This document shows positions 1 through 64,000 of a DNA stretch of 64,000 bases, one piece after another. The first letter of the stretch is position 1. Each line of letters begins with the position of its first letter. This stretch comes from Natrialbaceae archaeon (GTDB lineage Archaea; Halobacteriota; Halobacteria; Halobacteriales; Natrialbaceae). The stretch spans positions 1 through 64,000 of the forward strand of contig PWMF01000155.1 of NCBI GenBank assembly GCA_003559215.1, given 5' to 3'. Below the pieces are notes generated by a model, which was not told the origin of the DNA, did no database searches, and saw nothing but the letters and a program-made list of their open reading frames with translations. The position numbers and the translations under genes were made by a program.

Positions 1-62
1 CTGTACGTAACGCGAGTTTCACGCGGCCCCTCTGAATAAAGAAACCGTACTACTATCTACTG

Positions 63-428
63 TTACGGTTCACCCTCGAGCCGCTCCTGTAACCGAACCC
101 TCGCCTCGCTCCGTCGCTCCCGGGAGCAGGTCGGCCCCTCGAGCGAGAACTCGACCTCGAGCTCGTCGACCGTTCGCCGGTAGACGTTCGTCTGGCGGCC
201 TTCTTCGGAGAGCCGTTGTCCGTCACAGGTCAGCAGACCGGCGTCGACGAGTTCCTCGATGCGCCGGTAACAGGTGGCGATCGGGATGCCGACGTCGTCG
301 CTCAGCCGCCTCGCGGACTTGGGGGTCGCCGCCGCACAGAGGATCGCCGCGCTGTACTCCTTGCCAACCGCCGACAGCACCGTCGGCGTCGGCGAGTCGG
401 AACGCTCGTCGCTCCGGGCTCGAGTCAT
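63..428 (-). CDS. Winged-helix transcriptional regulator
   Basis: A 121-residue protein. Residues about 15-75 read as a winged helix: SAVGKEYSAAILCA, then RRLSDDVGIPIATCYRRIEEL as the recognition helix, then a LVDAGLLTCDG wing. The C-terminus (RERRSEARVRLQERL) is charged and helical. I start it at the ATG encoding MTRARSDERS, because the open frame upstream has no haloarchaeal character and runs into the divergent gene. It is probably a small ArsR-like regulator of unknown target. It is divergent from the CinA-like gene, with an AT-rich patch (about 475-495) between them that could serve both promoters. Confidence 0.75.
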   Translation of the reverse strand: MTRARSDERSDSPTPTVLSAVGKEYSAAILCAAATPKSARRLSDDVGIPIATCYRRIEELVDAGLLTCDGQRLSEEGRQTNVYRRTVDELEVEFSLEGPTCSRERRSEARVRLQERLEGEP

Positions 429-555
429 GGAAGCGTCCACGCGGGAGTCGACAGTGAGTATTGTGGATCGGCTGAAAGTTTTTCTTTTTATACGATGGGG
501 AGCGGGGTCGACGGGTGGCGGGACCCATTTGAACCGTCGGTTCGAAGGCGAGGGT

Positions 556-1248
556 ATGAACGCCGCGGTCGTGACGGTCGGGGACGAACTGCTCGCCGGA
601 CGGACGACGAACACCAACGCCACCTGGCTCTGCGAACGGCTCGCGGATCGGGGCGTGACCGTCGAACGGGTGACGACCGTCCCCGACCGGATCGAGGACA
701 TCACCGCCGTCGTCGGCGACTACAGCGAGACCTACGACGCCGTCCTCGTCACGGGCGGGCTCGGGCCGACCCACGACGACGTCACGATGGAGGGGATCGC
801 GGCGACGTTCGGACGGGAGCTCGAGCCCGACGAGACCGCCCTCGAGTGGCTCGAGGAGCACGGCTACTCGCGATCGGATCTGACGACGGGAACGGCCGAT
901 CTGCCCGCGGGGTCGCGGCCGCTACACAACGAGGCTGGGGTCGCTCCCGGCGCGGTTCTCGAGAACGTCTACGTCCTCCCGGGGGTTCCGACCGAGATGC
1001 GGGCGATGTTCGAGACGGTCGCCGAGGAGTTTGCCGGGACCCGAGTGTACCGGGAGACGGTCGTCGCTGACGAGCCCGAGAGCGCGCTGCTCGATCGCCT
1101 CGAGACCCTCAACCGGGAGTTCGACGTCTCGGTAGGGAGCTACCCCGGCGAGTCGGTCCGGCTCGAGCTCTCCGGTTCCGACGAGAAGACGGTCGCAGCA
1201 GCGGCGGCGTGGCTCCGCGAGCGAGTGGAGACGATCGAGGAGTCGTAG
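556..1248 (+). CDS. CinA/MoCF-type molybdopterin-binding domain protein
   Basis: A 230-residue protein opening with MNAAVVTVGDELLAG, the start of CinA N-terminal (MoCF_biosynth) domains. GGLGPTHDDVT (about residues 69-79) and the VLPGVPTEMRAMF segment (about 138-150) are the family's signature loops. Only the N-terminal domain is present; there is no C-terminal nicotinamide-nucleotide amidase domain, as is usual in archaea. In related proteins the domain binds molybdopterin- or nucleotide-like ligands, but the archaeal single-domain role is not settled. The start is the first in-frame ATG after the AT-rich intergenic patch. Confidence 0.85.
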   Translation: MNAAVVTVGDELLAGRTTNTNATWLCERLADRGVTVERVTTVPDRIEDITAVVGDYSETYDAVLVTGGLGPTHDDVTMEGIAATFGRELEPDETALEWLEEHGYSRSDLTTGTADLPAGSRPLHNEAGVAPGAVLENVYVLPGVPTEMRAMFETVAEEFAGTRVYRETVVADEPESALLDRLETLNREFDVSVGSYPGESVRLELSGSDEKTVAAAAAWLRERVETIEES

Positions 1249-1277
1249 CGGTCGCGGTTACCCGTCGTTGAGCCGCG

Positions 1278-1403
1278 TTATCGGTAGAGGTACGCCAGCC
1301 AGACGATCGTTACCGCGAGACTCACCAGAAGCGTTCCCCAGCCGGCGATATCCATCGGGAGCGTCGTTTCGGCCTCGAGCACGACGGCAGTCAGTTCGTT
1401 CAT
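1278..1403 (-). CDS. Small single-pass membrane protein (41 aa)
   Basis: A 41-codon frame, short enough to be missed by automatic callers. It reads MNELTAVVLEAETTLPMD, then one hydrophobic helix (IAGWGTLLVSLAVTIVWLAYLY), then stop. An acidic outer segment plus one membrane span is typical of haloarchaeal membrane microproteins. It lies between the CinA-like gene and the divergent NAD-kinase-like gene, with no other gene in the gap. Function unknown. Confidence 0.6.
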   Translation of the reverse strand: MNELTAVVLEAETTLPMDIAGWGTLLVSLAVTIVWLAYLYR

Positions 1404-1499
1404 GTCTCGCGGTCGGTTCCGATCCCTCTTAGTCTTTCAGAAAACGTGTCGTTCGGTGAAAAGCCACACGGCTTTGGTCGCCGCCTCCGAAGGCCCGCT

Positions 1500-2606
1500 A
1501 TGGACACGATCGGCGTCGTCGTCAACCCGATCGCCGGCATGGGCGGGCGGGTCGGACTGAAGGGAACCGACGGGAAGGTCACGGAGGCGCGTCGACGCGG
1601 CGCCACCACGCGGGCGCCCGAGCGAGCGCGCCGGGCGCTCGAGGTGCTGTCCCGCGAGACCAACGGGCTGACGGTGTACACGGCCGCGGGACCGATGGGC
1701 GAGGACGCGGCTCGAGACACCGGCTTCGATCCGGAGGTCGTCTACGACGCCTGGGCGGAGTCGGCCGAGGGACCGCCCGCGGACCCCGGGGAGGCCGAGA
1801 CGACCGCCGGAGACACGCGGGCGGCCGTCCGGGCGTTTCTCGAGCGAGGCGTCGACCTCGTCCTGTTCGTCGGCGGTGACGGGACGGCCGTCGACGTCGC
1901 CGAGGTGCTCGAGGAGACCGGCGACGAGACACCGATGCTCGGCGTGCCAGCGGGGGTCAAGATCTACTCCTCGGTGTTCGCCGTCACCCCCAGAGACGCC
2001 GGACGGATCGCGGCCGGGTTCGACGCGGTCGAGCCCCGCGAGGTCAACGACATCGACGAGGCGGCCTACCGCGAGGGCGAGGTTCGGTCCGAGCTACGGG
2101 CGGTCGTTCCGGTGCCGGTCGCGCCGGACGTCCAGTCGGGAAAGCAGGTCTCGAGCGGCAGCACCGAATCGCTGGCCGCGGGCTTTGCCCGCGAGATCGA
2201 GGACGGGCGGACCTACGTTTTCGGTCCGGGCGGAACCGTCGGCGCGATCGAGGCCGAACTCGGGATCGACGCCTCCCCGCTCGGGGTCGACGTCTGGCGC
2301 GACGGCGAGGTGCTCGCCACCGACGCCGCGGAAGCGGAGATCCTCGAGGTCCTCGAGGATCCCGTCACGATCGTCGTCTCGCCGATCGGCGGCCAGGGCT
2401 TCGTCTTTGGGCGGGGCAACCACCAGCTCTCTCCCGCGGTGATCCGGCGGACCGACGAGATCGCGGTTGTCGCCGCCGGAGAGAAACTCGACGCGATCGA
2501 CGCGCTCCGGGTTGACACCGACGACGACGAACTCGACGAGGAACTGCGGGGCTGGATGAAGGTTCGGACGGGACGGTTCACGACTCGACTCGTGAAGGTT
2601 GTTTAA
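1500..2606 (+). CDS. ATP-NAD kinase family protein
   Basis: A 368-residue protein beginning MDTIGVVVNPIAGMGGRVGLKGTDG, a glycine-rich nucleotide loop. It carries the family's GGDGT motif (FVGGDGTAVDVAEVL, about residues 121-135) and a C-terminal GRGNHQLSP block seen in the archaeal/AcoX-like branch. The expected role is ATP- or polyphosphate-dependent phosphorylation of NAD or a related diol substrate, but substrate specificity cannot be read from the sequence. The ATG is chosen because the ORF upstream of it is not conserved-looking. Confidence 0.85.
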   Translation: MDTIGVVVNPIAGMGGRVGLKGTDGKVTEARRRGATTRAPERARRALEVLSRETNGLTVYTAAGPMGEDAARDTGFDPEVVYDAWAESAEGPPADPGEAETTAGDTRAAVRAFLERGVDLVLFVGGDGTAVDVAEVLEETGDETPMLGVPAGVKIYSSVFAVTPRDAGRIAAGFDAVEPREVNDIDEAAYREGEVRSELRAVVPVPVAPDVQSGKQVSSGSTESLAAGFAREIEDGRTYVFGPGGTVGAIEAELGIDASPLGVDVWRDGEVLATDAAEAEILEVLEDPVTIVVSPIGGQGFVFGRGNHQLSPAVIRRTDEIAVVAAGEKLDAIDALRVDTDDDELDEELRGWMKVRTGRFTTRLVKVV

Positions 2607-2709
2607 GGAGGGGGCGTTCGACGGATTCTGTGACAACGATATTACCATCGGGTGCAGAGATACTGTGTGTATAGTCAGGATTAAGGTGACCTCTAGCTTA
2701 TCACGCCCC

Positions 2710-3741
2710 ATGGAAACGCGGAAAGTGCAGCGACTCGGTCCGTCGACGCTCGCAATGACCCTTCCAGCGGAGTGGGCGTCCGAACACGACGTCGAGAAGG
2801 GGGACGAAGTGACGATTCGGACTAGCGGCAAGGGGACGCTAACCGTGATGCCGGAGTCGGCCAACACCGAGGAGACGGAGGCGACGATTCACGTCGACAA
2901 CCTCGACGCGGCCGCCGTCGAGCGGGCGATCGTCGCCCAGTACGTCCTCGGCCGTCGGGTGATCCGGATCCAGTGTGAGGACGGCGCCCTCGAGTCCGAG
3001 CATATCAACGCGGTCTACCAGGCCGAAACCCAGCTGATGGGGCTGGGCGTGATCGAGGAGACTCCCGAGAACATCTCGATTCGCTGCTCGGTCGACCCCG
3101 AGGACTTCACCCTCGACAACCTCCTCGAGCGCCTCGAGCGAACCGGCCGGACGATGCGCGGGGAGGCGATCAAGGCTCTGGCCCACGGCAACCCGGATCT
3201 CGCCCAGCGCGCGCTGAACCGCGAACGGCAGGCCAACAAAATTTTCGTGCTCCTGTTGCGCCTGATCTTTACGGCCTACCAGAACCCGAACCTCGCACGG
3301 GCGGTCGGGCTCAACAGCGGCTTCCCGCTGATCGGCTACCGCTCGATCGCAAAGAACCTCGAGCTCACGGCGGACAACGCCGAGGACATCGCTGACATCG
3401 TCATGGAGACGGAAGGGCACACCCTCGACATCGACAGCTCGGTTATGCGGAACATCCGGGAGCTGAACGAAACGGTCGACGAGATCACTTCGCTGGCGGT
3501 CGAAGCCGCCGTCGAACGGGACTACGACAAGTCCAACGAGGTCCGGTCGCTGTTCCACGAGATCGCCGATCGGGAAAAGGAGATCCTCGCCGAACTCCCC
3601 GAGATGGCGAACGAAGACCTGCTGCGGGTTCGCGAGGTGCTCGTTAGCCTCCAGCAGACCGCCCAGTACGCGATGCGAAACGCCGAAATCTCGGCGAATC
3701 TCGCGCTCAACGAGGAATCCGAGCACACGACGATCAGCTGA
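2710..3741 (+). CDS. AbrB/SpoVT-PhoU fusion regulator
   Basis: A 343-residue protein. Residues 1-50 (METRKVQRLGPSTLAMTLPAEWA...KGDEVTI) form a swapped-hairpin AbrB/SpoVT-type DNA-binding domain. From about residue 115 to 330 come PhoU-like helical repeats (RTMRGEAIKAL...; ELTADNAEDIADIVM). Such archaeal PhoU-like regulators are linked to phosphate-responsive control, usually near Pst transporters. No pst genes are visible here, so the target is unknown. The ATG follows an AT-rich stretch (about 2640-2700). Confidence 0.88.
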   Translation: METRKVQRLGPSTLAMTLPAEWASEHDVEKGDEVTIRTSGKGTLTVMPESANTEETEATIHVDNLDAAAVERAIVAQYVLGRRVIRIQCEDGALESEHINAVYQAETQLMGLGVIEETPENISIRCSVDPEDFTLDNLLERLERTGRTMRGEAIKALAHGNPDLAQRALNRERQANKIFVLLLRLIFTAYQNPNLARAVGLNSGFPLIGYRSIAKNLELTADNAEDIADIVMETEGHTLDIDSSVMRNIRELNETVDEITSLAVEAAVERDYDKSNEVRSLFHEIADREKEILAELPEMANEDLLRVREVLVSLQQTAQYAMRNAEISANLALNEESEHTTIS

Positions 3742-3857
3742 TCGAGCCGCGACTGCGGGCCCGCCTCCGATCCGGCGATCGGCGGCGACCGCGGCCGCTC
3801 CCGGCGTCGTGTTTCCGTTGACGGAAACCTTTTTCGCTGCGTGTCGACTCCCGGCTA

Positions 3858-6800
3858 ATGAGTCAGTCAGCCCCGTCCCCGACCGAGGTCCTCGAGGCGT
3901 TCGATTCGCTCGCGGGACCGGGGACGCCCCTGACCACGGCGGAGGTCGCGGCGGAGTTCGACTGCACGGACCGGACGATCTACAACAAGCTGGACGCGCT
4001 CGTCGAGGACGGCCGTCTCGAGACGAAGAAGGTCGGCTCCCGCGGTCGGGTGTGGTGGCGACGCCTCGGACTCGGCGCCGACGGCGGAGCGGCGACGGAA
4101 TCCGCCGGATCGACGTTTCGCCGGCTGTTCGAGAACGTACCCGGCCGATACCTCATCCTGGAGCCCGACGACTACGAGATCGTGGCGGCGAGCGACGCGT
4201 ACCTCGAGGCGACGATGACCGACCGTAACGAGATCATAGGCGAGACGCTGTTCGACGCCTTTCCCGCCGGCGACCCCGATCACGAGGGGGTGTCCGAACT
4301 ACGCGCGTCGCTCGAACGGGTGAAGGCGCGACGGGAGGAGGACGCGATGCCGGTGACGTACTACCCGATCCCGCGGCGGGACGACGGAAACGGCGGGTTC
4401 GAGGACCGCTGGTGGACTCCGGTAAACGCCCCGGTCTTCGGCGCGAGTGACGACCTCGAGTACCTCGTCCACCGGGTCGAAGACGTCACGCCGATCGTCC
4501 GTCAGCTTCGAACGGACGAGGAGGAGGTAACGCTCGAGACCGCGGATCCGAACGATTTGCACCTCGCTGCGGACGCCGTGCTCCAGGGCGACGAACTCAA
4601 GCGGTCCAAGGAGCGGGCGCACGAGCGATTGCGCGAGAGCGAACGACGGCTCGACGCCTTCGTGACCGCGACCACAGAGCTCGTCTATCGGATGAGTCCC
4701 GACTGGACCGAAATGTACGAACTCGACGGACGAGGACTTCTCGAGGATACGGACGATCCCCTCGACACCTGGTTCGAGGAGTACATTCCGCGGGACGAAC
4801 AACGACGCGTTCGGGATGCGATCGACGACGCCGTCGAAAGCGAGAGCGCCTTCGAGCTAGAACACGAGGTCCTGCGAGCCGACGGGACGCGAGGGTGGGT
4901 CGAATCTCGAGCCGTTCCGATCCGCGACGAGGAGGGGGCGATCGTCGAGTGGTTCGGAGCGGCGACCGACGTAACCGCACGCAAACGGATCGAACACGCC
5001 CTCCGCGAGAGCGAGGAGCGATTCCGGGCTATCGCGAACCTCGTCCCCGACCTCATGTGGAGCAACGATCCGGACGGCTCGGTGACCTGGTACAACCAGC
5101 AGTGGTTCGAGTACACCGGACAGTCCCGCGAGGACGCCACCAGGGACGGCTGGCTGGACGCGATCCACCCCGCGGACCGCGAGCAGTCCCTCGAGACCTT
5201 CCAACGCGCCCTCGACGAGGGCGAACCGTTCCGACACGAGCACCGCATTCGCCGTCACGACGGCGAGTACCGCTGGTTCCTCGCCCGGGGCAGACCGATC
5301 GAGGACGACGACGGGACGATCAGCCGCTGGTTCGGCACGGCGACCGACATCCACGACGAACGCGAAACGAAAGCGGCGCTCGAGCGGCTCAGCGCGGCGA
5401 GCCAGGACCTGATCGGCGGCGACGGCGGGGAGATCGCCGATCGCGTCGCGGAGGTCGGCCGCGAGGTCCTCGGCGTCGAACACGCCGCGCTGTGGCGCTA
5501 CGACCAGACCGCCGGCGACCTCGAGCGCTACGACAACCGCTTCGACGACGGGCTGGACGTCGACACCGTCGCGTACCCCGAGGATCTCTCCGAGCTGGCC
5601 TGGGACGTGTTCGTCGGCGACGAGGTCGCGGTCGCTCGCGACCCGACCGTTTCCGATCCGGACCCCGACGTACTGCCCCTCCGGAGTAAGGTTCTGATCC
5701 CCCTCGGGCGACACGGGGTGCTCTGTGCCGGCTCGCCGCACCCGGACGCGATCGACGACCGAACGGTCGATCTCGCGGAGACGGTCGGGGCGACCGTCGA
5801 ATCGGCGTGGGACCGAGCCGAGGGCGAACGCCAGCTCGCGGAGCGAAACGAGGAGCTCGAGCGGCTCGACTCCCTCAACGCCCTTATCAGGGGGATCGAT
5901 CGGGCGCTCGTGGAGGCCGATAGCCCCGAGGCGATCGACGCCGCCGTCTGCGAGCGCCTCGCGGAGGCGGATCGCTACGAGTTCGCCTGGATCGGCGACC
6001 GCGACCCCGGAACGGGCGCGGTTACGCCGCGCGAGTTCGCCGGCGTCGACCGGGGCTACCTCGAGACGCTCCCGGGCGAGACCGACGAACGACAGGCGAG
6101 CGAGGATCCGGTCGCCGAGGCGGCGCGAACGGGCGAGCTTCGGGTCGTCTCCGACGTCGCCATCGATCCGCGAGCCGCGTCCTGGCGGGAGGCGACCCTC
6201 GAGCGAGGGGCGCGCTCGTGTATCGCCATCCCGCTGGTCTACAACGGCTCGCGGTACGGCGTCCTCGCGGTGTACGCGAGTCGTCCCCAGCCCGACGCGG
6301 GCGACCACGCCGTCTTCGGGGAGCTCGGTCGGACGATCGCACACGCGCTCAACGCCGTCGAAACCAAGCGTACCCTCCTCACCGACAGCGTGGTCGAGCT
6401 GACGATCGACGTTCGGGAGCCCGACGACGTCCTCTCGCGACTCGCTCGGGAGGCGGACTGCGAGATCGAGTTCGAGGGTCTCGTCCCTCGGCAGGGAGAT
6501 ACCGTTCGCCTGTTCTTCCGCGCGACGACGGCCGATCCGGAGCCGGTTCGTACCGCCGCGTCTCGGGTTCCCGCCGTCGCCGAGATCGAGACGCTCAGGA
6601 GCGAGGACGGCGAGTGCGAGTTCGAGGCGTCGGTCACCGGACGGACGCTCGCGTCGTACGTCGTCGAGAACGGCGGCGTCGTTCGGTCACTCACCGCGAC
6701 CGACGAGGCGACGACCCTGGTCGTCGATCTCCCCGCGGCCGACAGCGCCAGAACGTTCGTCGAGACCGTTCGCGAGGAGTACTCCCACACCGATCTCGTC

Positions 6801-7046
6801 TCTCGGCGGACGCGTAACCGCCCAGTTACGACCCGGGAAGACCTGCGGGACGCGCTCGGTGAGCGATTTACCGATCGACAGCGCGAGGTGCTCGAGACCG
6901 CGTACCGGAGCGGATTCTTCGAATCGCCGCGCGTGCGGACGGGACGGGAGCTGTCCGAGGCGCTGGACATCGCCCAACCGACCTTCTCACACCACCTCCG
7001 GGAGGCCCAGCGTCGCCTCTGCGAGTTGGCGTTCGAGAACGCCTGA
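3858..7046 (+). CDS. Bat-like PAS/GAF sensor regulator with HTH_10 output
   Basis: A 1062-residue soluble multidomain regulator. Order: N-terminal HTH (about 8-70, AEFDCTDRTIYNKLDALVEDGRL); a PAS-like domain (about 88-210); two PAS/PAC units (about 255-375 and 385-505, each ending in the W(F)G(T)ATD motif); two GAF domains (about 510-650 and 690-830); a bacterio-opsin-activator-type domain (about 835-985); and a C-terminal HTH_10 (FTDRQREVLETAYRSGFFESPR...TFSHHLREAQRRL). No histidine-kinase or receiver domain is present, so ligand or redox signals probably act directly on DNA binding. No bop or carotenoid genes are adjacent, so the target is unknown. Confidence 0.9.
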   Translation: MSQSAPSPTEVLEAFDSLAGPGTPLTTAEVAAEFDCTDRTIYNKLDALVEDGRLETKKVGSRGRVWWRRLGLGADGGAATESAGSTFRRLFENVPGRYLILEPDDYEIVAASDAYLEATMTDRNEIIGETLFDAFPAGDPDHEGVSELRASLERVKARREEDAMPVTYYPIPRRDDGNGGFEDRWWTPVNAPVFGASDDLEYLVHRVEDVTPIVRQLRTDEEEVTLETADPNDLHLAADAVLQGDELKRSKERAHERLRESERRLDAFVTATTELVYRMSPDWTEMYELDGRGLLEDTDDPLDTWFEEYIPRDEQRRVRDAIDDAVESESAFELEHEVLRADGTRGWVESRAVPIRDEEGAIVEWFGAATDVTARKRIEHALRESEERFRAIANLVPDLMWSNDPDGSVTWYNQQWFEYTGQSREDATRDGWLDAIHPADREQSLETFQRALDEGEPFRHEHRIRRHDGEYRWFLARGRPIEDDDGTISRWFGTATDIHDERETKAALERLSAASQDLIGGDGGEIADRVAEVGREVLGVEHAALWRYDQTAGDLERYDNRFDDGLDVDTVAYPEDLSELAWDVFVGDEVAVARDPTVSDPDPDVLPLRSKVLIPLGRHGVLCAGSPHPDAIDDRTVDLAETVGATVESAWDRAEGERQLAERNEELERLDSLNALIRGIDRALVEADSPEAIDAAVCERLAEADRYEFAWIGDRDPGTGAVTPREFAGVDRGYLETLPGETDERQASEDPVAEAARTGELRVVSDVAIDPRAASWREATLERGARSCIAIPLVYNGSRYGVLAVYASRPQPDAGDHAVFGELGRTIAHALNAVETKRTLLTDSVVELTIDVREPDDVLSRLAREADCEIEFEGLVPRQGDTVRLFFRATTADPEPVRTAASRVPAVAEIETLRSEDGECEFEASVTGRTLASYVVENGGVVRSLTATDEATTLVVDLPAADSARTFVETVREEYSHTDLVSRRTRNRPVTTREDLRDALGERFTDRQREVLETAYRSGFFESPRVRTGRELSEALDIAQPTFSHHLREAQRRLCELAFENA

Positions 7047-7192
7047 TCCTACGCCCGGAGCCGTCACCGGACGGCGCAGCGAGCGACGACGCTAATCCTC
7101 CGGAATGCGATCTAGATGGTTCTACACCGCTTCGTCGGTGATCGAAACAGTTCGAAACTAGGCTTTCGTCCGATGCACGCCTATCGCGGAAC

Positions 7193-7537
7193 GTGATCAA
7201 TAAGAGCGCGGAACCCTCCAGCGCACTCTCGACCGACGCGGCTCTCGAACTCCTTTCGGACGCACGGCGCCGGGAACTCCTGATGGCACTGTTGGAACGC
7301 GACCCGCGGGACGGTGCCGACGCGTGGCTCCCTCTGGAAGCCCTCGTGGAGTCGGGAGGCCGCGACCTCGAGCTCCGCCTGCGCCACTCACACCTGCCGA
7401 AACTCGAGTCGACATCGGTCATCGACTGGCGACGGGACTCGAACGAGATCCGAACGGGCCGCCGTTTCGACGAGCTCCGACCGCTACTCCGGTTGCTACG
7501 CGACCACCCCGACGCACTGCCGGGGGTCCGTCCGTAG
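7193..7537 (+). CDS. DUF7344-like winged-helix protein
   Basis: A 114-residue protein starting at GTG. The segment ALELLSDARRRELLMALLERDP is the first helix pair of the haloarchaeal DUF7344-type HTH family. SGGRDLELRLRHSHLPKLESTSVIDW follows as the helix and wing (about residues 50-80). It is probably a one-domain transcriptional regulator; ligand and target are unknown. It stands alone between the large PAS/GAF regulator and the membrane transporter. Confidence 0.75.
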   Translation: MINKSAEPSSALSTDAALELLSDARRRELLMALLERDPRDGADAWLPLEALVESGGRDLELRLRHSHLPKLESTSVIDWRRDSNEIRTGRRFDELRPLLRLLRDHPDALPGVRP

Positions 7538-7814
7538 TCGTTCCGAGTCGCCCCGCCGATTCGCGCCGGTCGTCGCCAGCGGTACCTACTGTGCCCGGTC
7601 CCGCTCCGAGAGTGATCGAGTCGCGGTGACGGGACGGCGGGCTCGCCACGTGACGAGGGCTACTCGTGGACGGTTGCGCGACGGACCATCATGCTAAATC
7701 GGGCACGAACCTGGTTGAAAAGATACATACGCGTCGGTTTCGATACTCGCCGTCATCGTCCGACACACCGCCCGTCTCCGGAACGCCGTTCGCTCGCAGC
7801 GCACGCTTCTGGTC

Positions 7815-8672
7815 GTGATCGGCGCCACGCTCGCGGGTGTGGCGTACCCAACGCTCGCCGCTCCACTTCAGCCGCTCCTGCCGGTGCTCGTCGCCGGATT
7901 GATCTTCACGGGGTTTTACGGGTTCAGCCTCGGCGAGGCAACGGGCCAGCGCGTCTCGCTTCCCGTCGTCGCCTCCCTGCTCTGTCTCTACCTGCTCGTC
8001 CCGGCCGCGCTGTACCCCGTCGCCGCCGCAGTGCTCTCCGGAGAGATGCTGCTTGGCGTCCTCGTGGTACTCTCGGCGCCGCTGGCGGCCGGGAGCTCGA
8101 TTATCTGGACGCGTCTGAGCGGCGGGAACACCGTTCTGACGACGGTCATCGTCCTCGCCTCGATGCTGCTCGCGCCGCTCGTCATGCCCTCGCTCATCAC
8201 GCTGTTCGCCGACTCGGCGGTCGAGGTCTCGGCTTCGGAGCTGCTCCTCGAGCTCGGGGCAATCGTCCTCGCGGGCGGCGCGCTCGCGTACGTCGTCCCC
8301 GACGGATCGGTCTCCGAGAGCCGGCTGGACGGGTTCTCGATCGTCACGATCGGCGCCCTGATCTACGCCGGCGTCGGCGGCTCGACGCTCTCGCTCGAGC
8401 CCTCGCAGCTGGCGTTCGTCGGCGCCATCGGGGCCGCAGCGATCGGTCTCAGCGCGGCGGTCGCGTACGGGCTGTACGCACGCGGGATGCAACAGGACGA
8501 CTGCGTCACCGTGCTCTTCTCGAGTTCGATGAAGAACATGAGCGTCTCGGTGATGGTCGGGGCGGTGCTGGGCGGAGGGACGATCGTCGCCAGCATCACC
8601 GCCTTCTACGTCGTCCAGCAGCTCGTGAGCAGCTCCCTGGTTCGGCACCTCGACGCCTCCGTCGGCGGGTAG
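7815..8672 (+). CDS. Bile acid:sodium symporter family membrane transporter
   Basis: A 285-residue, very hydrophobic protein with about nine membrane helices and BASS-family-like segments (GFYGFSLGEATGQRVSL; APLAAGSSIIWTRLSGGN; SSSMKNMSVSVMVGAVLG). The family moves bile acids or organic anions, often with Na+; the archaeal substrate is unknown. The start is uncertain. GTG 7815 falls inside what should be the first membrane helix, while in-frame coding (ending TLLVV) continues back to a stop at 7716-7718 with no ATG, GTG or TTG. The true start may use a rare codon, or the 5' end may be damaged. Confidence 0.7.
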   Translation: MIGATLAGVAYPTLAAPLQPLLPVLVAGLIFTGFYGFSLGEATGQRVSLPVVASLLCLYLLVPAALYPVAAAVLSGEMLLGVLVVLSAPLAAGSSIIWTRLSGGNTVLTTVIVLASMLLAPLVMPSLITLFADSAVEVSASELLLELGAIVLAGGALAYVVPDGSVSESRLDGFSIVTIGALIYAGVGGSTLSLEPSQLAFVGAIGAAAIGLSAAVAYGLYARGMQQDDCVTVLFSSSMKNMSVSVMVGAVLGGGTIVASITAFYVVQQLVSSSLVRHLDASVGG

Positions 8673-8752
8673 TCGCCGACGCCCGGTTGCGGGCTACCCG
8701 TCGGCTTGCGCGAATGAAAGCAATTAAGCGACCCCACTCGGAACCCTCGAGC

Positions 8753-8938
8753 ATGGCTACGCAATCGGAGTCGACGGACAAGGGCCTGGGACTGGCGCTT
8801 GCACTCGGTGCGGTGGCAACCATCGGCGCGCTCGGCATGCTGGTCGGCGCCCCGGACATCGAAGCCGCGTGGGGGTTCGCCGGCGCGATGCTGTTTAGCG
8901 CGCTGGCTGTCGTCGCGATTCACCTCTACTGGGACTGA
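8753..8938 (+). CDS. Small two-helix membrane protein (DUF7525-like)
   Basis: A 61-residue protein: MATQSESTDKG followed by two hydrophobic helices (LALALGAVATIGALGMLVG and FAGAMLFSALAVVAIHLYW), ending in Asp. It resembles the small haloarchaeal DUF7525 family; function unknown. A TATA-like CAATTAAG lies about 30 bases before the ATG, consistent with a leaderless transcript. Confidence 0.75.
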   Translation: MATQSESTDKGLGLALALGAVATIGALGMLVGAPDIEAAWGFAGAMLFSALAVVAIHLYWD

Positions 8939-9026
8939 CGAGTCAACCGGTTTACGGTTCGATACCCCTCCTCGAGGCCCGCCATCAAACGTTAATACCG
9001 CCGACGACCTAGTGGGTGTACGGACG

Positions 9027-9251
9027 ATGACGAACTACTCCGACGAAGAGCAGCGTATTCTCTCGTATCTCCGGGAGAGTGCCGCCCGCGGCGAGCAGTA
9101 CTTCCGGGCGAAAAACATCGCGGAGGCGATCGGCCTCTCCTCGAAGCAGGTTGGCGCACGCCTCCCCCATCTCGCCGAGAAGTCAGACGAGGTCGACATC
9201 GAGAAGTGGGGCCGCGCCCGGTCGACGACCTGGCGGGTCACCGTCAGCTGA
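9027..9251 (+). CDS. Small HTH protein (DUF7123-like)
   Basis: A 74-residue protein: DEEQRILSYLRESAARGEQYFRAKNIAEAIGLSSKQVGARLPHL is a compact winged helix with recognition helix LSSKQVGARL, and the wing ends with the basic ARSTTWRVTVS. It matches the conserved haloarchaeal DUF7123-type small DNA-binding proteins. A TTAATA element (about 8991-8996) sits about 30 bases before the ATG. Target unknown. Confidence 0.8.
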   Translation: MTNYSDEEQRILSYLRESAARGEQYFRAKNIAEAIGLSSKQVGARLPHLAEKSDEVDIEKWGRARSTTWRVTVS

Positions 9252-9375
9252 GACGAACCGCGGTACGTCGGCTCCGACGCGACCTCGAGCCGTCCTGCGG
9301 TCGTGTCGAACTCGCTGTGACGGACCGTCTGAGGGGTTCGTGGTCTTTTTACCCCAGAACGACCGACGTAGTTGC

Positions 9376-9810
9376 ATGACTGTACGCGTCGACCGGTCGT
9401 TCGAGCTCGCGGCGCCGCCGGAACGGGTCTGGGAGTTCATCGTCGATCCGGAGAACCGCGCCCGGGCGATCAGTGTCGTCCAGGAGTACTCCATCGACGG
9501 TCCCGAGGGCCGACGAGCGACCTGGCAGGTCGAGCTCCCGATCCCGCTCGTCCGCCAGACGGTCGCCGTCGAAACCGAAGACGTCACCCGAAATCCCCCA
9601 GAGTACGTCAAGTTCACCGGGAAGTCGAAGGGATTGGACGTCACCGGCGAACACCGGATCGTCGAGACCGAGACGGGAAGCCGCCTCGAGAACGAGTTCG
9701 TCGTCGACGGGAAGCTACCGGGCGTCGAGAAGTTCTTCAAGCGCAACCTGGACGAGGAGCTCGAGAACCTCCAGCGGGCGCTCGAGCGCGATCTGGAGGG
9801 ATCGCCGTGA
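9376..9810 (+). CDS. SRPBCC (START-like) family protein
   Basis: A 144-residue protein. MTVRVDRSFELAAPPERVWEFIVDPENRA is the classic SRPBCC/polyketide-cyclase opening, and the closing helix is PGVEKFFKRNLDEELENLQRALE. The fold binds hydrophobic ligands; the ligand is unknown. Its TGA overlaps the GTG of the nitrilase-family gene by 3 bases, so the two are probably translationally coupled. A TTTTTACC TATA-like element (about 9343-9350) precedes the ATG by about 28 bases. Confidence 0.83.
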   Translation: MTVRVDRSFELAAPPERVWEFIVDPENRARAISVVQEYSIDGPEGRRATWQVELPIPLVRQTVAVETEDVTRNPPEYVKFTGKSKGLDVTGEHRIVETETGSRLENEFVVDGKLPGVEKFFKRNLDEELENLQRALERDLEGSP

Positions 9811-10631
9811 GCGCCGACGGGTTCGACCTCGCGCTCGCCCAGCTCGAGATCGAGGCCGGCCACGTCGAGGGCAACGTCGAGCGCGCGCTCGCGGCGATCG
9901 AGCGGGCCGCCGACCGAGGAGCCGACCTGGTCGCCCTGCCGGAGCTGTTCAACGTCGGCTACTTCGCGTTCGATCTCTACGAGCGCTACGCGGAGCCGTT
10001 CGAGGGGGAGACGTTTACTCGACTCGGCGACGCCGCCGCCGAGCACGGGATCGCCGTGCTCGCCGGAACGATCGTCGAGGATCTCGCCGAAACCGAGGCC
10101 GTCGAGACGCCCGCTGACGAGGGGCTAGCCAACACCGCCGCACTGTTCGACGCCAGCGGCGAGTTGCAGCTGGTCTACCGCAAACACCACCTCTTCGGCT
10201 ACGATTCGGCCGAAGCCGAGCTGCTCGTCCCCGGCGAGCGGATCGAGACTGCCTCGATCGGCGGCGTCACGATCGGCGTGACGACCTGTTACGACCTGCG
10301 ATTCCCCGAACTCTACCGGGAGCTGATCGACGCCGGCGCCGAGTTGCTGGTCGTCCCCAGCGCCTGGCCCTACCCGCGGATCGAACACTGGGAGACTCTC
10401 TCTCGAGCGCGAGCGATCGAGAACCAGTGTTACGTCGCGACGGTCAACGGCTCCGGCGAGTTCGACGACGCTGGCGCCGAGCTGCTGGGACGGTCGACGG
10501 TGTACGACCCCTGGGGCGTGACGCTCGCCTCGAGCGGCGACGATCCGGCCTTCGTCACTGCCGAGATCGATCCGGACACGACCGCGTCGATCCGCGAGGA
10601 GTTCCCCGCGCTTCGGGACCGACGACTGTAG
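9807..10631 (+). CDS. Carbon-nitrogen hydrolase (nitrilase superfamily, omega-amidase-like)
   Basis: A 274-residue protein with the nitrilase triad visible: Glu in LVALPELFNVGY (about residue 46), Lys in VYRKHHLFGYD (about 119), Cys in GVTTCYDLRFPELYRE (about 156). The YDLRFPE context is common in omega-amidase/2-oxoglutaramate amidase-like members, so cleavage of a small amide is likely; the substrate is inferred only. The GTG start overlaps the SRPBCC stop codon. A U-tract (10648-10654) follows the gene. Confidence 0.88.
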   Translation: MSADGFDLALAQLEIEAGHVEGNVERALAAIERAADRGADLVALPELFNVGYFAFDLYERYAEPFEGETFTRLGDAAAEHGIAVLAGTIVEDLAETEAVETPADEGLANTAALFDASGELQLVYRKHHLFGYDSAEAELLVPGERIETASIGGVTIGVTTCYDLRFPELYRELIDAGAELLVVPSAWPYPRIEHWETLSRARAIENQCYVATVNGSGEFDDAGAELLGRSTVYDPWGVTLASSGDDPAFVTAEIDPDTTASIREEFPALRDRRL

Positions 10632-10654
10632 TCGACGTCGACCGCTGTTTTTTT
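10631..10654 (+). terminator. U-tract terminator after the nitrilase-family gene
   Basis: A short palindrome (GTCGACGTCGAC) followed by seven T residues directly after the stop codon. Archaeal RNA polymerase terminates at U-tracts, so this is a plausible 3' end for the SRPBCC-nitrilase operon. Confidence 0.5.
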
Positions 10655-10843
10655 ATCCGGTGACACCCTTGTCTCAGACGCCGGTTACAGGCGCTTTTCA
10701 CGTCAGACCGGCACTGCGCGTCGCTCCGGCCGCGCTCGCTCGATTTCCCGGGAATCGAGCAACCCACTCCCGTCGGTTCGCCTTCGTCCGCGCCACTCCT
10801 TTCGTCTTCCGCCCTCGAGCACCGCTTCGGCTCGAGCGTCGAG

Positions 10844-11545
10844 TCACCGCTTCTCGAGGGCGGCCCGCCACTGGACGTCGCCGTACCGGGCCGCGGCGAC
10901 CGTCCACGGCGTGCCGACCGTCGCCTCACGGAGCCGATCGACGCTGAACAGTCTGAACAGCAGCGTTCGACCGGTTGTGTCCTCGTACTCGCAGTGGTAC
11001 GCCCGGTGGGCCAGCCCGGGTGCGGCGTCCTCGCGGTAGCCGAAGACGTCCGCGTTCGCCGCCAGCTCGGGCGCGTAGTTATCGAGCACGACGGTAGCGT
11101 CGGGGGTCGTCACGAACGCCAGATCGGCAAGAAACTTGCGCAGGCCGCTCATCGAACCGGCCAGCCCGACCTGCGTGCCGATCGCGTGGGCCGACCGGAA
11201 CCGGTCGCGATCGAACGCCGCCCGGAGCGAGAACATGTCTGCGAGCCTGGCGTCCTCGACGCCGCGGTCTTCCAGCACGTCAACGAGGAACTCGCTCACC
11301 TCGATGGCGACGGTCTCGAACAGCTCCTGGTAGTAGAGACTGTCCCGCCCCGCACCGGCGCCCATGTCGAGCAGCGGGCCCTGCAGCCACGCGTCGCGCC
11401 AGGCGTCCTCGTCGTGATCGCCGAAGTACCACTCCTCGATGGCGTGCTCGCGGGTCTCCTCGCCGTCGCGGTCGAGCAGCGGCGCCGTCCGCTCGCCGCG
11501 ATAGTGGTCGCGGACGGCGCGACCGAACGGATCGTGCGTCGTCAC
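10844..11545 (-). CDS. SAM-dependent methyltransferase family protein
   Basis: About 233 residues. The SAM-binding motif I reads GPLLDMGAGAGRDSLYYQ (about residues 58-75), followed by an acidic-loop strand VAIEVSEFLVDVL. The remainder (VVLDNYAPELAANADVFGYR) fits a class I methyltransferase. Two GTG starts are possible; I prefer the inner one giving MTTHDPFGRAVRDHY, which looks like a natural N-terminus, while the outer one (11557) adds four residues. The substrate is unknown. The gene is convergent with the nitrilase-family gene. Confidence 0.78.
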   Translation of the reverse strand: MTTHDPFGRAVRDHYRGERTAPLLDRDGEETREHAIEEWYFGDHDEDAWRDAWLQGPLLDMGAGAGRDSLYYQELFETVAIEVSEFLVDVLEDRGVEDARLADMFSLRAAFDRDRFRSAHAIGTQVGLAGSMSGLRKFLADLAFVTTPDATVVLDNYAPELAANADVFGYREDAAPGLAHRAYHCEYEDTTGRTLLFRLFSVDRLREATVGTPWTVAAARYGDVQWRAALEKR

Positions 11546-11670
11546 AGTGTGTAACACACGCTCGATCGTCCTAAGCGTGATAGAGGATCGGTACCGAGTC
11601 CCGTTCCGCCCGCTCGCCTCGAGACTGTCGCCTCGCGAACGCCTTTGGTTCCGCGTCGCGTACGAAGCCC

Positions 11671-12003
11671 ATGCCGACGGTTACCTTCGATGGCCGGGAG
11701 ATCGACTGCGAGGAGGGAGCGCTCCTTCGGGACGTCCTGCTCGAGGCGGGGCTGTCGCCGCACAACGGGCGATCGGCCCTGCTGAACTGTCGCGGCCACG
11801 GGACCTGTGGCACCTGCGCGGTGGAGATCGACGGCTCCACGAGCGAGCCCACGAGCCGCGAGAGCCGCCGGCTCTCGGTGCCGCCCCACGATTCCGACGC
11901 CGGGCTGCGGCTGTCCTGTCAGACGGAAGTGCGTGGCGACCTGACGGTGGAAAAACACGGCGGGTTCTGGGGACAACACACGGAGGACACGCCACGCGAC
12001 TAG
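11671..12003 (+). CDS. Plant-type 2Fe-2S ferredoxin
   Basis: A 110-residue protein with the [2Fe-2S] ligand spacing visible: C-x4-C-x2-C in LLNCRGHGTCGTCAVEI (about residues 39-53) and a fourth Cys in GLRLSCQTEV (about 85). It is an electron carrier. The acidic haloarchaeal insertion of larger halophilic ferredoxins is absent, so it may be an accessory ferredoxin. Standalone gene. Confidence 0.88.
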   Translation: MPTVTFDGREIDCEEGALLRDVLLEAGLSPHNGRSALLNCRGHGTCGTCAVEIDGSTSEPTSRESRRLSVPPHDSDAGLRLSCQTEVRGDLTVEKHGGFWGQHTEDTPRD

Positions 12004-12066
12004 CGTCGCGGCCTTCCGACACGTCGAAAACGGAGATCGGCTCGAGGACGCCGTCCATACGGTCTA

Positions 12067-12127
12067 CTGTGAGTCATTACCGGTGCAACCGCGACCGCCC
12101 TGCGGTTGCACCGGTAAATCGTCACAG
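12067..12127. repeat. 61-base inverted repeat between convergent genes
   Basis: A perfect 16-base arm (12077-12092, TTACCGGTGCAACCGC) is mirrored at 12102-12117 around a 9-base loop. Outside it, CTGTGA (12067-12072) pairs with TCACAG (12122-12127) across 4-base internal bulges. It lies between the ferredoxin stop and the 3' end of the broken aldehyde dehydrogenase, so a bidirectional terminator or mRNA-stabilising hairpin is plausible. No transposase or target-site duplication is visible. Confidence 0.8.
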
Positions 12128-12136
12128 CAAACCGTA

Positions 12137-13672
12137 TCAGTCGTCGCGGGTGAGGATGTCCGCGGAGAGCCCCTGGGCCATCTCGATGTCCTTGGAGTTG
12201 TTCATCGTCCAGGCGGTGCGCTCGGTGACGGCCTCGATGGCCTCTCGAGCGCTTGGGTAGCCGTTGCCCGACTTCTTGACGCCGCCGAACGGCAGCTGGA
12301 CCTCCGCACCGATGCAGGGCAGGTTCGCGTAGGCCAGGCCGATCTCGGCACGGTCCCGGAAGTAGTTGATCTGGCGGTAGTCCTCCGAGATGATCGCGCC
12401 CGCCAGCCCGTAGGGCGTGTCGTTGTGGATCTCGACGGCGTCCTCGATGTCGCCCGAGTACTCGAGCAGGGCGACGTGGGGGCCGAAACACTCCTCTTTC
12501 AGACAGCGCAGGTCGGTGTCGTACTCGATCTCGTACGCGAACGGCCCCACCCAGTGGCCGTCCTCGTGGCCGTCCGGAATCTCGTCGTCGTCGAGTTCGA
12601 AGCGATCGACGAGCACGTCGGCGCCCTCCTTGCGGGCGAGTTCGTTGTGTTTCTCGATCTTTTCGAGGTGTTCGGCCTCGATCGCCGGCCCCATGAAGGT
12701 GTCCTCCTCGAGGGGGTCGCCGACGGCGATATCCTCAGCGATCTCGACGAATCGCTCCTTGAACTCGTCGTAGACGTCCTCGTGGACGATCAGGCGCTAG
12801 CTCGAGACGCAGCGCTGGCCGGTCGTCTTGAAGCTCGACATGATCGCCGAGTGGACGGCGATGTCGAGGTCGGCCTCCTCGGTGACGATGATGCCGTTCT
12901 TGCCGCCCATCTCGCAGGCCGCGAGCTTGCCGGGCTCGCCGCCGACCTTGCTGGCGATCTCCTGGCCGACCTCCGCGGAGCCGGTAAAGAGGACGGTGTC
13001 GACGCGCTCGTCGTCGGTGATCGCGGCGCCGGCGTCACCGTACCCCTGGATCATGTTGAACACGCCCTCGGGAATCCCCGAATCTTCGAACATCTCGGCG
13101 ATGATCTGGCCGCACCACGGCGTCTGCTCGGCTGGCTTCCAGACGACCGTGTTCCCCTCGACCAGGGCGATCGCCATGTGCCAGAACGGGATCGCGACCG
13201 GGAAGTTCCACGGGGTGACACAGCCGATCACGCCCCTCGGTTTGCGGCGCATGTAGGCGTCCTTGTTCGCGACCTCGCTCGGCACGACGTCGCCGTGGGG
13301 GTGGCGGGCGTTGCCCGCCGCCCACTCGACCATGTGCCAGGCCTCCGTGACGTCGGCCTTGCCCTCGCTGATCTCCTTGCCACACTCCTGGCTGACGATC
13401 TCGCCGAGTTCCTGGTGGCGCTCCCGGAGCTCGTGGTAGATGTCCCAGAGGTACTCCGCGCGATCGATGTACGAGAGGGCGCGCCAGTCCTCGAAGGCCT
13501 CCTCGGCCGCCTCGAGGGCGGCGTCGACGTCGTCGGCGGTCCCGCGCTGGAACTCCGCCAGCGTTTCGCCCGTGGCTGGGTTTTCGCTCGCGAACGTCTC
13601 CGAACCGCTTCCGTCGGTCCACTCTCCCGCGATGTAATGCTGGTGCGGTTGCGTCCCGGTTTGCTGCGACAT
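12137..13672 (-). pseudogene. Delta-1-pyrroline-5-carboxylate/aldehyde dehydrogenase interrupted by an in-frame TAG
   Basis: An open 512-codon frame read from 13672 to 12137, broken once by a TAG at codon 292 (12797-12799). The first part (291 aa) has the NAD-binding VTPWNFPVAIP segment, general-base Glu254 in CEMGGKNG and nucleophile Cys288 in TGQRCVSS. The amber codon is four codons after that Cys. Beyond it the same frame continues as an intact C-terminal half (RLIVHEDVYDEFKERF ... GPHVALLEYS ... QLPFGGVKKSGNGYP). One base change (CAG or GAG to TAG) explains it. Divergence from proline dehydrogenase indicates the proline-to-glutamate pathway. A TATA-like element (13694-13704) still precedes the ATG. 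Readthrough or a sequence error is the alternative. Confidence 0.85.
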
Positions 13673-13693
13673 GGTTTGTACTCACACCCCGAG

Positions 13694-13786
13694 CCTATGT
13701 AAGCACCACCGATCATGGTCGGCCCCGTGCGGAGATGATTTCACCCACTACGAGAGAGAACGTATTGGTCGGGTGGTGGCTTATGT
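13694..13786. promoter_or_regulatory. Divergent promoter region of the proline-catabolism genes
   Basis: On the minus strand GCTTACATAGG (13694-13704) is about 27 bases before the dehydrogenase ATG. On the plus strand GGCTTATGTGG (about 13778-13788) is about 30 bases before the proline dehydrogenase ATG. Both are TATA-like and spaced for leaderless transcripts, so the promoters look undamaged although both genes are broken. Confidence 0.5.
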
Positions 13787-13811
13787 GGACCGTCTCGAGG
13801 AGTACGAACGA

Positions 13812-14647
13812 ATGATACCACCTATCGCGAGCAAGTTCGTCGCGGGTGAAACCCCTGCCGAGGTGCTCGAGCACGTTCGGACGCTCAACGAGCGCGAAGT
13901 CGCGGGAATTCTCAATCTGCTCGGCGAACACTACGACGACCCGTCTGACGCGGCGGCGGACACGAACGTCTACCTCGAGCTGATCGACGACATCGCGGAC
14001 ACAGGTCTCGACGCCTGTATCTCGGTGAAACCGTCCCAGATCGGTCTCGGCGTCGACGAGGAGACGTTCGAACGGACCTCATCGAGATCGGCGACTACGG
14101 CGCAAACAGGGACGTGTTCGTCTGGGTCGACATGGAAGATCACACGACGACCGACGCCACCCTCGACGCCTACGAGGCGCTCGTTCGCCGTCACGGGGGC
14201 GGAGTGGGACTCTGTCTCCAGGCGAACCTCGAGCGCACCCGCGAGGACCTCGAGCGTCTCGCGGACGCCCCCGGCAAGATCCGGCTGGTCAAAGGTGCCT
14301 ACGACGAACCCGAGGCGATCGCCTACACCGACAAGGACCGGGTCGACGACGTCTACCGGGATCTGCTCGAGTACATGTTCGAGTCGTTCGACGACGGGAT
14401 CGCGATCGGGAGCCACGATCCGAACGTCATCGCTCACGCACGGGAGCTGCATCGAGCGCACGGGACGCCCTACGAGATCCAGATGCTGATGGGCGTTCGA
14501 ACCGACGCCCAGTACGAACTGGCCGCACGCGGGGTCGACGTCTATCAGTACATTCCCTACGGATCGAAGTGGTTCTCCTACTTCTATCGGCGGGTTCGCG
14601 AGCGCAAGGAGAACCTGGTGTTCGCGCTGCGGGCGATCCTGAACTGA
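13812..14647 (+). pseudogene. Proline dehydrogenase, frameshifted
   Basis: The N-terminal part (MIPPIASKFVAGETPAEVLEHV ... ACISVKPSQIGLGVDEETFER) and the C-terminal part (VFVWVDMEDHTTTDATLDAY ... IRLVKGAYDEPEA ... DVYQYIPYGSKWFSYFYRRVRERKENL) are both typical of FAD-dependent proline dehydrogenase but lie in different frames. The switch is at about 14074-14078: GAACGGACCTCATCGAG would read ER-N-LIEIG with one added A (GAACGGAACCTC). Repaired, it would be about 278 aa, the normal archaeal size. Unrepaired, the first frame runs on with nonsense to 14489. An in-frame GTG at 13785 is an alternative start. Confidence 0.85.
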
Positions 14648-14739
14648 GTCGAACGAACAGCTCCCGTTCGCGTTGCTCGAGCGGAGACGGTGCCGAAGAC
14701 GACGGCTACAGCCGTGGCCGAGTCCGACTACCGCCGGGC

Positions 14740-15462
14740 CTACGGATCCAGTAGCTTCGATTCGGCCCTGCGCAGGTGCTCGAGCAGCGTCGATTTCGCG
14801 ATATCGAGGTCGTCCGCGAGCTCCCGGGTCGTGGTCTCTCGGGGCCACTCGTAGTACCCGGTCTCGCGAGCGTGTTCGAACACTTCGCGCTGGGCGGTCG
14901 TCAGCGCATCGAGACGCTGGGTGCGCGCCGAGCGGCCGGGCGCGTCCGCGGTCGTGATCGACGTCACGGTTACTTCGGCGCCGGCCGTCTCGCGGACGTC
15001 GTCCAGCGAGGTCTCGATACCGGATCGATCACCGGCGAAACACAGCTTCCACGTCTCGCTGCCGTCCTCGATGCGAACCGGTGCGCTGTGGACGAACCCG
15101 TTCTCGAGCAGGGTCGGACAGATCATCTCGGCGGGGTCGTACTCAAGGAAGAACTCGCTGACGACGTTTCCGGGCGTGTTTCGGGCACGTCCGAACCGTT
15201 CCTGCAGTTCGAACACCTCGCCCGAGTGCTCGGAGTCACGGATCGCGTCCAGCAGTCCTTCGACCTCCCCGGACGTGTCCCCGAAGGCCGTAAACAGTCC
15301 CTTGACCGTGTTCGGTCTCTCCTCGTCGGTTTTTGGCGAGTTGTAGACCGCGTGAGCGAGCACGCCGCCCCCCGTCCGATCGGTCGCCTCGATGGCCCAG
15401 CAGTTCGGATGCCACAGATCGAGCGTCAATCGAACGCTCGACAGCTCGCCGTCCAGACTCAT
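14740..15462 (-). CDS. HTH_10 (bacterio-opsin-activator-like) regulator, probable proline-catabolism regulator
   Basis: A 240-residue protein. The N-terminal about 170 residues form a haloarchaeal sensory domain rich in Trp/Cys (LTLDLWHPNCWAIEAT; MICPTLLENGFVHSAPVRI). The C-terminus is a canonical HTH_10 (LTTAQREVFEHARETGYYEWPRETTTRELADDLDIAKSTLLEHLRRAESKLL). Its stop is 92 bases from the proline dehydrogenase stop (convergent). It is intact, unlike its two presumed targets. The regulatory link is inferred from position only. Confidence 0.85.
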   Translation of the reverse strand: MSLDGELSSVRLTLDLWHPNCWAIEATDRTGGGVLAHAVYNSPKTDEERPNTVKGLFTAFGDTSGEVEGLLDAIRDSEHSGEVFELQERFGRARNTPGNVVSEFFLEYDPAEMICPTLLENGFVHSAPVRIEDGSETWKLCFAGDRSGIETSLDDVRETAGAEVTVTSITTADAPGRSARTQRLDALTTAQREVFEHARETGYYEWPRETTTRELADDLDIAKSTLLEHLRRAESKLLDP

Positions 15463-15657
15463 GTCTCTCGTTGCTCGGAGCAGGCGCTTTTGTGTTGCGT
15501 TCTCCCAGGGAGGTGTTCACCGTTCGGCACGATCGGCACCCGTCATATCGGGGACGGAATAGGCTGTTCGGCTTCGGGTGGTCGGGCACCGACCGCTTCC
15601 CAGGAACGGATCTCCTCGGATCGAAGTCGTTCTACAGGCGAGACAGGCCGAGGCGGT

Positions 15658-16212
15658 TCACCGATCCTCGTCCTTGCCGCGATCCCGCGTCACCGTCCGA
15701 TCCCCCTCGGGTGGCGCCTCCTCGGTGTCAGGATGGCGCTCGTCGCCGGCCTCGTCCATCCCCTCGGTCTCGGGCTCGAGGGCCTCGCCGGAGCGGCCGG
15801 ACTCGTCGGGGAGGTCGTCGGTTCCCGCGGTCCCCTGTCCGGTGTCGCGCCGACCGTCACCGGAGCCCTCGTCGTCGGTCCGCTCGTCGCGCTCGATAAC
15901 CGGATCGTTCTCGACGTCCCCGGCGTCGTCGGCGTCCGCGGCGGCGTCGGGTTCCGTACCACCGTCGTCGCCGGCGCGCTCGAGTCGAACCGTCCCGTCG
16001 ACGATCCCGCCGACGTCGTCCTCTCCGAACGAGACGGTGTCATCGTCGTCGCTGACGTTCTGACCGAGTGCACCTCTGAGCGACTCGAGCGCGCCGGAGT
16101 CGTGGTCGATCTCGGCCGTCGCGCCCTCGAGGGAGGCGACGACGCCGACCCGTTCACCGTCCGCGGTCTCGACCGGTTTGCCGACGTCGTCCTCGGTGAG
16201 TTGCGTTCCCAT
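15658..16212 (-). CDS. PRC-barrel-like domain protein with acidic disordered tail
   Basis: A 184-residue protein. Residues 1-80 (GTQLTEDDVGKPVETADGERVGVVASLEG... VRLERAG) form a small beta-barrel domain like PRC-barrels. Residues 85-184 are low-complexity Asp/Glu/Gly/Thr with no hydrophobic segments, hence disordered. PRC domains anchor or scaffold RNA-processing and electron-transfer proteins; the specific role here is unknown. The 195 bases downstream, toward the HTH_10 gene, hold no feature I can name. Confidence 0.7.
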   Translation of the reverse strand: MGTQLTEDDVGKPVETADGERVGVVASLEGATAEIDHDSGALESLRGALGQNVSDDDDTVSFGEDDVGGIVDGTVRLERAGDDGGTEPDAAADADDAGDVENDPVIERDERTDDEGSGDGRRDTGQGTAGTDDLPDESGRSGEALEPETEGMDEAGDERHPDTEEAPPEGDRTVTRDRGKDEDR

Positions 16213-16301
16213 GGATGGGTTAACGGTGAGCGAGAAAAACCGGCAGTGCCTGCACTCTCGGGGTCCGAAACTCGACCGCTTGGCGAAACGAGTCGGCTCC
16301 G

Positions 16302-17114
16302 TCAGCGCTGTCGGCCCAGATCCGCCGCCTTCTCGAGTTCGCTTCGCAGCGTCGTCGAGTCGAACTCGTGGTCGGGGCGTAGCCGAACGAAGTCCAGAAA
16401 GCGCCGTGCCGAGAGCAGCGTCTCCGGGTCGTACACCGACAGGGCCGCCGCGACGGCGTCTCGGGGACCGATCCGGGGCTCGAGCACCGCGAGCGCGCAG
16501 GCGATATCGTACGCGGTCGTCTCGTCGACCCGATCCTCGTGGACGCTGGTGGCGTCGATGAAGTACAGCTCGCCGTCACACAGCAGGATGTTCTCGGCGC
16601 GCAGGTCGCCGTGGGCCATTCCGTGGGCGTGAAGCGTCGCCAGCATCTCGAAGAGGTCGACGGCGCGGGCCGCGACGAACTCGTCCGAGACGTCGTCGAG
16701 GGATTCGAACGCCGGGAGATACTCGAGGACGAGCACGCCCAGGCCGTTGACCTCGAAGGCGTCGATCGGTCGGGGCGCGTTGATCCCGATCTCACGCATC
16801 CGTCTGGTCGCCTCGTACTCGTGTTCGACCATCTCCCGGGGCGTATCGAACCGATCGAAAAAGCCCTCCGTGCCCGAGGAGAAGGCGCCGACGTTCCGAC
16901 CGGTCGTCAGCAGGGCGTGGACCAGCGCGTTCTGCCGGGAGACGATCTTGACGAACCACTCCTCGTCGATGACACACGGCGTCGACAGCCAGTTGTCGGC
17001 CTCGAGGAACTCGACGCGAACGTCCTCGCGACCGTACCGTTCCGCCAGCGTCCGGACGACGCGCTCGATGCGGCTCCACTCGACGGTTCCGCGAGCGAGC
17101 TGGCGGATATCCAT
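16302..17114 (-). CDS. RIO1-like serine kinase/ATPase family protein
   Basis: A 270-residue kinase-like protein. The candidate ATP-anchoring Lys is in EWFVKIVSR (about residue 56). The catalytic loop is HGMAHGDLRAENILL (about 162-176), with Asp and Asn in RIO-style HGDLxxxN spacing. The metal-binding Asp is in LYFIDATSVHEDR in place of DFG. No canonical glycine loop is seen, as in RIO kinases. Possible targets include ribosome biogenesis or signalling; unknown. The N-terminal about 30 residues (MDIRQLARGTVEWSRIERVVRTLAERYG) look like a small helical domain. Confidence 0.8.
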   Translation of the reverse strand: MDIRQLARGTVEWSRIERVVRTLAERYGREDVRVEFLEADNWLSTPCVIDEEWFVKIVSRQNALVHALLTTGRNVGAFSSGTEGFFDRFDTPREMVEHEYEATRRMREIGINAPRPIDAFEVNGLGVLVLEYLPAFESLDDVSDEFVAARAVDLFEMLATLHAHGMAHGDLRAENILLCDGELYFIDATSVHEDRVDETTAYDIACALAVLEPRIGPRDAVAAALSVYDPETLLSARRFLDFVRLRPDHEFDSTTLRSELEKAADLGRQR

Positions 17115-17226
17115 ACGTCGAACGAAGGAGCGATGGGGTTAAATGCCTCTCGAACTGTCGCAGCCGAGACCAGTTGGGCGGGCAAGCTCGCGGTTCGGCG
17201 CGACCGCTCGCGGACCGTCGGAACAG

Positions 17227-17236
17227 TATTATTATC
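17227..17236 (+). promoter_or_regulatory. TATA-like element for the DUF7544-like membrane protein
   Basis: TATTATTATC, the most AT-rich run in the gap, ends 29 bases before the ATG at 17265. The spacing fits leaderless archaeal transcription. Confidence 0.5.
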
Positions 17237-17264
17237 AGCGGTGCGACGGTACCGTTCGGTACGC

Positions 17265-18473
17265 ATGGACGCTGTCGACGACCTCGGTGACGCGATCGAC
17301 GCGACGCGGAACTTCCTGACGCCGGTTCGGGCCGGGCTGTGGCTCCGGCTGGCGATACTCGCGCTGTTCGTCGGCGGGCTGGGCACCGGGTTTCCGTCCG
17401 CTCCGACCGGCGACGTCGGGCCGGCAGCCGAGCAAGCGCCCGGTCCCGGAGCCGAGGCGGTCCCCGAGGAGGCGATCCTCGCGGCCGTCGTCGCCGTCGG
17501 CTTCTTGCTGTTGCTGTGGCTCGGGTACGCGCTCGTCGCGGCCGTCATGGAGTTCGTCTTCATCGAGTCGCTTCGCTCCGAGGAGGTCCGCGTTCGGCGG
17601 TACTCGAACGCGAACGTCGGCCGCGGCATCCGGCTGTTCGGGTTTCGGGTAGCGCTGATCGCGGTCGCAGCGCTCGTCGGCGCGACCCCCGTTGTGGCCA
17701 CAGTGTTCGGCCTCGGCGGCATCGACGGCTGGGCGGGGGTTGTGGGCTTAGCGGGGCTGTTCGCAGTCGGCGTCTACCTCGTCTACGCCGTAATCAACCG
17801 CTTTACCTCCGAGTTCGTCGCCCCGGTGATGCTCCTCGAGGAGCGGGGGGTGCTCTCGGCGTGGCGGCAGTTCTGGCCGACGCTCCGCGCGAACTGGCTC
17901 GAGTACGCCGTCTACCTCGTCCTCGTCTGGATCATCCAGGCCGCGGTCGGGATCGCCGTCAGCATTCTCATGCTGATCGCCGGCATCGTCGTCGCGATTC
18001 CGTTCGTCGTCGTCGCGGTCCTCCTGTTCGCGCTCGGCGATATCGGCGCGATTCTCGCCGCCGTGGTGGTTCTAGCTGGCGTCCTGGCGTTCGTTCTCGC
18101 CGCGCTGCTCATCCAGGTGCCCGTCGTCTCCTACTTCAAGTACTACGCGCTGTTGTTGCTGGGCGATACGAACGCCGACCTCGATCTGATCCCCGACCAG
18201 CGGGCCGCGATCAGAGCCGACGGCGGCGAGGAGCCCCCCGAGCCCGACTGGGACGACTCGAGTCGGTCGACCGGGGCGGAACGGGACCGCGAACCGGGCG
18301 AATCCGGACGCGATGCCGAAAGCGACTGGACGGACGACTACGGCTGGGGCGACGACGAGGACGAGATCGACGACTGGGACGACGCCGGCTGGGGTGAGGA
18401 GGACGACCGCGATCGCGACGATCGTTGGGAACGCGACGACTCCGAGGACGACGACCGGGACCGCGGCTGGTAG
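17265..18473 (+). CDS. Polytopic membrane protein with acidic cytoplasmic tail (DUF7544-like)
   Basis: A 402-residue protein with roughly six to seven membrane helices between residues 25 and 300 (WLRLAILALFVGG; ILAAVVAVGFLLLLWLGYAL; VALIAVAALVGATPVV; VAIPFVVVAVLLFAL; ILAAVVVLAGVLAFVLAALL). A tail of about 90 residues follows, nearly all Asp, Glu, Arg, Gly and Trp with repeated GWGDDE/WGEED units. It resembles haloarchaeal DUF7544 proteins with a glycerophosphodiesterase-membrane-like fold. Function unknown. The Trp/Asp-rich tail may bind a partner. Confidence 0.72.
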   Translation: MDAVDDLGDAIDATRNFLTPVRAGLWLRLAILALFVGGLGTGFPSAPTGDVGPAAEQAPGPGAEAVPEEAILAAVVAVGFLLLLWLGYALVAAVMEFVFIESLRSEEVRVRRYSNANVGRGIRLFGFRVALIAVAALVGATPVVATVFGLGGIDGWAGVVGLAGLFAVGVYLVYAVINRFTSEFVAPVMLLEERGVLSAWRQFWPTLRANWLEYAVYLVLVWIIQAAVGIAVSILMLIAGIVVAIPFVVVAVLLFALGDIGAILAAVVVLAGVLAFVLAALLIQVPVVSYFKYYALLLLGDTNADLDLIPDQRAAIRADGGEEPPEPDWDDSSRSTGAERDREPGESGRDAESDWTDDYGWGDDEDEIDDWDDAGWGEEDDRDRDDRWERDDSEDDDRDRGW

Positions 18474-18496
18474 CGTAGTTGATCATTTTTCCGGAG

Positions 18497-18506
18497 CGTT
18501 TATTCC
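18497..18506 (+). promoter_or_regulatory. TATA-like element for acyl-CoA dehydrogenase
   Basis: CGTTTATTCC centred about 27 bases before the ATG at 18528. It supports the inner ATG rather than the TTG at 18522 as the start. Confidence 0.5.
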
Positions 18507-18527
18507 GGGCCCTGGCAAGTATTGCAC

Positions 18528-19670
18528 ATGGACTTCGACCTGCCGGACGAACACCGGATGATCCAGGAGACGGTCAGGGAGTTCTGCCAGGGCGAGATCG
18601 AGCCGATCGCCCAGGAGATCGAGGACGACCACCGATTCCCCGAAGAGATCTTCGATCAGCTCGCCGATCTGGATATGATGGGCGTCCCCATCTCCGAGGA
18701 GTACGGCGGACTCGGCGGCGATACCCTGATGTACTCGCTGGTCGCCGAGGAGATCGGACGGGTCTCCGGCTCGGTCGGGCTCTCTTATGTGGCACACATC
18801 TCGCTGGCCTCGAAGCCGATCGAGCTCTTCGGCACGCCCGAACAGAAGGAACGCTGGCTGCGCCCGCTCGCGGAGGGCGAGTACATGGGCGGCTGGGCGC
18901 TGACGGAGCCAAGCAGTGGTTCGGACGCCTCCGATATGGACACGGTAGCCGAAAAGGACGGCGACGAGTGGGTGATAAACGGCACGAAGCAGTTCATCAC
19001 GAACGCCTCGGAAGCAGGCTCGGTGCTGGTCAAGGCCGTCACCGACCCCGGCGCCGGCTACGACGGGATCTCGACGTTCATCGTCGATCCCCGCGAGGAC
19101 GACGGGTTCGAGGTGACGACGATCTGGGACAAGATGGGACTGAACGCCTCCCCGACCTGCGAGATCCAGCTCGAGGACGTCCGCCTCTCGGAAGATCGCC
19201 TGCTCGGCGAGGAGGGCGAAGGGTGGGATCAGACCAAGAAAACGCTCGACGGCGGTCGGATCTCGATCGCGGCGCTGTCGACCGGTCTCGCTCAGGGCGC
19301 CTACGAGCACGCCAAGGAGTACAGCCAGGAACGCGAGCAGTTCGGCCAGCCGATCTCGCAGTTCGACGCCGTCCGCGACAAGGTCGTCGACATGCACCGC
19401 AAGACCGAGCGCGCCCGACTGCTCACCCACCAGGCGGCCTACCGCTACGACCAGGGCGAACCGGTCACCCGCGAGTCCGCGCTGGCGAAACTCGACGCCA
19501 GCGAGGCGGCCCGCGAGGTCGCCGAGGACGCCGTTCAGGTGCTCGGGGGCTACGGTTACACCACCGATTTCGCGCCCCAGCGGTTCTACCGCGACGCCAA
19601 GCTGATGGAGATCGGCGAGGGGACGAGCGAGATCCAACACCTCGTTATCGGCCGCGAACTCGGCCTGTAA
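18528..19670 (+). CDS. Acyl-CoA dehydrogenase
   Basis: A 380-residue flavoprotein of normal family length. The N-terminal helical domain begins MDFDLPDEHRMIQETVREF. The FAD/substrate segment reads GWALTEPSSGSDASDM (about 122-137) and WVINGTKQFITNA. The C-terminal domain has EREQFGQPISQFDAVRDKVVDM and QVLGGYGYTTDFAPQRFYRDAKLMEIGEGTSEIQ, whose Glu in IGEGTSEIQ is the usual catalytic base position. It catalyses alpha,beta-dehydrogenation of an acyl-CoA, passing electrons to ETF. A small membrane-protein gene follows after one base, probably in the same operon. Confidence 0.93.
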   Translation: MDFDLPDEHRMIQETVREFCQGEIEPIAQEIEDDHRFPEEIFDQLADLDMMGVPISEEYGGLGGDTLMYSLVAEEIGRVSGSVGLSYVAHISLASKPIELFGTPEQKERWLRPLAEGEYMGGWALTEPSSGSDASDMDTVAEKDGDEWVINGTKQFITNASEAGSVLVKAVTDPGAGYDGISTFIVDPREDDGFEVTTIWDKMGLNASPTCEIQLEDVRLSEDRLLGEEGEGWDQTKKTLDGGRISIAALSTGLAQGAYEHAKEYSQEREQFGQPISQFDAVRDKVVDMHRKTERARLLTHQAAYRYDQGEPVTRESALAKLDASEAAREVAEDAVQVLGGYGYTTDFAPQRFYRDAKLMEIGEGTSEIQHLVIGRELGL

Positions 19671-19671
19671 G

Positions 19672-19890
19672 ATGCTCGCGACGGCTCTCGGAGTCATCTT
19701 CCTCGCGTTCGGTCTCGCGGGGATCCGGTACGCCCCCTCGATCGTCGAGGCCCAGCGCCGGGAGGGGATGACGCCGTTCGACGACGCCGAACTCGAGGCG
19801 TCCGACCGAGTCAGGGTCACTCGAGGAACGGGTGCCGTCGCCGTCCTGATAGGGCTCGCCCTGCTCGCCTACGGGCTGGGCGTCGTTTAG
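19672..19890 (+). CDS. Small two-helix membrane protein
   Basis: A 72-residue protein with two hydrophobic helices (LATALGVIFLAFGLAGI and GAVAVLIGLALLAYGLGVV) around an acidic loop (REGMTPFDDAELEASD). It starts one base after the acyl-CoA dehydrogenase stop, so it is probably co-transcribed. Function unknown; nothing ties it to fatty-acid oxidation except position. Confidence 0.72.
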   Translation: MLATALGVIFLAFGLAGIRYAPSIVEAQRREGMTPFDDAELEASDRVRVTRGTGAVAVLIGLALLAYGLGVV

Positions 19891-19977
19891 CGGCGATCGA
19901 AACGTCGACAACGTCGCCGACCCGAGGTTGCACTCGAGCACTCGACGAGCGGTCGGCTTCTCAAAAGAACCGTCGCG

Positions 19978-20484
19978 CTAGCGACGGAACAACCCGAGGA
20001 CGGCCGACGCGGACGATTGCTCGGCGGGATCGTCCGCCCGTTCGCGGTGGAGCCGCGTCAGTCGGGCGACGACGACGTAACTCGAGGCCGACAGCACTGC
20101 GGCGATCAAGAGGTTGCCGACCAGGAGCTGTCGGACGACGATCCCCGCGGTCTCGAGCAGCGAGGCGTCCGTCGTGCTCGAGCGAAGCGGTCGCTCGCCG
20201 AAGATGAGACCGCCGACCTGATAGCTGCCGACGTAGACGGCGGGCTTGACGAGAGGGTTGAGCACGGCGATCGCGGCGATGATCGCGGGCTTGCTGACCC
20301 AGGATCGCCACGCCGCGAGCCCCGCGAGCAGGCCGATCCCGAGCCCCCCGGTCGGCAGGGCCGTCACGAAGATCCCGACCGCGAAGCTCAGTCCAACCTC
20401 GTGGGGAGTGTGCTCCTCCTGGAGGGCGGTGATCAGCTCCCGGCGGACGCGCTCGCGGTACCGGGAGAGCCGTTCTCGGATCAC
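19978..20484 (-). CDS. DUF2062 membrane protein
   Basis: A 168-residue protein. ELITALQEEHTPHEVGLSFAVGIFVTALPTGGLG is the DUF2062 signature (the EEHTP helix followed by a GxFxxxxP-containing membrane segment), with further helices IIAAIAVLNPLVKPAVYVGSY and LLVGNLLIAAVLSASSYVVV. I use the GTG encoding MIRERLSRYRERVRREL, since upstream codons look random. The family is often near lipid or envelope genes; function unknown. Confidence 0.8.
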   Translation of the reverse strand: MIRERLSRYRERVRRELITALQEEHTPHEVGLSFAVGIFVTALPTGGLGIGLLAGLAAWRSWVSKPAIIAAIAVLNPLVKPAVYVGSYQVGGLIFGERPLRSSTTDASLLETAGIVVRQLLVGNLLIAAVLSASSYVVVARLTRLHRERADDPAEQSSASAVLGLFRR

Positions 20485-20569
20485 GCTCTGTCGATCGGTC
20501 CGTCCGGGTCGGCAAAAACATATCGACGTGCTCGCGATCCTGTGACCAGATCGACAGCTCGAGGTGAGA

Positions 20570-21826
20570 CTACGGGAAGCTGCCCGCTTCCTCGAAGGCG
20601 TTCGCAACGCGTTCGATCGCGACCACGTAGGCCGCGGTACGGGGGTTCTCGAGGTCGTTCTCCTCGATCGTCTCGACGAGGGCATCGAAGGCGTCGACGA
20701 TGTGATCCTCGAGTTCCTCGTTGACCCTCTCCTCGGACCAGTAGAAGCGCTGGCGGTTCTGGACCCACTCGAAGTACGAGACGGTGACGCCGCCGGCGTT
20801 GGCAAGGATATCGGGGATCACGAAGGCGTCCCCCTCGGCGAGGATCGCGTCGGCCTCGGGCGTCAGCGGACCGTTGGCGGCCTCCGAGATGACGTCGGCC
20901 TCGACCTCCTCGGCGAGGTCGGCGTCGATCGCGTTCTCGAGGGCTGCGGGGATCAGCAGGTCGACGTCCATCGTCAGAACGTCCTCGTTGGTGAGTTCTT
21001 CCTCGCTTTCCTCGTAGCCGACGATGCTGCCGGTCTCGTTCTTGTGTTCTTTCGCGGCCACCGGGTCGAACCCGTCCGGGTTGTAGATCCCGCCGCTCGA
21101 ATCACTGGCGGCGACGACGGTCGCGCCCATCTCGTCGATCAGCTTCGCGGCGATCCAGCCGGCGTTCCCGTAGCCCTGGACCGCGACGGTCGCGTCCTCG
21201 AGTTCCTTCCCGAGGTAGTCGAACGCTTCGCGGGCGGCGATCACCGTCGAGCGTCCGGTCGCCTCGACGCGGCCCTCACTGCCGCCGCTGGCGAGGTTCT
21301 TGCCCGTGACGACCCCGGGCTCGGTGGTGTTCTCCAGGGTCTCGTAGGTGTCCTTGATCCAGTTCATCTCCCGCTGGCCCGTGTTCACGTCGGGAGCGGG
21401 GATGTCTCGGTCCTCGCCGATCAGCGGACGCAGTTCCTTCGCGAACGCGCGAGTGACGCGCTCGAGTTCGGCTTCCGAGTACTCGCTCGGGTCGATAACG
21501 ATCCCGCCTTTCCCGCCGCCGTAGGGGATGTCGGCGGTCGCACACTTGTAGACCATCCAGCCCGACAGCGCCTTCACCTCGTCGCGGTTGACCTCGGGGT
21601 GGTACCGGATGCCGCCCTTGTACGGGCCGCGATCGCCGTTGAACTGCGAGCGGAAGGCCTTGAATCGCTCGAGCGAGCCGTCGTCGCGTTCGATCGTGAG
21701 GTTCGTCTCGAGAACGCGCTCGGGGTGTTTGAGCCGCTCGAGCACGTCGTCCTCGACGTCGAGGTAGGCGGCGGCCTCGTCGATCTGTGACTGGAGACTC
21801 TCGAATGGGTTCGCCTGCCCGGTCAT
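20570..21826 (-). CDS. gdhB: NAD(P)-dependent glutamate dehydrogenase
   Basis: A 418-residue Glu/Leu/Phe/Val dehydrogenase. The substrate motif [17 protein letters not shown] carries the catalytic Lys (about residue 104), and [22 protein letters not shown] and the Rossmann motif [16 protein letters not shown] (about 209-224) follow. It interconverts glutamate and 2-oxoglutarate plus ammonia. Haloarchaea usually carry several paralogues, so the letter of the gene symbol is provisional. Start at [12 protein letters not shown]; a minus-strand TATA-like GCTTATC (21851-21857) lies about 27 bases upstream. Confidence 0.92.
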
Positions 21827-21923
21827 ACGGAGGCGTTTATCAGACTGGTGGATAAGCGTAGCGAATATCAGTTCCAACCCGACGAACAGCGAATATACTA
21901 GGGTGTTATAGGGACCTTTTTGC

Positions 21924-22772
21924 TCAATCCGCCACACTGGCTCGCTCGAGGATCCGTTCCGCCTGGGCGATCAGCGGCGCGTCGATCATCTCGCCGTCGA
22001 CCTCGAACACTCCTCGATTCGCCTCTTCGGCTTTCCGCTCGGCCTCGAGGACGCGCTCGGCCCACTCGACCTCGTCAGGATCTGGGGAGAACGCCTCGTT
22101 GATCGGCTCGACCTGAGCGGGGTGGATCGCCAGCTTCCCGTCGTAGCCCAGCTGCACCGAGAACGCGGCGTCCTCGCACAGACGCTCTTCGTCGCCGAAA
22201 TCCGTGACGAGCGTGTCGATCGCCTCGCAGTCCTGCGCGGCGGCGGCGAGAACGACCCGCTCGCGTGCGTAGAGCACCTCCGTCCCCTCCCTCGTTCTGG
22301 TCGCGCCGAGATCCGCCGAGAGATCCTCGGCGCCGAAGACGAGGGCGTCGGTCGCGTCCGCACCCGCGATCTCGGGCGCCGCGAGTACGCCTGCCGCGTT
22401 CTCGAGCAGCGCCAGCACGGGACAGTCGAGCCCGCGCCCCTCGAGTTCGTCGGCCAGCTCGTAGACGTCCGCGGCTGCCGTCACCTTCGGGAGCATGACG
22501 CTGTCGAGGCGAAGCGAGTCGGCCCCGGCGAGTGCCTCGAGGTCGCGCTCGATCGCCGACGGGTCCGCGTTGACCCGGACACAGACCTCGGGGCCGGGGT
22601 CGAACTCCGGATCGGCGAGACAGTCGCGAACCGCCTCCCGGGCCTCGTCCTTTCGGGCGGGAGAGACGGCGTCCTCGAGGTCGAACACGATCGTGTCCGC
22701 GCCGGCACCGGGGGCCTTCCGGAGCATCTCCGGGCGGTCGCCCGGCGTAAACAGCAGGCTTCGACGTACCAT
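21924..22772 (-). CDS. HpcH/HpaI-family CoA ester lyase (CitE-like, malyl-CoA type)
   Basis: A 282-residue TIM-barrel protein. [20 protein letters not shown] is the CitE/malyl-CoA lyase opening. [17 protein letters not shown] (about 28-44) and the metal-binding Glu/Asp in [16 protein letters not shown] (about 146-161) are present, as is the C-terminal [20 protein letters not shown]. Likely reactions are cleavage or hydrolysis of (S)-malyl-CoA, citramalyl-CoA or methylmalyl-CoA; haloarchaea use such enzymes in the methylaspartate cycle. It lies just upstream of glutamate dehydrogenase on the same strand, 97 bases away, so a metabolic link is possible but unproven. Confidence 0.85.
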
Positions 22773-22821
22773 ACCACCGTGTGCGTGGACTGTCCTCGTG
22801 AATGTACGGGTCGGGGGGTGC

Positions 22822-23481
22822 TCAGGCCTCGAGGATCGAATCGAGGAGCTTCGTCTGGGCGGCTCCCAGGTGCTCGGAGAACGTCGAGCGCGAGATACCG
22901 ATCGCCTCGGCGACGTCGCCCGCGTTCGCTCGTTTCGGGTACTCGAAGTACCCCATCTCGTGGGCGGTCTCGAGGACCTCCCGCTGGCGGTCGGTCAGCC
23001 GGCTCCGGTCGACGAAGGCGATATCAGCCGACTCCCGCTCGCCGGTCCGGAGCAGTTGCTGGAGTTCGACGCCGTCGAACCGTTCGCGAAGCGCGCCGAC
23101 GATCTCCGACAGCGCCTCGACGTCGGTCGCCCGAACGGTCAGATACAGCGCCCCCTCTTCGGCTCGGATCGAGGAGACCGGGGTCCCTTCGGTCTCGACG
23201 ACCTCACAGGCACAGATACCGTCGACATCCCGCGTGAACCGGTACACCTCGCCGTGTTCGTTCGCGGAGACCGTCGACAGCTCGACCCCAACGTCGGCCG
23301 ACTCCAGGGGCTCGGACTCCCTCTCACCCTCGATCGTGAACTCCTCGACCGTCGGCGTCTCCGGGCTCGAGGGCGACGACCGGGAAACCGTCTCGACCGG
23401 TTCGCCGGTCGCGATCGTGGCGCGGGCGACCGGGCAGCTCTCCGGATCGCGAAGCACGACCGTTGCTGACAATCCACTCAT
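22822..23481 (-). CDS. HTH_10 regulator A of a paired HTH_10/zinc-ribbon module
   Basis: A 219-residue protein. The N-terminal domain begins MSGLSATVVLRDPESCPVARATIATG and has two more Cys in DGICACEVVETEG. The C-terminus (RLTDRQREVLETAHEMGYFEYPKRANAGDVAEAIGISRSTFSEHLGAAQTKLLD) is a textbook HTH_10. It is clearly paralogous to the regulator at 24385-25032. It faces a divergent zinc-ribbon microprotein (23648-23785). The ATG is preferred over a GTG nine bases further upstream. Ligand unknown; the Cys spacing suggests metal or redox sensing (inference). Confidence 0.88.
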   Translation of the reverse strand: MSGLSATVVLRDPESCPVARATIATGEPVETVSRSSPSSPETPTVEEFTIEGERESEPLESADVGVELSTVSANEHGEVYRFTRDVDGICACEVVETEGTPVSSIRAEEGALYLTVRATDVEALSEIVGALRERFDGVELQQLLRTGERESADIAFVDRSRLTDRQREVLETAHEMGYFEYPKRANAGDVAEAIGISRSTFSEHLGAAQTKLLDSILEA

Positions 23482-23647
23482 ACACCCCACTTCGAGATCG
23501 ACCAGGATTACTTCAGCCGCCAGTTCCCAGCGCGTGGAAAAAAGGACGAAGGACGAGCTGATCCCGATATTCTCTTAAACCTACCCGGATATGGTGGAGA
23601 CGACGACTTCCGTACTGCGAGCTACTCTCTACAAGAACACACGAGGG

Positions 23648-23785
23648 ATGTCCAAATACGAGTTTACCTGCCCGGACTGTGGGCAACAGATCGAGGTCAA
23701 CACGCCGGTTCGCGAGGCGACGCTCTCACACGGCTGTCCGGTCTGTGGTGCGTCGGTCTCACAGGAACACTTCGCGAGACAGTAG
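23648..23785 (+). CDS. Zinc-ribbon microprotein A (DUF7560-like, 45 aa)
   Basis: MSKYEFTCPDCGQQIEVNTPVREATLSHGCPVCGASVSQ: two CPxC/CxVC knuckles 18 residues apart form a minimal zinc ribbon, with nothing else in the protein. I use the inner ATG, since the longer reading (from 23591) adds non-conserved residues. It is divergent from the HTH_10 regulator A and matches in design the microprotein at 25151-25306. It is probably a partner or target of the adjacent regulator; function unknown. Confidence 0.78.
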   Translation: MSKYEFTCPDCGQQIEVNTPVREATLSHGCPVCGASVSQEHFARQ

Positions 23786-23849
23786 GCAGAGCCGAGTCCG
23801 TTGAGCAACAGCGAGACGGATCACCGACCGTTTCTCGACCGGGTTCCGG

Positions 23850-24317
23850 CTACTCAGCGTCGTGATCGATCTCGGTCCGCCGACCGCTCAGCTCGGTCGG
23901 TTCGAACTCGTAGAGCTGGATGTCAAGGTTCTGTTTCGAATCGCCCCAGATCTCGAACAGCGGCCGTTTCGCCTCGCCGTACTGTTCGATGTGAGCGGCG
24001 GTCAGCTCCGACGGATCGATCTCCTCGAGCGAGCCGATGGCGACGACGCTCCGGTAGGTTCGCCCGCTGTCGGTTTCCTCGTAGACGACGAGTCGGGCGT
24101 TCGGCGACGAGGCGAGAAACTGGCGCTTCTCGCTTTCGGGCGTCGAGACAAGACGCATGTAGAAGCTGCGGGTGTCGGCGTCGTATCCGTAGGAAATCGG
24201 GATCGCGTACGGGCTCTCGCTCTCCGCTCCGGCCAGTGCGAGGACGCCCGTCTCGTGGCGGCTGAGAAACGCGTCGATCTCACCGTCGCTCATCTCGGTC
24301 TCCTCGGCAAGTGCCAT
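23850..24317 (-). CDS. Pyridoxamine 5'-phosphate oxidase-family flavin-binding protein
   Basis: A 155-residue split-barrel protein: FLSRHETGVLALAGAESESPYAIPISYGYD is the FMN-binding fold's opening, followed by SFYMRLVSTPESEKRQFLASSPNARLVVYEE. It probably binds FMN, F420 or haem; the reaction is unknown. It sits between the two HTH_10/zinc-ribbon modules and converges on zinc-ribbon A. Start at MALAEETEMSDGEIDAF; an internal Met at position 9 is an alternative. Confidence 0.82.
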   Translation of the reverse strand: MALAEETEMSDGEIDAFLSRHETGVLALAGAESESPYAIPISYGYDADTRSFYMRLVSTPESEKRQFLASSPNARLVVYEETDSGRTYRSVVAIGSLEEIDPSELTAAHIEQYGEAKRPLFEIWGDSKQNLDIQLYEFEPTELSGRRTEIDHDAE

Positions 24318-24384
24318 TGTCGTACCACGAGTGGTCGTAGCACTAAACTACTTCCGTTGTCTCCGGAGGGAGCGGGCCGCGACG

Positions 24385-25032
24385 CTACGTCCCGGTCTCG
24401 AGGATGTCGCCGAGGAGTTTCCGCTGTGCCGCGCCGAGGTGTTCGGTAAACGTCGACTGGGTAATCCCGAGGGTCTCCGCGACCTCCGTCGCGTTTGCTT
24501 CCTTCGGTCGCTCGAAATAGCCCATTTCGTAGGCCGTCTCGAGAACCTCGTACTGGCGATCCGTCAGCTTCCCGCGGTTGACGAAGATCCGTTCCTCCGG
24601 TGTCCCCCTGAGCGGAGGCTGAAGCAGGCTCTGGACGTCGACAGCGGGGTAGCGCTCGCGGAACTCGTTCATTATCGCCTGGAGCTGATCGAAGTCCGCC
24701 GCGTGGAAGACGACCGTGACGTTCCCGTCGGCCGCCCGGTATCGGTGGACCGGGCAGTCGTACGATCCCAGACACTCACAGGGACACTCCGCCTCGCCGT
24801 CGTGGGAACAGCGGTAGAGATTCGTCGTTCCGTAGGAGAACACCGGTCCCGAAATCGTCTCGTCGAACTCGACGTCGGCGTCGGCCAGGAACTCGGTCGT
24901 CGATCCCTTCGACCCACAGGAGACGCTCGTCGACACTTGATCGATCGTCGTCCCGGTCTCCCGCGAAAACCGCGCGATCGGGCAGGCTTCGGGGGTGTCT
25001 ATTTTCACCGTGGCACGAATTCCCGACGACAT
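24385..25032 (-). CDS. HTH_10 regulator B of a paired HTH_10/zinc-ribbon module
   Basis: A 215-residue protein. The N-terminal domain is Cys-rich: EACPIARFSRETG, then RCSHDGEAECPCECLGSYDCPVHRY (about residues 73-98), a plausible metal site. The C-terminal HTH_10 (LTDRQYEVLETAYEMGYFERPKEANATEVAETLGITQSTFTEHLGAAQRKLLGDIL) is near-identical in layout to regulator A. It is divergent from the zinc-ribbon microprotein at 25151-25306. Upstream of its ATG is TTTAAA (25058-25063). Confidence 0.88.
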   Translation of the reverse strand: MSSGIRATVKIDTPEACPIARFSRETGTTIDQVSTSVSCGSKGSTTEFLADADVEFDETISGPVFSYGTTNLYRCSHDGEAECPCECLGSYDCPVHRYRAADGNVTVVFHAADFDQLQAIMNEFRERYPAVDVQSLLQPPLRGTPEERIFVNRGKLTDRQYEVLETAYEMGYFERPKEANATEVAETLGITQSTFTEHLGAAQRKLLGDILETGT

Positions 25033-25150
25033 ATGATACTACGTGCGGGTTTGGGCTACGTCGTATTTAAACTGAGCAACTGGTCGCCGATATTCCCAGC
25101 TCCTCGGAACGAGAATCGGTACCTTATGTGTGGAGAGTCTATTTTCAGGT

Positions 25151-25306
25151 ATGGGTATCCGCGAGAACGCGCGGTTCGTCTGTCCGGCCTGCACCCGGTC
25201 GATCGCCGTCACCGACACCATGCGTGACGCGCTCGTCGAAAACGGCTGTGTCGTCTGTGGTGCCGACGTGAAGCTTGAAGCCTTCGACGTCGCGGAGACC
25301 GCGTGA
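25151..25306 (+). CDS. Zinc-ribbon microprotein B (DUF7560-like, 51 aa)
   Basis: A 52-codon frame, easily missed for its size: MGIRENARFVCPACTRSIAVTD, then TMRDALVENGCVVCGADVKLEAFDV, then stop. It shares with microprotein A the CPxC ... (R)xA ... GCxVCGA arrangement, with two Cys pairs forming one zinc ribbon. It is divergent from HTH_10 regulator B with 118 bases between, the same architecture as pair A. Probably real because of its paralogue, its conserved Cys and its lack of overlap with any other gene. Confidence 0.75.
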   Translation: MGIRENARFVCPACTRSIAVTDTMRDALVENGCVVCGADVKLEAFDVAETA

Positions 25307-25333
25307 CGAACGGCGACGGTGGGTCGTGCGTGT

Positions 25334-25373
25334 CTATATATAACACGAGTTTATAAAGGAACCCCGATATCGG
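25334..25373 (+). promoter_or_regulatory. AT-rich promoter and palindromic operator candidate
   Basis: Two TATA-like runs, CTATATATAAC (25334-25344) and GTTTATAAAGG (25349-25359), are followed by the palindrome CCGATATCGG (25364-25373). A palindrome just after TATA is well placed for repression. The downstream HTH gene at 25413 has a GGTGGAG Shine-Dalgarno-like sequence just before its ATG. The core CCGATAT also occurs in both zinc-ribbon promoter regions (23564 and 25087). Confidence 0.5.
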
Positions 25374-25412
25374 TGGTCAACACTGGTGGCCCTCCGGCGC
25401 CCAGGGTGGAGT

Positions 25413-25781
25413 ATGAGCCAATCGCTGACCGGAGCCCCACGGACGTACGGCCGCGAGCAACTTACCGACGAACCGCGAATCGTGTCCGACGAGGACGACA
25501 TCAAAACGATTCTCACCGCGCTCAACGACGCCGACTGTCGCACTATTCTCGAGGAGCTTGGCGACAGCGAGCCCTATCTCTCGGCGGCGGAGCTCTCCGA
25601 GCGGTGTGACGTCCCGCTCTCGACGACCTACCGAAAGCTCGAGCTCCTCGAGGAGGCTGACCTGCTCGAGGAGAAGTTACGGATCCGCCAGTCCGGGCGC
25701 CACGCCAGCGAGTACGATCAGCGCGTCGACGACGTCACGATCTCGGTCGACGACGGCGGAATCGTGCTCGAGCTCTCGTGA
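25413..25781 (+). CDS. ArsR-like winged-helix regulator
   Basis: A 122-residue protein. DDIKTILTALNDADCRTILEEL starts a winged helix, SAAELSERCDVPLSTTYRKLELLEEADLLEEKL gives the recognition helix and wing, and YDQRVDDVTISVDDGGIVLELS is a short C-terminal beta segment. I choose the ATG preceded by GGTGGAG rather than the GTG at 25386. Target unknown; autoregulation via the upstream palindrome is possible. It may share a transcript with the HalOD1 protein. Confidence 0.83.
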   Translation: MSQSLTGAPRTYGREQLTDEPRIVSDEDDIKTILTALNDADCRTILEELGDSEPYLSAAELSERCDVPLSTTYRKLELLEEADLLEEKLRIRQSGRHASEYDQRVDDVTISVDDGGIVLELS

Positions 25782-25844
25782 GCGTTCGGCTCGATCGGTC
25801 GCGACGAGGGACACCGTTATCGGCTCTCGGCCGGTAGCTCCACT

Positions 25845-26114
25845 GTGAGTCGCAGTTACGACGGGACCGACGAGACGGGACCGAAACCGCCGAGCCTGGC
25901 GGTCGTCGAGGCCGTCGCCGACGCGGAAGGGGTCAGGTACGACCGGCTCACGACGCCGGCGTACGACCCCTTGCACTCCGTCGTCGATCCGACCGCTCTC
26001 GACGAGTTGTTCGCCCCGCTTCGGGACGGGCGGCCGCGTACCGGTTCCGTCTCGTTTTCCTACTGCGGGTACGACGTCACCGTCGATCACCGCGGGAACG
26101 TCTCCCTCGAGTGA
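25845..26114 (+). CDS. HalOD1 output-domain protein
   Basis: An 89-residue stand-alone HalOD1 domain: LAVVEAVADAEGVRYDRLTTPAYDPLHSVVDPTALDELFAP and the closing SFSYCGYDVTVDHRGNVSL are the domain's conserved ends. HalOD1 is a haloarchaeal output module, usually fused to receiver domains but often found alone. GTG start. It follows the ArsR-like gene on the same strand after 63 bases. Confidence 0.82.
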   Translation: MSRSYDGTDETGPKPPSLAVVEAVADAEGVRYDRLTTPAYDPLHSVVDPTALDELFAPLRDGRPRTGSVSFSYCGYDVTVDHRGNVSLE

Positions 26115-26172
26115 ACGGGTCGCGGGTTCCGAAACGGCAAGACAGATAGGCGATCCCTCCTAACCTCGACCG

Positions 26173-26772
26173 ATGGCAACTGCCGACGCGAGAGAACGAC
26201 TCCGAGAGCGGCCGATCGGCGCAACGATCCTGTTGACGATCGTCGGCTACACGCTCGTCATCGGAACGTTCGTCGCCGACGTTCCGATCTATCCGGATCT
26301 GACGAACGCGCAGGTCAATCTATTCACCCACGCGATCGCGGTGATCAACGCCGTGACGACCGTGTTGCTCGTCGCGGGCTGGTACTGGATCCGAGCCGGT
26401 GACGTCGACAAACACCGCGCGGCGATGACGGGCGCGTTCGCGACGATCCTCCTGTTTCTGGTCGTCTACCTGATCCGGGTCGGCGGTGGCGGGACGAAGG
26501 AGTTCGTCGGCCCCTCCCCGGAGTACGAGCTCTACCTCGCGATGCTCGCGATCCACATCGTGCTCTCGATCGTCGCGGTCCCGGTCGTGCTGTACGCGCT
26601 GATCCTGGGTCTCACCCACTCTCCGTCCGAGCTTCGGGAGACCATCCACGCTCGCGTGGGCCGCATCGCCGCCGGCACGTGGATCCTGAGTCTCGTGCTC
26701 GGAATCGTCACCTACCTCATGCTCAACCACGTCTACGGCTACGAGTTCGCGATGCTCGTCCCGCTCCTCTGA
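26173..26772 (+). CDS. DUF420 membrane protein
   Basis: A 199-residue protein with five hydrophobic helices (ATILLTIVGYTLVIGTFVADV; AIAVINAVTTVLLVAGWYWI; FATILLFLVVYLIR; LAMLAIHIVLSIVAVPVVLYALI; ILSLVLGIVTYLMLNH). His residues sit in NLFTHA, DVDKHRAAM, AIHIVLS and MLNHVYG, the DUF420/CtaM-like pattern. Relatives assist haem-copper oxidase assembly or haem handling. No oxidase genes are in view, so the role is inferred only. Confidence 0.82.
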   Translation: MATADARERLRERPIGATILLTIVGYTLVIGTFVADVPIYPDLTNAQVNLFTHAIAVINAVTTVLLVAGWYWIRAGDVDKHRAAMTGAFATILLFLVVYLIRVGGGGTKEFVGPSPEYELYLAMLAIHIVLSIVAVPVVLYALILGLTHSPSELRETIHARVGRIAAGTWILSLVLGIVTYLMLNHVYGYEFAMLVPLL

Positions 26773-26802
26773 CCGGGACCGTTCCTCGTCGTCAGCCGCG
26801 GG

Positions 26803-26955
26803 TTATCGTTCCCGGTCGCGGAGTTCCCGGAGAAGTTGCTCCCCCCACCGCGACTCCCGCTCGGGAGCGCTGCTCCAGACCCACTTGCAGTATCGCAGGT
26901 GCGCGAGACACTCCTCGTGAGTGAGCTGACTCTTACAACCGGGACAGGTTGGCAT
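26803..26955 (-). CDS. Zinc-finger microprotein (50 aa)
   Basis: A 51-codon frame: MPTCPGCKSQLTHEECLAHLRYCKWVWSS, then a charged helix (ERESRWGEQLLRELRDRER), then stop. The C-x2-C ... C-x3-H-x3-C pattern suggests one zinc finger of unusual C2HC-like layout plus a basic/acidic amphipathic tail. It lies in the gap between the DUF420 gene and the oxidoreductase and is read antisense to no real gene. I do not recognise the family. Confidence 0.6.
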   Translation of the reverse strand: MPTCPGCKSQLTHEECLAHLRYCKWVWSSAPERESRWGEQLLRELRDRER

Positions 26956-27102
26956 AGCCATCGAAACGCGTCCGGAGGGAGAGTAGCTTCCGGTGAACCT
27001 CGCTCCCGACCGGTCGACAACAAAGACTACCGAGACGGTCCGAGAGTCCGTTCGTGTTGTGTGTTAGCAAGTTCTTTTCGTCGTGGAGAGTGCGGTAGCT
27101 GT

Positions 27103-28125
27103 ATGCAGTTCCGCGCAGCGGCGATCGGACTCGGGGGGCTCGGGCAGCTCGAGCTCGAGGTGCTGGTCGGGCTCGACGGTGTCGAACTGGTCGCGGGGGC
27201 CGACGTCTCTAGCGACGCACAGGAGGTTTTCGAACGCGAGTTCGGCGCGCCGGCCTACGCCGACCACGACGCGATGCTCGCCGCCCACGGGGACGGGATC
27301 GATATCGTGCTGATCGTCACCCCTCACACTCTTCACTTCGAACAGGCTCGAGCGTGTCTCGAGGCCGGCGCCCACGTCTACCTCGAGAAACCGATGGTGA
27401 CCGACGTCGGCGACGCGGTCGAACTACTCGAGCTGGCCGACGATCAGGGGCTCGTCGTGCAGGTGGGGTACCAGCGACGCTTCCATCCGGGGTTCGTCGA
27501 GGTCAAGCGGCTCGTCGACGACGGTCGGGTCGGCGAGGTCCACGCCGCGAACGCGTTCCTCGGCCAGAACTGGTTCGAGCTTCACGAGGGGACCTGGCGC
27601 GTCGATCCGACGCTCTCGGGCGGCGGACAGCTGTACGATACGGGCTCACATCTGCTCGACGTACTCTGCTGGATCGTCGGGGGAGTGCCGACTCGTGTCT
27701 CCGCGGACGTGGCGTACGCGAAAGCCGATATCGACGTCAACAGCGCGCTATCGGTCGAATTCGAACGCGACGGCCGATCGATCCTCGCAGGCGTCACGAT
27801 CAGCGGAGACGGCGTCGAACTCACGCCGGCGGAGGGGTACACGATCTGGGGGACGGACGGCCGGGTCACCTTCGACGGCGAGCGGATCCGCCTCGCCGAA
27901 CGCGGCGCGACGGTCTACGAGAGCACGATCGATGCCCGAACGGATTTCACGACGCTGACGACCGCGAAACTCGAGAACTTCCTCGAGTCGATCGTGGGAA
28001 CCGCCGACCCGGCCGTCCCGGGAGCGGACGGACTCCGGGTGACCGCTCTGACGGAGGCGGCCTACCGGGCCGACGATCGAGAGCGTCGGGTCGACGTGCA
28101 GGCGCTGATCGAGGAGACACGATGA
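27103..28125 (+). CDS. Gfo/Idh/MocA-family oxidoreductase
   Basis: A 340-residue protein. The Rossmann N-terminus is AAAIGLGGLGQLELEVLVG. The signature HVYLEKPMVTDVGDAVELLELAD (about residues 90-112) carries the family's EKP catalytic Lys. The C-terminal alpha/beta domain has GGGQLYDTGSHLLDVLCWIVGG with the active-site Asp/His pair. It is an NAD(P)-dependent sugar or inositol dehydrogenase type; the substrate is not predictable. Start at the ATG of MQFRAAAIGLG. Confidence 0.88.
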   Translation: MQFRAAAIGLGGLGQLELEVLVGLDGVELVAGADVSSDAQEVFEREFGAPAYADHDAMLAAHGDGIDIVLIVTPHTLHFEQARACLEAGAHVYLEKPMVTDVGDAVELLELADDQGLVVQVGYQRRFHPGFVEVKRLVDDGRVGEVHAANAFLGQNWFELHEGTWRVDPTLSGGGQLYDTGSHLLDVLCWIVGGVPTRVSADVAYAKADIDVNSALSVEFERDGRSILAGVTISGDGVELTPAEGYTIWGTDGRVTFDGERIRLAERGATVYESTIDARTDFTTLTTAKLENFLESIVGTADPAVPGADGLRVTALTEAAYRADDRERRVDVQALIEETR

Positions 28126-28183
28126 GCCAGGTCCGAGAGTTCCGGCCCCCGGGATTGGTATGGGAGGACCGCGTCCGTTCGGT

Positions 28184-28630
28184 ATGAAGGTTCGAGGCTC
28201 TCGCTCGCGCGAGGACATCGCGGCGTTTCTCGAGGCGCAAACGATCCCGATCCGACTCGGCTGTCGGACTCCCGCAGGTCACCCCTGGATGGTGTCGCTG
28301 TGGTATCGACATCGGGAGGAAGACGACGGCTGGCGACTCGAGTGCGCGACGGCAGCCGACGCGGACGTCGTCGCCTACCTCCGGGAGACCCCCGAGGTAT
28401 CGTTCGAGGTCTCGACGAACCAGCCGCCCTACGCCGGGGTCCGCGGCCGCGGCGAGGCGTCGCTCGAGCCCGATCCCGACAAAAAAGTGCTCCGAGACCT
28501 GCTCGAGCGGTACCTCGACGGAACGGAGTCGGAGCTCGCCCGGACGTTGCTGGACGAGGACCGCGAGGAGGTGACGATCACGATCGAGCCCGCGGTCGTC
28601 TACGGCTGGGACTTCTCCGGTCGGATGTAA
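28184..28630 (+). CDS. Pyridoxamine 5'-phosphate oxidase-like protein
   Basis: A 148-residue split-barrel protein: IAAFLEAQTIPIRLGCRTPAGHPWMVSLWYRH is the flavin-reductase-like beta-barrel opening, then CATAADADVVAYLRETPEVSFEVSTNQPPYAGVRGRGEASLE. It probably binds FMN or F420; the reaction is unknown. A closer ATG (28184) is preferred to one at 28160. It is a second member of this fold in the window, only distantly similar to the one at 23850-24317. Confidence 0.78.
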   Translation: MKVRGSRSREDIAAFLEAQTIPIRLGCRTPAGHPWMVSLWYRHREEDDGWRLECATAADADVVAYLRETPEVSFEVSTNQPPYAGVRGRGEASLEPDPDKKVLRDLLERYLDGTESELARTLLDEDREEVTITIEPAVVYGWDFSGRM

Positions 28631-28660
28631 GAACCGCCACAAAGGGCGGAAAGATCAGTT

Positions 28661-29902
28661 TCAGTTTCCGGACGGTCGCTCGTACCGGATCGGCAGCGAC
28701 TCGACGCCGTAGATCAGCGAACTGCGAACCGGCTGCAGGTCGGCGTCGACCGTCTCGACCGTCGCCGTTCGCGAGAGCAGTTCCTCGAGGGCGACCGACG
28801 CCTCGAGTCGGGCCAGCGGGGCGCCGAGACAGTAGTGGGTTCCGTGGCCGAACCCGAGGTGTTGGTTGGGCGATCTGTCGGGAACGAACGCGTCGGCGTC
28901 CTCGAACTGCCGTTCGTCCCGGTTCGCGGAGCCGAGCCAGACGATGATACGGTCACCCGATTCGATCTCGGCATCCTGGAGCGTCACGTCCTCAGTCGCG
29001 ACTCGGGACATCGCCTGGACCGGGGATCGGTAGCGCAACACCTCCTCGATCGCCCGCCCGATCGCGTCGGGCTCCGCGCGGAGATCCTCGAACAGGTCGT
29101 GGGCGTCGAAACAGCGGACGGCGTTCGTAACGAGGTTCGTCGTCGTGATGTTGCCGGCGATGAGCAACAGGATACAGGTTCCGAGCACCTCCTCCTCCGA
29201 AAGCCGCGACCCGTCCTCGAGCTCTCGCGTGACGATCTGGCTCATGAGGTCGTCCTGCGGGGACTCGCGTCGGTCCGCAATCATCTCGAAGAAGTAGCTC
29301 GCCATCTCCATCTGGGCCTGCTGCTGGCGCTCGAGGAACGCCTCGGTCTCGTCGTCCGCGCCCGAGGACTCGACGAGCGTGTCCGACCACCGCTTGAACC
29401 GATCGCGATCCTCGGCGGGAACGCCGAGCAGCTCGGCGATGACGACCACGGGAAGCGGGTACGCGAAGTCGTCGACGACGTCCAGCTCGCCCCGATCGTC
29501 GTCCAGCGCGTCCGAGAGGAGGTCGGTCGCCAGTTCGCGGATCTCCGGCTCGAGCGCCCGGATCGCTCGCGGCTCGAACGCGTCCTCGACGACGCCGCGG
29601 AGCTCGTCGTGTCGGGGTGGGTCCTGGAAGAGCATCGTCTCGAAGAGCAGCCCCTCCTCGGGCCGGTCCGGTTCCCGGAAGTCGTCGGCCAGTCGCGGAT
29701 CGACCGAGAACGTCTCGTCGTCGTCGAGGATCCGTTTGACGTCCGCGTACCGGAAGACGTCCCAGCATCCCCGAGACGGGTCGTACCGAACCGGGGCGTT
29801 CTCGCGCATCTCCTGATACCAGTCGAACGGCTCGAGCCACGCCTCCCGGGAGGAAAGCTCGTCTGGAAACGCCTGCAATCCCTGCGGATCTGCGCTACTC
29901 AT
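28661..29902 (-). CDS. Cytochrome P450
   Basis: A 413-residue soluble P450 of bacterial class. The I-helix oxygen motif is in LLLIAGNITTTNLV (about residues 245-258), the ExxR is in EEVLRYRSPVQAM (about 285), and the haem ligand is Cys in HLGFGHGTHYCLGAPLARLE (about 358). It hydroxylates an unknown substrate using an external ferredoxin; a 2Fe-2S ferredoxin is in the window (11671) but not adjacent. It is convergent with the oxidase-like gene before it. Start at MSSADPQGLQAFPDEL. Confidence 0.92.
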   Translation of the reverse strand: MSSADPQGLQAFPDELSSREAWLEPFDWYQEMRENAPVRYDPSRGCWDVFRYADVKRILDDDETFSVDPRLADDFREPDRPEEGLLFETMLFQDPPRHDELRGVVEDAFEPRAIRALEPEIRELATDLLSDALDDDRGELDVVDDFAYPLPVVVIAELLGVPAEDRDRFKRWSDTLVESSGADDETEAFLERQQQAQMEMASYFFEMIADRRESPQDDLMSQIVTRELEDGSRLSEEEVLGTCILLLIAGNITTTNLVTNAVRCFDAHDLFEDLRAEPDAIGRAIEEVLRYRSPVQAMSRVATEDVTLQDAEIESGDRIIVWLGSANRDERQFEDADAFVPDRSPNQHLGFGHGTHYCLGAPLARLEASVALEELLSRTATVETVDADLQPVRSSLIYGVESLPIRYERPSGN

Positions 29903-29944
29903 GGGCCGTAAACGGCGGGAATCCACAAAACGTTCGGGGTGGAG

Positions 29945-30718
29945 TCAGTCGGTCGTCGGGATCGACCGGGCGCCGAGCGCGAAGAAGATCACCGCGAGGA
30001 CGGCGAGGATCCCCAGGTTCGCCAGCGCGGGATCGACCCCCGCGATCGCGGATGTCGCAGCGTTCGGATCGGTCGCCGCCCGCACTCCGCGGGCGAAGTA
30101 CGTCAGCGGCGAGAGGTTTACGAACGGTTCGAACCAGCCGGGCAGTTGCTCGAGCGAGACGAACGTCTCCGAGAGAAAGAGCAACGGCAGCCCGATCGCG
30201 TTGCTGGCGGCGACGGCGCCGTCCTGGGAGTCGGTGTAGCTGCCCAGCATCGCGCCGACGCCGCAAAAGCAGACGACGCCGACGAGGACGTACGGTACCA
30301 ACAGGGGCGAGAGGACGATCTCGGCGCCCGTGAGCACGACTACGAGTGCGAGGATCAGCAGGCTCGCCAGCCCGATGATGACGGCGTTGACGGCCGTCTG
30401 GGCGAGCAGCCACTCCGCCCGTGTCTGAGGGGTCGTCGCGAGCTTCTCGAAGCGACTCCCCTCGCGGTGGCGCGCGACCTCGCTGCCCAGCCGCGACAGC
30501 GGGGTAAAGAGGACGACGACCGCCAGGTAGCCCGGAACGTAGTACGCCGGCGGCTCCGCGAAGAGCCCGCCGCCGCCGGGATCGGTCCGGACCAGCGCGC
30601 CGAAGATGACGATCAGGATCACCGGAAAGAAGAACGTAAAGAAGACCGCGGTCCGGCGACGGACGAACGCCCGCCAGCCGGCACCGGTCTCGGCCCGAAC
30701 GCGACCGAGCCGGCTCAC
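29945..30718 (-). CDS. ABC-2 type exporter permease
   Basis: A 257-residue protein with six hydrophobic helices (AVFFTFFFPVILIVIFGALV; PGYLAVVVLFTPLSRLG; LLAQTAVNAVIIGLASLLILALVVVLTG; LLVPYVLVGVVCFCGVGAMLG; NAIGLPLLFLSETFVSLEQLPG; ALANLGILAVLAVIFFALG), the DrrB/ABC-2 layout. The GTG start overlaps the ATPase stop by four bases, so they are translationally coupled. It pairs with the upstream ATPase to export a hydrophobic compound. Confidence 0.87.
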   Translation of the reverse strand: MSRLGRVRAETGAGWRAFVRRRTAVFFTFFFPVILIVIFGALVRTDPGGGGLFAEPPAYYVPGYLAVVVLFTPLSRLGSEVARHREGSRFEKLATTPQTRAEWLLAQTAVNAVIIGLASLLILALVVVLTGAEIVLSPLLVPYVLVGVVCFCGVGAMLGSYTDSQDGAVAASNAIGLPLLFLSETFVSLEQLPGWFEPFVNLSPLTYFARGVRAATDPNAATSAIAGVDPALANLGILAVLAVIFFALGARSIPTTD

Positions 30719-31650
30719 GCGGTCTCACCCGCGCGAGCGAGGGTCGTGCCGTCGGTTCGCTCGAGTTCGGTTTCGTCGGCCAGCTCGAGGTAGACGTCCT
30801 CCAGATCGGGCTCGGCCCAGGAGAGCCCGGAGTAGTCGATCCCTCGCTGCTCGAGGTAGTCGACGACGCGACCGATCTCGGCGGGTGAGACCTCGCGGAC
30901 GACGACCTCCTTTCCTCGCGCAGCGGTCGCGAACGGGAGGTCGCCGAACGCCGCTGCATCGGCCGGCGTCTCGACGATCAGCCGGCTCGAGCCGGCGTGG
31001 TCGGCGATCAGCGCCGCGGGCGTCCCTCGGGCCACGAGTTCACCGTCGGCGAGCAGGCCGACACGGTCGGCGAGGCGCTCGGCCTCGGCCATGTCGTGAG
31101 TCGTCAGGAAGACCGTGGTTCCCGAGTCGGCGAGGTCCTCGATCAGCCGCCAGACAGTCCGTCGGCCCGCAGGGTCGATGCCCGTGGTCGGCTCGTCCAG
31201 AAAGAGCACGTCGGGGTCGTTGACCAGCGCGGTGCCGACGCAGACCCGTCGCTGCTGGCCCCCCGAGAGGTTCTCGTACCAGGTGTCGTCGGCGTCGGCG
31301 AGGCCGACGTCGGCCAGCACGGCCTCGGGGTCGCGGTGGTCGTCGTACAGCCCCGCGTAGTAGGCCACCAGCTCGCGGGCGGTGAGTCGATCCGGGGGCG
31401 AAAACGACTGCGGGAGTACGCCCAGGCGGTCGCGGTCGACGGCCGACGGCGCCGCCCCGAGGACGCGCGCGCTGCCCGAGTCGGGCTCGGTCGTCCCGGT
31501 AAGCGCCCGGACGAGCGTCGTCTTGCCCGCGCCGTTGGGGCCGATGAGCGCGAACACCTCGCCGCGCTCGACCGACAGCGTCACGCCCGCGAGGGCGACG
31601 GTCCCGTCGTATCGCTTCTCGAGTCCCTCGGCGACGACCGCGGTATCCAT
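30715..31650 (-). CDS. ABC exporter ATP-binding protein (DrrA/CcmA-like)
   Basis: A 311-residue ATPase. Walker A is GPNGAGKTT (about 38-46), Q-loop LPQSFSPPD, signature LSGGQQRR (about 128-135), Walker B VLFLDEPTTGIDP (about 147-159), with a His switch in TTHDM. A C-terminal about 90-residue domain (ALIADHAGSSRLIVETPA... VVDYLEQRGIDYSGL) is typical of DrrA-type exporters. It forms one operon with the permease. The substrate could be a drug, lipid or pigment; unknown. Confidence 0.9.
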   Translation of the reverse strand: MDTAVVAEGLEKRYDGTVALAGVTLSVERGEVFALIGPNGAGKTTLVRALTGTTEPDSGSARVLGAAPSAVDRDRLGVLPQSFSPPDRLTARELVAYYAGLYDDHRDPEAVLADVGLADADDTWYENLSGGQQRRVCVGTALVNDPDVLFLDEPTTGIDPAGRRTVWRLIEDLADSGTTVFLTTHDMAEAERLADRVGLLADGELVARGTPAALIADHAGSSRLIVETPADAAAFGDLPFATAARGKEVVVREVSPAEIGRVVDYLEQRGIDYSGLSWAEPDLEDVYLELADETELERTDGTTLARAGETA

Positions 31651-31716
31651 ACGGGTCGCTATCGGCGCGGCCGGCGTAAGGGGTTCGATTCCCCGCTTTC
31701 GGATCGATGGGGCGCG

Positions 31717-33816
31717 TTACTCGAGGCGAGCGACGACGACGTCCTCGACCTCGAGGGTCGGGCTCGTGGTTCCGTCCTCGACGGCGATCTCGGTATCGGT
31801 GACGAGGTCGACGGGTTCGATAGGGGAGTCGAGGCTCACCTCGACGGGATCGCTCCCGAAGTTCAGGGCGACGACGACGCGCTCGGTGTCAGCCTCGCGG
31901 GCGAACGCGACGACGCGCTCGGAGTCGGATTCGTACCTGAGGTCCACGAGAGCGCCCCGGGAGAGCGCCTCGGAGTTGCGACGGGCCGCGACGAGCTGTC
32001 GGTGGAACGTCGTCGTTCGACTGTCACCCTCCCAGGGCATGGCCTGGCGATACTCGGTCGCACCCCGCTCCTGGCCGTAGTAGATCATCGGCATTCCCGG
32101 AAGCGTGAGTACGGCCGCGACGGCCGCACGCTGTGCGGCCTCGCCACAGTCGGTCAGGTACCGCGTTTCGTCGTGGTTCTCGACGTAGCGCATGTGCAGC
32201 GACCAGTCGGGAAACCCTTCCCGCTCGGGGGCCGTCGCCGCCTCGAGCAGCTCGTCAGCGGCCCGCTGGCCGTTACCGATCTCCCGGAGCGCGTAGTACA
32301 GGGTCGTATCGTAGTGGACGTTGAACTCACCCTCGGCGTACTCGGGCTCTCTGGGAATGGTCTCGTCGAGCAACAGGAACTCGGCGTCCCGATCGCGGGC
32401 GAGGGCCGCGAGCTCCTTCCAGTAGCCATGCGGAACGCCCCAGGCGACGTCACAGCGGAAACCGTCGACGACGTCGACCCACTCCTCGACGACCGAGCGG
32501 AAGAACGACCGCACCGCGAGCGAGTCGTAGTTGACGTTCGGGATGCCGTGCCAGTTGAAGTAGTAGTCGGCTACCTCCGTGCGGCCGTCCTCGGTGCGTC
32601 GCGACGGCGGCGAGTCGGCGTCCCGCCCACCCTCGAGGTCCGCCGCGTCGATCCCGACGCGCTCGAGGGGCTCCCAGACGTACCAGTCGTCGTACTCGGG
32701 AACCCGGGCCGCGCTCATGTCGAAGGCCGCGTGCTCGCGGGCGGTGTGGTTGATGACGAGGTCGAATACGACCCTGATCCCCGCCTCGTGACAGCGATCG
32801 ACGAACGACTCGAACTCCTCGCGGGTGCCGAGGTCCGAAGCGGTATCGAAGTAGTCGGTCGTGTGGTAGCCGTGCTCGGTCGGGCTCTCGAGGACCGGCG
32901 TCAGCCAGAGACAGTCGATACCCAGCGACTCGAGGTAGGGAACCCGCCGTTCGAGCGCCCGGAAACTCGCGGGATCGGTGAACGAGCGGACGAAGATCTC
33001 GTAGACGACCGCGTCTTCGGCCCACTCCGGCGGGTCGTTCGGTCGGTCGACCCGCCCGTCGGGGTGGACGACGACGCGGTCGGCGACGCTGTGGCGCTCG
33101 CCGACGGCGACGGCGTGAACGCGAGCAGCCTCCTCGAGATCCGTGAGATCGACCCGGAGCTCGCGGCCGTCGACCGCGAGGTCGTCGTCCGAGAGCGGAT
33201 CCCGGTCGTCGGCGTAGAACTCGACCTCGAGGTCCGCCGCGGCATACTCGCTGCCCGTGCCTGGTGCCGCCTCGGCCGTGACGGTAACCGTCTCGCCGCT
33301 TTCGTCGATCTTCCCCTCGAGACGAACTCGCGGTCGGCCCGGCCCGGGGATCTCGACGTTCGTCCAGACGGCGTTCTCGAAGTCCTCGCCTGGAACGTAG
33401 CCGTAGCGGTGCGTTCCCGGCTGGACCTCGATCTCGTAGCGATAGATACCGTCCTCGAGCGTCGGCCACTCCCGCGCGAACCGGTGTTCGTTGAACGGCC
33501 CCATGATCGAGACCTCTTCGGGGTCGTGTTCGGGGAGCTCCGTTCGATCGAGGTCGAAACTCGTCTTCCGACGGATGTCGGGGAAGACGCGAACGCGTTG
33601 TTCGTGCGTGCCGGCGGGGGATCCGAGTTCGAACCGGTAGATGCCGGGGACGTCCGGCTCGATCTCGCCGACGGGGGTTTCGGGAGCCGAAAGTCCGCTC
33701 TCGACCGGCCGCTCCACGAGAGTCCATTCGTAATCGACATCGGGATCCGGTGCCCGCGGTGCGAGTTCGACGGTTTCGCCGACAGCGCAGAACCGCGGCG
33801 GCCCTGGATGGTGCAT
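31717..33816 (-). CDS. GH13 alpha-amylase-family enzyme (cyclomaltodextrinase/neopullulanase-like)
   Basis: A 699-residue glycoside hydrolase. Residues 1-about 260 hold beta-sandwich N-terminal domains (PGTHRYGYVPGEDFENAVWTNVEIP is carbohydrate-binding-like). The TIM barrel follows, with VFDLVINHTAREH, nucleophile Asp in VDGFRCDVAWGVPHG, acid Glu in LLLDETIPREP, and Asp in RYVENHDETRYL. No signal peptide is seen, so it acts inside the cell on imported maltodextrins. It is downstream of, and on the same strand as, the MalK-type ATPase. Start at MHHPGPPRFCAVG; an in-frame GTG 12 bases upstream is possible. Confidence 0.9.
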   Translation of the reverse strand: MHHPGPPRFCAVGETVELAPRAPDPDVDYEWTLVERPVESGLSAPETPVGEIEPDVPGIYRFELGSPAGTHEQRVRVFPDIRRKTSFDLDRTELPEHDPEEVSIMGPFNEHRFAREWPTLEDGIYRYEIEVQPGTHRYGYVPGEDFENAVWTNVEIPGPGRPRVRLEGKIDESGETVTVTAEAAPGTGSEYAAADLEVEFYADDRDPLSDDDLAVDGRELRVDLTDLEEAARVHAVAVGERHSVADRVVVHPDGRVDRPNDPPEWAEDAVVYEIFVRSFTDPASFRALERRVPYLESLGIDCLWLTPVLESPTEHGYHTTDYFDTASDLGTREEFESFVDRCHEAGIRVVFDLVINHTAREHAAFDMSAARVPEYDDWYVWEPLERVGIDAADLEGGRDADSPPSRRTEDGRTEVADYYFNWHGIPNVNYDSLAVRSFFRSVVEEWVDVVDGFRCDVAWGVPHGYWKELAALARDRDAEFLLLDETIPREPEYAEGEFNVHYDTTLYYALREIGNGQRAADELLEAATAPEREGFPDWSLHMRYVENHDETRYLTDCGEAAQRAAVAAVLTLPGMPMIYYGQERGATEYRQAMPWEGDSRTTTFHRQLVAARRNSEALSRGALVDLRYESDSERVVAFAREADTERVVVALNFGSDPVEVSLDSPIEPVDLVTDTEIAVEDGTTSPTLEVEDVVVARLE

Positions 33817-33952
33817 GCGATGCCAGACACCCCCTATCCACTTCACTGTTAGCGGTGAACTACTATTACAACATCTATCGAAGTCGAGGTCGGCTGTCGC
33901 CGGCGAGTACGGGCCCAGTCGCGGCGTGCCGACGAAGCCGAACGGTAGCTGC

Positions 33953-35077
33953 TCAGGGCTCGGGCGTCGGCACCGCCTTGCTCGAGTGTAGCAGCGATTC
34001 GCCAGTCGAGTCGTCGAAGAGCCGAATCTTCGATTCGTCGAACGTAACGTCGACGACGTCGCCGACCGCCGGTTCGAAATCGGCGCTAACTCGCGCCATG
34101 AACTGCTCGCCGATGTCGAGGTAGAGGTAGTTGTCGCTGCCGATCGGCTCGACAACGTCGACGGTCGTTCGGATTCCGTTCGGACCCTCCGCCGGATGGA
34201 CGTCCTCCGGACGGATGCCGAGAACAGCCTCCTCGCCGTCCTCGACTTCTACCTCCTGTGAGTAAGCGGACGAAAGCGAGTACTGGAACGCCTCGCCGCC
34301 ATCCAGAACGATCCGGTCGCCCGATTGCCGGGCGACAACGTCGACGAAGTTCATCGACGGCGAGCCGATGAAGCCGCCGACGAACCGGTTTGCCGGTTCG
34401 TCGTAGACGTCCTTCGGCGGGCCGACCTGCTGGAGTTCGCCGTCGTTGAGGATGACGATCTTGTCCCCCATCGTCATCGCTTCCTCCTGGTCGTGCGTGA
34501 CGTAGACCGACGTAATGCCGAGTTCGTCCTGCAGACGCTGGATCTCCGCACGCATCGTCGTTCGTAGTTTGGCGTCGAGGTTCGAGAGCGGTTCGTCGAA
34601 CAGGAAGAGTTTGGGCTCGCGAACGATCGCCCGACCGAGCGCGACCCGCTGTTGTTGGCCACCCGAGAGCTCGTCGGGTTTGTCGTCCAGTAACTCCTCG
34701 ATGTCCATCATTCGAGCCGCCCACTCGACTTTCTCCCGGCGTTCGGCCTTCGAGAGGTCGGTGCTCATCCGGAGTCCGAACTCCATGTTCTTGAACACCG
34801 TCTTGTGTGGGTACAGCGCGTAGTTCTGGAATACCATCGCAATATCACGCGTCCGCGCACTCTGATCCGTCACGTCCTCGCCTCCGAGGGTGATCGAGCC
34901 GGAGGTCGGCTCCTCGAGTCCCGCGATCATCCGCAGCGTTGTCGTCTTTCCACAGCCGGAGGGACCGACGACGGTGACGAACTCGCCGTCTTCGACCTCG
35001 AGGTCGAGGTCGTCGACGGCCACGATCGACCCTCTATCGAACTCCTTCCGGAGATCCTCCACGTGCAAACGCGCCAT
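33953..35077 (-). CDS. Sugar ABC transporter ATP-binding protein (MalK/UgpC family)
   Basis: A 374-residue ATPase. Walker A is GPSGCGKTTTLRMIAGLEEP (about 38-57), Q-loop MVFQNYALYPHKTV, signature ELSGGQQQRVALGRA (about 138-152), Walker B LFLFDEPLSNLDAKLR, His switch YVTHDQEEAM. The C-terminal OB/TOBE domain (about 240-360, LGIRPEDVHPA) is characteristic of MalK-type sugar importers. It is divergent from the binding protein and permeases it should energise. A TATA-like AT-rich stretch (about 35100-35110, minus strand) precedes its ATG. Confidence 0.92.
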   Translation of the reverse strand: MARLHVEDLRKEFDRGSIVAVDDLDLEVEDGEFVTVVGPSGCGKTTTLRMIAGLEEPTSGSITLGGEDVTDQSARTRDIAMVFQNYALYPHKTVFKNMEFGLRMSTDLSKAERREKVEWAARMMDIEELLDDKPDELSGGQQQRVALGRAIVREPKLFLFDEPLSNLDAKLRTTMRAEIQRLQDELGITSVYVTHDQEEAMTMGDKIVILNDGELQQVGPPKDVYDEPANRFVGGFIGSPSMNFVDVVARQSGDRIVLDGGEAFQYSLSSAYSQEVEVEDGEEAVLGIRPEDVHPAEGPNGIRTTVDVVEPIGSDNYLYLDIGEQFMARVSADFEPAVGDVVDVTFDESKIRLFDDSTGESLLHSSKAVPTPEP

Positions 35078-35253
35078 TTGTGTACTGTCTGGTGATATCG
35101 TACATAATTCTTTTCCCCATCTCCTAATATTTGATGCACTATTTCATCGCTTCTCGAGCCCACCAGACACACACCGAGATTCGTGAACTGCCCGATTAGG
35201 AGCTTCTACTCCCCAGTCTACTCTCGTGAGATGACAGCGACACCCACAACTAC

Positions 35254-35277
35254 TAAATATATGAAGTTATAATTCAT
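35254..35277 (+). promoter_or_regulatory. Promoter and inverted-repeat operator candidate of the maltodextrin operon
   Basis: TAAATATATG (35254-35263) lies about 27-30 bases before the ATG at 35290. It overlaps ATGAA (35261-35265) and TTCAT (35273-35277), an inverted repeat around GTTATAA. The 212-base divergent gap is the AT-richest stretch nearby and probably holds the regulator sites for both directions. No TrmB-like regulator gene is visible in the window. Confidence 0.5.
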
Positions 35278-35289
35278 CATGTATCGACC

Positions 35290-36594
35290 ATGACCATGGA
35301 TCGGAGAACAACGATAAAGTATCTCGCGGGCGCTTCCGCTACCGGTGTCCTTGCGGGATGTATCAGCACCGAAGCGCCCGAGTCCGACGACGACGACGGT
35401 AACGGCGGCGACGACGCCGGGGACTACGAGGAGCACGAGGACTGGGAGACGGTCGAGCCGGACGACGTCTCCGGCGAAGCGTCGCTCTGGCACTCGCTCT
35501 CCGGCGGCGAACAGGACGACTTCGAGTCGAACCTCGAGTCGTTCAACGACCAGTTCGACGCCGACGTCGCGCCCGATCACATCTCGGATCTCGAAGAGCA
35601 GACGATGGCCGCGATTCCGGCCGGCGACGGTCCAGAACTATTCGTCTGGGCCCACGACTGGATCGGCGACTACCACCAGAACGGGTTTTTGAGCGACCAA
35701 TCCGACGCCGTCAGCTTCGACCTCGAGGAATACTTCGGCGAGAACGCCGAATCCGGGATGTTCAACGATGAACTCCACGGCCTCCCCCACGCCGCGGAGA
35801 CGGTCGGGCTGCTGTACAATACGGAGTACGTCGACGAACCGCCCGAGACGTTCGACGAACTGCTCGAGGTCGCCGAAGAACACCACGACCCCGACAGTGG
35901 GACTTACGGCCTGGGCTGGCCGATGGACGCCTACCACGTGAGCGCGCTCCCACACGGCTTCGGCGGCTACTACTACGACGACGACGCCGGCGAACTCGGC
36001 CTCACGAACGACGAGACGATCGAGGGCTTCGAGTACGTTCTCGATGAGGTCTGGGAGTACATGCCCGGCGATCCCGACGGCGAGGCACAGGAAGCCGTCT
36101 TCCTCGAAGGGAACGCACCGTTCCTCTTCAGCGGCCCCTGGCAGCTCGGACAGCTCGACGAAGACGAATTCGAGTGGGGCGTCGCGCCGTGGCCCGAAGT
36201 CGAGGGCCACACGCCGAGCCCGTTTACCGGCGTGCAGCTCATCTACTTCGCGGCCGCCATGGACGAGGACGACGAGCGTGCGGAGGTCGCTCGTGCGTTC
36301 GCCGAGTGGTACACGACCAACACCGCAGCCATCGCACAGATGGCCGACGAACACGGCTTCATCCCGGTCCACAACGCGTTCGCCGACGACGGGGAACAGG
36401 AGGACGAACTCACCGACGACCTCCAGGGCTTCGCAGCGGCGGTCGATCAGGGCGAGCCGATGCCGACCGATCCGGACTTCCAGACGGTCTGGGAACCGCT
36501 CGAGGACGAGTGGTGGGAGGCGCTGAACGGGAACAAGTCGGTCGCGGACGCGATGGCCGACGCCGAAAGCCGGATCGAAGACGCCTGGGACTGA
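35290..36594 (+). CDS. Maltose/maltodextrin-type ABC substrate-binding lipoprotein
   Basis: A 434-residue protein. The Tat-type signal is MDRRTTIKYLAGASATGVLAGC, a twin-arginine motif plus a VLAGC lipobox, so it is probably exported folded and lipid-anchored at Cys24. An Asp/Glu-rich linker follows. The body is extracellular solute-binding family 1 (LWHSLSGGEQDDFESNLESFN; GLPHAAETVGLLYNTEYV; GNAPFLFSGPWQLGQL), as in MalE. Codons 1 and 3 are both ATG; I use the first. It opens the operon with two permeases. The maltodextrin substrate is inferred from the flanking GH13 enzymes. Confidence 0.9.
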   Translation: MTMDRRTTIKYLAGASATGVLAGCISTEAPESDDDDGNGGDDAGDYEEHEDWETVEPDDVSGEASLWHSLSGGEQDDFESNLESFNDQFDADVAPDHISDLEEQTMAAIPAGDGPELFVWAHDWIGDYHQNGFLSDQSDAVSFDLEEYFGENAESGMFNDELHGLPHAAETVGLLYNTEYVDEPPETFDELLEVAEEHHDPDSGTYGLGWPMDAYHVSALPHGFGGYYYDDDAGELGLTNDETIEGFEYVLDEVWEYMPGDPDGEAQEAVFLEGNAPFLFSGPWQLGQLDEDEFEWGVAPWPEVEGHTPSPFTGVQLIYFAAAMDEDDERAEVARAFAEWYTTNTAAIAQMADEHGFIPVHNAFADDGEQEDELTDDLQGFAAAVDQGEPMPTDPDFQTVWEPLEDEWWEALNGNKSVADAMADAESRIEDAWD

Positions 36595-36603
36595 ATTCGA
36601 TAC

Positions 36604-37602
36604 ATGAGTCTTTCTTCAGTCGGAGATCGGACGCGCGAGCGCTATCAGGCGACAGTCCCAGAACACGTCAGGGATCGCCTCGAGGAGCACCGACCGTTGT
36701 TGCTCGTTCTTCCGGGGCTGATAGCGTTCTCCCTGTTTATGTTCTTTCCGCTCGCGTACACGATCTACCTCTCGTTTACGGACGCGGAGCCGGCAACCGT
36801 CTTTCAGGATGGACCGGGCGGTCTGATCGGCTTTTTCGGGCTTCGAGGCGAGGAGTCGTTCGTCGGTCTCGAGAACTACGCCGCGGTGTTCTCCGATCCG
36901 ACGTTCTGGAACTCGCTGGGTGTCACCTGGCTGTTCGTGGTCTGTAGCGTGACTCTGAAGGTGCTGTTCGGCGTCGGTATCGCGATGATCCTGACGAGCG
37001 ACCGGGTGAAGGGAAAACGGTACATGCGCTCGATTATCATCATCCCGTGGGCGCTGCCACCGATATTCACGATCACGATCTGGAGTGGTATCTTCAGCTC
37101 CGCGCAGTTCGGGCTGGCCAATCAGGTCGCCATCTTCCTCGGATTCAGCGAGCAGGCCTGGCTCAACGACCGCTGGATGGCCTTCGCGAGCTACCTCCTG
37201 ACAGAGATGTGGTTAGCGTATCCATTCATGGTGATTATCACCGTGAGTGCCCTCCAAGCGGTTTCGGATGAACTCATGGACGCGGCGAAGGTCGATGGAG
37301 CGGGCTACTTCCACCGGTTCTGGCACGTGACCGTACCGTCGATCAAGCGGCCGGTAATGTTCGCAGCGATCCTCACGGCCGCAGCCTCGTTTACCCAGTT
37401 TCTCATCCCGTACGTGTTCAACCGGGGCGGACCGAACCGTGCGAACGAACTCATCGTCCTTCACGGCTACCAGGAGGCGTTTAATTTCAACGCCTACGGT
37501 GCCGGTGCGGCGATCATGATGTCAGCAGTCGTCTTCATCGGAGCGTTCATGATAGTTGCAGTCTGGAAAGGCCGTCTCGCCGAGGGGGTGGACGGTCCAT
37601 GA
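36604..37602 (+). CDS. Sugar ABC transporter permease (MalF-type)
   Basis: A 332-residue permease with six or seven membrane helices (LLLVLPGLIAFSLFMFFPLAYTIYLSF at about 34-60 is the signal-anchor first helix). The inner-membrane-permease EAA loop is in VSDELMDAAKVDGAGYFHRFWHVTVPSIKRP (about 220-250). It pairs with the next permease and the MalK ATPase. It starts nine bases after the binding-protein stop. Confidence 0.9.
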   Translation: MSLSSVGDRTRERYQATVPEHVRDRLEEHRPLLLVLPGLIAFSLFMFFPLAYTIYLSFTDAEPATVFQDGPGGLIGFFGLRGEESFVGLENYAAVFSDPTFWNSLGVTWLFVVCSVTLKVLFGVGIAMILTSDRVKGKRYMRSIIIIPWALPPIFTITIWSGIFSSAQFGLANQVAIFLGFSEQAWLNDRWMAFASYLLTEMWLAYPFMVIITVSALQAVSDELMDAAKVDGAGYFHRFWHVTVPSIKRPVMFAAILTAAASFTQFLIPYVFNRGGPNRANELIVLHGYQEAFNFNAYGAGAAIMMSAVVFIGAFMIVAVWKGRLAEGVDGP

Positions 37603-38678
37603 CGGTGCGCGAATGGGTTGCGAACAAGATCCGTAACGACCTCCGAACCGTCGTCGAGAAGCCCGCAGAGTGGCGCGAGGACGTCGCCTACACCATCGAC
37701 GGAATGCGGCGGGGGACGATCGATCCGCTGGACGTCGCGAAAACTGTCCTCGCCACGCTGGCGACGATCGTGTTCGTGTTCGTGCTGTTGATCCCGGTCT
37801 ACTGGATCTTCATCATCGCGCTGCAGGGAGAAGGTGCGACCCTGTACTCGACCGACAGCGCCGGGCTCATCCCGAGCCAGTTCGACCCCGCGGCGTTCGT
37901 CTGGGTGATCGGCGATATCGCCATCCCCGGCGCGATCATCGGAATCACCATCCCGTTTACCGACGTTGAGTTCTACATCTCGTGGCCACGGATCGTCTTC
38001 CTGGACGCGAGCAACTACGTCGATTCGACGTCGGACTTTCCCCGGTACTTCCGGAACAGTATGTTCATCAGCTTCTGGACGGTCGTGTTCGCGATGCTGA
38101 TGATCGTTCCGGCCGCGTACGCGTTTTCGCGGCGGGAGTTCGCGGGTCGGATGAAGCTCCTGTACGGCTACATCCTGTTCACTCAGGTCGGCGCCGGGCT
38201 GGGGATCGCTTCGGTGATCGCCCTGTACACGATCTTCTCGAGTATGGGGGTGACGAACAATCGCCTCGTGCTCTCGTTTTATTACGCGGCGATGGCCGTG
38301 CCGTTCAACACGTGGCTGCTCAAGACGTACATGGACTCGATCCCTACCTCACTGGAGGAGGCGGCAATCATGGACGGTGCGTCGCCGTTCCGGGTCGCCT
38401 GGGAGGTCGTGTTACCGCTGGCAAAGCCCGGCATCGCCACGATCTTCATCTTCATCTTCCTCGTGGGCTGGATGGAGTTCATCATCGCCCAGCTGATCCT
38501 CTCACCGGAACACTACACGCTTCCGGTCGGGCTGTTTTCCCTCATCGACGAGCACAACGTGCCGTGGGGGCAGTTCTCGGCGTTCGCACTCGTCTACGCG
38601 TCGCCGGTCGTCTTCATCTATCTGTTCGCCCAACGCTACATCGAGGACGGGTTCTCCTTCGGTGGCACGAAGGGGTGA
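37599..38678 (+). CDS. Sugar ABC transporter permease (MalG-type)
   Basis: A 359-residue permease. First helix TVLATLATIVFVFVLLIPVYWIFIIAL. A long extracytoplasmic stretch (about 85-140) precedes helices RNSMFISFWTVVFAMLMIVPAAYAFSRREF and YILFTQVGAGLGIASVIALYTIF. The EAA loop is in IPTSLEEAAIMDGASPFRVAWEVVLPLAKPG (about 247-277). The start overlaps the previous stop by four bases, so it is translationally coupled. Confidence 0.9.
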   Translation: MTVREWVANKIRNDLRTVVEKPAEWREDVAYTIDGMRRGTIDPLDVAKTVLATLATIVFVFVLLIPVYWIFIIALQGEGATLYSTDSAGLIPSQFDPAAFVWVIGDIAIPGAIIGITIPFTDVEFYISWPRIVFLDASNYVDSTSDFPRYFRNSMFISFWTVVFAMLMIVPAAYAFSRREFAGRMKLLYGYILFTQVGAGLGIASVIALYTIFSSMGVTNNRLVLSFYYAAMAVPFNTWLLKTYMDSIPTSLEEAAIMDGASPFRVAWEVVLPLAKPGIATIFIFIFLVGWMEFIIAQLILSPEHYTLPVGLFSLIDEHNVPWGQFSAFALVYASPVVFIYLFAQRYIEDGFSFGGTKG

Positions 38679-38778
38679 ATCCTCCCTCGACTCCGTTCGA
38701 CGACCGCTACGTCGCAGGTCCGTTCCGGGCGCGTTTCGTCCCGCCGCTTCTCGTGACTGGGTCCGACGCCGGCCGGCC

Positions 38779-38835
38779 TACGTTTACGTTTACGTTTGCG
38801 TTTTCGATTATCGGCCTCGAGCCGTCCGCTCGAGG
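38779..38835. repeat. Short tandem hexamer and small hairpin upstream of the alpha-glucosidase
   Basis: TACGTTTACGTTTACGTTTGCGTTTTCG (38779-38806) is a roughly four-fold hexamer (CGTTTA) repeat. It is followed by CCTCGAG (38815-38821) pairing with CTCGAGG (38829-38835). The rest of the 251-base gap between permease and alpha-glucosidase holds nothing I can name. The hairpin could attenuate or separate transcription of the enzyme gene from the transporter genes. Confidence 0.5.
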
Positions 38836-38929
38836 GTCGAACAGGGACTGGGGACCGTCGAAACCGTTCCGCCACGAGCTCGAGTCGGTGTCGAAACACT
38901 GTAGGAGCGCTCGACGCTCGTGACAGTCG

Positions 38930-40663
38930 ATGAGTCGGAGTGGCTCCCTCGAGCAAGCCGATAGGGCGTGGTGGAAGGAAGCGGTCGTCTATCAGATCTA
39001 CCCGCGAAGTTTCAACGACAGCGACGGCGACGGCGTCGGCGACATCCCCGGAATCGTCGAGAAAGTCGACTACCTCGATCGGCTCGGCGTCGACGTGATC
39101 TGGCTCTGTCCGGTCTACGACTCGCCGAACCACGACAACGGCTACGACATCCGGGACTACCGGTCGATCGCCGAGGCGTTCGGAACGATGGCCGACTGGG
39201 AAGTACTGCTCGAGGAGCTACACGCCCGAGACATGCGCCTGATCATGGACCTGGTCGTCAACCACACCTCGAGCGAGCACGAGTGGTTCCGGCGCTCCCG
39301 ACGACGCGAGGGGAAGTACGAAGAGTACTACCACTGGCACGAGGGGCGCCCGGCCGCGGAGGCCGACTACGAGACGACCGACGGTCCCGCGGGCGAGGTC
39401 GCGCCGAACAACTGGGACTCGATCTTCGGCGGACCCGCCTGGAGCTACGACGAGGGGCGCGGCCAGTGGTATCTCCACATCTTCGACGAGCATCAGCCAG
39501 ACCTGAACTGGCGGAATCCGGCGGTTCGCGAGGACGTCAAGCGTGAGATCGAGTGGTGGCTCGAGAAGGGGATCGACGGCTTTCGCATGGACGCCATCGA
39601 CCTGCTCTCGAAGGCCGAGGGGCTGCCCGACGGCGATCCCGACGACGCCCTCGTCGGCTCGGAACACTACAGTCACGGGCCGCGCCTCCACGAGTACCTG
39701 CGGGAGCTGTACGACGACACGCTCTCGAACTACGACGTGATGATCGTCGGCGAGATGGGGATGGCCTCCGTCGAGGAGACCGCCGCCTCCCTCGGCGAGG
39801 ACGGCGACGGGCTCGACATGGTGTTCCAGTTCGACCACATGAACGTCGACGCGGACGAGAACGGGCCCTGGGGCCGGGCCGAACCCGGGGAGTGGAAGCT
39901 GACGGAGTTCAAGGAGATCGTTACCCGCAAACAGCGCCGCCTCGACTGGGACGCGCTGTTTCTGAGCAACCACGATGTCCCGCGGCTCGTCTCGCGGTTC
40001 GGCGACGAGCGCTACCGCGAGGAGAGCGCGACGCTGATCGCGACCTTCCTGCTGACGATGCGGGGGACACCGTACGTCTACCAGGGCGACGAGATCGGGA
40101 TGACCAACGCCGACTTCCGCAGCCGCGAGGAGATCGACGACCCCCAGACGCTGGGGACGATCGACGACCTGCTCGAGGCAGGCGCCATCGACTCCTACGA
40201 GGAGGTCCGGGAGTTCGTCAACTACCGGAGCCGGGACCACGCGCGGACGCCGATGCAGTGGGACGGCTCTCCGGGAGCCGGCTTCACCGACGGCGAGCCC
40301 TGGCTCAAGGTAAACGAGAACCGCTCGAGGATCAACGTCGAGGCCGCACTCGCCAACGAGGACTCGATCTGGCACTACTACCGACGACTGATCGAGCTAC
40401 GGGACGCCGAAGACGTACTCGTCTACGGCGAGTACGAGCTCCTGTGCCCCGACGACGAGCAGCTGTTCGCCTACACCCGGACGCTCGAGGACGAGCAGGT
40501 ACTGGTCGTCCTCAACTGGTCGGCCGAGCCCGCGACGTTCGAGCCGGCGACCCTCGATGCCGCCGGGTTCGAGGTTCTGATCGGGAACTACGGCGAGTCC
40601 CCCGCGGATCCGATCGACGCCGAGTTACGGCCCTACGAGGCGGTCGTCTACCGGCTCGAGTAA
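38930..40663 (+). CDS. GH13 alpha-glucosidase / oligo-1,6-glucosidase
   Basis: A 577-residue glycoside hydrolase. WWKEAVVYQIYPRSFNDSDGDGVGDIPGI is the canonical alpha-glucosidase start. It continues with MDLVVNHTSSEHEWF, nucleophile Asp in DGFRMDAIDLLSK (about residue 218), acid Glu in MIVGEMGMA (about 275), and Asp in LFLSNHDVPRLVSRF. The ARTPMQWDGSPGAGFT loop is typical of maltase/isomaltase enzymes. There is no signal peptide, so it cleaves imported maltose or maltodextrin to glucose in the cytoplasm. Same strand as the transporter genes. Confidence 0.92.
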   Translation: MSRSGSLEQADRAWWKEAVVYQIYPRSFNDSDGDGVGDIPGIVEKVDYLDRLGVDVIWLCPVYDSPNHDNGYDIRDYRSIAEAFGTMADWEVLLEELHARDMRLIMDLVVNHTSSEHEWFRRSRRREGKYEEYYHWHEGRPAAEADYETTDGPAGEVAPNNWDSIFGGPAWSYDEGRGQWYLHIFDEHQPDLNWRNPAVREDVKREIEWWLEKGIDGFRMDAIDLLSKAEGLPDGDPDDALVGSEHYSHGPRLHEYLRELYDDTLSNYDVMIVGEMGMASVEETAASLGEDGDGLDMVFQFDHMNVDADENGPWGRAEPGEWKLTEFKEIVTRKQRRLDWDALFLSNHDVPRLVSRFGDERYREESATLIATFLLTMRGTPYVYQGDEIGMTNADFRSREEIDDPQTLGTIDDLLEAGAIDSYEEVREFVNYRSRDHARTPMQWDGSPGAGFTDGEPWLKVNENRSRINVEAALANEDSIWHYYRRLIELRDAEDVLVYGEYELLCPDDEQLFAYTRTLEDEQVLVVLNWSAEPATFEPATLDAAGFEVLIGNYGESPADPIDAELRPYEAVVYRLE

Positions 40664-40724
40664 GGCTCGCTTCTTGCTTTCGCAGGGCCAACCGTTAGAC
40701 GCGCGTTCGTACTATCCCGAGTCG

Positions 40725-41678
40725 ATGGTACAACTCGGATACACGCTCTCGAGCGAGGAACACGAGCCGAACGAACTCGTTTCCATCGCACAGCGGGCGG
40801 AAGCGGCCGGCTTCGACTTCCTCTCGATTTCGGATCACTTTCACCCGTGGGTTCCGGCCCAGGGGGAGTCCCCGTTCGTCTGGTCGACACTGGGCGGGAT
40901 CACGACCGCGACGGACGACATCGAGGTCGGCGTCGGCGTCACCTGTCCGACGACCCGGATCCACCCGCTCAACGTCGCCCACGCGGTCGCGACCGTCGAC
41001 GAGATGTTCGGCGACCGCTTCACCTTCGGGGTCGGTACGGGCGAGAACCTGAACGAACACGTCACGGGCGAGCGCTGGCCCGAACACGACGTCCGCCTCG
41101 AGAAGCTCGACGAGGCGATGGACGTGATGGAGCAGCTCTGGACCGGCGAGACGACGAGCCACCACGGGGAACACTACACGGTCGAGAACGCCCGGCTGTA
41201 CACCTGCCCCGACGACCAGCCGACGACGATCGGGAGCGCGTTCGGGCCCCAGACAGCTCAGTGGGTTGCCGACAACACCGACGGGCTCTGGTGTTCGGGG
41301 CCGAAGGAAAAGCCAGTCGAGGCCTACGAGGACGCCGGCGGCGACGGGCCAAAGTACACCCAGCTGCACGGCTGCTACGCCGACAGTGAGCAGGAGGCCG
41401 TCGAGACGGTCTACGAGTACTGGCCGAACGGCTCGGTTCCGGGCGAACTCGGCCAGGAACTACCGATGCCGGCTCACTTCGAGCAGGCCGCCCAGATGGT
41501 CGAGAAGGAGGACATCGCCGAGTCGGGGACGACGACCAGTCCGGACCCACAGGATCACATCGACAGCATCGAGCAGGCGGTCGACGCCGGCTACGATCAC
41601 GTCCACTACCACCAGGTCGGCCCCGACCAGGAGCCCGCGATCGAGCTCTACGAGGACGAGGTGTTACCGTCGTTCTGA
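40725..41678 (+). CDS. F420-dependent LLM-class oxidoreductase (TIGR03557-like)
   Basis: A 317-residue luciferase-like TIM-barrel protein. MVQLGYTLSSEEHEPNELVSIAQRAEAAGFDFLSISDHFHPW is the family opening. VTCPTTRIHPLNVAHAVATVDEMFGDRFTFGVGTGENLNEHV (about residues 67-108) is a signature of TIGR03557-type F420 enzymes, and the closing segment is HVHYHQVGPDQEP. It uses coenzyme F420, abundant in haloarchaea; the substrate (sugar or alcohol) is unknown. It follows the sugar locus by 61 bases, but a metabolic link is not established. Confidence 0.85.
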   Translation: MVQLGYTLSSEEHEPNELVSIAQRAEAAGFDFLSISDHFHPWVPAQGESPFVWSTLGGITTATDDIEVGVGVTCPTTRIHPLNVAHAVATVDEMFGDRFTFGVGTGENLNEHVTGERWPEHDVRLEKLDEAMDVMEQLWTGETTSHHGEHYTVENARLYTCPDDQPTTIGSAFGPQTAQWVADNTDGLWCSGPKEKPVEAYEDAGGDGPKYTQLHGCYADSEQEAVETVYEYWPNGSVPGELGQELPMPAHFEQAAQMVEKEDIAESGTTTSPDPQDHIDSIEQAVDAGYDHVHYHQVGPDQEPAIELYEDEVLPSF

Positions 41679-41795
41679 AACGCTCGAGGGCTCGGAACGA
41701 CCGACGCGTCGAACGGTCGGACACCGGACGTATCGGGCCGTCGGGCACCAGTTGGTGGCGACCCCGTCGGTCACGCGCCCATCGAGGTGACGGTC

Positions 41796-43283
41796 TCAGT
41801 ACTTGTGTTCGCCGGGAGAGAGCTCGAGAGCGTCGTAGAACTCCCGGTCGATGCGGTCGCGCTCGGAGCGCCAGCGTTCGAACGACGAACGCTCCGCCGG
41901 GTAGGCCTCGTACCGTCGTTCGTACTCGGAGACGTAGTCGCGCGTCCGCTTGAGGCCGAGGACGGCCTCGTACAGTTCGCTCCTGTCCACGCCGAGCGTG
42001 TCGAAGGTCCCCTTGCGAGACTCCGTTGCGAAGTTCCTGAGGACGCCGGCACCCACCAGCAGCTTACTCTTGAGTCCGTCCACCTCCGTCGACGTGCCCA
42101 CGATCTCCCGAAGCTCCTTCTCGGGGAGTAACGCAGTGACGGCCCGGAGAACGTTCACGTCGATGGAGCTCGCGGCGACGTTGTACGCGTCCCACGAGGC
42201 GAGCTTCGCGGCCTCGCCGTGCTCGCGGTACAGCCAGCGGTTGTGCTCCCAGAGTCCGGCCTCGGAGACGTCCCCGTCCTCGATGGCCTCGGCCGCCGCA
42301 CGCCCGGCGGAGTAGCCGGAGTAGGCTGCCCCGCGGATCCCCTTACCCGTGATCGGGTGGGTGGTTCCCGCTGCACCGCCGGCGGTCAGGTAGCCGGGGG
42401 CGACCATCGAGTCCAGCGGTCGCCGGAGGGCGATCGCCGCGCCGAGCTTGTTCGTCCGATCGAACCGCTCGGCGACCCTCGCCCCCTGGAACTCGGGCCG
42501 GTTCTCGACGTCGCGGCGCAGGCGATCCGCGAGCGGGATCGGCTCCTTGTTCATCTGGAACCCCAGGCCGACGTTGATCTGCGTCGGCGTGCGCGGGAAG
42601 TACCAGATGTAGCCCATCTCCTCGAGCGGTTTGCCGACGATGGCGTTGTGGTACTCGACCGGCTCCTCGGTCTCGATGATCTCGCGGTAGGCCGACCCGA
42701 AGTGGGTGTAGTGGGGGAGCTCGAACGTCGGCTCGGCGGGCGTGTCGAGCGCCTCGAAGTCGATCATGTCCTGGAGAACCGACTGTGCACCCGCGGTGTC
42801 GATCAACACGTCACACTCGTAGGTGACCGGCTCGCCGTTGCGGATCGCCTTGACTCCGGTGACGCGATCGTCCTGAATCACCTCGTTGACCACCGTGTCG
42901 TAGTGTTGTTCGACGCCCCGGTCGGCAGTCTGTTCGAGCAGGCGCTGACCGAACTCGTAGCGGTCGATGACGTTGCTGCCGTTCTGGTAGGGCAACACCT
43001 TCCGTACGCCGAGTTCCTCGTCCCACCACTCGATCTGATCGATGTTGTCGTCGACGAGGACCGACTCGTCGTTCGCGATCGCGTCCATATCGATCGGCCC
43101 CGGATAGTTGCTCGGGTCTCGAGGGCTCTTTATCGCGTCGCCACAGGCGATAAAACCTCCCTCCTCGCTGGGTTTTCGCTCCAGCTGGACGACGTCCACT
43201 CCCTCGGCTGCTGCCGTCGCCGCGGCGAAACAGCCCGCTATCCCGCCCCCGACGACGAGCACGTCGTGTTGGCTGCGTACCAT
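41796..43283 (-). CDS. Geranylgeranyl reductase-family flavoprotein
   Basis: A 495-residue protein. FAD-binding motif GGGIAGCFAAATAAAEGVDVVQLERKP (about residues 12-38) and CGDAIKSP fit the geranylgeranyl reductase / digeranylgeranylglycerophospholipid reductase family. YIWYFPRTPTQINVGLG and the second FAD motif YLTAGGAAGTTHPITGKGIRGAAYSG (about 305-330) agree. It probably saturates isoprenoid chains of archaeal lipids or quinones. It is one of several paralogues expected in haloarchaea, so the exact substrate is uncertain. Confidence 0.85.
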   Translation of the reverse strand: MVRSQHDVLVVGGGIAGCFAAATAAAEGVDVVQLERKPSEEGGFIACGDAIKSPRDPSNYPGPIDMDAIANDESVLVDDNIDQIEWWDEELGVRKVLPYQNGSNVIDRYEFGQRLLEQTADRGVEQHYDTVVNEVIQDDRVTGVKAIRNGEPVTYECDVLIDTAGAQSVLQDMIDFEALDTPAEPTFELPHYTHFGSAYREIIETEEPVEYHNAIVGKPLEEMGYIWYFPRTPTQINVGLGFQMNKEPIPLADRLRRDVENRPEFQGARVAERFDRTNKLGAAIALRRPLDSMVAPGYLTAGGAAGTTHPITGKGIRGAAYSGYSAGRAAAEAIEDGDVSEAGLWEHNRWLYREHGEAAKLASWDAYNVAASSIDVNVLRAVTALLPEKELREIVGTSTEVDGLKSKLLVGAGVLRNFATESRKGTFDTLGVDRSELYEAVLGLKRTRDYVSEYERRYEAYPAERSSFERWRSERDRIDREFYDALELSPGEHKY

Positions 43284-43478
43284 TGAGTACTGATCGTGAG
43301 TTAGGAAATGCGCGACGTAACTCTTGCTCTTGCGTCGGTACAGCGGGCGGCCAGCGAGACATCTACACTTGCCGACGGTATCGATCGCCTCGATCGGCCC
43401 GAGACTCCGGATTCACGGCCTCCGCGATCGATTTCCGCAGCCCAATCCGTTTTACCGTTCGCAGCGAAACGCTCGAGC

Positions 43479-44480
43479 ATGGAGTACACCACGCTCGGTA
43501 ACACGGGCACCACCGTCTCGCAGCTGTGTTTCGGCACCTGGCGGTTCGGTCGCTCGACGGGCGATCTCGAGAACGAGACGACCCGCGAGGAAGCTCACGA
43601 ACTACTCGACGCCTGTGTCGACCACGGGATCAACTTCATCGACACCGCCAACGTCTACGGCGACCCCGACGGCACCAGTGAGGAGTGGATCGGCGAGTGG
43701 CTCGAGGGCCAGGACCGCGAGGACCTCGTCATCGCCTCGAAGGTGTACTTCGAGTTCGACGGCTGGGGCGAGCCGGGTCCGAACGACTCGGGTCTCGGGC
43801 GCAAGCACATCCGCGCCCAGATCGAGGGTACGCTCGAGCGACTCGGCACCGACTACCTCGACCTGTACTACATCCACCGCTGGGACGACGAGACCCCGAT
43901 CGAGGAGACGATGTCGGTGCTGACCGACCTCGTCCGCGAGGGGAAGGTCAACCACCTCGGCGCGTCGACGATGGCCGCCTGGCAGCTCACGAAGGCGCTG
44001 TGGACCAGCGACGTCGAGAGACTCGAGCGCTTCGACGTCACCCAGCCGATGGTCAACGCGGCACACTACGACGCCGTCGGCGACTACCTCGACGTCTGTG
44101 CCGATCAGGAGCTTGCGGTCTGCCCGTACTCGCCGCTGGCCGGCGGGTTCCTGACGGGCAAGTACGAACGCACGGAGGACGGCGGCGTCGAGGCGCCGGA
44201 CGGCTCGCGGGGCGCCTTCGACGACCTCTTCGAGGACCGCTACGCGACCGATCGGGCGTGGGACGTCCTCGGGGCCGTCGAGTCGGTCGCCGACGAGGTC
44301 GACGCCTCCCCCGCGCAGGTCTCGCTGCGCTGGCTCGTGGACCAGGATCGCTTTACCTGTGTGCCGATCGTCGGCGCGCGCTCGCCCGACCAGCTCGAGG
44401 AGAACGTCAGTGCGGTCGACATCGACCTCGACGAGGAACAGCTCGAGCGAATCGACGCGGCCCGCTCGAGCGCGGAGTAG
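43479..44480 (+). CDS. Aldo/keto reductase
   Basis: A 333-residue TIM-barrel reductase. The catalytic tetrad regions are visible: FIDTANVYGDPDGTSE (Asp, Tyr), LVIASKVYFEFDG (Lys) and LDLYYIHRWDDETPIEE (His). The C-terminal NADPH site is in PIVGARSPDQLEENVSAVDIDLDEEQ. It is a soluble NADPH-dependent carbonyl reductase of unknown substrate. Start at MEYTTLGNTGTTVSQL, typical of the family. Confidence 0.92.
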   Translation: MEYTTLGNTGTTVSQLCFGTWRFGRSTGDLENETTREEAHELLDACVDHGINFIDTANVYGDPDGTSEEWIGEWLEGQDREDLVIASKVYFEFDGWGEPGPNDSGLGRKHIRAQIEGTLERLGTDYLDLYYIHRWDDETPIEETMSVLTDLVREGKVNHLGASTMAAWQLTKALWTSDVERLERFDVTQPMVNAAHYDAVGDYLDVCADQELAVCPYSPLAGGFLTGKYERTEDGGVEAPDGSRGAFDDLFEDRYATDRAWDVLGAVESVADEVDASPAQVSLRWLVDQDRFTCVPIVGARSPDQLEENVSAVDIDLDEEQLERIDAARSSAE

Positions 44481-44828
44481 TTCAGCAGTAGCGAGTGACA
44501 TCTTCCTCGCGGTAAACGGCGGGATTCTCTCGCTGTCTAAAGATAGCTTTCTTCGTTCGGGCTCAGTTCGACTCTGACTCACCGTGTTCGTTGCGTGCAG
44601 GTGCGAGTGGAACGGCGCAAGTCGGAGAAGCGTACGCCGAGCGAAGCGAGGCGTTTCACCGACGGCGAGCCCCGCCGGCGAGCCGTCGGCCTTTTTTCAT
44701 CGAAGTTTTTTACCAGAGGCATCGGCTGCCGCCTTCGGCGTCAGCCTCAACCCCTGGCAAAAACTCCGCTGTACTAAACACGAGCTTCACGCGGTGTGCT
44801 GAGTACGGAACCCTGCTACCATCTCTGG
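44481..44828. other. Gene-free stretch with hairpin and U-tract structures
   Basis: No credible coding frame: short frames here are Arg/Ser-rich and unconserved-looking. The stretch holds a perfect 7-base stem (CCGACGG 44659-44665, CCGTCGG 44683-44689) followed by six T's (44692-44697). A second T-run follows at about 44705-44710, then a GCC-TTCG-GGC-like mini-hairpin at about 44732-44745. On the plus strand the first is an intrinsic-terminator-like hairpin for the aldo/keto reductase. The rest could be a structured RNA or decayed repeat. Confidence 0.45.
44659..44697 (+). terminator. Hairpin plus T-run downstream of the aldo/keto reductase
   Basis: Stem CCGACGG / CCGTCGG with a 17-base GC-rich loop, then CC and six T's. 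It is about 180 bases after the reductase stop, so either a distal terminator or the end of a non-coding transcript. Confidence 0.45.
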
Positions 44829-45563
44829 TCACTGAAATTCCGAGTCGGCGAGCACGTCGTTGAGGTCGTCCCGGATCCGCTCGCCGAGTTCCCGGTTCGG
44901 CGCCGTGGTGACGATCCGGTTCTCCTGGACGCTCGAGCCGTCCCGGATGAGCATCCGGACGTTCCCGCCGTCATCGGCGCGGGTAACTTTCGCCCGGAGT
45001 CCGGACTGAGATCCCTTCCCACCCGCGTCGATCGGTCCCGGAATAACCTTCTTGACGTGGGGGTGGCCCGCGACGGTCTGGATCGCGCGCATTCCGGTTC
45101 GGCCGCCGATCAGCGTCGAGTGGCTGCCGCCGATCTTCTCGGCCGGCGGGGTTTCGACGACCTCGAGTGCACGGTTTCCGCGGCGCTCGAGGGTCGCCTC
45201 CACGGGGTCGTCAGCGTCGGCGTCGACGCGATAGAAGGGGTACTGGACCTCGCGTCGAACGGCCCGGATCACCTCCCGATTCCCGCTCGCGTACACCTCC
45301 TCGGGGCGCTTGCGGCGGATCTCGTCGGCGAGCAGGCCGGTGAAGTTCCGTAGCTCGACGACCTCGTTCTCGCCTTCCTCGGGTGTGGTGGTGACGGTCG
45401 TCCGCGCGATGACGGGATCGTCGTCGTCCTCGCCGGCCAGCATCGTCAGCGTCGCCCGCTCGCGGGTAGCCTCGAGCACGATCGCCTTGGTGTTTTCTGC
45501 CCGGCAGACCAGACAGAAGTCTCCGGGTTTCTCGAGGGCCGATCCGCAGTGGCGACACTCCAT
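44829..45563 (-). CDS. DUF2103-like archaeal metal-binding protein
   Basis: A 244-residue protein. The N-terminal zinc ribbon is MECRHCGSALEKPGDFCLVCRAEN with two CxxC pairs. The core conserved block is SHSTLIGGRTGMRAIQTVAGHPHVKKVIPGPIDAGGKGSQSGLRAKVTR (about residues 146-195), matching DUF2103 archaeal proteins. That Ser/His/Lys-rich block looks like a nucleic-acid or anion site. Function unknown; no partner gene is obvious apart from the zinc-ribbon membrane gene just upstream. Confidence 0.8.
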   Translation of the reverse strand: MECRHCGSALEKPGDFCLVCRAENTKAIVLEATRERATLTMLAGEDDDDPVIARTTVTTTPEEGENEVVELRNFTGLLADEIRRKRPEEVYASGNREVIRAVRREVQYPFYRVDADADDPVEATLERRGNRALEVVETPPAEKIGGSHSTLIGGRTGMRAIQTVAGHPHVKKVIPGPIDAGGKGSQSGLRAKVTRADDGGNVRMLIRDGSSVQENRIVTTAPNRELGERIRDDLNDVLADSEFQ

Positions 45564-45611
45564 AGTGGCGATTCGGGAGACCGGTGTAAAACGCCCCTGT
45601 TTTTCCTTGGA

Positions 45612-46040
45612 CTACGCGGAGCCCATCTCGTCGGCGAGTTTCGTCCCGCAGGCCCGACAGTACCGCGATCCCTCGGCGACGACGACCTCGCAGTTCGGAC
45701 ACGCGAGCCCGGAGCCGTCGACGGACGCGGTTTCGACGTCGGTGCCACAGGAGGGACAGTACGCGGCGTCCTCTGAGACGTCGGCGCCGCAGTCCGGACA
45801 GCGCGAACGCCCTTCCCAGAGCACCTGCCGGCGCGAGCGGGAGATGTAGTTGTACGCTCCCCAGAGGACGTTCCCGATCCCCATCGTCCACCAGATCGTC
45901 AGGATCGCAACCAGGATGTGGGAGGCGACGGAGCCGAACTCCCGATCGACCATCACGACCCGGTCCCGATCCTCGTCCTCGATTTTCCATCCCTGTGCCA
46001 CGAGTTCGTCGATCTCCCGCTGCAGACGTTCGCTTCGCAT
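45612..46040 (-). CDS. Membrane-anchored double zinc-ribbon protein
   Basis: A 142-residue protein. The N-terminus (MRSERLQREIDELVAQGWKIEDE) is a short coil plus a DRVVMVDREFG segment. One hydrophobic helix (SHILVAILTIWWTMGIGNVLWGAYN, about 40-64) follows. Two zinc ribbons close the protein: CPDCGADVSEDAAYCPSCG and CPNCEVVVAEGSRYCRACG. The topology suggests zinc ribbons facing the cytoplasm. Same strand as the DUF2103-like gene, 48 bases upstream of it. Function unknown. Confidence 0.8.
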   Translation of the reverse strand: MRSERLQREIDELVAQGWKIEDEDRDRVVMVDREFGSVASHILVAILTIWWTMGIGNVLWGAYNYISRSRRQVLWEGRSRCPDCGADVSEDAAYCPSCGTDVETASVDGSGLACPNCEVVVAEGSRYCRACGTKLADEMGSA

Positions 46041-46121
46041 GCTCGAGGTAAGAGCCGAGCGGGCAAAAGCCTGTTAGGCGTAATCAGCGTGTATCTTCGG
46101 CGGGGACACCGGCGAGACGAG

Positions 46122-47492
46122 TCAGCCCAGGTCGACGGGATCGACCTTCAGGAACTCCCGTGCGACGACCGTCGCGTACGACCCCTTCGGCAGGGCAAAG
46201 GAGAGCGTCAGCGGATCGCGCTCGAGGCCCAGGTCCGTCCGAACCAGGATCGCCCGACGGGTCCCCGTCGAGTGGAACTCCCCGGGCAGGTCGAAGTCGC
46301 CGGGCTCGAGCTCCAGCTCCTCGAGCACGTCGCGTTCGATCTCACCCTGCTCGCCGCCGGCCAGTTCGGTCTCGATACCGACCAGCGGTGCGGTGACGAA
46401 CGCTCGGCCGCGCTCACAGTGGCGAGTGACGGAGTCGACGCGGCGCTCGTCGACGCGTTGGAGGCGGTCCGTGTCGGGTAGCTCGAGCCCTTCCGGAGCG
46501 TTCGAGTCCGAAAAGCAGACGACGTCGCCCGCGACGGGTCGGTCGAACGCGAGCCCGCGCTCGAGGCGTTCGCTTAGCATCCGGTTGAACGCGTAGGACT
46601 GAGCCGCGTGGACGAACAGCCGCTGGAGGTTCGAGGGGACGCGCTCGAGGGCCGCTCGGAAGTCCTCGGGACCGGGTTCCTCGTCGCGCTCGGCCAGCGC
46701 ATGACACATCGAGCGCTCGTAGCGCAGTCGGTTAGGGATGCGCTCGAGGGCCGCCTGCCAGTCGCGGGTTTCTTCCACGAAGGCGCGAGCCTCCTGCGTT
46801 CCCTCGGGCTCCGCGTCGGTCGGGTTTCCAAGGTAGGCCATCACCGCTCCCTCCCAGTTCCCGCGGACGATCTCGAGACCCACCTTGTGGGTGACCGGAC
46901 GTCGACTGCCGAACCGTTGCTGACCGAAGAAGTTGGGGACGCCGATCGGCGTTGCGCCGCTTCCGCCACCCGCGCTCGCGTCCCGTCGGCCCTCGAGGCC
47001 GCCGAACTCCTGGAGCTCGTCGGTGATCGTCTCGGCGTTTGCCGGGCGCTCCGGATCGCCGACGACGATTTCGAAGGCGTTGCCGGCCAGGTCGCCGAAC
47101 TCGAGGTTCCGTCCCGCCCGACCCAGCACCTCGAGGTCGGCGCCGTCGACGTCGGGCAGGTCCTCGGGTTCGGCGCCGTACACCGAGAACAGCTGGGTGG
47201 TCACGGCGTACTTGTCCTTCGTGCCGGCCCAGTTGACTCGTTCCCGGGAGATTCCGAGCGCGTCGGACACCCGGGAGGCGAAGTCGTTAGTGTCCCACCC
47301 CCGAAGCGTCGCCCGGAAGACGAGGTGCGGGTAGGCGTCGGTCGAGGACTCGAGGGGCTCGGTCTCGAAGCGCTCGAGTTCGCGAACCCGGAACTGGTCG
47401 TCCTCGTCGCGGAGGCGGCCGCCGACGCCGTCGGCGTCGCTGACGTAGTGGTCGATCCCGACGGCCTGCTCTGTAGGGTGGGCTGGACGCAT
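46122..47492 (-). CDS. truD: tRNA pseudouridine(13) synthase TruD
   Basis: A 456-residue protein. The catalytic Asp is in [19 protein letters not shown] (about residues 84-102), and the conserved [18 protein letters not shown] (about 191-208) carries TruD's signature. A TRUD insertion domain follows, and the closing [22 protein letters not shown] is diagnostic. It makes pseudouridine in tRNA (position 13 in bacteria). Start at [19 protein letters not shown]. Confidence 0.93.
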
Positions 47493-47574
47493 GCTCGTTG
47501 CCGACGATTCGGCCGCCGCGGGTAAATCGGTTCGTTCTCGGGGCCGAGGATTCGGCTATCGGTGCCGCGGGCCG

Positions 47575-47703
47575 CTACAGCGTTACGCCCCACTCGTGGC
47601 CGCAGCCCGGACACTCGAAGTCTGCCGACACGTCGCCGCTGGCGTAGTTCTTCCCGACTAGTTCTCCCAACCCGTCGCTGCACTCCGGACACCGAGCGTT
47701 CAT
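47575..47703 (-). CDS. Zinc-ribbon microprotein (42 aa)
   Basis: A 43-codon frame: MNARCPECSDGLGELVGKNYASGDV, then SADFECPGCGHEWGVTL, then stop. Two CPxC pairs (Cys5, Cys8 and a CPGC near residue 31) and an HEW end form a minimal zinc ribbon like those of transcription factors. It lies in the gap upstream of truD on the same strand. It is probably a real haloarchaeal microprotein; function unknown. Confidence 0.68.
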   Translation of the reverse strand: MNARCPECSDGLGELVGKNYASGDVSADFECPGCGHEWGVTL

Positions 47704-47756
47704 TTCGGTCCTCACTACCAGATCGGCGGCGGTTAATGCCACACTTCTTTATTTTA

Positions 47757-47769
47757 GATTATATATAAT
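47757..47769 (-). promoter_or_regulatory. AT-rich palindromic element upstream of the 42-aa zinc ribbon
   Basis: ATTATATATAAT, a self-complementary 12-mer inside the AT-rich 47747-47772 stretch, stands out in a GC-rich neighbourhood. It is about 55 bases before the microprotein ATG, while a closer TTAA (about 47732-47735) may be the actual TATA. It could be a TATA box plus upstream activator site. Confidence 0.4.
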
Positions 47770-47780
47770 AGGAGACGCAA

Positions 47781-48452
47781 CTAATGGTCGCTGTTCGACC
47801 GTTCGGCGACGCCGTCGACGAGTTCCCGCACGTACTCGAGTTCGTCCTCGAGCACCGTGTGGCCGACCCCCTCATAGATCCGCTTTTCGACGTCGGCCTC
47901 GAGCTCCTCGAACACCCGTGCCGTTTCCTCGACGCGTTCGACGGGGATGTGGGGGTCCTGATCCCCGCAGCCGACGAACACCGGAGTACCGTCCATCGAG
48001 CCGTCGTACTCTCTGGGGGTCCCCTCGGGGCCGATCAGCCCGCCGCTGAGTGCGACGACCCCGCCGTAGCGGTCGGCGTTCCGGGCGGCGTACTCGGTCG
48101 CCAGACACCCTCCCTGCGAGAAGCCGAGCAGCACCGTCCGCTCGAGAGGAACGCATCCGTCACCGTCGTCGGTCGTCGTCTCCTCGAGGACGTCCTCGAG
48201 CAGCCCGAGCGCCGAGTCGAGGTAGGGCTGGTTCGACTCGAGGGCTGCGAGAAACGAGTTCGGATACCAGGTCCCGCGGGCCGCCTGCGGCGCGAGGTAG
48301 GCGACGTCGTCGCGATCGATCTCCTCGGCGAGCCCGAGCATGCCTCGCGCCCGGGCGCCGCGGCCGTGGACAAGGATCACCGCCGCTGCAGCCTCGTCGA
48401 GGCTAACACCGGCTCGTTCGATCTGCTGTCCGCTATGTGGGCCGTCGGTCAT
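47781..48452 (-). CDS. Phospholipase/carboxylesterase-family alpha/beta hydrolase
   Basis: A 223-residue alpha/beta hydrolase. VILVHGRGARARGMLGLAEEI (oxyanion-hole HGRG), nucleophile Ser in LLGFSQGGCLATEYAAR (about residue 113), Asp in VGCGDQDPHIPVERVEET (about 166) and His in YEGVGHTVLEDEL (about 198) complete the triad. It is a small esterase like bacterial carboxylesterase/lysophospholipase YpfH; the substrate is unknown. It is downstream of pth2 on the same strand (60-base gap). Confidence 0.88.
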   Translation of the reverse strand: MTDGPHSGQQIERAGVSLDEAAAAVILVHGRGARARGMLGLAEEIDRDDVAYLAPQAARGTWYPNSFLAALESNQPYLDSALGLLEDVLEETTTDDGDGCVPLERTVLLGFSQGGCLATEYAARNADRYGGVVALSGGLIGPEGTPREYDGSMDGTPVFVGCGDQDPHIPVERVEETARVFEELEADVEKRIYEGVGHTVLEDELEYVRELVDGVAERSNSDH

Positions 48453-48512
48453 ACCCGATCGACGGGCGCCAGCAGAAAAGGGGTTTGCGAGCCGGCGAAG
48501 CGGACGAGCGAG

Positions 48513-48851
48513 CTAAAACAGCGAGAGTTCGCCGGTGACCCGATCGACGACGTCCTCGTCGCCCGGCCCGACCGCCAGCGCGGTGACGGTGCCCGACTCG
48601 AGCTGGGTGTGGCCCGCGTCGCGGATCACAGCGTTGGGCAGGCCACGGCTCTCCGCGATTTCGGAGAGCTCGTGGAGTTGCCGTTCGCTTTCGCCCTTCA
48701 GGACAACCTTCTTTTGCCCGCCCGATTTCCACTGATCGCGGGTTCGCTTGTCGGCTTTCTCGTAGGCCGACAGCGAGGCGTGTGCGACCTGCGCGGCGAG
48801 CTTTCCCTGTCCCATGCCGATGTCGGTGCGGGCGACGATGGCCTGTTTCAT
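48513..48851 (-). CDS. pth2: Peptidyl-tRNA hydrolase, archaeal type (Pth2)
   Basis: A 112-residue protein of normal Pth2 length. [34 protein letters not shown] is the diagnostic N-terminus, with [17 protein letters not shown] and [19 protein letters not shown] following. It hydrolyses peptidyl-tRNA dropped from stalled ribosomes. The ATG of MKQAIV is the family start. It sits at the head of a small minus-strand group with the esterase gene. Confidence 0.95.
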
Positions 48852-48940
48852 GCTCGAGCGAACGGGGCCGATCCCTATAGCCGCGGCGAAAGCCCCGGCG
48901 CATCCGAACCGTTTTGGTCCGCTGCTCTGACGGTCGAACC

Positions 48941-49510
48941 GTGACGAAGCCATCGACGCCGCTTGCCGACCCCGACGGCTACTTCGCTCGTACGGACGCC
49001 TTCTCGCTCGGGCGAGCATCCGTGCTCGTCTTCGCGTACTGGGTCGGCTCGCTCGCCGTCGATCTCGGGTGGTGGCTCGCGGGCGACCTCGCCGGCGATC
49101 CCGTGACGGCGTTCTCGGCGCTCCAGCACCTCGAGGCGACACTGCTGTACTGGGTCGTTCCGACGGTGGTCCTCTACGGGCTCGTGCTCGCGGTCGGTGC
49201 AGACGGCGAACCGGCCGAGACACTGGCGCTCGCGGCCTGGGGGCTCGTCCCGCTGCTGGCCGGGATGGCTATGTTCAACCTCGCGCTCGCCGCGCTCGCG
49301 ACCCTCGGTGTCGATCCGGGCGCGATTCCGTCGGATCCCGACGTCTGGCTGTTCGTCCCGCTCGCGCTCCTGGCCTGCGGCTGGGCCGCCTACGTCTGGC
49401 GCGGCGGCCTCGCGGTCGGCTTCGGCCTCGAGCGTTCGACCGCCACCCCGACCGCGCTGCTGGCGGCCGGGGTCTGTGCGGTCATGCTCGTTTCCCCGAT
49501 CCTCGGTTGA
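48941..49510 (+). CDS. Yip1-domain membrane protein
   Basis: A 189-residue protein. The cytoplasmic N-terminus is [36 protein letters not shown], a Yip1-family opening (DPDxFF-like). About five membrane helices follow, including [19 protein letters not shown] and [27 protein letters not shown] start. Yip1-like proteins are often linked to membrane trafficking or envelope proteases; the archaeal role is unknown. Confidence 0.78.
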
Positions 49511-49541
49511 GGGGTTCGGATCGGCCCGATTCCAAGTCGAA

Positions 49542-49551
49542 CCGTTTACAC
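49542..49551 (+). promoter_or_regulatory. TATA-like element for dCTP deaminase
   Basis: CCGTTTACAC, centred about 28 bases before the ATG at 49575 in an otherwise GC-rich gap; spacing fits a leaderless start. Confidence 0.45.
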
Positions 49552-49574
49552 CTCCGCCGTTCGACTCGTCGGGT

Positions 49575-50177
49575 ATGATCCTCTCCGACGCCGATATTCT
49601 GAAGCGCCTCGAGGACGGCGACCTCGCTATCGACCCCCTCGACGATCCGGAACTGCAGATCCAGCCCGCGAGCGTCGACCTGCGGCTGGGTCGGGAGTTC
49701 CTCGAGTTCCAGCGGACGAACATCTCTTGTATCCACCCCAACGCCGAACACGAAGTCGACGAGTACGTCACCGAGACCGTCGTCGACGACGGCGACGACT
49801 TCATCCTCCATCCCGGGGACTTCGTGCTGGGAACGACCCACGAGCGCGTGGAGATCCCCGCCGACCTGATCGCCCACGTCGAGGGGCGCTCTTCCTTGGG
49901 ACGGCTTGCTGTGGTAGTGCATGCCACAGCAGGACTTTGCGACCCCGGGTATCGCGGCCAGATCACCCTCGAGCTGTCGAACCTCGGTACCGCACCCGTC
50001 GCGCTCACGCCGGGGATGCGGATCTCTCAGCTCACGTTTACCGAACTCAAAACGGAGGCGGAGCGGCCCTACGGCAGCGATCGGGGCTCGAAGTACCAGG
50101 ACCAGGCCGGCCCGCAGGCCTCGCGCATCCAGAGCGACGACGAGTTCGGCGGCGACCAGCTCGAGCGCGAGGACTGA
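49575..50177 (+). CDS. dcd: dCTP deaminase
   Basis: A 200-residue protein of the dUTPase/dCTP deaminase fold: [40 protein letters not shown], and the active-site block [36 protein letters not shown] (about residues 99-134), where the Glu in LELSN is the catalytic general base. [10 protein letters not shown] agrees. It converts dCTP to dUTP for thymidylate synthesis; the bifunctional dUTP-forming/hydrolysing variety cannot be excluded. Its stop abuts the convergent small membrane gene. Confidence 0.93.
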
Positions 50178-50531
50178 TCACACGCGATCGGAGACCAGCA
50201 CCGCGAGAACGATCCCGACGGCCGCGCCCGCAGCGACCGACGAGCTGAGATCGAAGTGCAGCAGGTACGCCGACAGCGCGGTTCCGATCACGAAGCCGAT
50301 GCTGAACCCGGCGAACCCCCCGGTTAGCCGGCGCTGGCGGGCCGGAGTCGACTCGGCGAGCCCGATTGCGACGCTCGCGACCGCAACGGCGCCGGCCAGC
50401 GCGCCGACGGGAAGGCCGACGAGCAGTCCCACTCCGATCAGCTCGCGAGCGAGCTCGCCGACTGCGACGCTGACGATAAAAAACGTCGCGACGCCGGAGC
50501 CGATCACGAGCCCGATGGATTGGTCGGTCAT
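50178..50531 (-). CDS. Small multi-pass membrane protein
   Basis: A 117-residue protein with four hydrophobic segments (IGLVIGSGVATFFIVSVAVGELA; LLVGLPVGALAGAVAVASVAIGLA; GGFAGFSIGFVIGTALSAYLL; AAGAAVGIVLAVLVS). No charged catalytic residues stand out. Convergent with dcd, its stop beginning one base after the dcd stop. Function unknown. Confidence 0.75.
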   Translation of the reverse strand: MTDQSIGLVIGSGVATFFIVSVAVGELARELIGVGLLVGLPVGALAGAVAVASVAIGLAESTPARQRRLTGGFAGFSIGFVIGTALSAYLLHFDLSSSVAAGAAVGIVLAVLVSDRV

Positions 50532-50652
50532 GGAGTGAGGGTTTCACCGACGACGGGATAAATCGTCCGCGACGCGGCGGGCTCGAGGGCGTCCGCGCGC
50601 TCCCGTCGCCGCGAGCGATGCCGATTTGTACGTCCGAGTGCTACGGTGTGGC

Positions 50653-51078
50653 ATGGGGGAGCAAATCCTCGTCCCCGTCGACCGATCCGACCACTCCGAC
50701 CGGGCCCTCGAGTACGCCGTCGGCTCGTTTCCTGACGCCGATTTCACCGTCTTGCACGTTATCAACCCCTCGAGTTACTGGTACGGAAACACGGACGGTT
50801 ACATCTACAGCGACGAGACTGAGGCGTGGCTCCGGCGACAGGGCGAGGCGGTACTCGAGGACGCGCAACGGACGGCCGCGGAGTACGACCGCGAGATCCG
50901 AACGGAACTGAAGCTGGGATCGCCGGCGCGGACCATAACGGAGTACGCGACCGCCCACGGGATCGATCACATCGTCCTCGGCAGTCACGGTCGGGACGGC
51001 GTCTCGCGGATCCTGCTCGGCAGCGTGGCAGAAACCGTCGCCCGGCGCGCACCCGTTCCGGTGACGATCGTTCGCTGA
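50653..51078 (+). CDS. Universal stress protein (UspA family)
   Basis: A 141-residue UspA domain. ILVPVDRSDHSDRALEYAVGSFPDADFTVLHVI is the N-terminal strand-helix-strand. The C-terminal nucleotide loop HIVLGSHGRDGVSRILLGSVAETVARRAPVPVTIVR has the ATP-binding GxxGxxxxxLGSV pattern (G-2x-G-9x-G-S/T). It probably binds ATP and acts in stress response. Start at the ATG of MGEQILVPVD. Confidence 0.92.
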   Translation: MGEQILVPVDRSDHSDRALEYAVGSFPDADFTVLHVINPSSYWYGNTDGYIYSDETEAWLRRQGEAVLEDAQRTAAEYDREIRTELKLGSPARTITEYATAHGIDHIVLGSHGRDGVSRILLGSVAETVARRAPVPVTIVR

Positions 51079-51129
51079 TCGCCGGGACCCAGGAGTTATT
51101 TCCGCGGCGCGCGTCTCCTCACCCACGAA

Positions 51130-52029
51130 ATGCAATTCGTCGAAGAGATCGTCGTCGACGAGTTCCTGCCGACCTTTCGCTCGCTGCTGGCCGGCGAGCT
51201 CCGGGAGCGGGGACTCACGCAGAGCGAGGTCGCGGCGGTGCTCGGCATCAGCCAGAGCGCCGTCTCGAAGTACGCCCACGGGGACGTGACCGTCAACGAC
51301 CGTATCGCCGACGACGAGCGGGTCACCGCCCTCGTCGACGAGCTCGGCGAGGGGCTCGCCAGCGGCGATATGGTGCCGGTGCAGGCGCTGATCGAGACCG
51401 AGGTACTGATCCGCGAACTCGAGGGCGGGAGCGACCTGCTCGCCCAGCTCCACGAGGATGCCGTCCCCGAGCTGGCCGACCACGGCTCGAGCTTTCGGGT
51501 CCACGACCCCGAGAGCGAGCTCCGAACCAGCGAGCGGGTACTGTCCTCGCTGCGACGCGGGCTGCGCGTCCTCGAGAACGCGAGCGGGTTCGCGACCCTG
51601 ATCCCCGCGGTCGGCTCGAACCTCGTCGCCTGTACGCCCGATGCCGAGGACGTCGACGACGTCGCCGGCGTTCCGGGACGGATCTTCGACGTGAAGGGAC
51701 GGACGACGGTACCGACGAGCCCGGAGTTCGGCGTCTCCGAGCACGTCGCGACGGTGTTGCTCTCGGCGCGTCGCCACGGCTCCGACGCCTCGGCGGCGAT
51801 CAACGTCGCCTACGACTCCGATCTGCTCGAGGAACTCGCCGCACAGGGTCACGTCACCGCCGAGTTCGACGAGTCGGGCGACGTCGACGAGAGCGTCGGC
51901 GCGGCCATCGACGACCAGCCCGACGCGACGGTGCTCTACCAGACCGGAGGGATGGGGATCGAACCGCTGATCTACGTGCTCGGTCCCGACGCGGAGTCGG
52001 TCGCCGGCACCGTCCGAGCGCTCCTCTAA
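51130..52029 (+). CDS. thiR: HTH-ThiN regulator (ThiR-like, thiamine-phosphate sensing)
   Basis: A 299-residue fusion. Residues about 1-60 form an HTH (LTQSEVAAVLGISQSAVSKYAHGDVTVN). Residues about 120-295 form a ThiN domain (SSLRRGLRVLENASGFATLIPAVGSNLVACTPDAEDVDDVAGVPGRIF ... QTGGMGIEPLIYVLGPDA). In archaea such fusions are ThiR, a thiamine-phosphate-responsive repressor of thiamine genes. The Thi4 gene lies 3.4 kb downstream, a plausible target. The stop is one base from the methyltransferase start. Confidence 0.87.
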   Translation: MQFVEEIVVDEFLPTFRSLLAGELRERGLTQSEVAAVLGISQSAVSKYAHGDVTVNDRIADDERVTALVDELGEGLASGDMVPVQALIETEVLIRELEGGSDLLAQLHEDAVPELADHGSSFRVHDPESELRTSERVLSSLRRGLRVLENASGFATLIPAVGSNLVACTPDAEDVDDVAGVPGRIFDVKGRTTVPTSPEFGVSEHVATVLLSARRHGSDASAAINVAYDSDLLEELAAQGHVTAEFDESGDVDESVGAAIDDQPDATVLYQTGGMGIEPLIYVLGPDAESVAGTVRALL

Positions 52030-52030
52030 C

Positions 52031-52711
52031 ATGTCGGCGAGCACGAGCGGCGAGACCGCACAGGAGTTCTACGGTCGCTGGGCGCGCCTCTACGATCTGA
52101 TCGCGCGCCGCACGCCCGGCATTCCGGCACTCCGTCGGCGGGCCGCGGCAGCCTGTCGGCTCGAGCGCGGCGACACCGTCGTCGAGATGGGCTGTGGAAC
52201 GGGCGCGAACCTCCCCTACCTGCGCGAGCAGGTTGGTCCCCAGGGAACCGTGATCGGGGTCGACTTCACCGGACCGGTACTCGATCGAGCCCGGGAGCTG
52301 ACGGCCGAGTACGACAACGTCCACGTCGCCCGCGGCGACGCGACCCAACCGCCCGTAGACGAGGACGTCGACGCCGTCCTCGCGACGTTCGTCGTCGGCA
52401 TGCTCGAGGATCCCGCGGGCGCCGTCGACGACTGGTGCGACCTCGTCGGCCCTGGCGGTCACGTCGTGCTGGCGAACGCCGCCCGGAGCGACGAGTGGTA
52501 CGCCCCGCCGGTCAACGCCGTCTTTCGGGCGATCGTTGTCCTCTCGACGCCGCCGACGACGAAGCTTCGCTACGAGAACGATCCACACCTGCGCCTCGAC
52601 GCACGGATCGACGAGGCTCACAGTAGGCTCCGGGAGCGCTCCCGGGCGATCGCCGACGAGAGCCACGTCTTCGGAGTCGTTCGACTGACGGGCGGCAGAA
52701 TCGGACCCTAA
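52031..52711 (+). CDS. Class I SAM-dependent methyltransferase
   Basis: A 226-residue protein. FYGRWARLYDLIARRTPGIPALRRRAAAACRL precedes motif I, VVEMGCGTGANLPYLREQVG (about residues 53-72), then TVIGVDFTGPVLDRARELT and ARGDATQPPVDEDVDAVLATFVVGML. It belongs to the UbiE/Coq5-like group and may act on a quinone or lipid; the substrate is unknown. It starts one base after the ThiR stop codon, probably in the same operon. Its 3' end overlaps the convergent thioesterase by four bases. Confidence 0.87.
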   Translation: MSASTSGETAQEFYGRWARLYDLIARRTPGIPALRRRAAAACRLERGDTVVEMGCGTGANLPYLREQVGPQGTVIGVDFTGPVLDRARELTAEYDNVHVARGDATQPPVDEDVDAVLATFVVGMLEDPAGAVDDWCDLVGPGGHVVLANAARSDEWYAPPVNAVFRAIVVLSTPPTTKLRYENDPHLRLDARIDEAHSRLRERSRAIADESHVFGVVRLTGGRIGP

Positions 52712-53118
52712 CTCGGGGCCTCGAGACCCTCGTACTCGCGGATCCGCTCGCGAACCGTCTCGTCGATCGGCGTCGGGGCCCCGGTTTCGGCGTCGACGTG
52801 AACCATCACGGTCTCGGCGGTCGCGGCGACCTCGCCGTCGACCCGGATCTCGTAGGCCATGGTACAGCTCGTCTCGCCCAGCTCCGTTACCCACAGCGCG
52901 ACGACGGGCTCGTCGCCGTACTCGATCGGCCGCCGGTAGGAGAGTTCGAGGTTCGCGATCACGAACGACAGCTCCCGCAGGCGCTGGTCGAGTACCGCCT
53001 CGATGTAGTCGATTCGGACCGACTCGAGGTAGCTTGCATAGACGGCGTGGTTGACGTGATTCAGTGGATCGAGATCCCGAAACCGAACCGGAACGGTTCT
53101 GGTAAACTCCTCACTCAT
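52708..53118 (-). CDS. Hotdog-fold acyl-CoA thioesterase (4HBT family)
   Basis: A 136-residue hotdog protein. MSEEFTRTVPVRFRDLDPLNHVNHAVYASYLESVRIDYIE carries the 4HBT active-site Asp (FRDLDPLNHVNH, about residues 13-23). AYEIRVDGEVAATAETVMVHVDAETG is the closing strand pair. It hydrolyses an acyl-CoA; chain preference unknown. I start at MSEEFTR, since the upstream frame is Arg-rich and unlike coding. It is convergent with the methyltransferase (four-base overlap). Confidence 0.88.
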   Translation of the reverse strand: MSEEFTRTVPVRFRDLDPLNHVNHAVYASYLESVRIDYIEAVLDQRLRELSFVIANLELSYRRPIEYGDEPVVALWVTELGETSCTMAYEIRVDGEVAATAETVMVHVDAETGAPTPIDETVRERIREYEGLEAPS

Positions 53119-53192
53119 TGTAGGTTTTCCAGAACGCTCGCACAAAAGTAGCCTCCGATTCCGGGCCACCGTGATTCTCGGCGGCTCATCCA

Positions 53193-53957
53193 CTACCGAC
53201 CGTACAGCTCTGCGTGATCGGGACAGAACTCGGGCTCGCGGAGTTGGGCCGCGATCAGCTCCTCGTGGTAGTGGGCGTTGAACAGCCGACACTTCTCGTG
53301 GTCGCAGAATGCCTCACCCGTCTCGAGGAAGTGGTACGCCTGCAGGACGTACCCCTTCAGCGCGTCGGTCGTCCGCGGATCGTCCTCGATCAGAAAGTCG
53401 CCCTCCACGCGGTTCTCGAGGACCTCTCGGGGCGGCGCGTCGCCCGAAAGCAGCGAGTGGCGCTGTTTTTCTTTGTAGTACGCCTCCGGCTTGGCAGGTG
53501 CCTCGTAGAGTCCCGGCACCGACACCAGCGCCGGCTGGCCGAGAACGTTCACTCGCTTGTGCCAGCGCCCGTCGTGGTCCCCCCAGGTACCGATCGCTCG
53601 ATCGAGGATCGGGACGTGGAAGGTCTCGAGCCCACGCTCCTCCGCGGGCAGCGCGCTGTTGAGGGCTCGCTGTACCTGCCGGCCGTCGTAGAGCACCCCA
53701 CCTTCGCGTTCGGGGTGCTCGAGGGCGCGCTCCTCGTACCGGATCGTCCCCAGCATCGTGTTCCCCGTCTCGGGGTCGTACGGCGAAGGGACCCGCGCCT
53801 CGGCGAACGACTCGGTGAGGTCGTCGGTCCGATGCACGTCGAGGAAGCGATCCCGGACCGCGACCGACGCGTCGATCCGGGGCTCGAGCCAATCTGCGAT
53901 TCCTTCCGCATCGACGACCGTCGTCGGCGCCCGATAGCACAGGATCTGCTCGACCAT
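53193..53957 (-). CDS. DUF6775-like putative metallopeptidase-related protein
   Basis: A 254-residue protein. IADWLEPRIDASVAVRDRFLDVHRTDDLTESFAEARVPSPYDPETGNTMLGTIRYEER is the N-terminal part. The C-terminus is His/Cys-rich: ETGEAFCDHEKCRLFNAHYHEELIAAQLREPEFCPDHAELYG (about residues 213-254), with HYHEE and Cys pairs likely to bind zinc. I associate it with the haloarchaeal DUF6775 group with moderate confidence. No HExxH is seen, so peptidase activity is doubtful. Divergent from the 100-aa gene at 54046. Confidence 0.65.
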   Translation of the reverse strand: MVEQILCYRAPTTVVDAEGIADWLEPRIDASVAVRDRFLDVHRTDDLTESFAEARVPSPYDPETGNTMLGTIRYEERALEHPEREGGVLYDGRQVQRALNSALPAEERGLETFHVPILDRAIGTWGDHDGRWHKRVNVLGQPALVSVPGLYEAPAKPEAYYKEKQRHSLLSGDAPPREVLENRVEGDFLIEDDPRTTDALKGYVLQAYHFLETGEAFCDHEKCRLFNAHYHEELIAAQLREPEFCPDHAELYGR

Positions 53958-54012
53958 GTATTACCTAGTCGTACCACAGGGTGAATCAGTTACGGTCCCG
54001 CAGTCGCCGATC

Positions 54013-54020
54013 GATTTATG
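54013..54020 (+). promoter_or_regulatory. TATA-like element for the 100-aa hypothetical protein
   Basis: GATTTATG centred about 29 bases before the ATG at 54046; spacing fits a leaderless transcript. Confidence 0.45.
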
Positions 54021-54045
54021 TCGTCTCTCGCTCACGTTCGTAGAT

Positions 54046-54348
54046 ATGTTTCCACCGCCGGTTTCGAACGAATCGATCCTCACCGACGAGCTGAACCCCC
54101 TCACGCGGGCCTACCACGAGGCCGTCGTCTACGACGACCGCGAGGGTGACGACCCCCTCTACGAGGGACCGATCGTCGTCCACGCCAACGGCTGGCTCGA
54201 ACTCGAGGAGAACCGGCTACTCTCGCCGAGCGCGGTGCATCACGTCGATATCTACGACGACGAGCGACCGCCCGTGGAGGACCGGGACCGTAACGGCCAC
54301 GATACGGGGGACGACGACTGTCGAACCGGCCGGTTCAGCCCCAGGTAG
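54046..54348 (+). CDS. Hypothetical acidic protein
   Basis: A 100-residue protein. ESILTDELNPLTRAYHEAVVYDDREGDDPLYEGPIVVHANGWLELEENRLLSPSAVHHVDIYDDER reads as a compact beta-rich fold. The last about 30 residues are charged and probably disordered. I do not recognise a family. The codon usage and acidic composition match its neighbours, and a TATA-like element precedes it, so it is probably real. Confidence 0.65.
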   Translation: MFPPPVSNESILTDELNPLTRAYHEAVVYDDREGDDPLYEGPIVVHANGWLELEENRLLSPSAVHHVDIYDDERPPVEDRDRNGHDTGDDDCRTGRFSPR

Positions 54349-54380
54349 CCGTCTCGAGCAGCCGCACTCGGTCTCCCGAT

Positions 54381-55283
54381 TCAGCCGTCCAGAAACGACG
54401 GTTCGCGGGACGGCTCCTGCTCCGCCTCCCGCCAGGAGTGTTCGGGCTTCCAGCCCAGTTCCTCGCGGGCTTTCGCCGTCGTAAACGCCGACTCCTCGCC
54501 CTCGAGCCCGCAGTCCTCGGGGAGGTCGCCGTAGACGGCTTCGATCGTCGGTGCCGTGGGTCGGCCGAGGTAGTTCTCCGCCGCGACCGCGAGGTAGGCC
54601 TCGTGGCCCTCTCGGTCGGCCTCGAGCGCGGCCTCGACCAGCGAGACCAGATCGCGCACGTCGACGTACGACCAGAAGTTGCCGCTCCCCTCGTCACCGG
54701 GCTCGGCCGTTTCCGGGTCGAGCGCCTCCCTGACGCGGGCGAGCTGCCGGCTCCCGGGGTAGCTCACCCAGGCGGGGCGCAGCGACGTTACCGGCACGCC
54801 GAACGCTCGGACCGTGCGCTCGGCGATCACCTCGCCGACGAGCTTCGAGGTGCCGTAGGGGTCCTCCGGTCGCTGCGGGTGGTCCTCGTCGATCGGCAGG
54901 TAGTCCGGCAGAGAAGGGGTCGCCGCAAAGGGCATCCCGTAAGTGCTCTCGCTCGAGGTCCAGACCACGTCCGCGCCCGCCCGTCCGGCGGCCTCGAGGA
55001 CGTGGTAAGTGCTCAGGACGTTCGTCTCGAAGGTCTCGCCGCCCGCGCGGATCCCCATCGCGGGGATCCCGGCGCAGTGGACGACGGCGTCGGGATCGGC
55101 CCGACCGATCGTCTCCCAAGCGACCCCCTGGTCGGTCAGATCCCCCGCGAGAAAGGTGGCGTTGTCGCGCTCGCCGGGCGGGCGCTCGAGGTCGAGACCG
55201 AGCACCTCGTGGCCCGCGCTCGCGAGGCTCTCGACGATCCAGCTCCCGATTCCGCCGGTCGCACCGGTGACGGCGACGTGCAT
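54381..55283 (-). CDS. NAD-dependent epimerase/dehydratase
   Basis: A 300-residue extended short-chain dehydrogenase. Rossmann motif MHVAVTGATGGIGSWIVESLASAG (1-24), Ser in WTSSESTYGM, and the YxxxK pair in DPYGTSKLVGEVIAERTVRAFGVPVTSLRPAWVSYPG (about residues 151-187). C-terminal substrate part: FTTAKAREELGWKPEHSWRE. It probably acts on a nucleotide sugar; neighbouring envelope genes (flippase at 56923) are consistent but not proof. Confidence 0.9.
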   Translation of the reverse strand: MHVAVTGATGGIGSWIVESLASAGHEVLGLDLERPPGERDNATFLAGDLTDQGVAWETIGRADPDAVVHCAGIPAMGIRAGGETFETNVLSTYHVLEAAGRAGADVVWTSSESTYGMPFAATPSLPDYLPIDEDHPQRPEDPYGTSKLVGEVIAERTVRAFGVPVTSLRPAWVSYPGSRQLARVREALDPETAEPGDEGSGNFWSYVDVRDLVSLVEAALEADREGHEAYLAVAAENYLGRPTAPTIEAVYGDLPEDCGLEGEESAFTTAKAREELGWKPEHSWREAEQEPSREPSFLDG

Positions 55284-55414
55284 GCTCGAGTCGACTCGGC
55301 GGCGGCGAAAAACGGTGTGGGTTCCGGACGGGCCAGACGGACTGCTGGGAGTCGGTTCCGACGCAACCACAATCCGGCTAGGGTTGCGCCGAGAGAACGG
55401 CACGGCGCTCCGTC

Positions 55415-56344
55415 TCAGTCGTCGGCTGGCGTCGCCCGCGAGGTGACGTCGACGGGATCGGCGTCGACGCCGAGTTCGTCGATGGCCTCCTGGGCCGCGC
55501 GCTTGCCCGAGACAAGCATGGCGCCGAACGTCGGCCCCATCCGCGGGAGGCCGTAGGTCGTCGCGGTGGCCATCCCCGTCGCGATCAGCCCGTCGTGGAC
55601 GAGGCCGGTGTGTTCGACGACGGCGTCCTCGCTCTTGCCGACCCACATCGAGTCGTGACCGGGCGAGTCGTGGCCGGGCGCGCCGTAGCTGTCGTCGTCG
55701 GTCTGGTCCATCCCCGTAGCACTGGCCTCGGCGTCGCCGATGCCTGGCGCGTCGAGGACGCCGCGCTCGTCGAGTTTCTTGACGGCCATCGCGTCGTGGC
55801 CCGTCGCGTCGATGACGAGGTCGGCCTCCACGGCGATCGGATCGACGCAGGTGATCTCCCGAGGGAGGGCGTGGACCGGCGTCCAGTTCATCACGATCCC
55901 CGAGACCTTGTGGTCCTCGCGGATGACGATGTCCGTGAACTCGGTCATGTTCTGCATCTTCGCGCCCGCGTCGCAGGCGGCCTTGATCAGCCCCGAGCAG
56001 GCCTCGGGACCGTTCGCGACGTACAGCCCCTCGCTGTCCTCCGATTGCTTGTAGGAGACCTCGAGTTCCTCGAGGATGTTCTGTGCGGGGTCGCGGACGG
56101 TGACCTTGTTCATCAGGAAGCCGCCGAGCCAGAACCCGCCGCCGAGGTAGTTGTTCTTCTCGACGACCATCGTCTTCACGCCGCGCTCGGAGAGCTCCTT
56201 GGCCGCGGTCAGCCCCGAGGGGCCGCCGCCGACGATGATGACGTCCGAATCCGAGAAGTCCATGAACTCCTCGGTCCACTCCTGGCCGATCGCGCGGGTT
56301 ACATCCGCTTCGCCGACGTCGCTGAACTGGTCGAACTCGCTCAT
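55415..56344 (-). CDS. thi4: Thiamine thiazole synthase Thi4 (Cys-donor type)
   Basis: A 309-residue protein. FAD/NAD motif [41 protein letters not shown] (about residues 35-76). The sulfur-donor site is Cys166 in [25 protein letters not shown], where Cys-type (suicide, yeast-like) Thi4 has its reactive Cys; His-type catalytic enzymes of methanogens lack it. [17 protein letters not shown] closes the fold. It makes the thiazole part of thiamine from NAD, glycine and protein sulfur, one turnover per chain. Possible regulation by ThiR (51130-52029). Confidence 0.92.
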
Positions 56345-56448
56345 ACAACTAGGTGGTATCAGTGGGTAGTCAAAAGTGTGTCGCGACGCGTCGGATGGTT
56401 GACTTGAATCCGTACCCTCAAGACCCGCGGCTGCAAACGACCGAATCG

Positions 56449-56838
56449 ATGTACCGCCGCGCGTTCCTGGCCGTCGCCGCCTCGCTGTCGGTGTCGGGCT
56501 GTCTCGAGTACTTCACCGAGGACGCAGAGGAGATCACCGAACCCGCCGACGTCGAGATCGTCTGGGACGACCTCGTGCGTGACGACCCCGGCACGGAGGA
56601 CGAACGCGTCTACGTCTGGGGCGTCGTCAGGAACGCGGGCGAGCGAACGCTGTCGTACGTCGAGCTCCGAGTGACGTTCTTCGACGACGAGGGCGAGGAG
56701 CTCGAGAGCGTCATCGAGAACGTCGAAGAGAACGTCGCCGAGGGCGAGGAGTGGCCGTTCGACGCGGAGTTTCCCCACTTCGGCGAGGAGGCTGCCGAGG
56801 TCGACAGCTACGAACTCGAGCCGGCGACGGGTGTGTAA
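56449..56838 (+). CDS. Lipoprotein with FxLYD-like beta domain
   Basis: A 129-residue protein. [22 protein letters not shown] is a Tat-like/lipobox signal (VSGC; Cys18 anchor). Residues 35-129 ([39 protein letters not shown]... VDSYELEP) read as an FxLYD-type immunoglobulin-like domain common in haloarchaeal lipoproteins. Exported and membrane-anchored; function unknown. Divergent from thi4. Confidence 0.78.
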
Positions 56839-56922
56839 CGTGTCCGAGCCGACCGCGGGAGCGGACCGACGACTACACGCGATGCCAGCGGAACGTCTCG
56901 ACCACCGACAACCCACGTTGCC

Positions 56923-58443
56923 ATGACCGACCAGGACCAAGGCGTCGCCACGCTCGCCAAACAAGGGAGTATCACGTTCGTCGGGAACGTGATCAACGGC
57001 GCGCTGGGCTTTGCGATCGTCATGCTGATGACCCGGTTCGTCAGCCCCTCCGTCTACGGGCTGTTCGTGCTGGCGACGTCGGTCATCCTCTTCATGCAAG
57101 TATTCGCCAATCTCGGACTCCCCCTCGCCATCGACTACTTCGTCCCTCAGTACCTCGACAACGAGGAGTACGGGAAGGCGAAGGGCGTGATCGTTCAGGT
57201 GACCGCGACGGTGCTCGTGACGTCGTCGCTGGTCGCGCTCGTTCTCGCGCTCAGCGCCGCCGCATTCGCCGAGTTCTTCCAGGAGCCGGCGCTGCGGGTC
57301 GGGCTCCTCTTGCTGTCGGTGACGATCCCGATGCTGGCGATCTACAACGTCCTGTTGACCTCCTACTACAGCATCAAGAAGCTCCAGTACCGGGTCATCA
57401 TGCGGGACCTCGTGCGGCCGATCGTCCGGTTTACTACCACCGCGGGGCTGTTGCTCGCGGGATTCGGACTGCTCGGGCTCGTCGCCGGCTACATCGTCGG
57501 GCTGTTCGTCGCGATCACGGTCGGTGCCGCCGTCTTCACCTACAAGGCCTGGGACCTGCTCTCGCGGGAGCTCGAGCTGGTCGCGCCCGGTCCGCTGGTG
57601 AGGTACTCGGTGCCGCTGGCGATGACCAGCGTTGTCTTCGTCCTGATGGGCCACGTCGACTACTTCGTGCTCGGCTTCTTCCTCGACTCCGACGACGTCG
57701 GGATCTACCGCGTCGGCTACATGCTCGGCTCGGGGCTGATGATCATCTTCAACTCGCTGTCGCCCGTGTTCAAGCCCCTTATCGCCGAGAGTCGGGACGA
57801 CATCGACCTTGTCGAACAGCGGTTCCGGATCATGGCCCGCTGGATCGCCGGCATCACCCTGCCCGTCGCCATCTTCCTCTCTCTCGGCGCGAGTTCGTTC
57901 CTCGCAGTCCTCTACACGCCCCAGTACGCCGAGGCGACTGCCGTCGTCGCCCTTCTGGCCGTCGCCTTTCTGTTCAACGTCACCTTCGGGGGACCCGACG
58001 GCTCCTTGCTGCAGGGGCTCGGCTACTCCCGGTTCGTCTTCGCCAACACCCTCGTCCTCTTCGGGGTCAACCTCGTCGTCTCGTTCACGCTCGTGCCGTT
58101 TATCGGGATGGAGGGCGCCGCGATCGGCTCGGCGACCGCGCTCTTTCTCGTCGGCGGACTCACCCTCGCGGAGATCTACTACCTCGACTGGATCCACCCG
58201 TTCACCAGGGACTTCGCGAAGATCGTCGGTGCCGGCGTTCCGGCGGCCGTCGCCGGCGCGCCCGTCGTCTACGTTCTCGAGTCGGACTTCCTGATCGTCG
58301 CGGTCCTGCCGATCGTCGTGGTCGCCACCTACGCGGGAACGCTCGTCCTCACGGACGCCTTCACCGACGACGACGCGCACATGGCCGCGGAGTTCAGCCC
58401 GACGCTGCGCAAGTGGCTCCCCGTCGGCGGCTCGAGCCAGTAG
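56923..58443 (+). CDS. Oligosaccharide flippase (Wzx/RfbX-like)
   Basis: A 506-residue protein with about 14 membrane helices. It starts MTDQDQGVATLAKQGSITFVGNVINGALGFAIVMLMTRFVSPSVYGLF, the polysaccharide-biosynthesis flippase signature. A long cytoplasmic C-terminus carries a short charged tail. It moves a lipid-linked sugar across the membrane for S-layer glycosylation or polysaccharide. It is convergent with the MATE exporter at 58478. The nearby epimerase at 54381 may make its substrate precursor. Confidence 0.88.
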   Translation: MTDQDQGVATLAKQGSITFVGNVINGALGFAIVMLMTRFVSPSVYGLFVLATSVILFMQVFANLGLPLAIDYFVPQYLDNEEYGKAKGVIVQVTATVLVTSSLVALVLALSAAAFAEFFQEPALRVGLLLLSVTIPMLAIYNVLLTSYYSIKKLQYRVIMRDLVRPIVRFTTTAGLLLAGFGLLGLVAGYIVGLFVAITVGAAVFTYKAWDLLSRELELVAPGPLVRYSVPLAMTSVVFVLMGHVDYFVLGFFLDSDDVGIYRVGYMLGSGLMIIFNSLSPVFKPLIAESRDDIDLVEQRFRIMARWIAGITLPVAIFLSLGASSFLAVLYTPQYAEATAVVALLAVAFLFNVTFGGPDGSLLQGLGYSRFVFANTLVLFGVNLVVSFTLVPFIGMEGAAIGSATALFLVGGLTLAEIYYLDWIHPFTRDFAKIVGAGVPAAVAGAPVVYVLESDFLIVAVLPIVVVATYAGTLVLTDAFTDDDAHMAAEFSPTLRKWLPVGGSSQ

Positions 58444-58477
58444 CGTCGGGCGATCCGCTGGCCGTCAGTTCCGGCTC

Positions 58478-59926
58478 TCAGTCGACCGCCTCGCTCTCGT
58501 CGGCAGCGCTCGAGTCGCCTCGGTCGTCTCGAGACTCACCCGTCTCGTCGATGACGCCCTCGGTCCAGGTGCCCAGACGGAACCAGAGCACGGCGACGAC
58601 GAACGAGGCGACCATCCCGAAGGAGAACGCCCACCAGATCCCCGCGACGCCGAGGTCGATCGCGGCCACGGTCGGAATCGTGACGCCGACGAACGGCACC
58701 GTCACGGCCGTAAAAGCGAGTATCAGGGCGACCGGGACCCGGAAGATCCACCGCGAGAGGAACGAAAGCACCATGGCCTCGCGGGTGTTGCCGGCGCCCC
58801 GGAACGCCCCCTGGAGGACCATCACGCCGGCGAACAGCGCCCAGAACGGGGCCATAATCCGGAGGAAGAGGACGCCCTCGGCGATCACGTCGGGGTCGGC
58901 GACGAAGATCCGCATCGCCTGGGCGGGGAAGGCCACGAGAACGGCGGCAACCGCGAAGATCAGCAGCATCGTCCCCGCGGTCGCAACCCGGACGACGGCT
59001 GCGGCCCGATCGGGTGTGTTCGCGCCGAGGTTCTGCCCGACCCCGGTCGCGGTCGCGTTGCCGACCGCGCCAGCGACGGCCCACGTTACCGACATGAACC
59101 GGACGCCGATCCCGTAGGCCGCGGTCGGCGCGGCCCCGAAGCGGGCGACGAAGCCGGCCATCGCGACCGACGCGAAGCTCCGGGCCCAGCCGTCGAGCGT
59201 CGCCGGGTAGCCGATATCGATCAGTTGCTTCTGGATCGAGATGTCGGGAGTCAGATCTCCAACCCGAAGCCGGACGCCGAACCGCCCGTCGAGCAGGATA
59301 TAGATCCCGACGACAGTGGCGAACGCGCGGGCGATAAACGTCGCCACGGCGGCGCCGCGGGTCCCCATCGCGGGGAACGGTCCCCAGCCGAGGATGAGAA
59401 AGGGGTCGAGGACGACGTTGAGTCCCGCCGAGACCAACACCAGCCACATCGCCGTCTTCGTGTCGCCGGCGCCCTGCAGCGACGAGCGAAACGCGAAGAA
59501 CAGGAAGGTAAGGGGCAGCGCGAGGAAGATGATCTCGATGTAGGCCAGTGCCTCGACGAACACCTGGTCTCGCGCGCCGATCAGGACGAGCAGCGGTCGT
59601 CGGAAGTAGAGGCCAACGGCGGCGAGCGCCGTCGAGACAGCCAGCGCGAGCAGGATCGTCTGAGCGACGACCCGATCTGCCATCCGGTCGTCGTCGGCGC
59701 CGACGTACTGGGAGACCAGCGCGATCGTCGCCGCAGTCAGTCCCATCGCCGTCGAGACGAACATCCACGACAGCGGAAACATCAGGGAGACGGCGGCGAC
59801 GGCCTCGCTGCTCACGCGGCCGACCCAGAACATATCCGCCAGGTTGTAGAAGGTCTGCAAGAGGTTGCCGAGCACGAGCGGCCAGGCTAGGTGGAGCAGC
59901 TTCGGCGGGATCGCTCCCGTCGTCAT
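58478..59926 (-). CDS. MATE family efflux transporter
   Basis: A 482-residue protein with about 12 helices: LLHLAWPLVLGNLLQTFYNLADMFWVGRVSSEAVAAVSLMFPL (about 10-52) is the N-lobe signature, and the second-lobe repeat is GYPATLDGWARSFASVAMAGFVARFGAAPTAAYGIG. The last about 30 residues (ETGESRDDRGDSSAADESEAVD) are an acidic cytoplasmic tail. It exports drugs or metabolites using Na+ or H+. Start at MTTGAIPPKL; longer upstream reading is Arg-rich and not coding-like. Confidence 0.9.
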   Translation of the reverse strand: MTTGAIPPKLLHLAWPLVLGNLLQTFYNLADMFWVGRVSSEAVAAVSLMFPLSWMFVSTAMGLTAATIALVSQYVGADDDRMADRVVAQTILLALAVSTALAAVGLYFRRPLLVLIGARDQVFVEALAYIEIIFLALPLTFLFFAFRSSLQGAGDTKTAMWLVLVSAGLNVVLDPFLILGWGPFPAMGTRGAAVATFIARAFATVVGIYILLDGRFGVRLRVGDLTPDISIQKQLIDIGYPATLDGWARSFASVAMAGFVARFGAAPTAAYGIGVRFMSVTWAVAGAVGNATATGVGQNLGANTPDRAAAVVRVATAGTMLLIFAVAAVLVAFPAQAMRIFVADPDVIAEGVLFLRIMAPFWALFAGVMVLQGAFRGAGNTREAMVLSFLSRWIFRVPVALILAFTAVTVPFVGVTIPTVAAIDLGVAGIWWAFSFGMVASFVVAVLWFRLGTWTEGVIDETGESRDDRGDSSAADESEAVD

Positions 59927-60147
59927 ATCGACGCGTTTACGCTCGGATTCCGGCTCTACCACGGCGCTTTCGGTGCGTTCTCGCTCCGGGGGAGAAAAGG
60001 GCTCGACTCCCCGGTTCCGTTGCCGGCTCTCGAGTCCCTCGAGTCGCGCCCGCCGCGGCGGACCCGACCGCACGGACCTCACGCACGCGCGAGCGTAACG
60101 CCCGCGTAACGCACGCACACCCGCGCTGTCTGCCGGTTTTGCCGAAA

Positions 60148-60157
60148 GCGTTATCAG
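60148..60157 (+). promoter_or_regulatory. TATA-like element for the topA leader
   Basis: GCGTTATCAG centred about 28 bases before the ATG at 60181. This places transcript start at or near the leader ORF's ATG rather than the topA GTG at 60231. Confidence 0.5.
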
Positions 60158-60180
60158 AGACTCAGTCGTACCGAGCGACC

Positions 60181-60240
60181 ATGACGACTCGTTTCCCGGA
60201 CCTGCCACTCGAGCCGCGAGGTGATCGGCGGTGGAGCTGA
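60181..60240 (+). CDS. Leader ORF (19 aa) overlapping the topA start
   Basis: ATG-led frame MTTRFPDLPLEPRGDRRWS ending in TGA at 60238-60240, ten bases inside topA (frame differs). It fits a leaderless transcript from the TATA-like element upstream. Its 3' half contains GAGGTGATC (60218-60226), a perfect match to the archaeal anti-Shine-Dalgarno, four bases before the topA GTG. So ribosomes translating the leader would pass over the topA ribosome-binding site. No peptide function is expected. It may couple or tune topA translation (inference). Confidence 0.55.
   Translation: MTTRFPDLPLEPRGDRRWS
60218..60226 (+). promoter_or_regulatory. Strong Shine-Dalgarno for topA
   Basis: GAGGTGATC, complementary over nine bases to the 3' end of archaeal 16S rRNA (GATCACCTC), spaced four bases from the GTG. 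It decides the topA start and is unusual in a window where most starts look leaderless. Confidence 0.75.
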
Positions 60241-62714
60241 TCATCACCGAGAAGGACAACGCCGCGCGACGGATCGCCGACATCCTCTCCGGAGGGACGT
60301 ACGACTCGAGCCGCGAGAACGGCGTCAACGTCTACGAGTGGGGCGGCAAGCGCTGCGTCGGGCTGTCGGGCCACGTCGTCGGCGTCGACTTCCCCTCGGA
60401 GTACTCCGACTGGCGCGACGTCGAGCCGGTCGAGCTCATCGACGCGGAGATCGAGAAGACCGCGACGAAGGAGAACATCGTCGCCACGCTGCGGATCCTC
60501 GCCCGGCGGGCCGAACGCGTCGCGATCGCGACCGACTACGACCGCGAGGGCGAACTCATCGGGAAGGAAGCGTACGACATCGTCCGCGAGGTCGACGAGG
60601 ACGTCCCGATCCGCCGGGTGCGGTTCTCCTCGATCACCGAGAACGAGGTCCAAAACGCCTTCGACGAGCCCGACGAGCTGGACTTCGACCTCGCCGCGGC
60701 GGGCGAGGCCCGCCAGATCATCGACCTGATCTGGGGTGCCGCGCTCACCCGATTCCTCTCGCTGTCGGCGGGCCAGCTCGGCAACGACTTCATTTCCGTG
60801 GGCCGAGTGCAGTCCCCTACCCTCAAACTGATCGTCGACCGCGAACGGGAGATCCAGGCGTTCGATCCCGAGACGTACTGGGAGCTCTTTGCTGACTTAC
60901 AGAAGGACGAAACCACCTTCGAGGCCCAGTACTTCTACCGCGACGAGGACGACAACGAGGCCGAGCGCGTCTGGGCAGAGGCCCGCGCCGACGAGGTCTA
61001 CGAGACCCTCGCGAGTCGCGACGCGGCGACGGTCGTCGACGTCAACCGTCGCACCCGGACCGACGACCCGCCCGCGCCGTTCAACACGACCCAGTTCATC
61101 CGCGCGGCCAGCGCCATCGGGTACTCGGCCAAGCGCGCGATGTCGATCGCCGAGGATCTCTACACCGCCGGCTACATCACCTACCCCCGAACCGACAACA
61201 CCGTTTACCCCGACGACCTCGAGCCCGCGGAGCTGCTCGAGGAGTTCGTCGGTCACTCGACGCTCGGCGAGTCGGCCGACTCGCTGCTCGAGGCCGACGA
61301 GATCCAGCCCACGGAAGGTGACGAGGAGACGACCGACCACCCGCCGATTCACCCGACGGGCGAGATTCCGAGCCGCGGCGGAGACGTGGGCGACGACGAG
61401 TGGGAGGTCTACGAACTGGTCGTTCGCCGGTTCTACGCAACGGTCGCCGACCCCGCGGAGTGGGAGCACCTCAAGGTCGTCGCCGAGGTCGACGACGCCC
61501 GGCTGAAGGCGAACGGCAAGCGCCTCGTCGAACCGGGCTACCACGACGTCTACCCCTACTTCAACACCACGGAGAACTACGTCCCCGACGTCGAGACCGG
61601 CGAGGAGCTGGCGATCGAGGACGTCGAGCTCGAGGAGAAAGAAACGCAGCCGCCCCGCCGGTACGGCCAGTCGCGGCTGATCGAGACCATGGAGGATCTC
61701 GGGCTGGGAACGAAGTCGACCCGCCACAACACGCTCGAGAAACTGTACGACCGGGGCTACATCGAGAGCGACCCGCCCCGTCCGACCAAGCTGGCGATGG
61801 CGGTCGTCGACGCCGCCGAGAACTACGCCGACCGGGTCGTCAGCGAGGGGATGACCGCCCAGCTCGAGGAGGACATGGACGCGATCGCCTCCGGCGAGGC
61901 CGACTTCGAGGACGTCACCGACGAATCCCGCGAGATGCTCGAGGAGATCTTCGCGAACCTCGCGGACTCCCGGGAGGAGATCGGGGACCACCTCCGGAAG
62001 TCGCTGAAGGACGACAAGCGGCTGGGCCCCTGCCCCGAGTGCGGCGAAGATCTGCTCGTCCGCCAGAGCCGCCACGGCTCCTACTTCATCGGCTGCGACG
62101 GCTACCCCGACTGCGAGAACACGCTGCCGCTGCCCTCGACGGGTAAGCCGCTGATCATGGACGGCGAGTGCGAGGAGCACGGGCTCAACGAGGTGAAGAT
62201 GCTCGCCGGCCGCCAGACGTTCGTCCACGGCTGCCCCCTCTGTAAGGCCGACGAGGCGGGCGAGGGCGAGATCCTGGGTACCTGTCCCGACTGCGGTTCG
62301 GACCACGACGGCGAACTCGTCATCAAGACCCTCCAGAGCGGCTCCCGACTGGTGGGTTGTACCCGCTACCCCGACTGCGAGTACTCGCTGCCCCTTCCTC
62401 GGCGGGGCGAGATCGAGGTCACCGACGAGCGCTGCGAGGAACACGAACTCCCCGAACTCGTCGTCCACAGCGGCGATGAGCCCTGGGAGCTTGGCTGTCC
62501 GATCTGTAACTATCAGGAGTTCCAGGCCCGGGAGGCCGACAGCGGCTCGGACCTCGAGAGCCTCGAGGGCGTCGGCGCCAAGACCGTCGAGAAGCTCGTC
62601 GACGCGGGTATCGAGAGCCTCAAGGATCTGAGCGACGCGGACCCCGACGCGGTCGCCGACGACGTCGACGGCGTCAGCGCGGACCGGGTCCGAAGCTGGC
62701 AGGCGAAAGCGTAG
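60231..62714 (+). CDS. topA: DNA topoisomerase I (type IA)
   Basis: An 827-residue enzyme. The Toprim domain runs LIITEKDNAARRIADILSGG to IATDYDREGELIGKEAYDI (about residues 2-120). Catalytic Tyr318 is in YTAGYITYPRTDNTVYP. Four C-terminal zinc ribbons (about 600-760) include CPECGEDLLVRQSRHGSYFIGC and CPDCGSDHDGELVIKTLQ. A helix-hairpin-helix end (LESLEGVGAKTVEKLVDAGIESLKDL, about 772-798) follows. It relaxes negative supercoils. GTG start set by the strong Shine-Dalgarno. The convergent thioredoxin-like gene follows within 9 bases. Confidence 0.95.
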   Translation: MELIITEKDNAARRIADILSGGTYDSSRENGVNVYEWGGKRCVGLSGHVVGVDFPSEYSDWRDVEPVELIDAEIEKTATKENIVATLRILARRAERVAIATDYDREGELIGKEAYDIVREVDEDVPIRRVRFSSITENEVQNAFDEPDELDFDLAAAGEARQIIDLIWGAALTRFLSLSAGQLGNDFISVGRVQSPTLKLIVDREREIQAFDPETYWELFADLQKDETTFEAQYFYRDEDDNEAERVWAEARADEVYETLASRDAATVVDVNRRTRTDDPPAPFNTTQFIRAASAIGYSAKRAMSIAEDLYTAGYITYPRTDNTVYPDDLEPAELLEEFVGHSTLGESADSLLEADEIQPTEGDEETTDHPPIHPTGEIPSRGGDVGDDEWEVYELVVRRFYATVADPAEWEHLKVVAEVDDARLKANGKRLVEPGYHDVYPYFNTTENYVPDVETGEELAIEDVELEEKETQPPRRYGQSRLIETMEDLGLGTKSTRHNTLEKLYDRGYIESDPPRPTKLAMAVVDAAENYADRVVSEGMTAQLEEDMDAIASGEADFEDVTDESREMLEEIFANLADSREEIGDHLRKSLKDDKRLGPCPECGEDLLVRQSRHGSYFIGCDGYPDCENTLPLPSTGKPLIMDGECEEHGLNEVKMLAGRQTFVHGCPLCKADEAGEGEILGTCPDCGSDHDGELVIKTLQSGSRLVGCTRYPDCEYSLPLPRRGEIEVTDERCEEHELPELVVHSGDEPWELGCPICNYQEFQAREADSGSDLESLEGVGAKTVEKLVDAGIESLKDLSDADPDAVADDVDGVSADRVRSWQAKA

Positions 62715-62722
62715 GCTCCGTC

Positions 62723-63457
62723 TCAGGCGGTGTCCCGGTCACTGCCGTCCGTATCGACGTCGCTCTCGTTCGCGTCGTCGCCGTCAGTTTCGGTCTCGTC
62801 GTCAGCGCTATCCTCAGCCTCGTCGTCCGCCGCTCCTTCGTCTGGCGGGTCCTCGGTCTCGCCTTCGTCGGTCTCGTCGGCCGTCGCCTCGAGGACGCTC
62901 TCGACTTCCGCGGCGATCTCGCGGCCGCTGGTCGTCCCCGTCTCGCGCCAGTGTTCCTCCCCGTCGGGATCGATGACGATCGTCACGGGGTAGCCGACGG
63001 CTGCGTACTCCTGCATGGGTCTCGAGGCCTCGTAGCTCAGGAAGCCGTTCCCGCCGTGAGTCTCCCACCACTCGCGGAGTTCGTCGGGTGGAATCTGCTC
63101 CTCGGAGTCGTAGGTCAGCGACAGGAATCGGACGTCGTCGCCGTGTGCGTCCTCGAGTTCCGCCCTGGCGTCGGCGAGCCGCCCAGCCTGGACCTGGCAG
63201 TTGCCACAGCCGTTGACGAAGAACATGAGGACCATGACGTCCTCGGAGGGGACGGTCAGCGTCCCCTCCTCGCTCCCTCGAGCTTCGATCGTCTCGACCT
63301 CGATCGGCCACTCCTCGTCCTCGTCCTCGTCGTCCTCTGACTCTCCGTCGACCTCGGCGTCGTCGCCGATCGACGGCGGGCCGTAGCGCACGACCGATCC
63401 CGCGCCCGCGAGTACGCCGAGGCTTCCGATCCCGGCGACGAGGTCGCGCCGTCTCAT
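62723..63457 (-). CDS. Exported thioredoxin-fold protein A (CGNC)
   Basis: A 244-residue protein. MRRRDLVAGIGSLGVLAGAGSVV is a Tat-like signal. The thioredoxin fold is VMVLMFFVNGCGNCQVQAGRLADARAEL (about residues 74-101), with redox-active CGNC (Cys84 and Cys87), and cis-Pro in YAAVGYPVTIVIDPDGEEHWRETG. The last about 55 residues are Asp/Glu/Thr-rich and disordered. Probably an extracytoplasmic disulfide reductase or isomerase of TlpA type. A second, related gene lies just upstream on the same strand (63575-64000). Confidence 0.82.
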   Translation of the reverse strand: MRRRDLVAGIGSLGVLAGAGSVVRYGPPSIGDDAEVDGESEDDEDEDEEWPIEVETIEARGSEEGTLTVPSEDVMVLMFFVNGCGNCQVQAGRLADARAELEDAHGDDVRFLSLTYDSEEQIPPDELREWWETHGGNGFLSYEASRPMQEYAAVGYPVTIVIDPDGEEHWRETGTTSGREIAAEVESVLEATADETDEGETEDPPDEGAADDEAEDSADDETETDGDDANESDVDTDGSDRDTA

Positions 63458-63574
63458 CGGTCGCTCACCACTCGAGTGTGACCGGACGGGACGACTCCTC
63501 CGGTGAGTCGACGGGCGAGAGGGCGGTTCATATCCGTGCGTAGGGGACGAACGGAAAAGGGTCCACCGGTTCGG

Positions 63575-64000
63575 TTACCCTTCCGACTCGTTCGCGTCGT
63601 CAGGCGCGTCCTCCGGATCCGGGGCTTCGGACTCGGCCTCGAGCGCCCGTTCGATTCCTCTTATCATGTTGCTGGCGCCGGTGCCGCCCGTGTCGCGCCA
63701 GTGGGCCTCGCCGTCGGCGTCGAGCGCGATGACCGTCGGGAACCCGCGAACCTCGTAGTAGTCGTTTATCGTCCCGTCCTCGTCGATCCCGACCGTCCAC
63801 TCGCCGTCGTGTTCGTCCCACCAGTCGGCCAGTTCATCCTCGGTGGGGTCCGGGCCGGAGCGGGGATCGACCAGCGAAACGAACCGAACGTCGCCGTCCG
63901 GACCGACGTCGTACCGCGACTCGAGGTCGGCTCTGGCGTCGCCGATCGTCTCGATCAACCCCTCGCTCGTCGGACACAGCGTCCGCGTCGGGTTGAGAAA
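63575..64000 (-). CDS. Thioredoxin-fold protein B, partial (cut by window end)
   Basis: The gene continues past position 64000, so the N-terminus is missing. The visible 141 residues run FLNPTRTLCPTSEGLIETIGDARADLESRY, then GDVRFVSLVDPRSGPDPTEDELADWWDEHDGEWTVGIDEDGTINDYYEVRGFPTVIALDADGEAHWRDTG. This aligns position by position with protein A. In place of CGNC it has C-P-T-S, so only one redox Cys remains at this site. An apparent start at a TTG inside the fold (63958) is not real. It is probably a tandem duplicate that has changed function. Confidence 0.78.
   Translation of the reverse strand, partial: FLNPTRTLCPTSEGLIETIGDARADLESRYDVGPDGDVRFVSLVDPRSGPDPTEDELADWWDEHDGEWTVGIDEDGTINDYYEVRGFPTVIALDADGEAHWRDTGGTGASNMIRGIERALEAESEAPDPEDAPDDANESEG

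Follow-up and report, generated by a model that had tools for sequence, protein, structure and literature searches.

A haloarchaeal locus that appears to encode both enzymes of proline-to-glutamate breakdown, each with an interrupted reading frame, beside an intact regulator raises the question whether the strain has lost this pathway or whether its draft genome misreports the two genes. We addressed this question in a stretch of 64,000 nucleotides (the window) from contig C184 (PWMF01000155.1) of a Natrialbaceae archaeon. The genome is a Natronococcus draft of 3.94 Mb in 222 contigs (completeness 96.74, contamination 6.25), and its nearest named relatives in a search with the dehydrogenase are Natronococcus amylolyticus DSM 10524 and Natronococcus sp. 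A-GB7, at 97% identity each; the locus of N. amylolyticus is intact. Given that the draft is smaller (3.9 Mb) than eight Natronococcus relatives (4.3–5.3 Mb), some sequence may be absent from it.

The interrupted genes and their probable function

The proline dehydrogenase (ProDH) gene is divergent from an aldehyde dehydrogenase (ALDH) gene, with which it shares a promoter region, and the gene of an HTH_10 regulator lies beyond ProDH:

12137–13672, minus strand: aldehyde dehydrogenase, probable P5C dehydrogenase (PF00171, 474 bits, residues 18–485, with the stop read as X)
12797–12799, minus strand: in-frame TAG in the dehydrogenase, codon 292 of 511, column 295 of the G002 reference
13812–14647, plus strand: ProDH with one frameshift near 14075; stop codon at 14645–14647
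14740–15462, minus strand: intact HTH_10 regulator (PF04967, 74.1 bits against a cut-off of 23.1, residues 187–238)

The dehydrogenase frame, read from 13672 to 12137, is open apart from the TAG and matches the orthologue of genome G002 at 97% over its full length, on either side of this codon. In a comparison of 85 sequences, the corresponding column is occupied by Glu in all 84 others. As for ProDH, tblastn with the orthologues of G002 and G003 yields two HSPs in two frames, with the junction at 14075; the part downstream of it scores 78.6 bits against PF01619 (cut-off 27), compared to 103.9 bits for the G002 orthologue. All three genes have counterparts with open frames in the four genomes whose orthologues were inspected frame by frame, namely G002 (L014), G003 (L013), G005 and Halobiforma haloterrestris (L016), so that both enzyme frames of the window are interrupted relative to their orthologues. 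These data confirm the nonsense codon and the frameshift that the original prediction had placed in adjacent, divergent proline genes. Its statement that regulator and promoter region are intact is likewise borne out: the HTH_10 frame is open and 96% identical to the G002 orthologue, and the region between the dehydrogenase and ProDH can be aligned with that of the relatives.

The identity of the two enzymes was assessed with profile models and by gene linkage. The dehydrogenase has the ALDH domain expected of a P5C dehydrogenase and, like the proteins described by the TIGR01237 and PutA P5C dehydrogenase models, belongs to the ALDH superfamily and aligns over most of its length; however, it remains below the TIGR01237 equivalog cut-off (306.5 vs 659.65 bits). 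Models for other aldehydes score higher than TIGR01237 (GucD 398, BADH 356), and none of the best 25 NCBIfam models reaches its equivalog cut-off. On the other hand, in 17 of 80 named loci the dehydrogenase has a near full-length ProDH match nearby, and four of these 17 alignments contain stops (open frames were inspected for two, L013 and L048). From this linkage we infer that the enzyme is a P5C dehydrogenase. The ProDH resembles the monofunctional archaeal/Thermus-type enzymes (PF01619, NF045947) in that it passes the Pfam cut-off and that NF045947 is the top NCBIfam model for the intact orthologue, which nevertheless reaches 205 bits against a cut-off of 500.

A comparable pair is known from Haloferax volcanii, where, according to PMC6801745, the neighbouring HVO_1189 (aldH2) and HVO_1191 (fadM2/putA) are assigned as P5C dehydrogenase and ProDH and are both upregulated on alanine. 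Haloferax larsenii (L070) has the same three kinds of genes with HTH_10 between the two enzymes, the Haloferax form of the module being diverged, and HVO_1190 is probably the corresponding HTH_10 gene. In the window, unlike in Haloferax, ProDH is divergent and next to the dehydrogenase, HTH_10 lies outside the pair and both enzyme frames are interrupted. The literature searched yielded no paper on HVO_1190 by name, nor was there a title on a regulator of the proline locus among the matches listed. According to a survey of ten haloarchaeal genomes, ProDH occurs in seven and P5C dehydrogenase in only one (PMC3102087).

A whole-genome search for second copies had been suggested, and its outcome differs between the two enzymes. 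Two further full-length ProDH genes are located on contigs C128 and C207. Their surroundings align with G002 at 92–94% and 87–92%, respectively, which led us to reject the idea that they are contaminant paralogues, and the C128 region has a counterpart with ProDH that aligns with it in all eight other Natronococcus genomes. A second close P5C dehydrogenase was not found in the genome, the sole other ALDH detected being 34% identical. None of the eight other Natronococcus genomes searched is without an uninterrupted close copy of the dehydrogenase. Because two full-length ProDH paralogues remain, the prediction that the strain cannot break down proline hangs entirely on the dehydrogenase stop.

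Other disrupted genes, possible base errors and selection

How often genes are disrupted elsewhere in this draft was examined on 182 gene models, 114 in C184 and C128 compared with G002 and 68 in C192 compared with G003. Before judging, the window genome gave 7 flagged lines in C184, 11 in C128 and 13 flagged models in C192. Changes common to G003 were set aside, as were stops and frame changes that precede the probable start codon; three doubtful flags, when checked, proved to be of the latter kind. Six of the 182 models were finally judged disrupted, a count that depends on our reading of the flags. Two are the dehydrogenase and ProDH, and the other four are:

C128:68314: PAS histidine kinase, in-frame stop
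C128:63173: conserved 244-residue protein, in-frame stop
C192:95017: DUF359 gene, in-frame TAA
about C192:113,470: short gene, frameshift

The reciprocal comparison of 186 models of the window genome with G002 and G003 produced one frameshift judged real, in G002 (6/182 vs 1/186, Fisher p = 0.065). When six lesions are placed at random in 182 genes, 15.5% of the draws put two of them in neighbouring genes, and the earlier argument that two adjacent lesions are unlikely by chance loses much of its force. Within the 44 kb shared with G002, the dehydrogenase and ProDH are the only genes judged broken; the other flags there fall upstream of a start codon or in open frames that do not show the codon-position G+C pattern typical of genes. 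We therefore rejected a generally high error rate for the window.

The DUF359 lesion is particularly informative. This family is present in single copy in all nine Natronococcus genomes, and only the copy of the window genome carries a stop. Its top NCBIfam match is the GTP-dependent dephospho-CoA kinase, below cut-off (110 vs 300 bits). In Thermococcus kodakarensis, disruption of the dephospho-CoA kinase gene causes CoA auxotrophy (PMC6650551). Since a cell without this gene should not grow unaided, the DUF359 stop is very probably false, and the draft assembly thus very probably contains false stops. A lesion similar to that of the dehydrogenase in a gene expected to be essential strengthens assembly error, which had been named from the outset as the main alternative to gene loss, and is a warning for any loss-of-function claim made from this draft. 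Substitution classes were compared as well. Three of the four internal stops, that of the dehydrogenase included, belong to the G:C-to-T:A class, for which about 20% would be expected (p = 0.026). Non-synonymous changes of this class are in excess on the window branch (111/963 vs 59/745, p = 0.014), while the synonymous ones are not (182/2847 vs 139/2234, p = 0.82). These signals are modest and consistent with base errors. Against such errors, the overall non-synonymous/synonymous ratio is alike on the window and G002 branches (0.338 and 0.333).

Relaxed selection, invoked previously to account for the double lesion, was looked for in the substitution rates. Compared with G002, dN/dS is 0.053 for the dehydrogenase, 0.187 for ProDH and 0.128 for HTH_10; pairs that do not include the window copy give 0.039–0.146 for the dehydrogenase, 0.194–0.298 for full-length ProDH and, among genomes with ProDH, 0.081–0.153 for HTH_10. 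Downstream of the stop, the dehydrogenase value is 0.079, compared to 0.097 for the G003–G002 pair. Both enzyme genes thus show values no higher than those of other copies; they evolve like intact genes, and relaxed selection has left no trace in them. If real, the lesions would have to be very young.

The locus in relatives and a conserved promoter element

ProDH is full length at the locus in G002, G003, G005, two Halobiforma and Halopiger goleimassiliensis; the alignments of G003 and G005 hold one stop, yet their open frames comprise 281 residues. Genomes G004 and G008 retain a ProDH remnant and G007 has no credible ProDH match at the locus, the HTH_10 frame being open in all three. In G007 the same dehydrogenase carries a frameshift. 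Three Natrialba species have kept HTH_10 next to short ProDH remnants, strong in Natrialba asiatica and weak in Natrialba aegyptia and Natrialba taiwanensis. Among 30 inspected HTH_10 matches out of 41, the close HTH_10 genes of G105, G108 and G109 have no dehydrogenase within the 1.5 kb beside them; the gene trio is not universal in the family. Finally, no ProDH and no HTH_10 were found beside the dehydrogenase in the stretches examined of N. jeotgali and N. pandeyae, which for N. jeotgali extend no more than about 200 bases upstream; in G006 and G001, whose match positions indicate that they contain these two loci, a genome-wide search gave no HTH_10 match at E 1e-70. Among the relatives compared, ProDH is thus the member that is lost, being eroded or not found at the locus in three other Natronococcus and three Natrialba that keep HTH_10, while the dehydrogenase is broken in one of them (G007).

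In genomes without ProDH at the locus, dN/dS of HTH_10 is 0.028–0.079 for Natrialba and 0.177–0.265 among G004, G007 and G008; since the latter values exceed those of genomes with ProDH, some relaxation of the regulator is possible there. The dehydrogenase tree places N. jeotgali with G007 (93%) and N. pandeyae with G004 (100%). It conflicts with the HTH_10 tree, in that G004 and G008 join the other Natronococcus (support 72%) in the former and Natrialba (98%) in the latter. Because of this disagreement it is uncertain how many times ProDH was lost independently; we count at least two that are independent of the one in the window. The ProDH frameshift of the window is more likely to be real in view of the relatives in which this gene is eroded or was not found while HTH_10 is kept.

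The region between the two enzyme genes contains two similar elements:

13697–13719, minus strand: dehydrogenase promoter element (14-base motif, 3 bases, TTACAT), conserved in the upstream alignment
13763–13785, plus strand: putative ProDH-side promoter element resembling the one on the dehydrogenase side, recognized by eye in the upstream alignment

The 14-base motif, ACCATGATCGGTGG, starts 47 bases upstream of the dehydrogenase gene and is exact in 13 chosen, aligned dehydrogenase upstream regions, six of them without full-length ProDH. The 23-base pattern occurs only once in the genome, even when three mismatches are tolerated; an operator common to this locus and the paralogous ProDH genes was looked for and not found. 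Across the 80 named loci, the exact motif is present in all seven with an orthologous HTH_10, which are related and hence do not amount to seven independent tests, in 1 of the 60 where the search within 3.5 kb gave no HTH_10 (the exception, Halobiforma nitratireducens, carries ProDH) and in none of the 13 with a divergent HTH_10. A control stretch inside the dehydrogenase gene gives 0/80 at up to two mismatches. When three mismatches are allowed, the respective counts are 7/7, 4/60 and 4/13, and 2/80 for the control stretch. By eye, several loci with a divergent HTH_10 show related sequence at a similar distance. In N. jeotgali and N. pandeyae, where no HTH_10 was found beside the dehydrogenase, the best match to the motif has five mismatches. 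These two losses are better controls for the link between element and regulator than the seven related loci, and the sequence pattern suggests that the HTH_10 protein binds the element.

The status of the lesions and the role of the regulator

Most likely, with a probability of roughly 0.55 judging from sequence comparison, the dehydrogenase stop is a base error of the draft assembly and not a real loss, while the ProDH frameshift may be either real or an error. Some observations run against a base error: a lesion that is too young would yield the same dN/dS; the dehydrogenase is not visibly error-rich, having one further one-off residue at otherwise invariant columns (two in total, a number exceeded by 3 of the 84 other sequences); and G007 combines a frameshifted dehydrogenase with no credible adjacent ProDH match, hinting that both enzymes may really decay in Natronococcus. 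Should both lesions be real and recent, the lineage would have just lost proline-to-glutamate breakdown through this locus, with regulator and promoters not yet decayed. The G007 case fits such a loss, as do the position of the lesions in adjacent genes of one pathway, their isolation in the 44 kb shared with G002, the single close P5C dehydrogenase found in the genome, and the eroded or missing ProDH of several relatives. Nevertheless, we consider it unlikely: the draft contains disrupted genes elsewhere, among them its only member of the dephospho-CoA kinase family, random placement makes two lesions adjacent in the 15.5% of draws given above, and the eight other Natronococcus genomes each keep an uninterrupted close dehydrogenase. 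We do not regard the double gene loss as securely established.

A real stop accompanied by a false frameshift, or a consensus that mixes strains with broken and intact alleles, appears improbable: the contamination estimate of 6.25% and the 222 contigs would suit a mixture, but among the relatives ProDH is the member that is lost and the dehydrogenase is broken in one, G007. It is very doubtful that the locus has long been non-functional under old relaxed selection; dN/dS is low in both genes and on both sides of the lesions, each gene has one lesion, and no support for such a history was found. Recoding of TAG by pyrrolysine or a suppressor tRNA, or a programmed frameshift, would allow full proteins to be made and would explain the undiminished match to the G002 orthologue beyond the stop. 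We rejected it as extremely improbable, from the invariant Glu at the TAG column and a search for pyrrolysyl-tRNA synthetase (PylS), which gave nothing above cut-off and one weak match (29.3 vs 178.15 bits).

In the preferred reading, this is the haloarchaeal proline degradation locus, in which P5C dehydrogenase and ProDH are served by one divergent promoter region, with HTH_10 beside them. In the living cell, the dehydrogenase would probably be intact and controlled by HTH_10 through the promoter element. ProDH is the dispensable member here, backed by paralogues elsewhere, as shown by the two other full-length copies and by its remnants or absence in relatives. A double pseudogene, if it exists, would be a minor trait of the strain and possibly an artefact; the pattern in the relatives is firmer biology than the lesions of the window and the part worth following.

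We read this pattern as indicating that the lasting target of HTH_10 is the dehydrogenase, with ProDH as an expendable partner. Tentatively, and with somewhat less than even confidence, we propose that in Natrialbaceae HTH_10 chiefly regulates P5C dehydrogenase, and not proline oxidation as a whole, through the motif 47 bases before its start; that this element outlives repeated losses of ProDH and vanishes with the regulator, as in N. jeotgali and N. pandeyae; and that the window strain may be at the first step of another such loss. The comparison of relatives offers a testable archaeal regulator–operator pair for proline/P5C metabolism, together with a graded set of natural genomes, all retaining the regulator, whose enzyme ranges from intact through frameshifted and eroded to absent.

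A dispersed palindrome beside the dehydrogenase gene

An imperfect palindrome, with arms of 36 bases that are 83% complementary, lies between the ferredoxin-like gene and the gene for the aldehyde/probable P5C dehydrogenase, and further copies are found elsewhere in the draft genome (G000):

Window 12057-12137: imperfect palindrome of about 81 bases
C184 (contig of the window), 102675-102756: further copy
C192 (another contig), 128533-128614: further copy

The window palindrome is a member of a dispersed repeat. A genome-wide pattern search with the arm returned 27 matches in G000, and the arm was matched in 9 of the 9 Natronococcus genomes; the reversed arm pattern, used as a control, gave 0 matches. 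The alignments of Natronococcus sp. A-GB7 and N. amylolyticus DSM 10524 to the window are interrupted at this palindrome, and the motif is absent from the stretches of the corresponding region compared in these two genomes. Synteny with both, and with G005 (a further Natronococcus genome), stops near 44.5 kb in the stretches compared, window positions 44500-64000 lying beyond it.

Interrupted genes in the draft and in a related genome

Other genes of the draft are also interrupted:

C192:95017: in-frame TAA in the DUF359 gene (dephospho-CoA kinase family), single in the draft
C128:63173: in-frame TAG in a conserved protein of 244 residues, with no match in Pfam or NCBIfam
C128:68314: PAS histidine kinase, its frame interrupted by a TAG

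In the Natronococcus genome G007, the orthologous dehydrogenase carries a frameshift:

C1:905785-907321 (locus L097): dehydrogenase, frameshift at about residue 338

At this locus the HTH_10 regulator gene is an open frame, and the interval between it and the dehydrogenase holds no credible match to proline dehydrogenase (ProDH). Contig C3 of G007 bears a second dehydrogenase copy, whose frame is uninterrupted.

Second pairs and the placement of the regulator in trees

Another dehydrogenase-ProDH pair is present in some Natronococcus genomes (L121 in G001, L122 in G004 and L048 in N. pandeyae), accompanied by a diverged HTH_10 gene (identity about 46%). In the HTH_10 tree, G004 and G008 cluster with the Natrialba loci L023, L024 and L026 (98%), whereas in the dehydrogenase tree they join the other Natronococcus (72%). 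This difference may reflect an exchange of the regulator segment.
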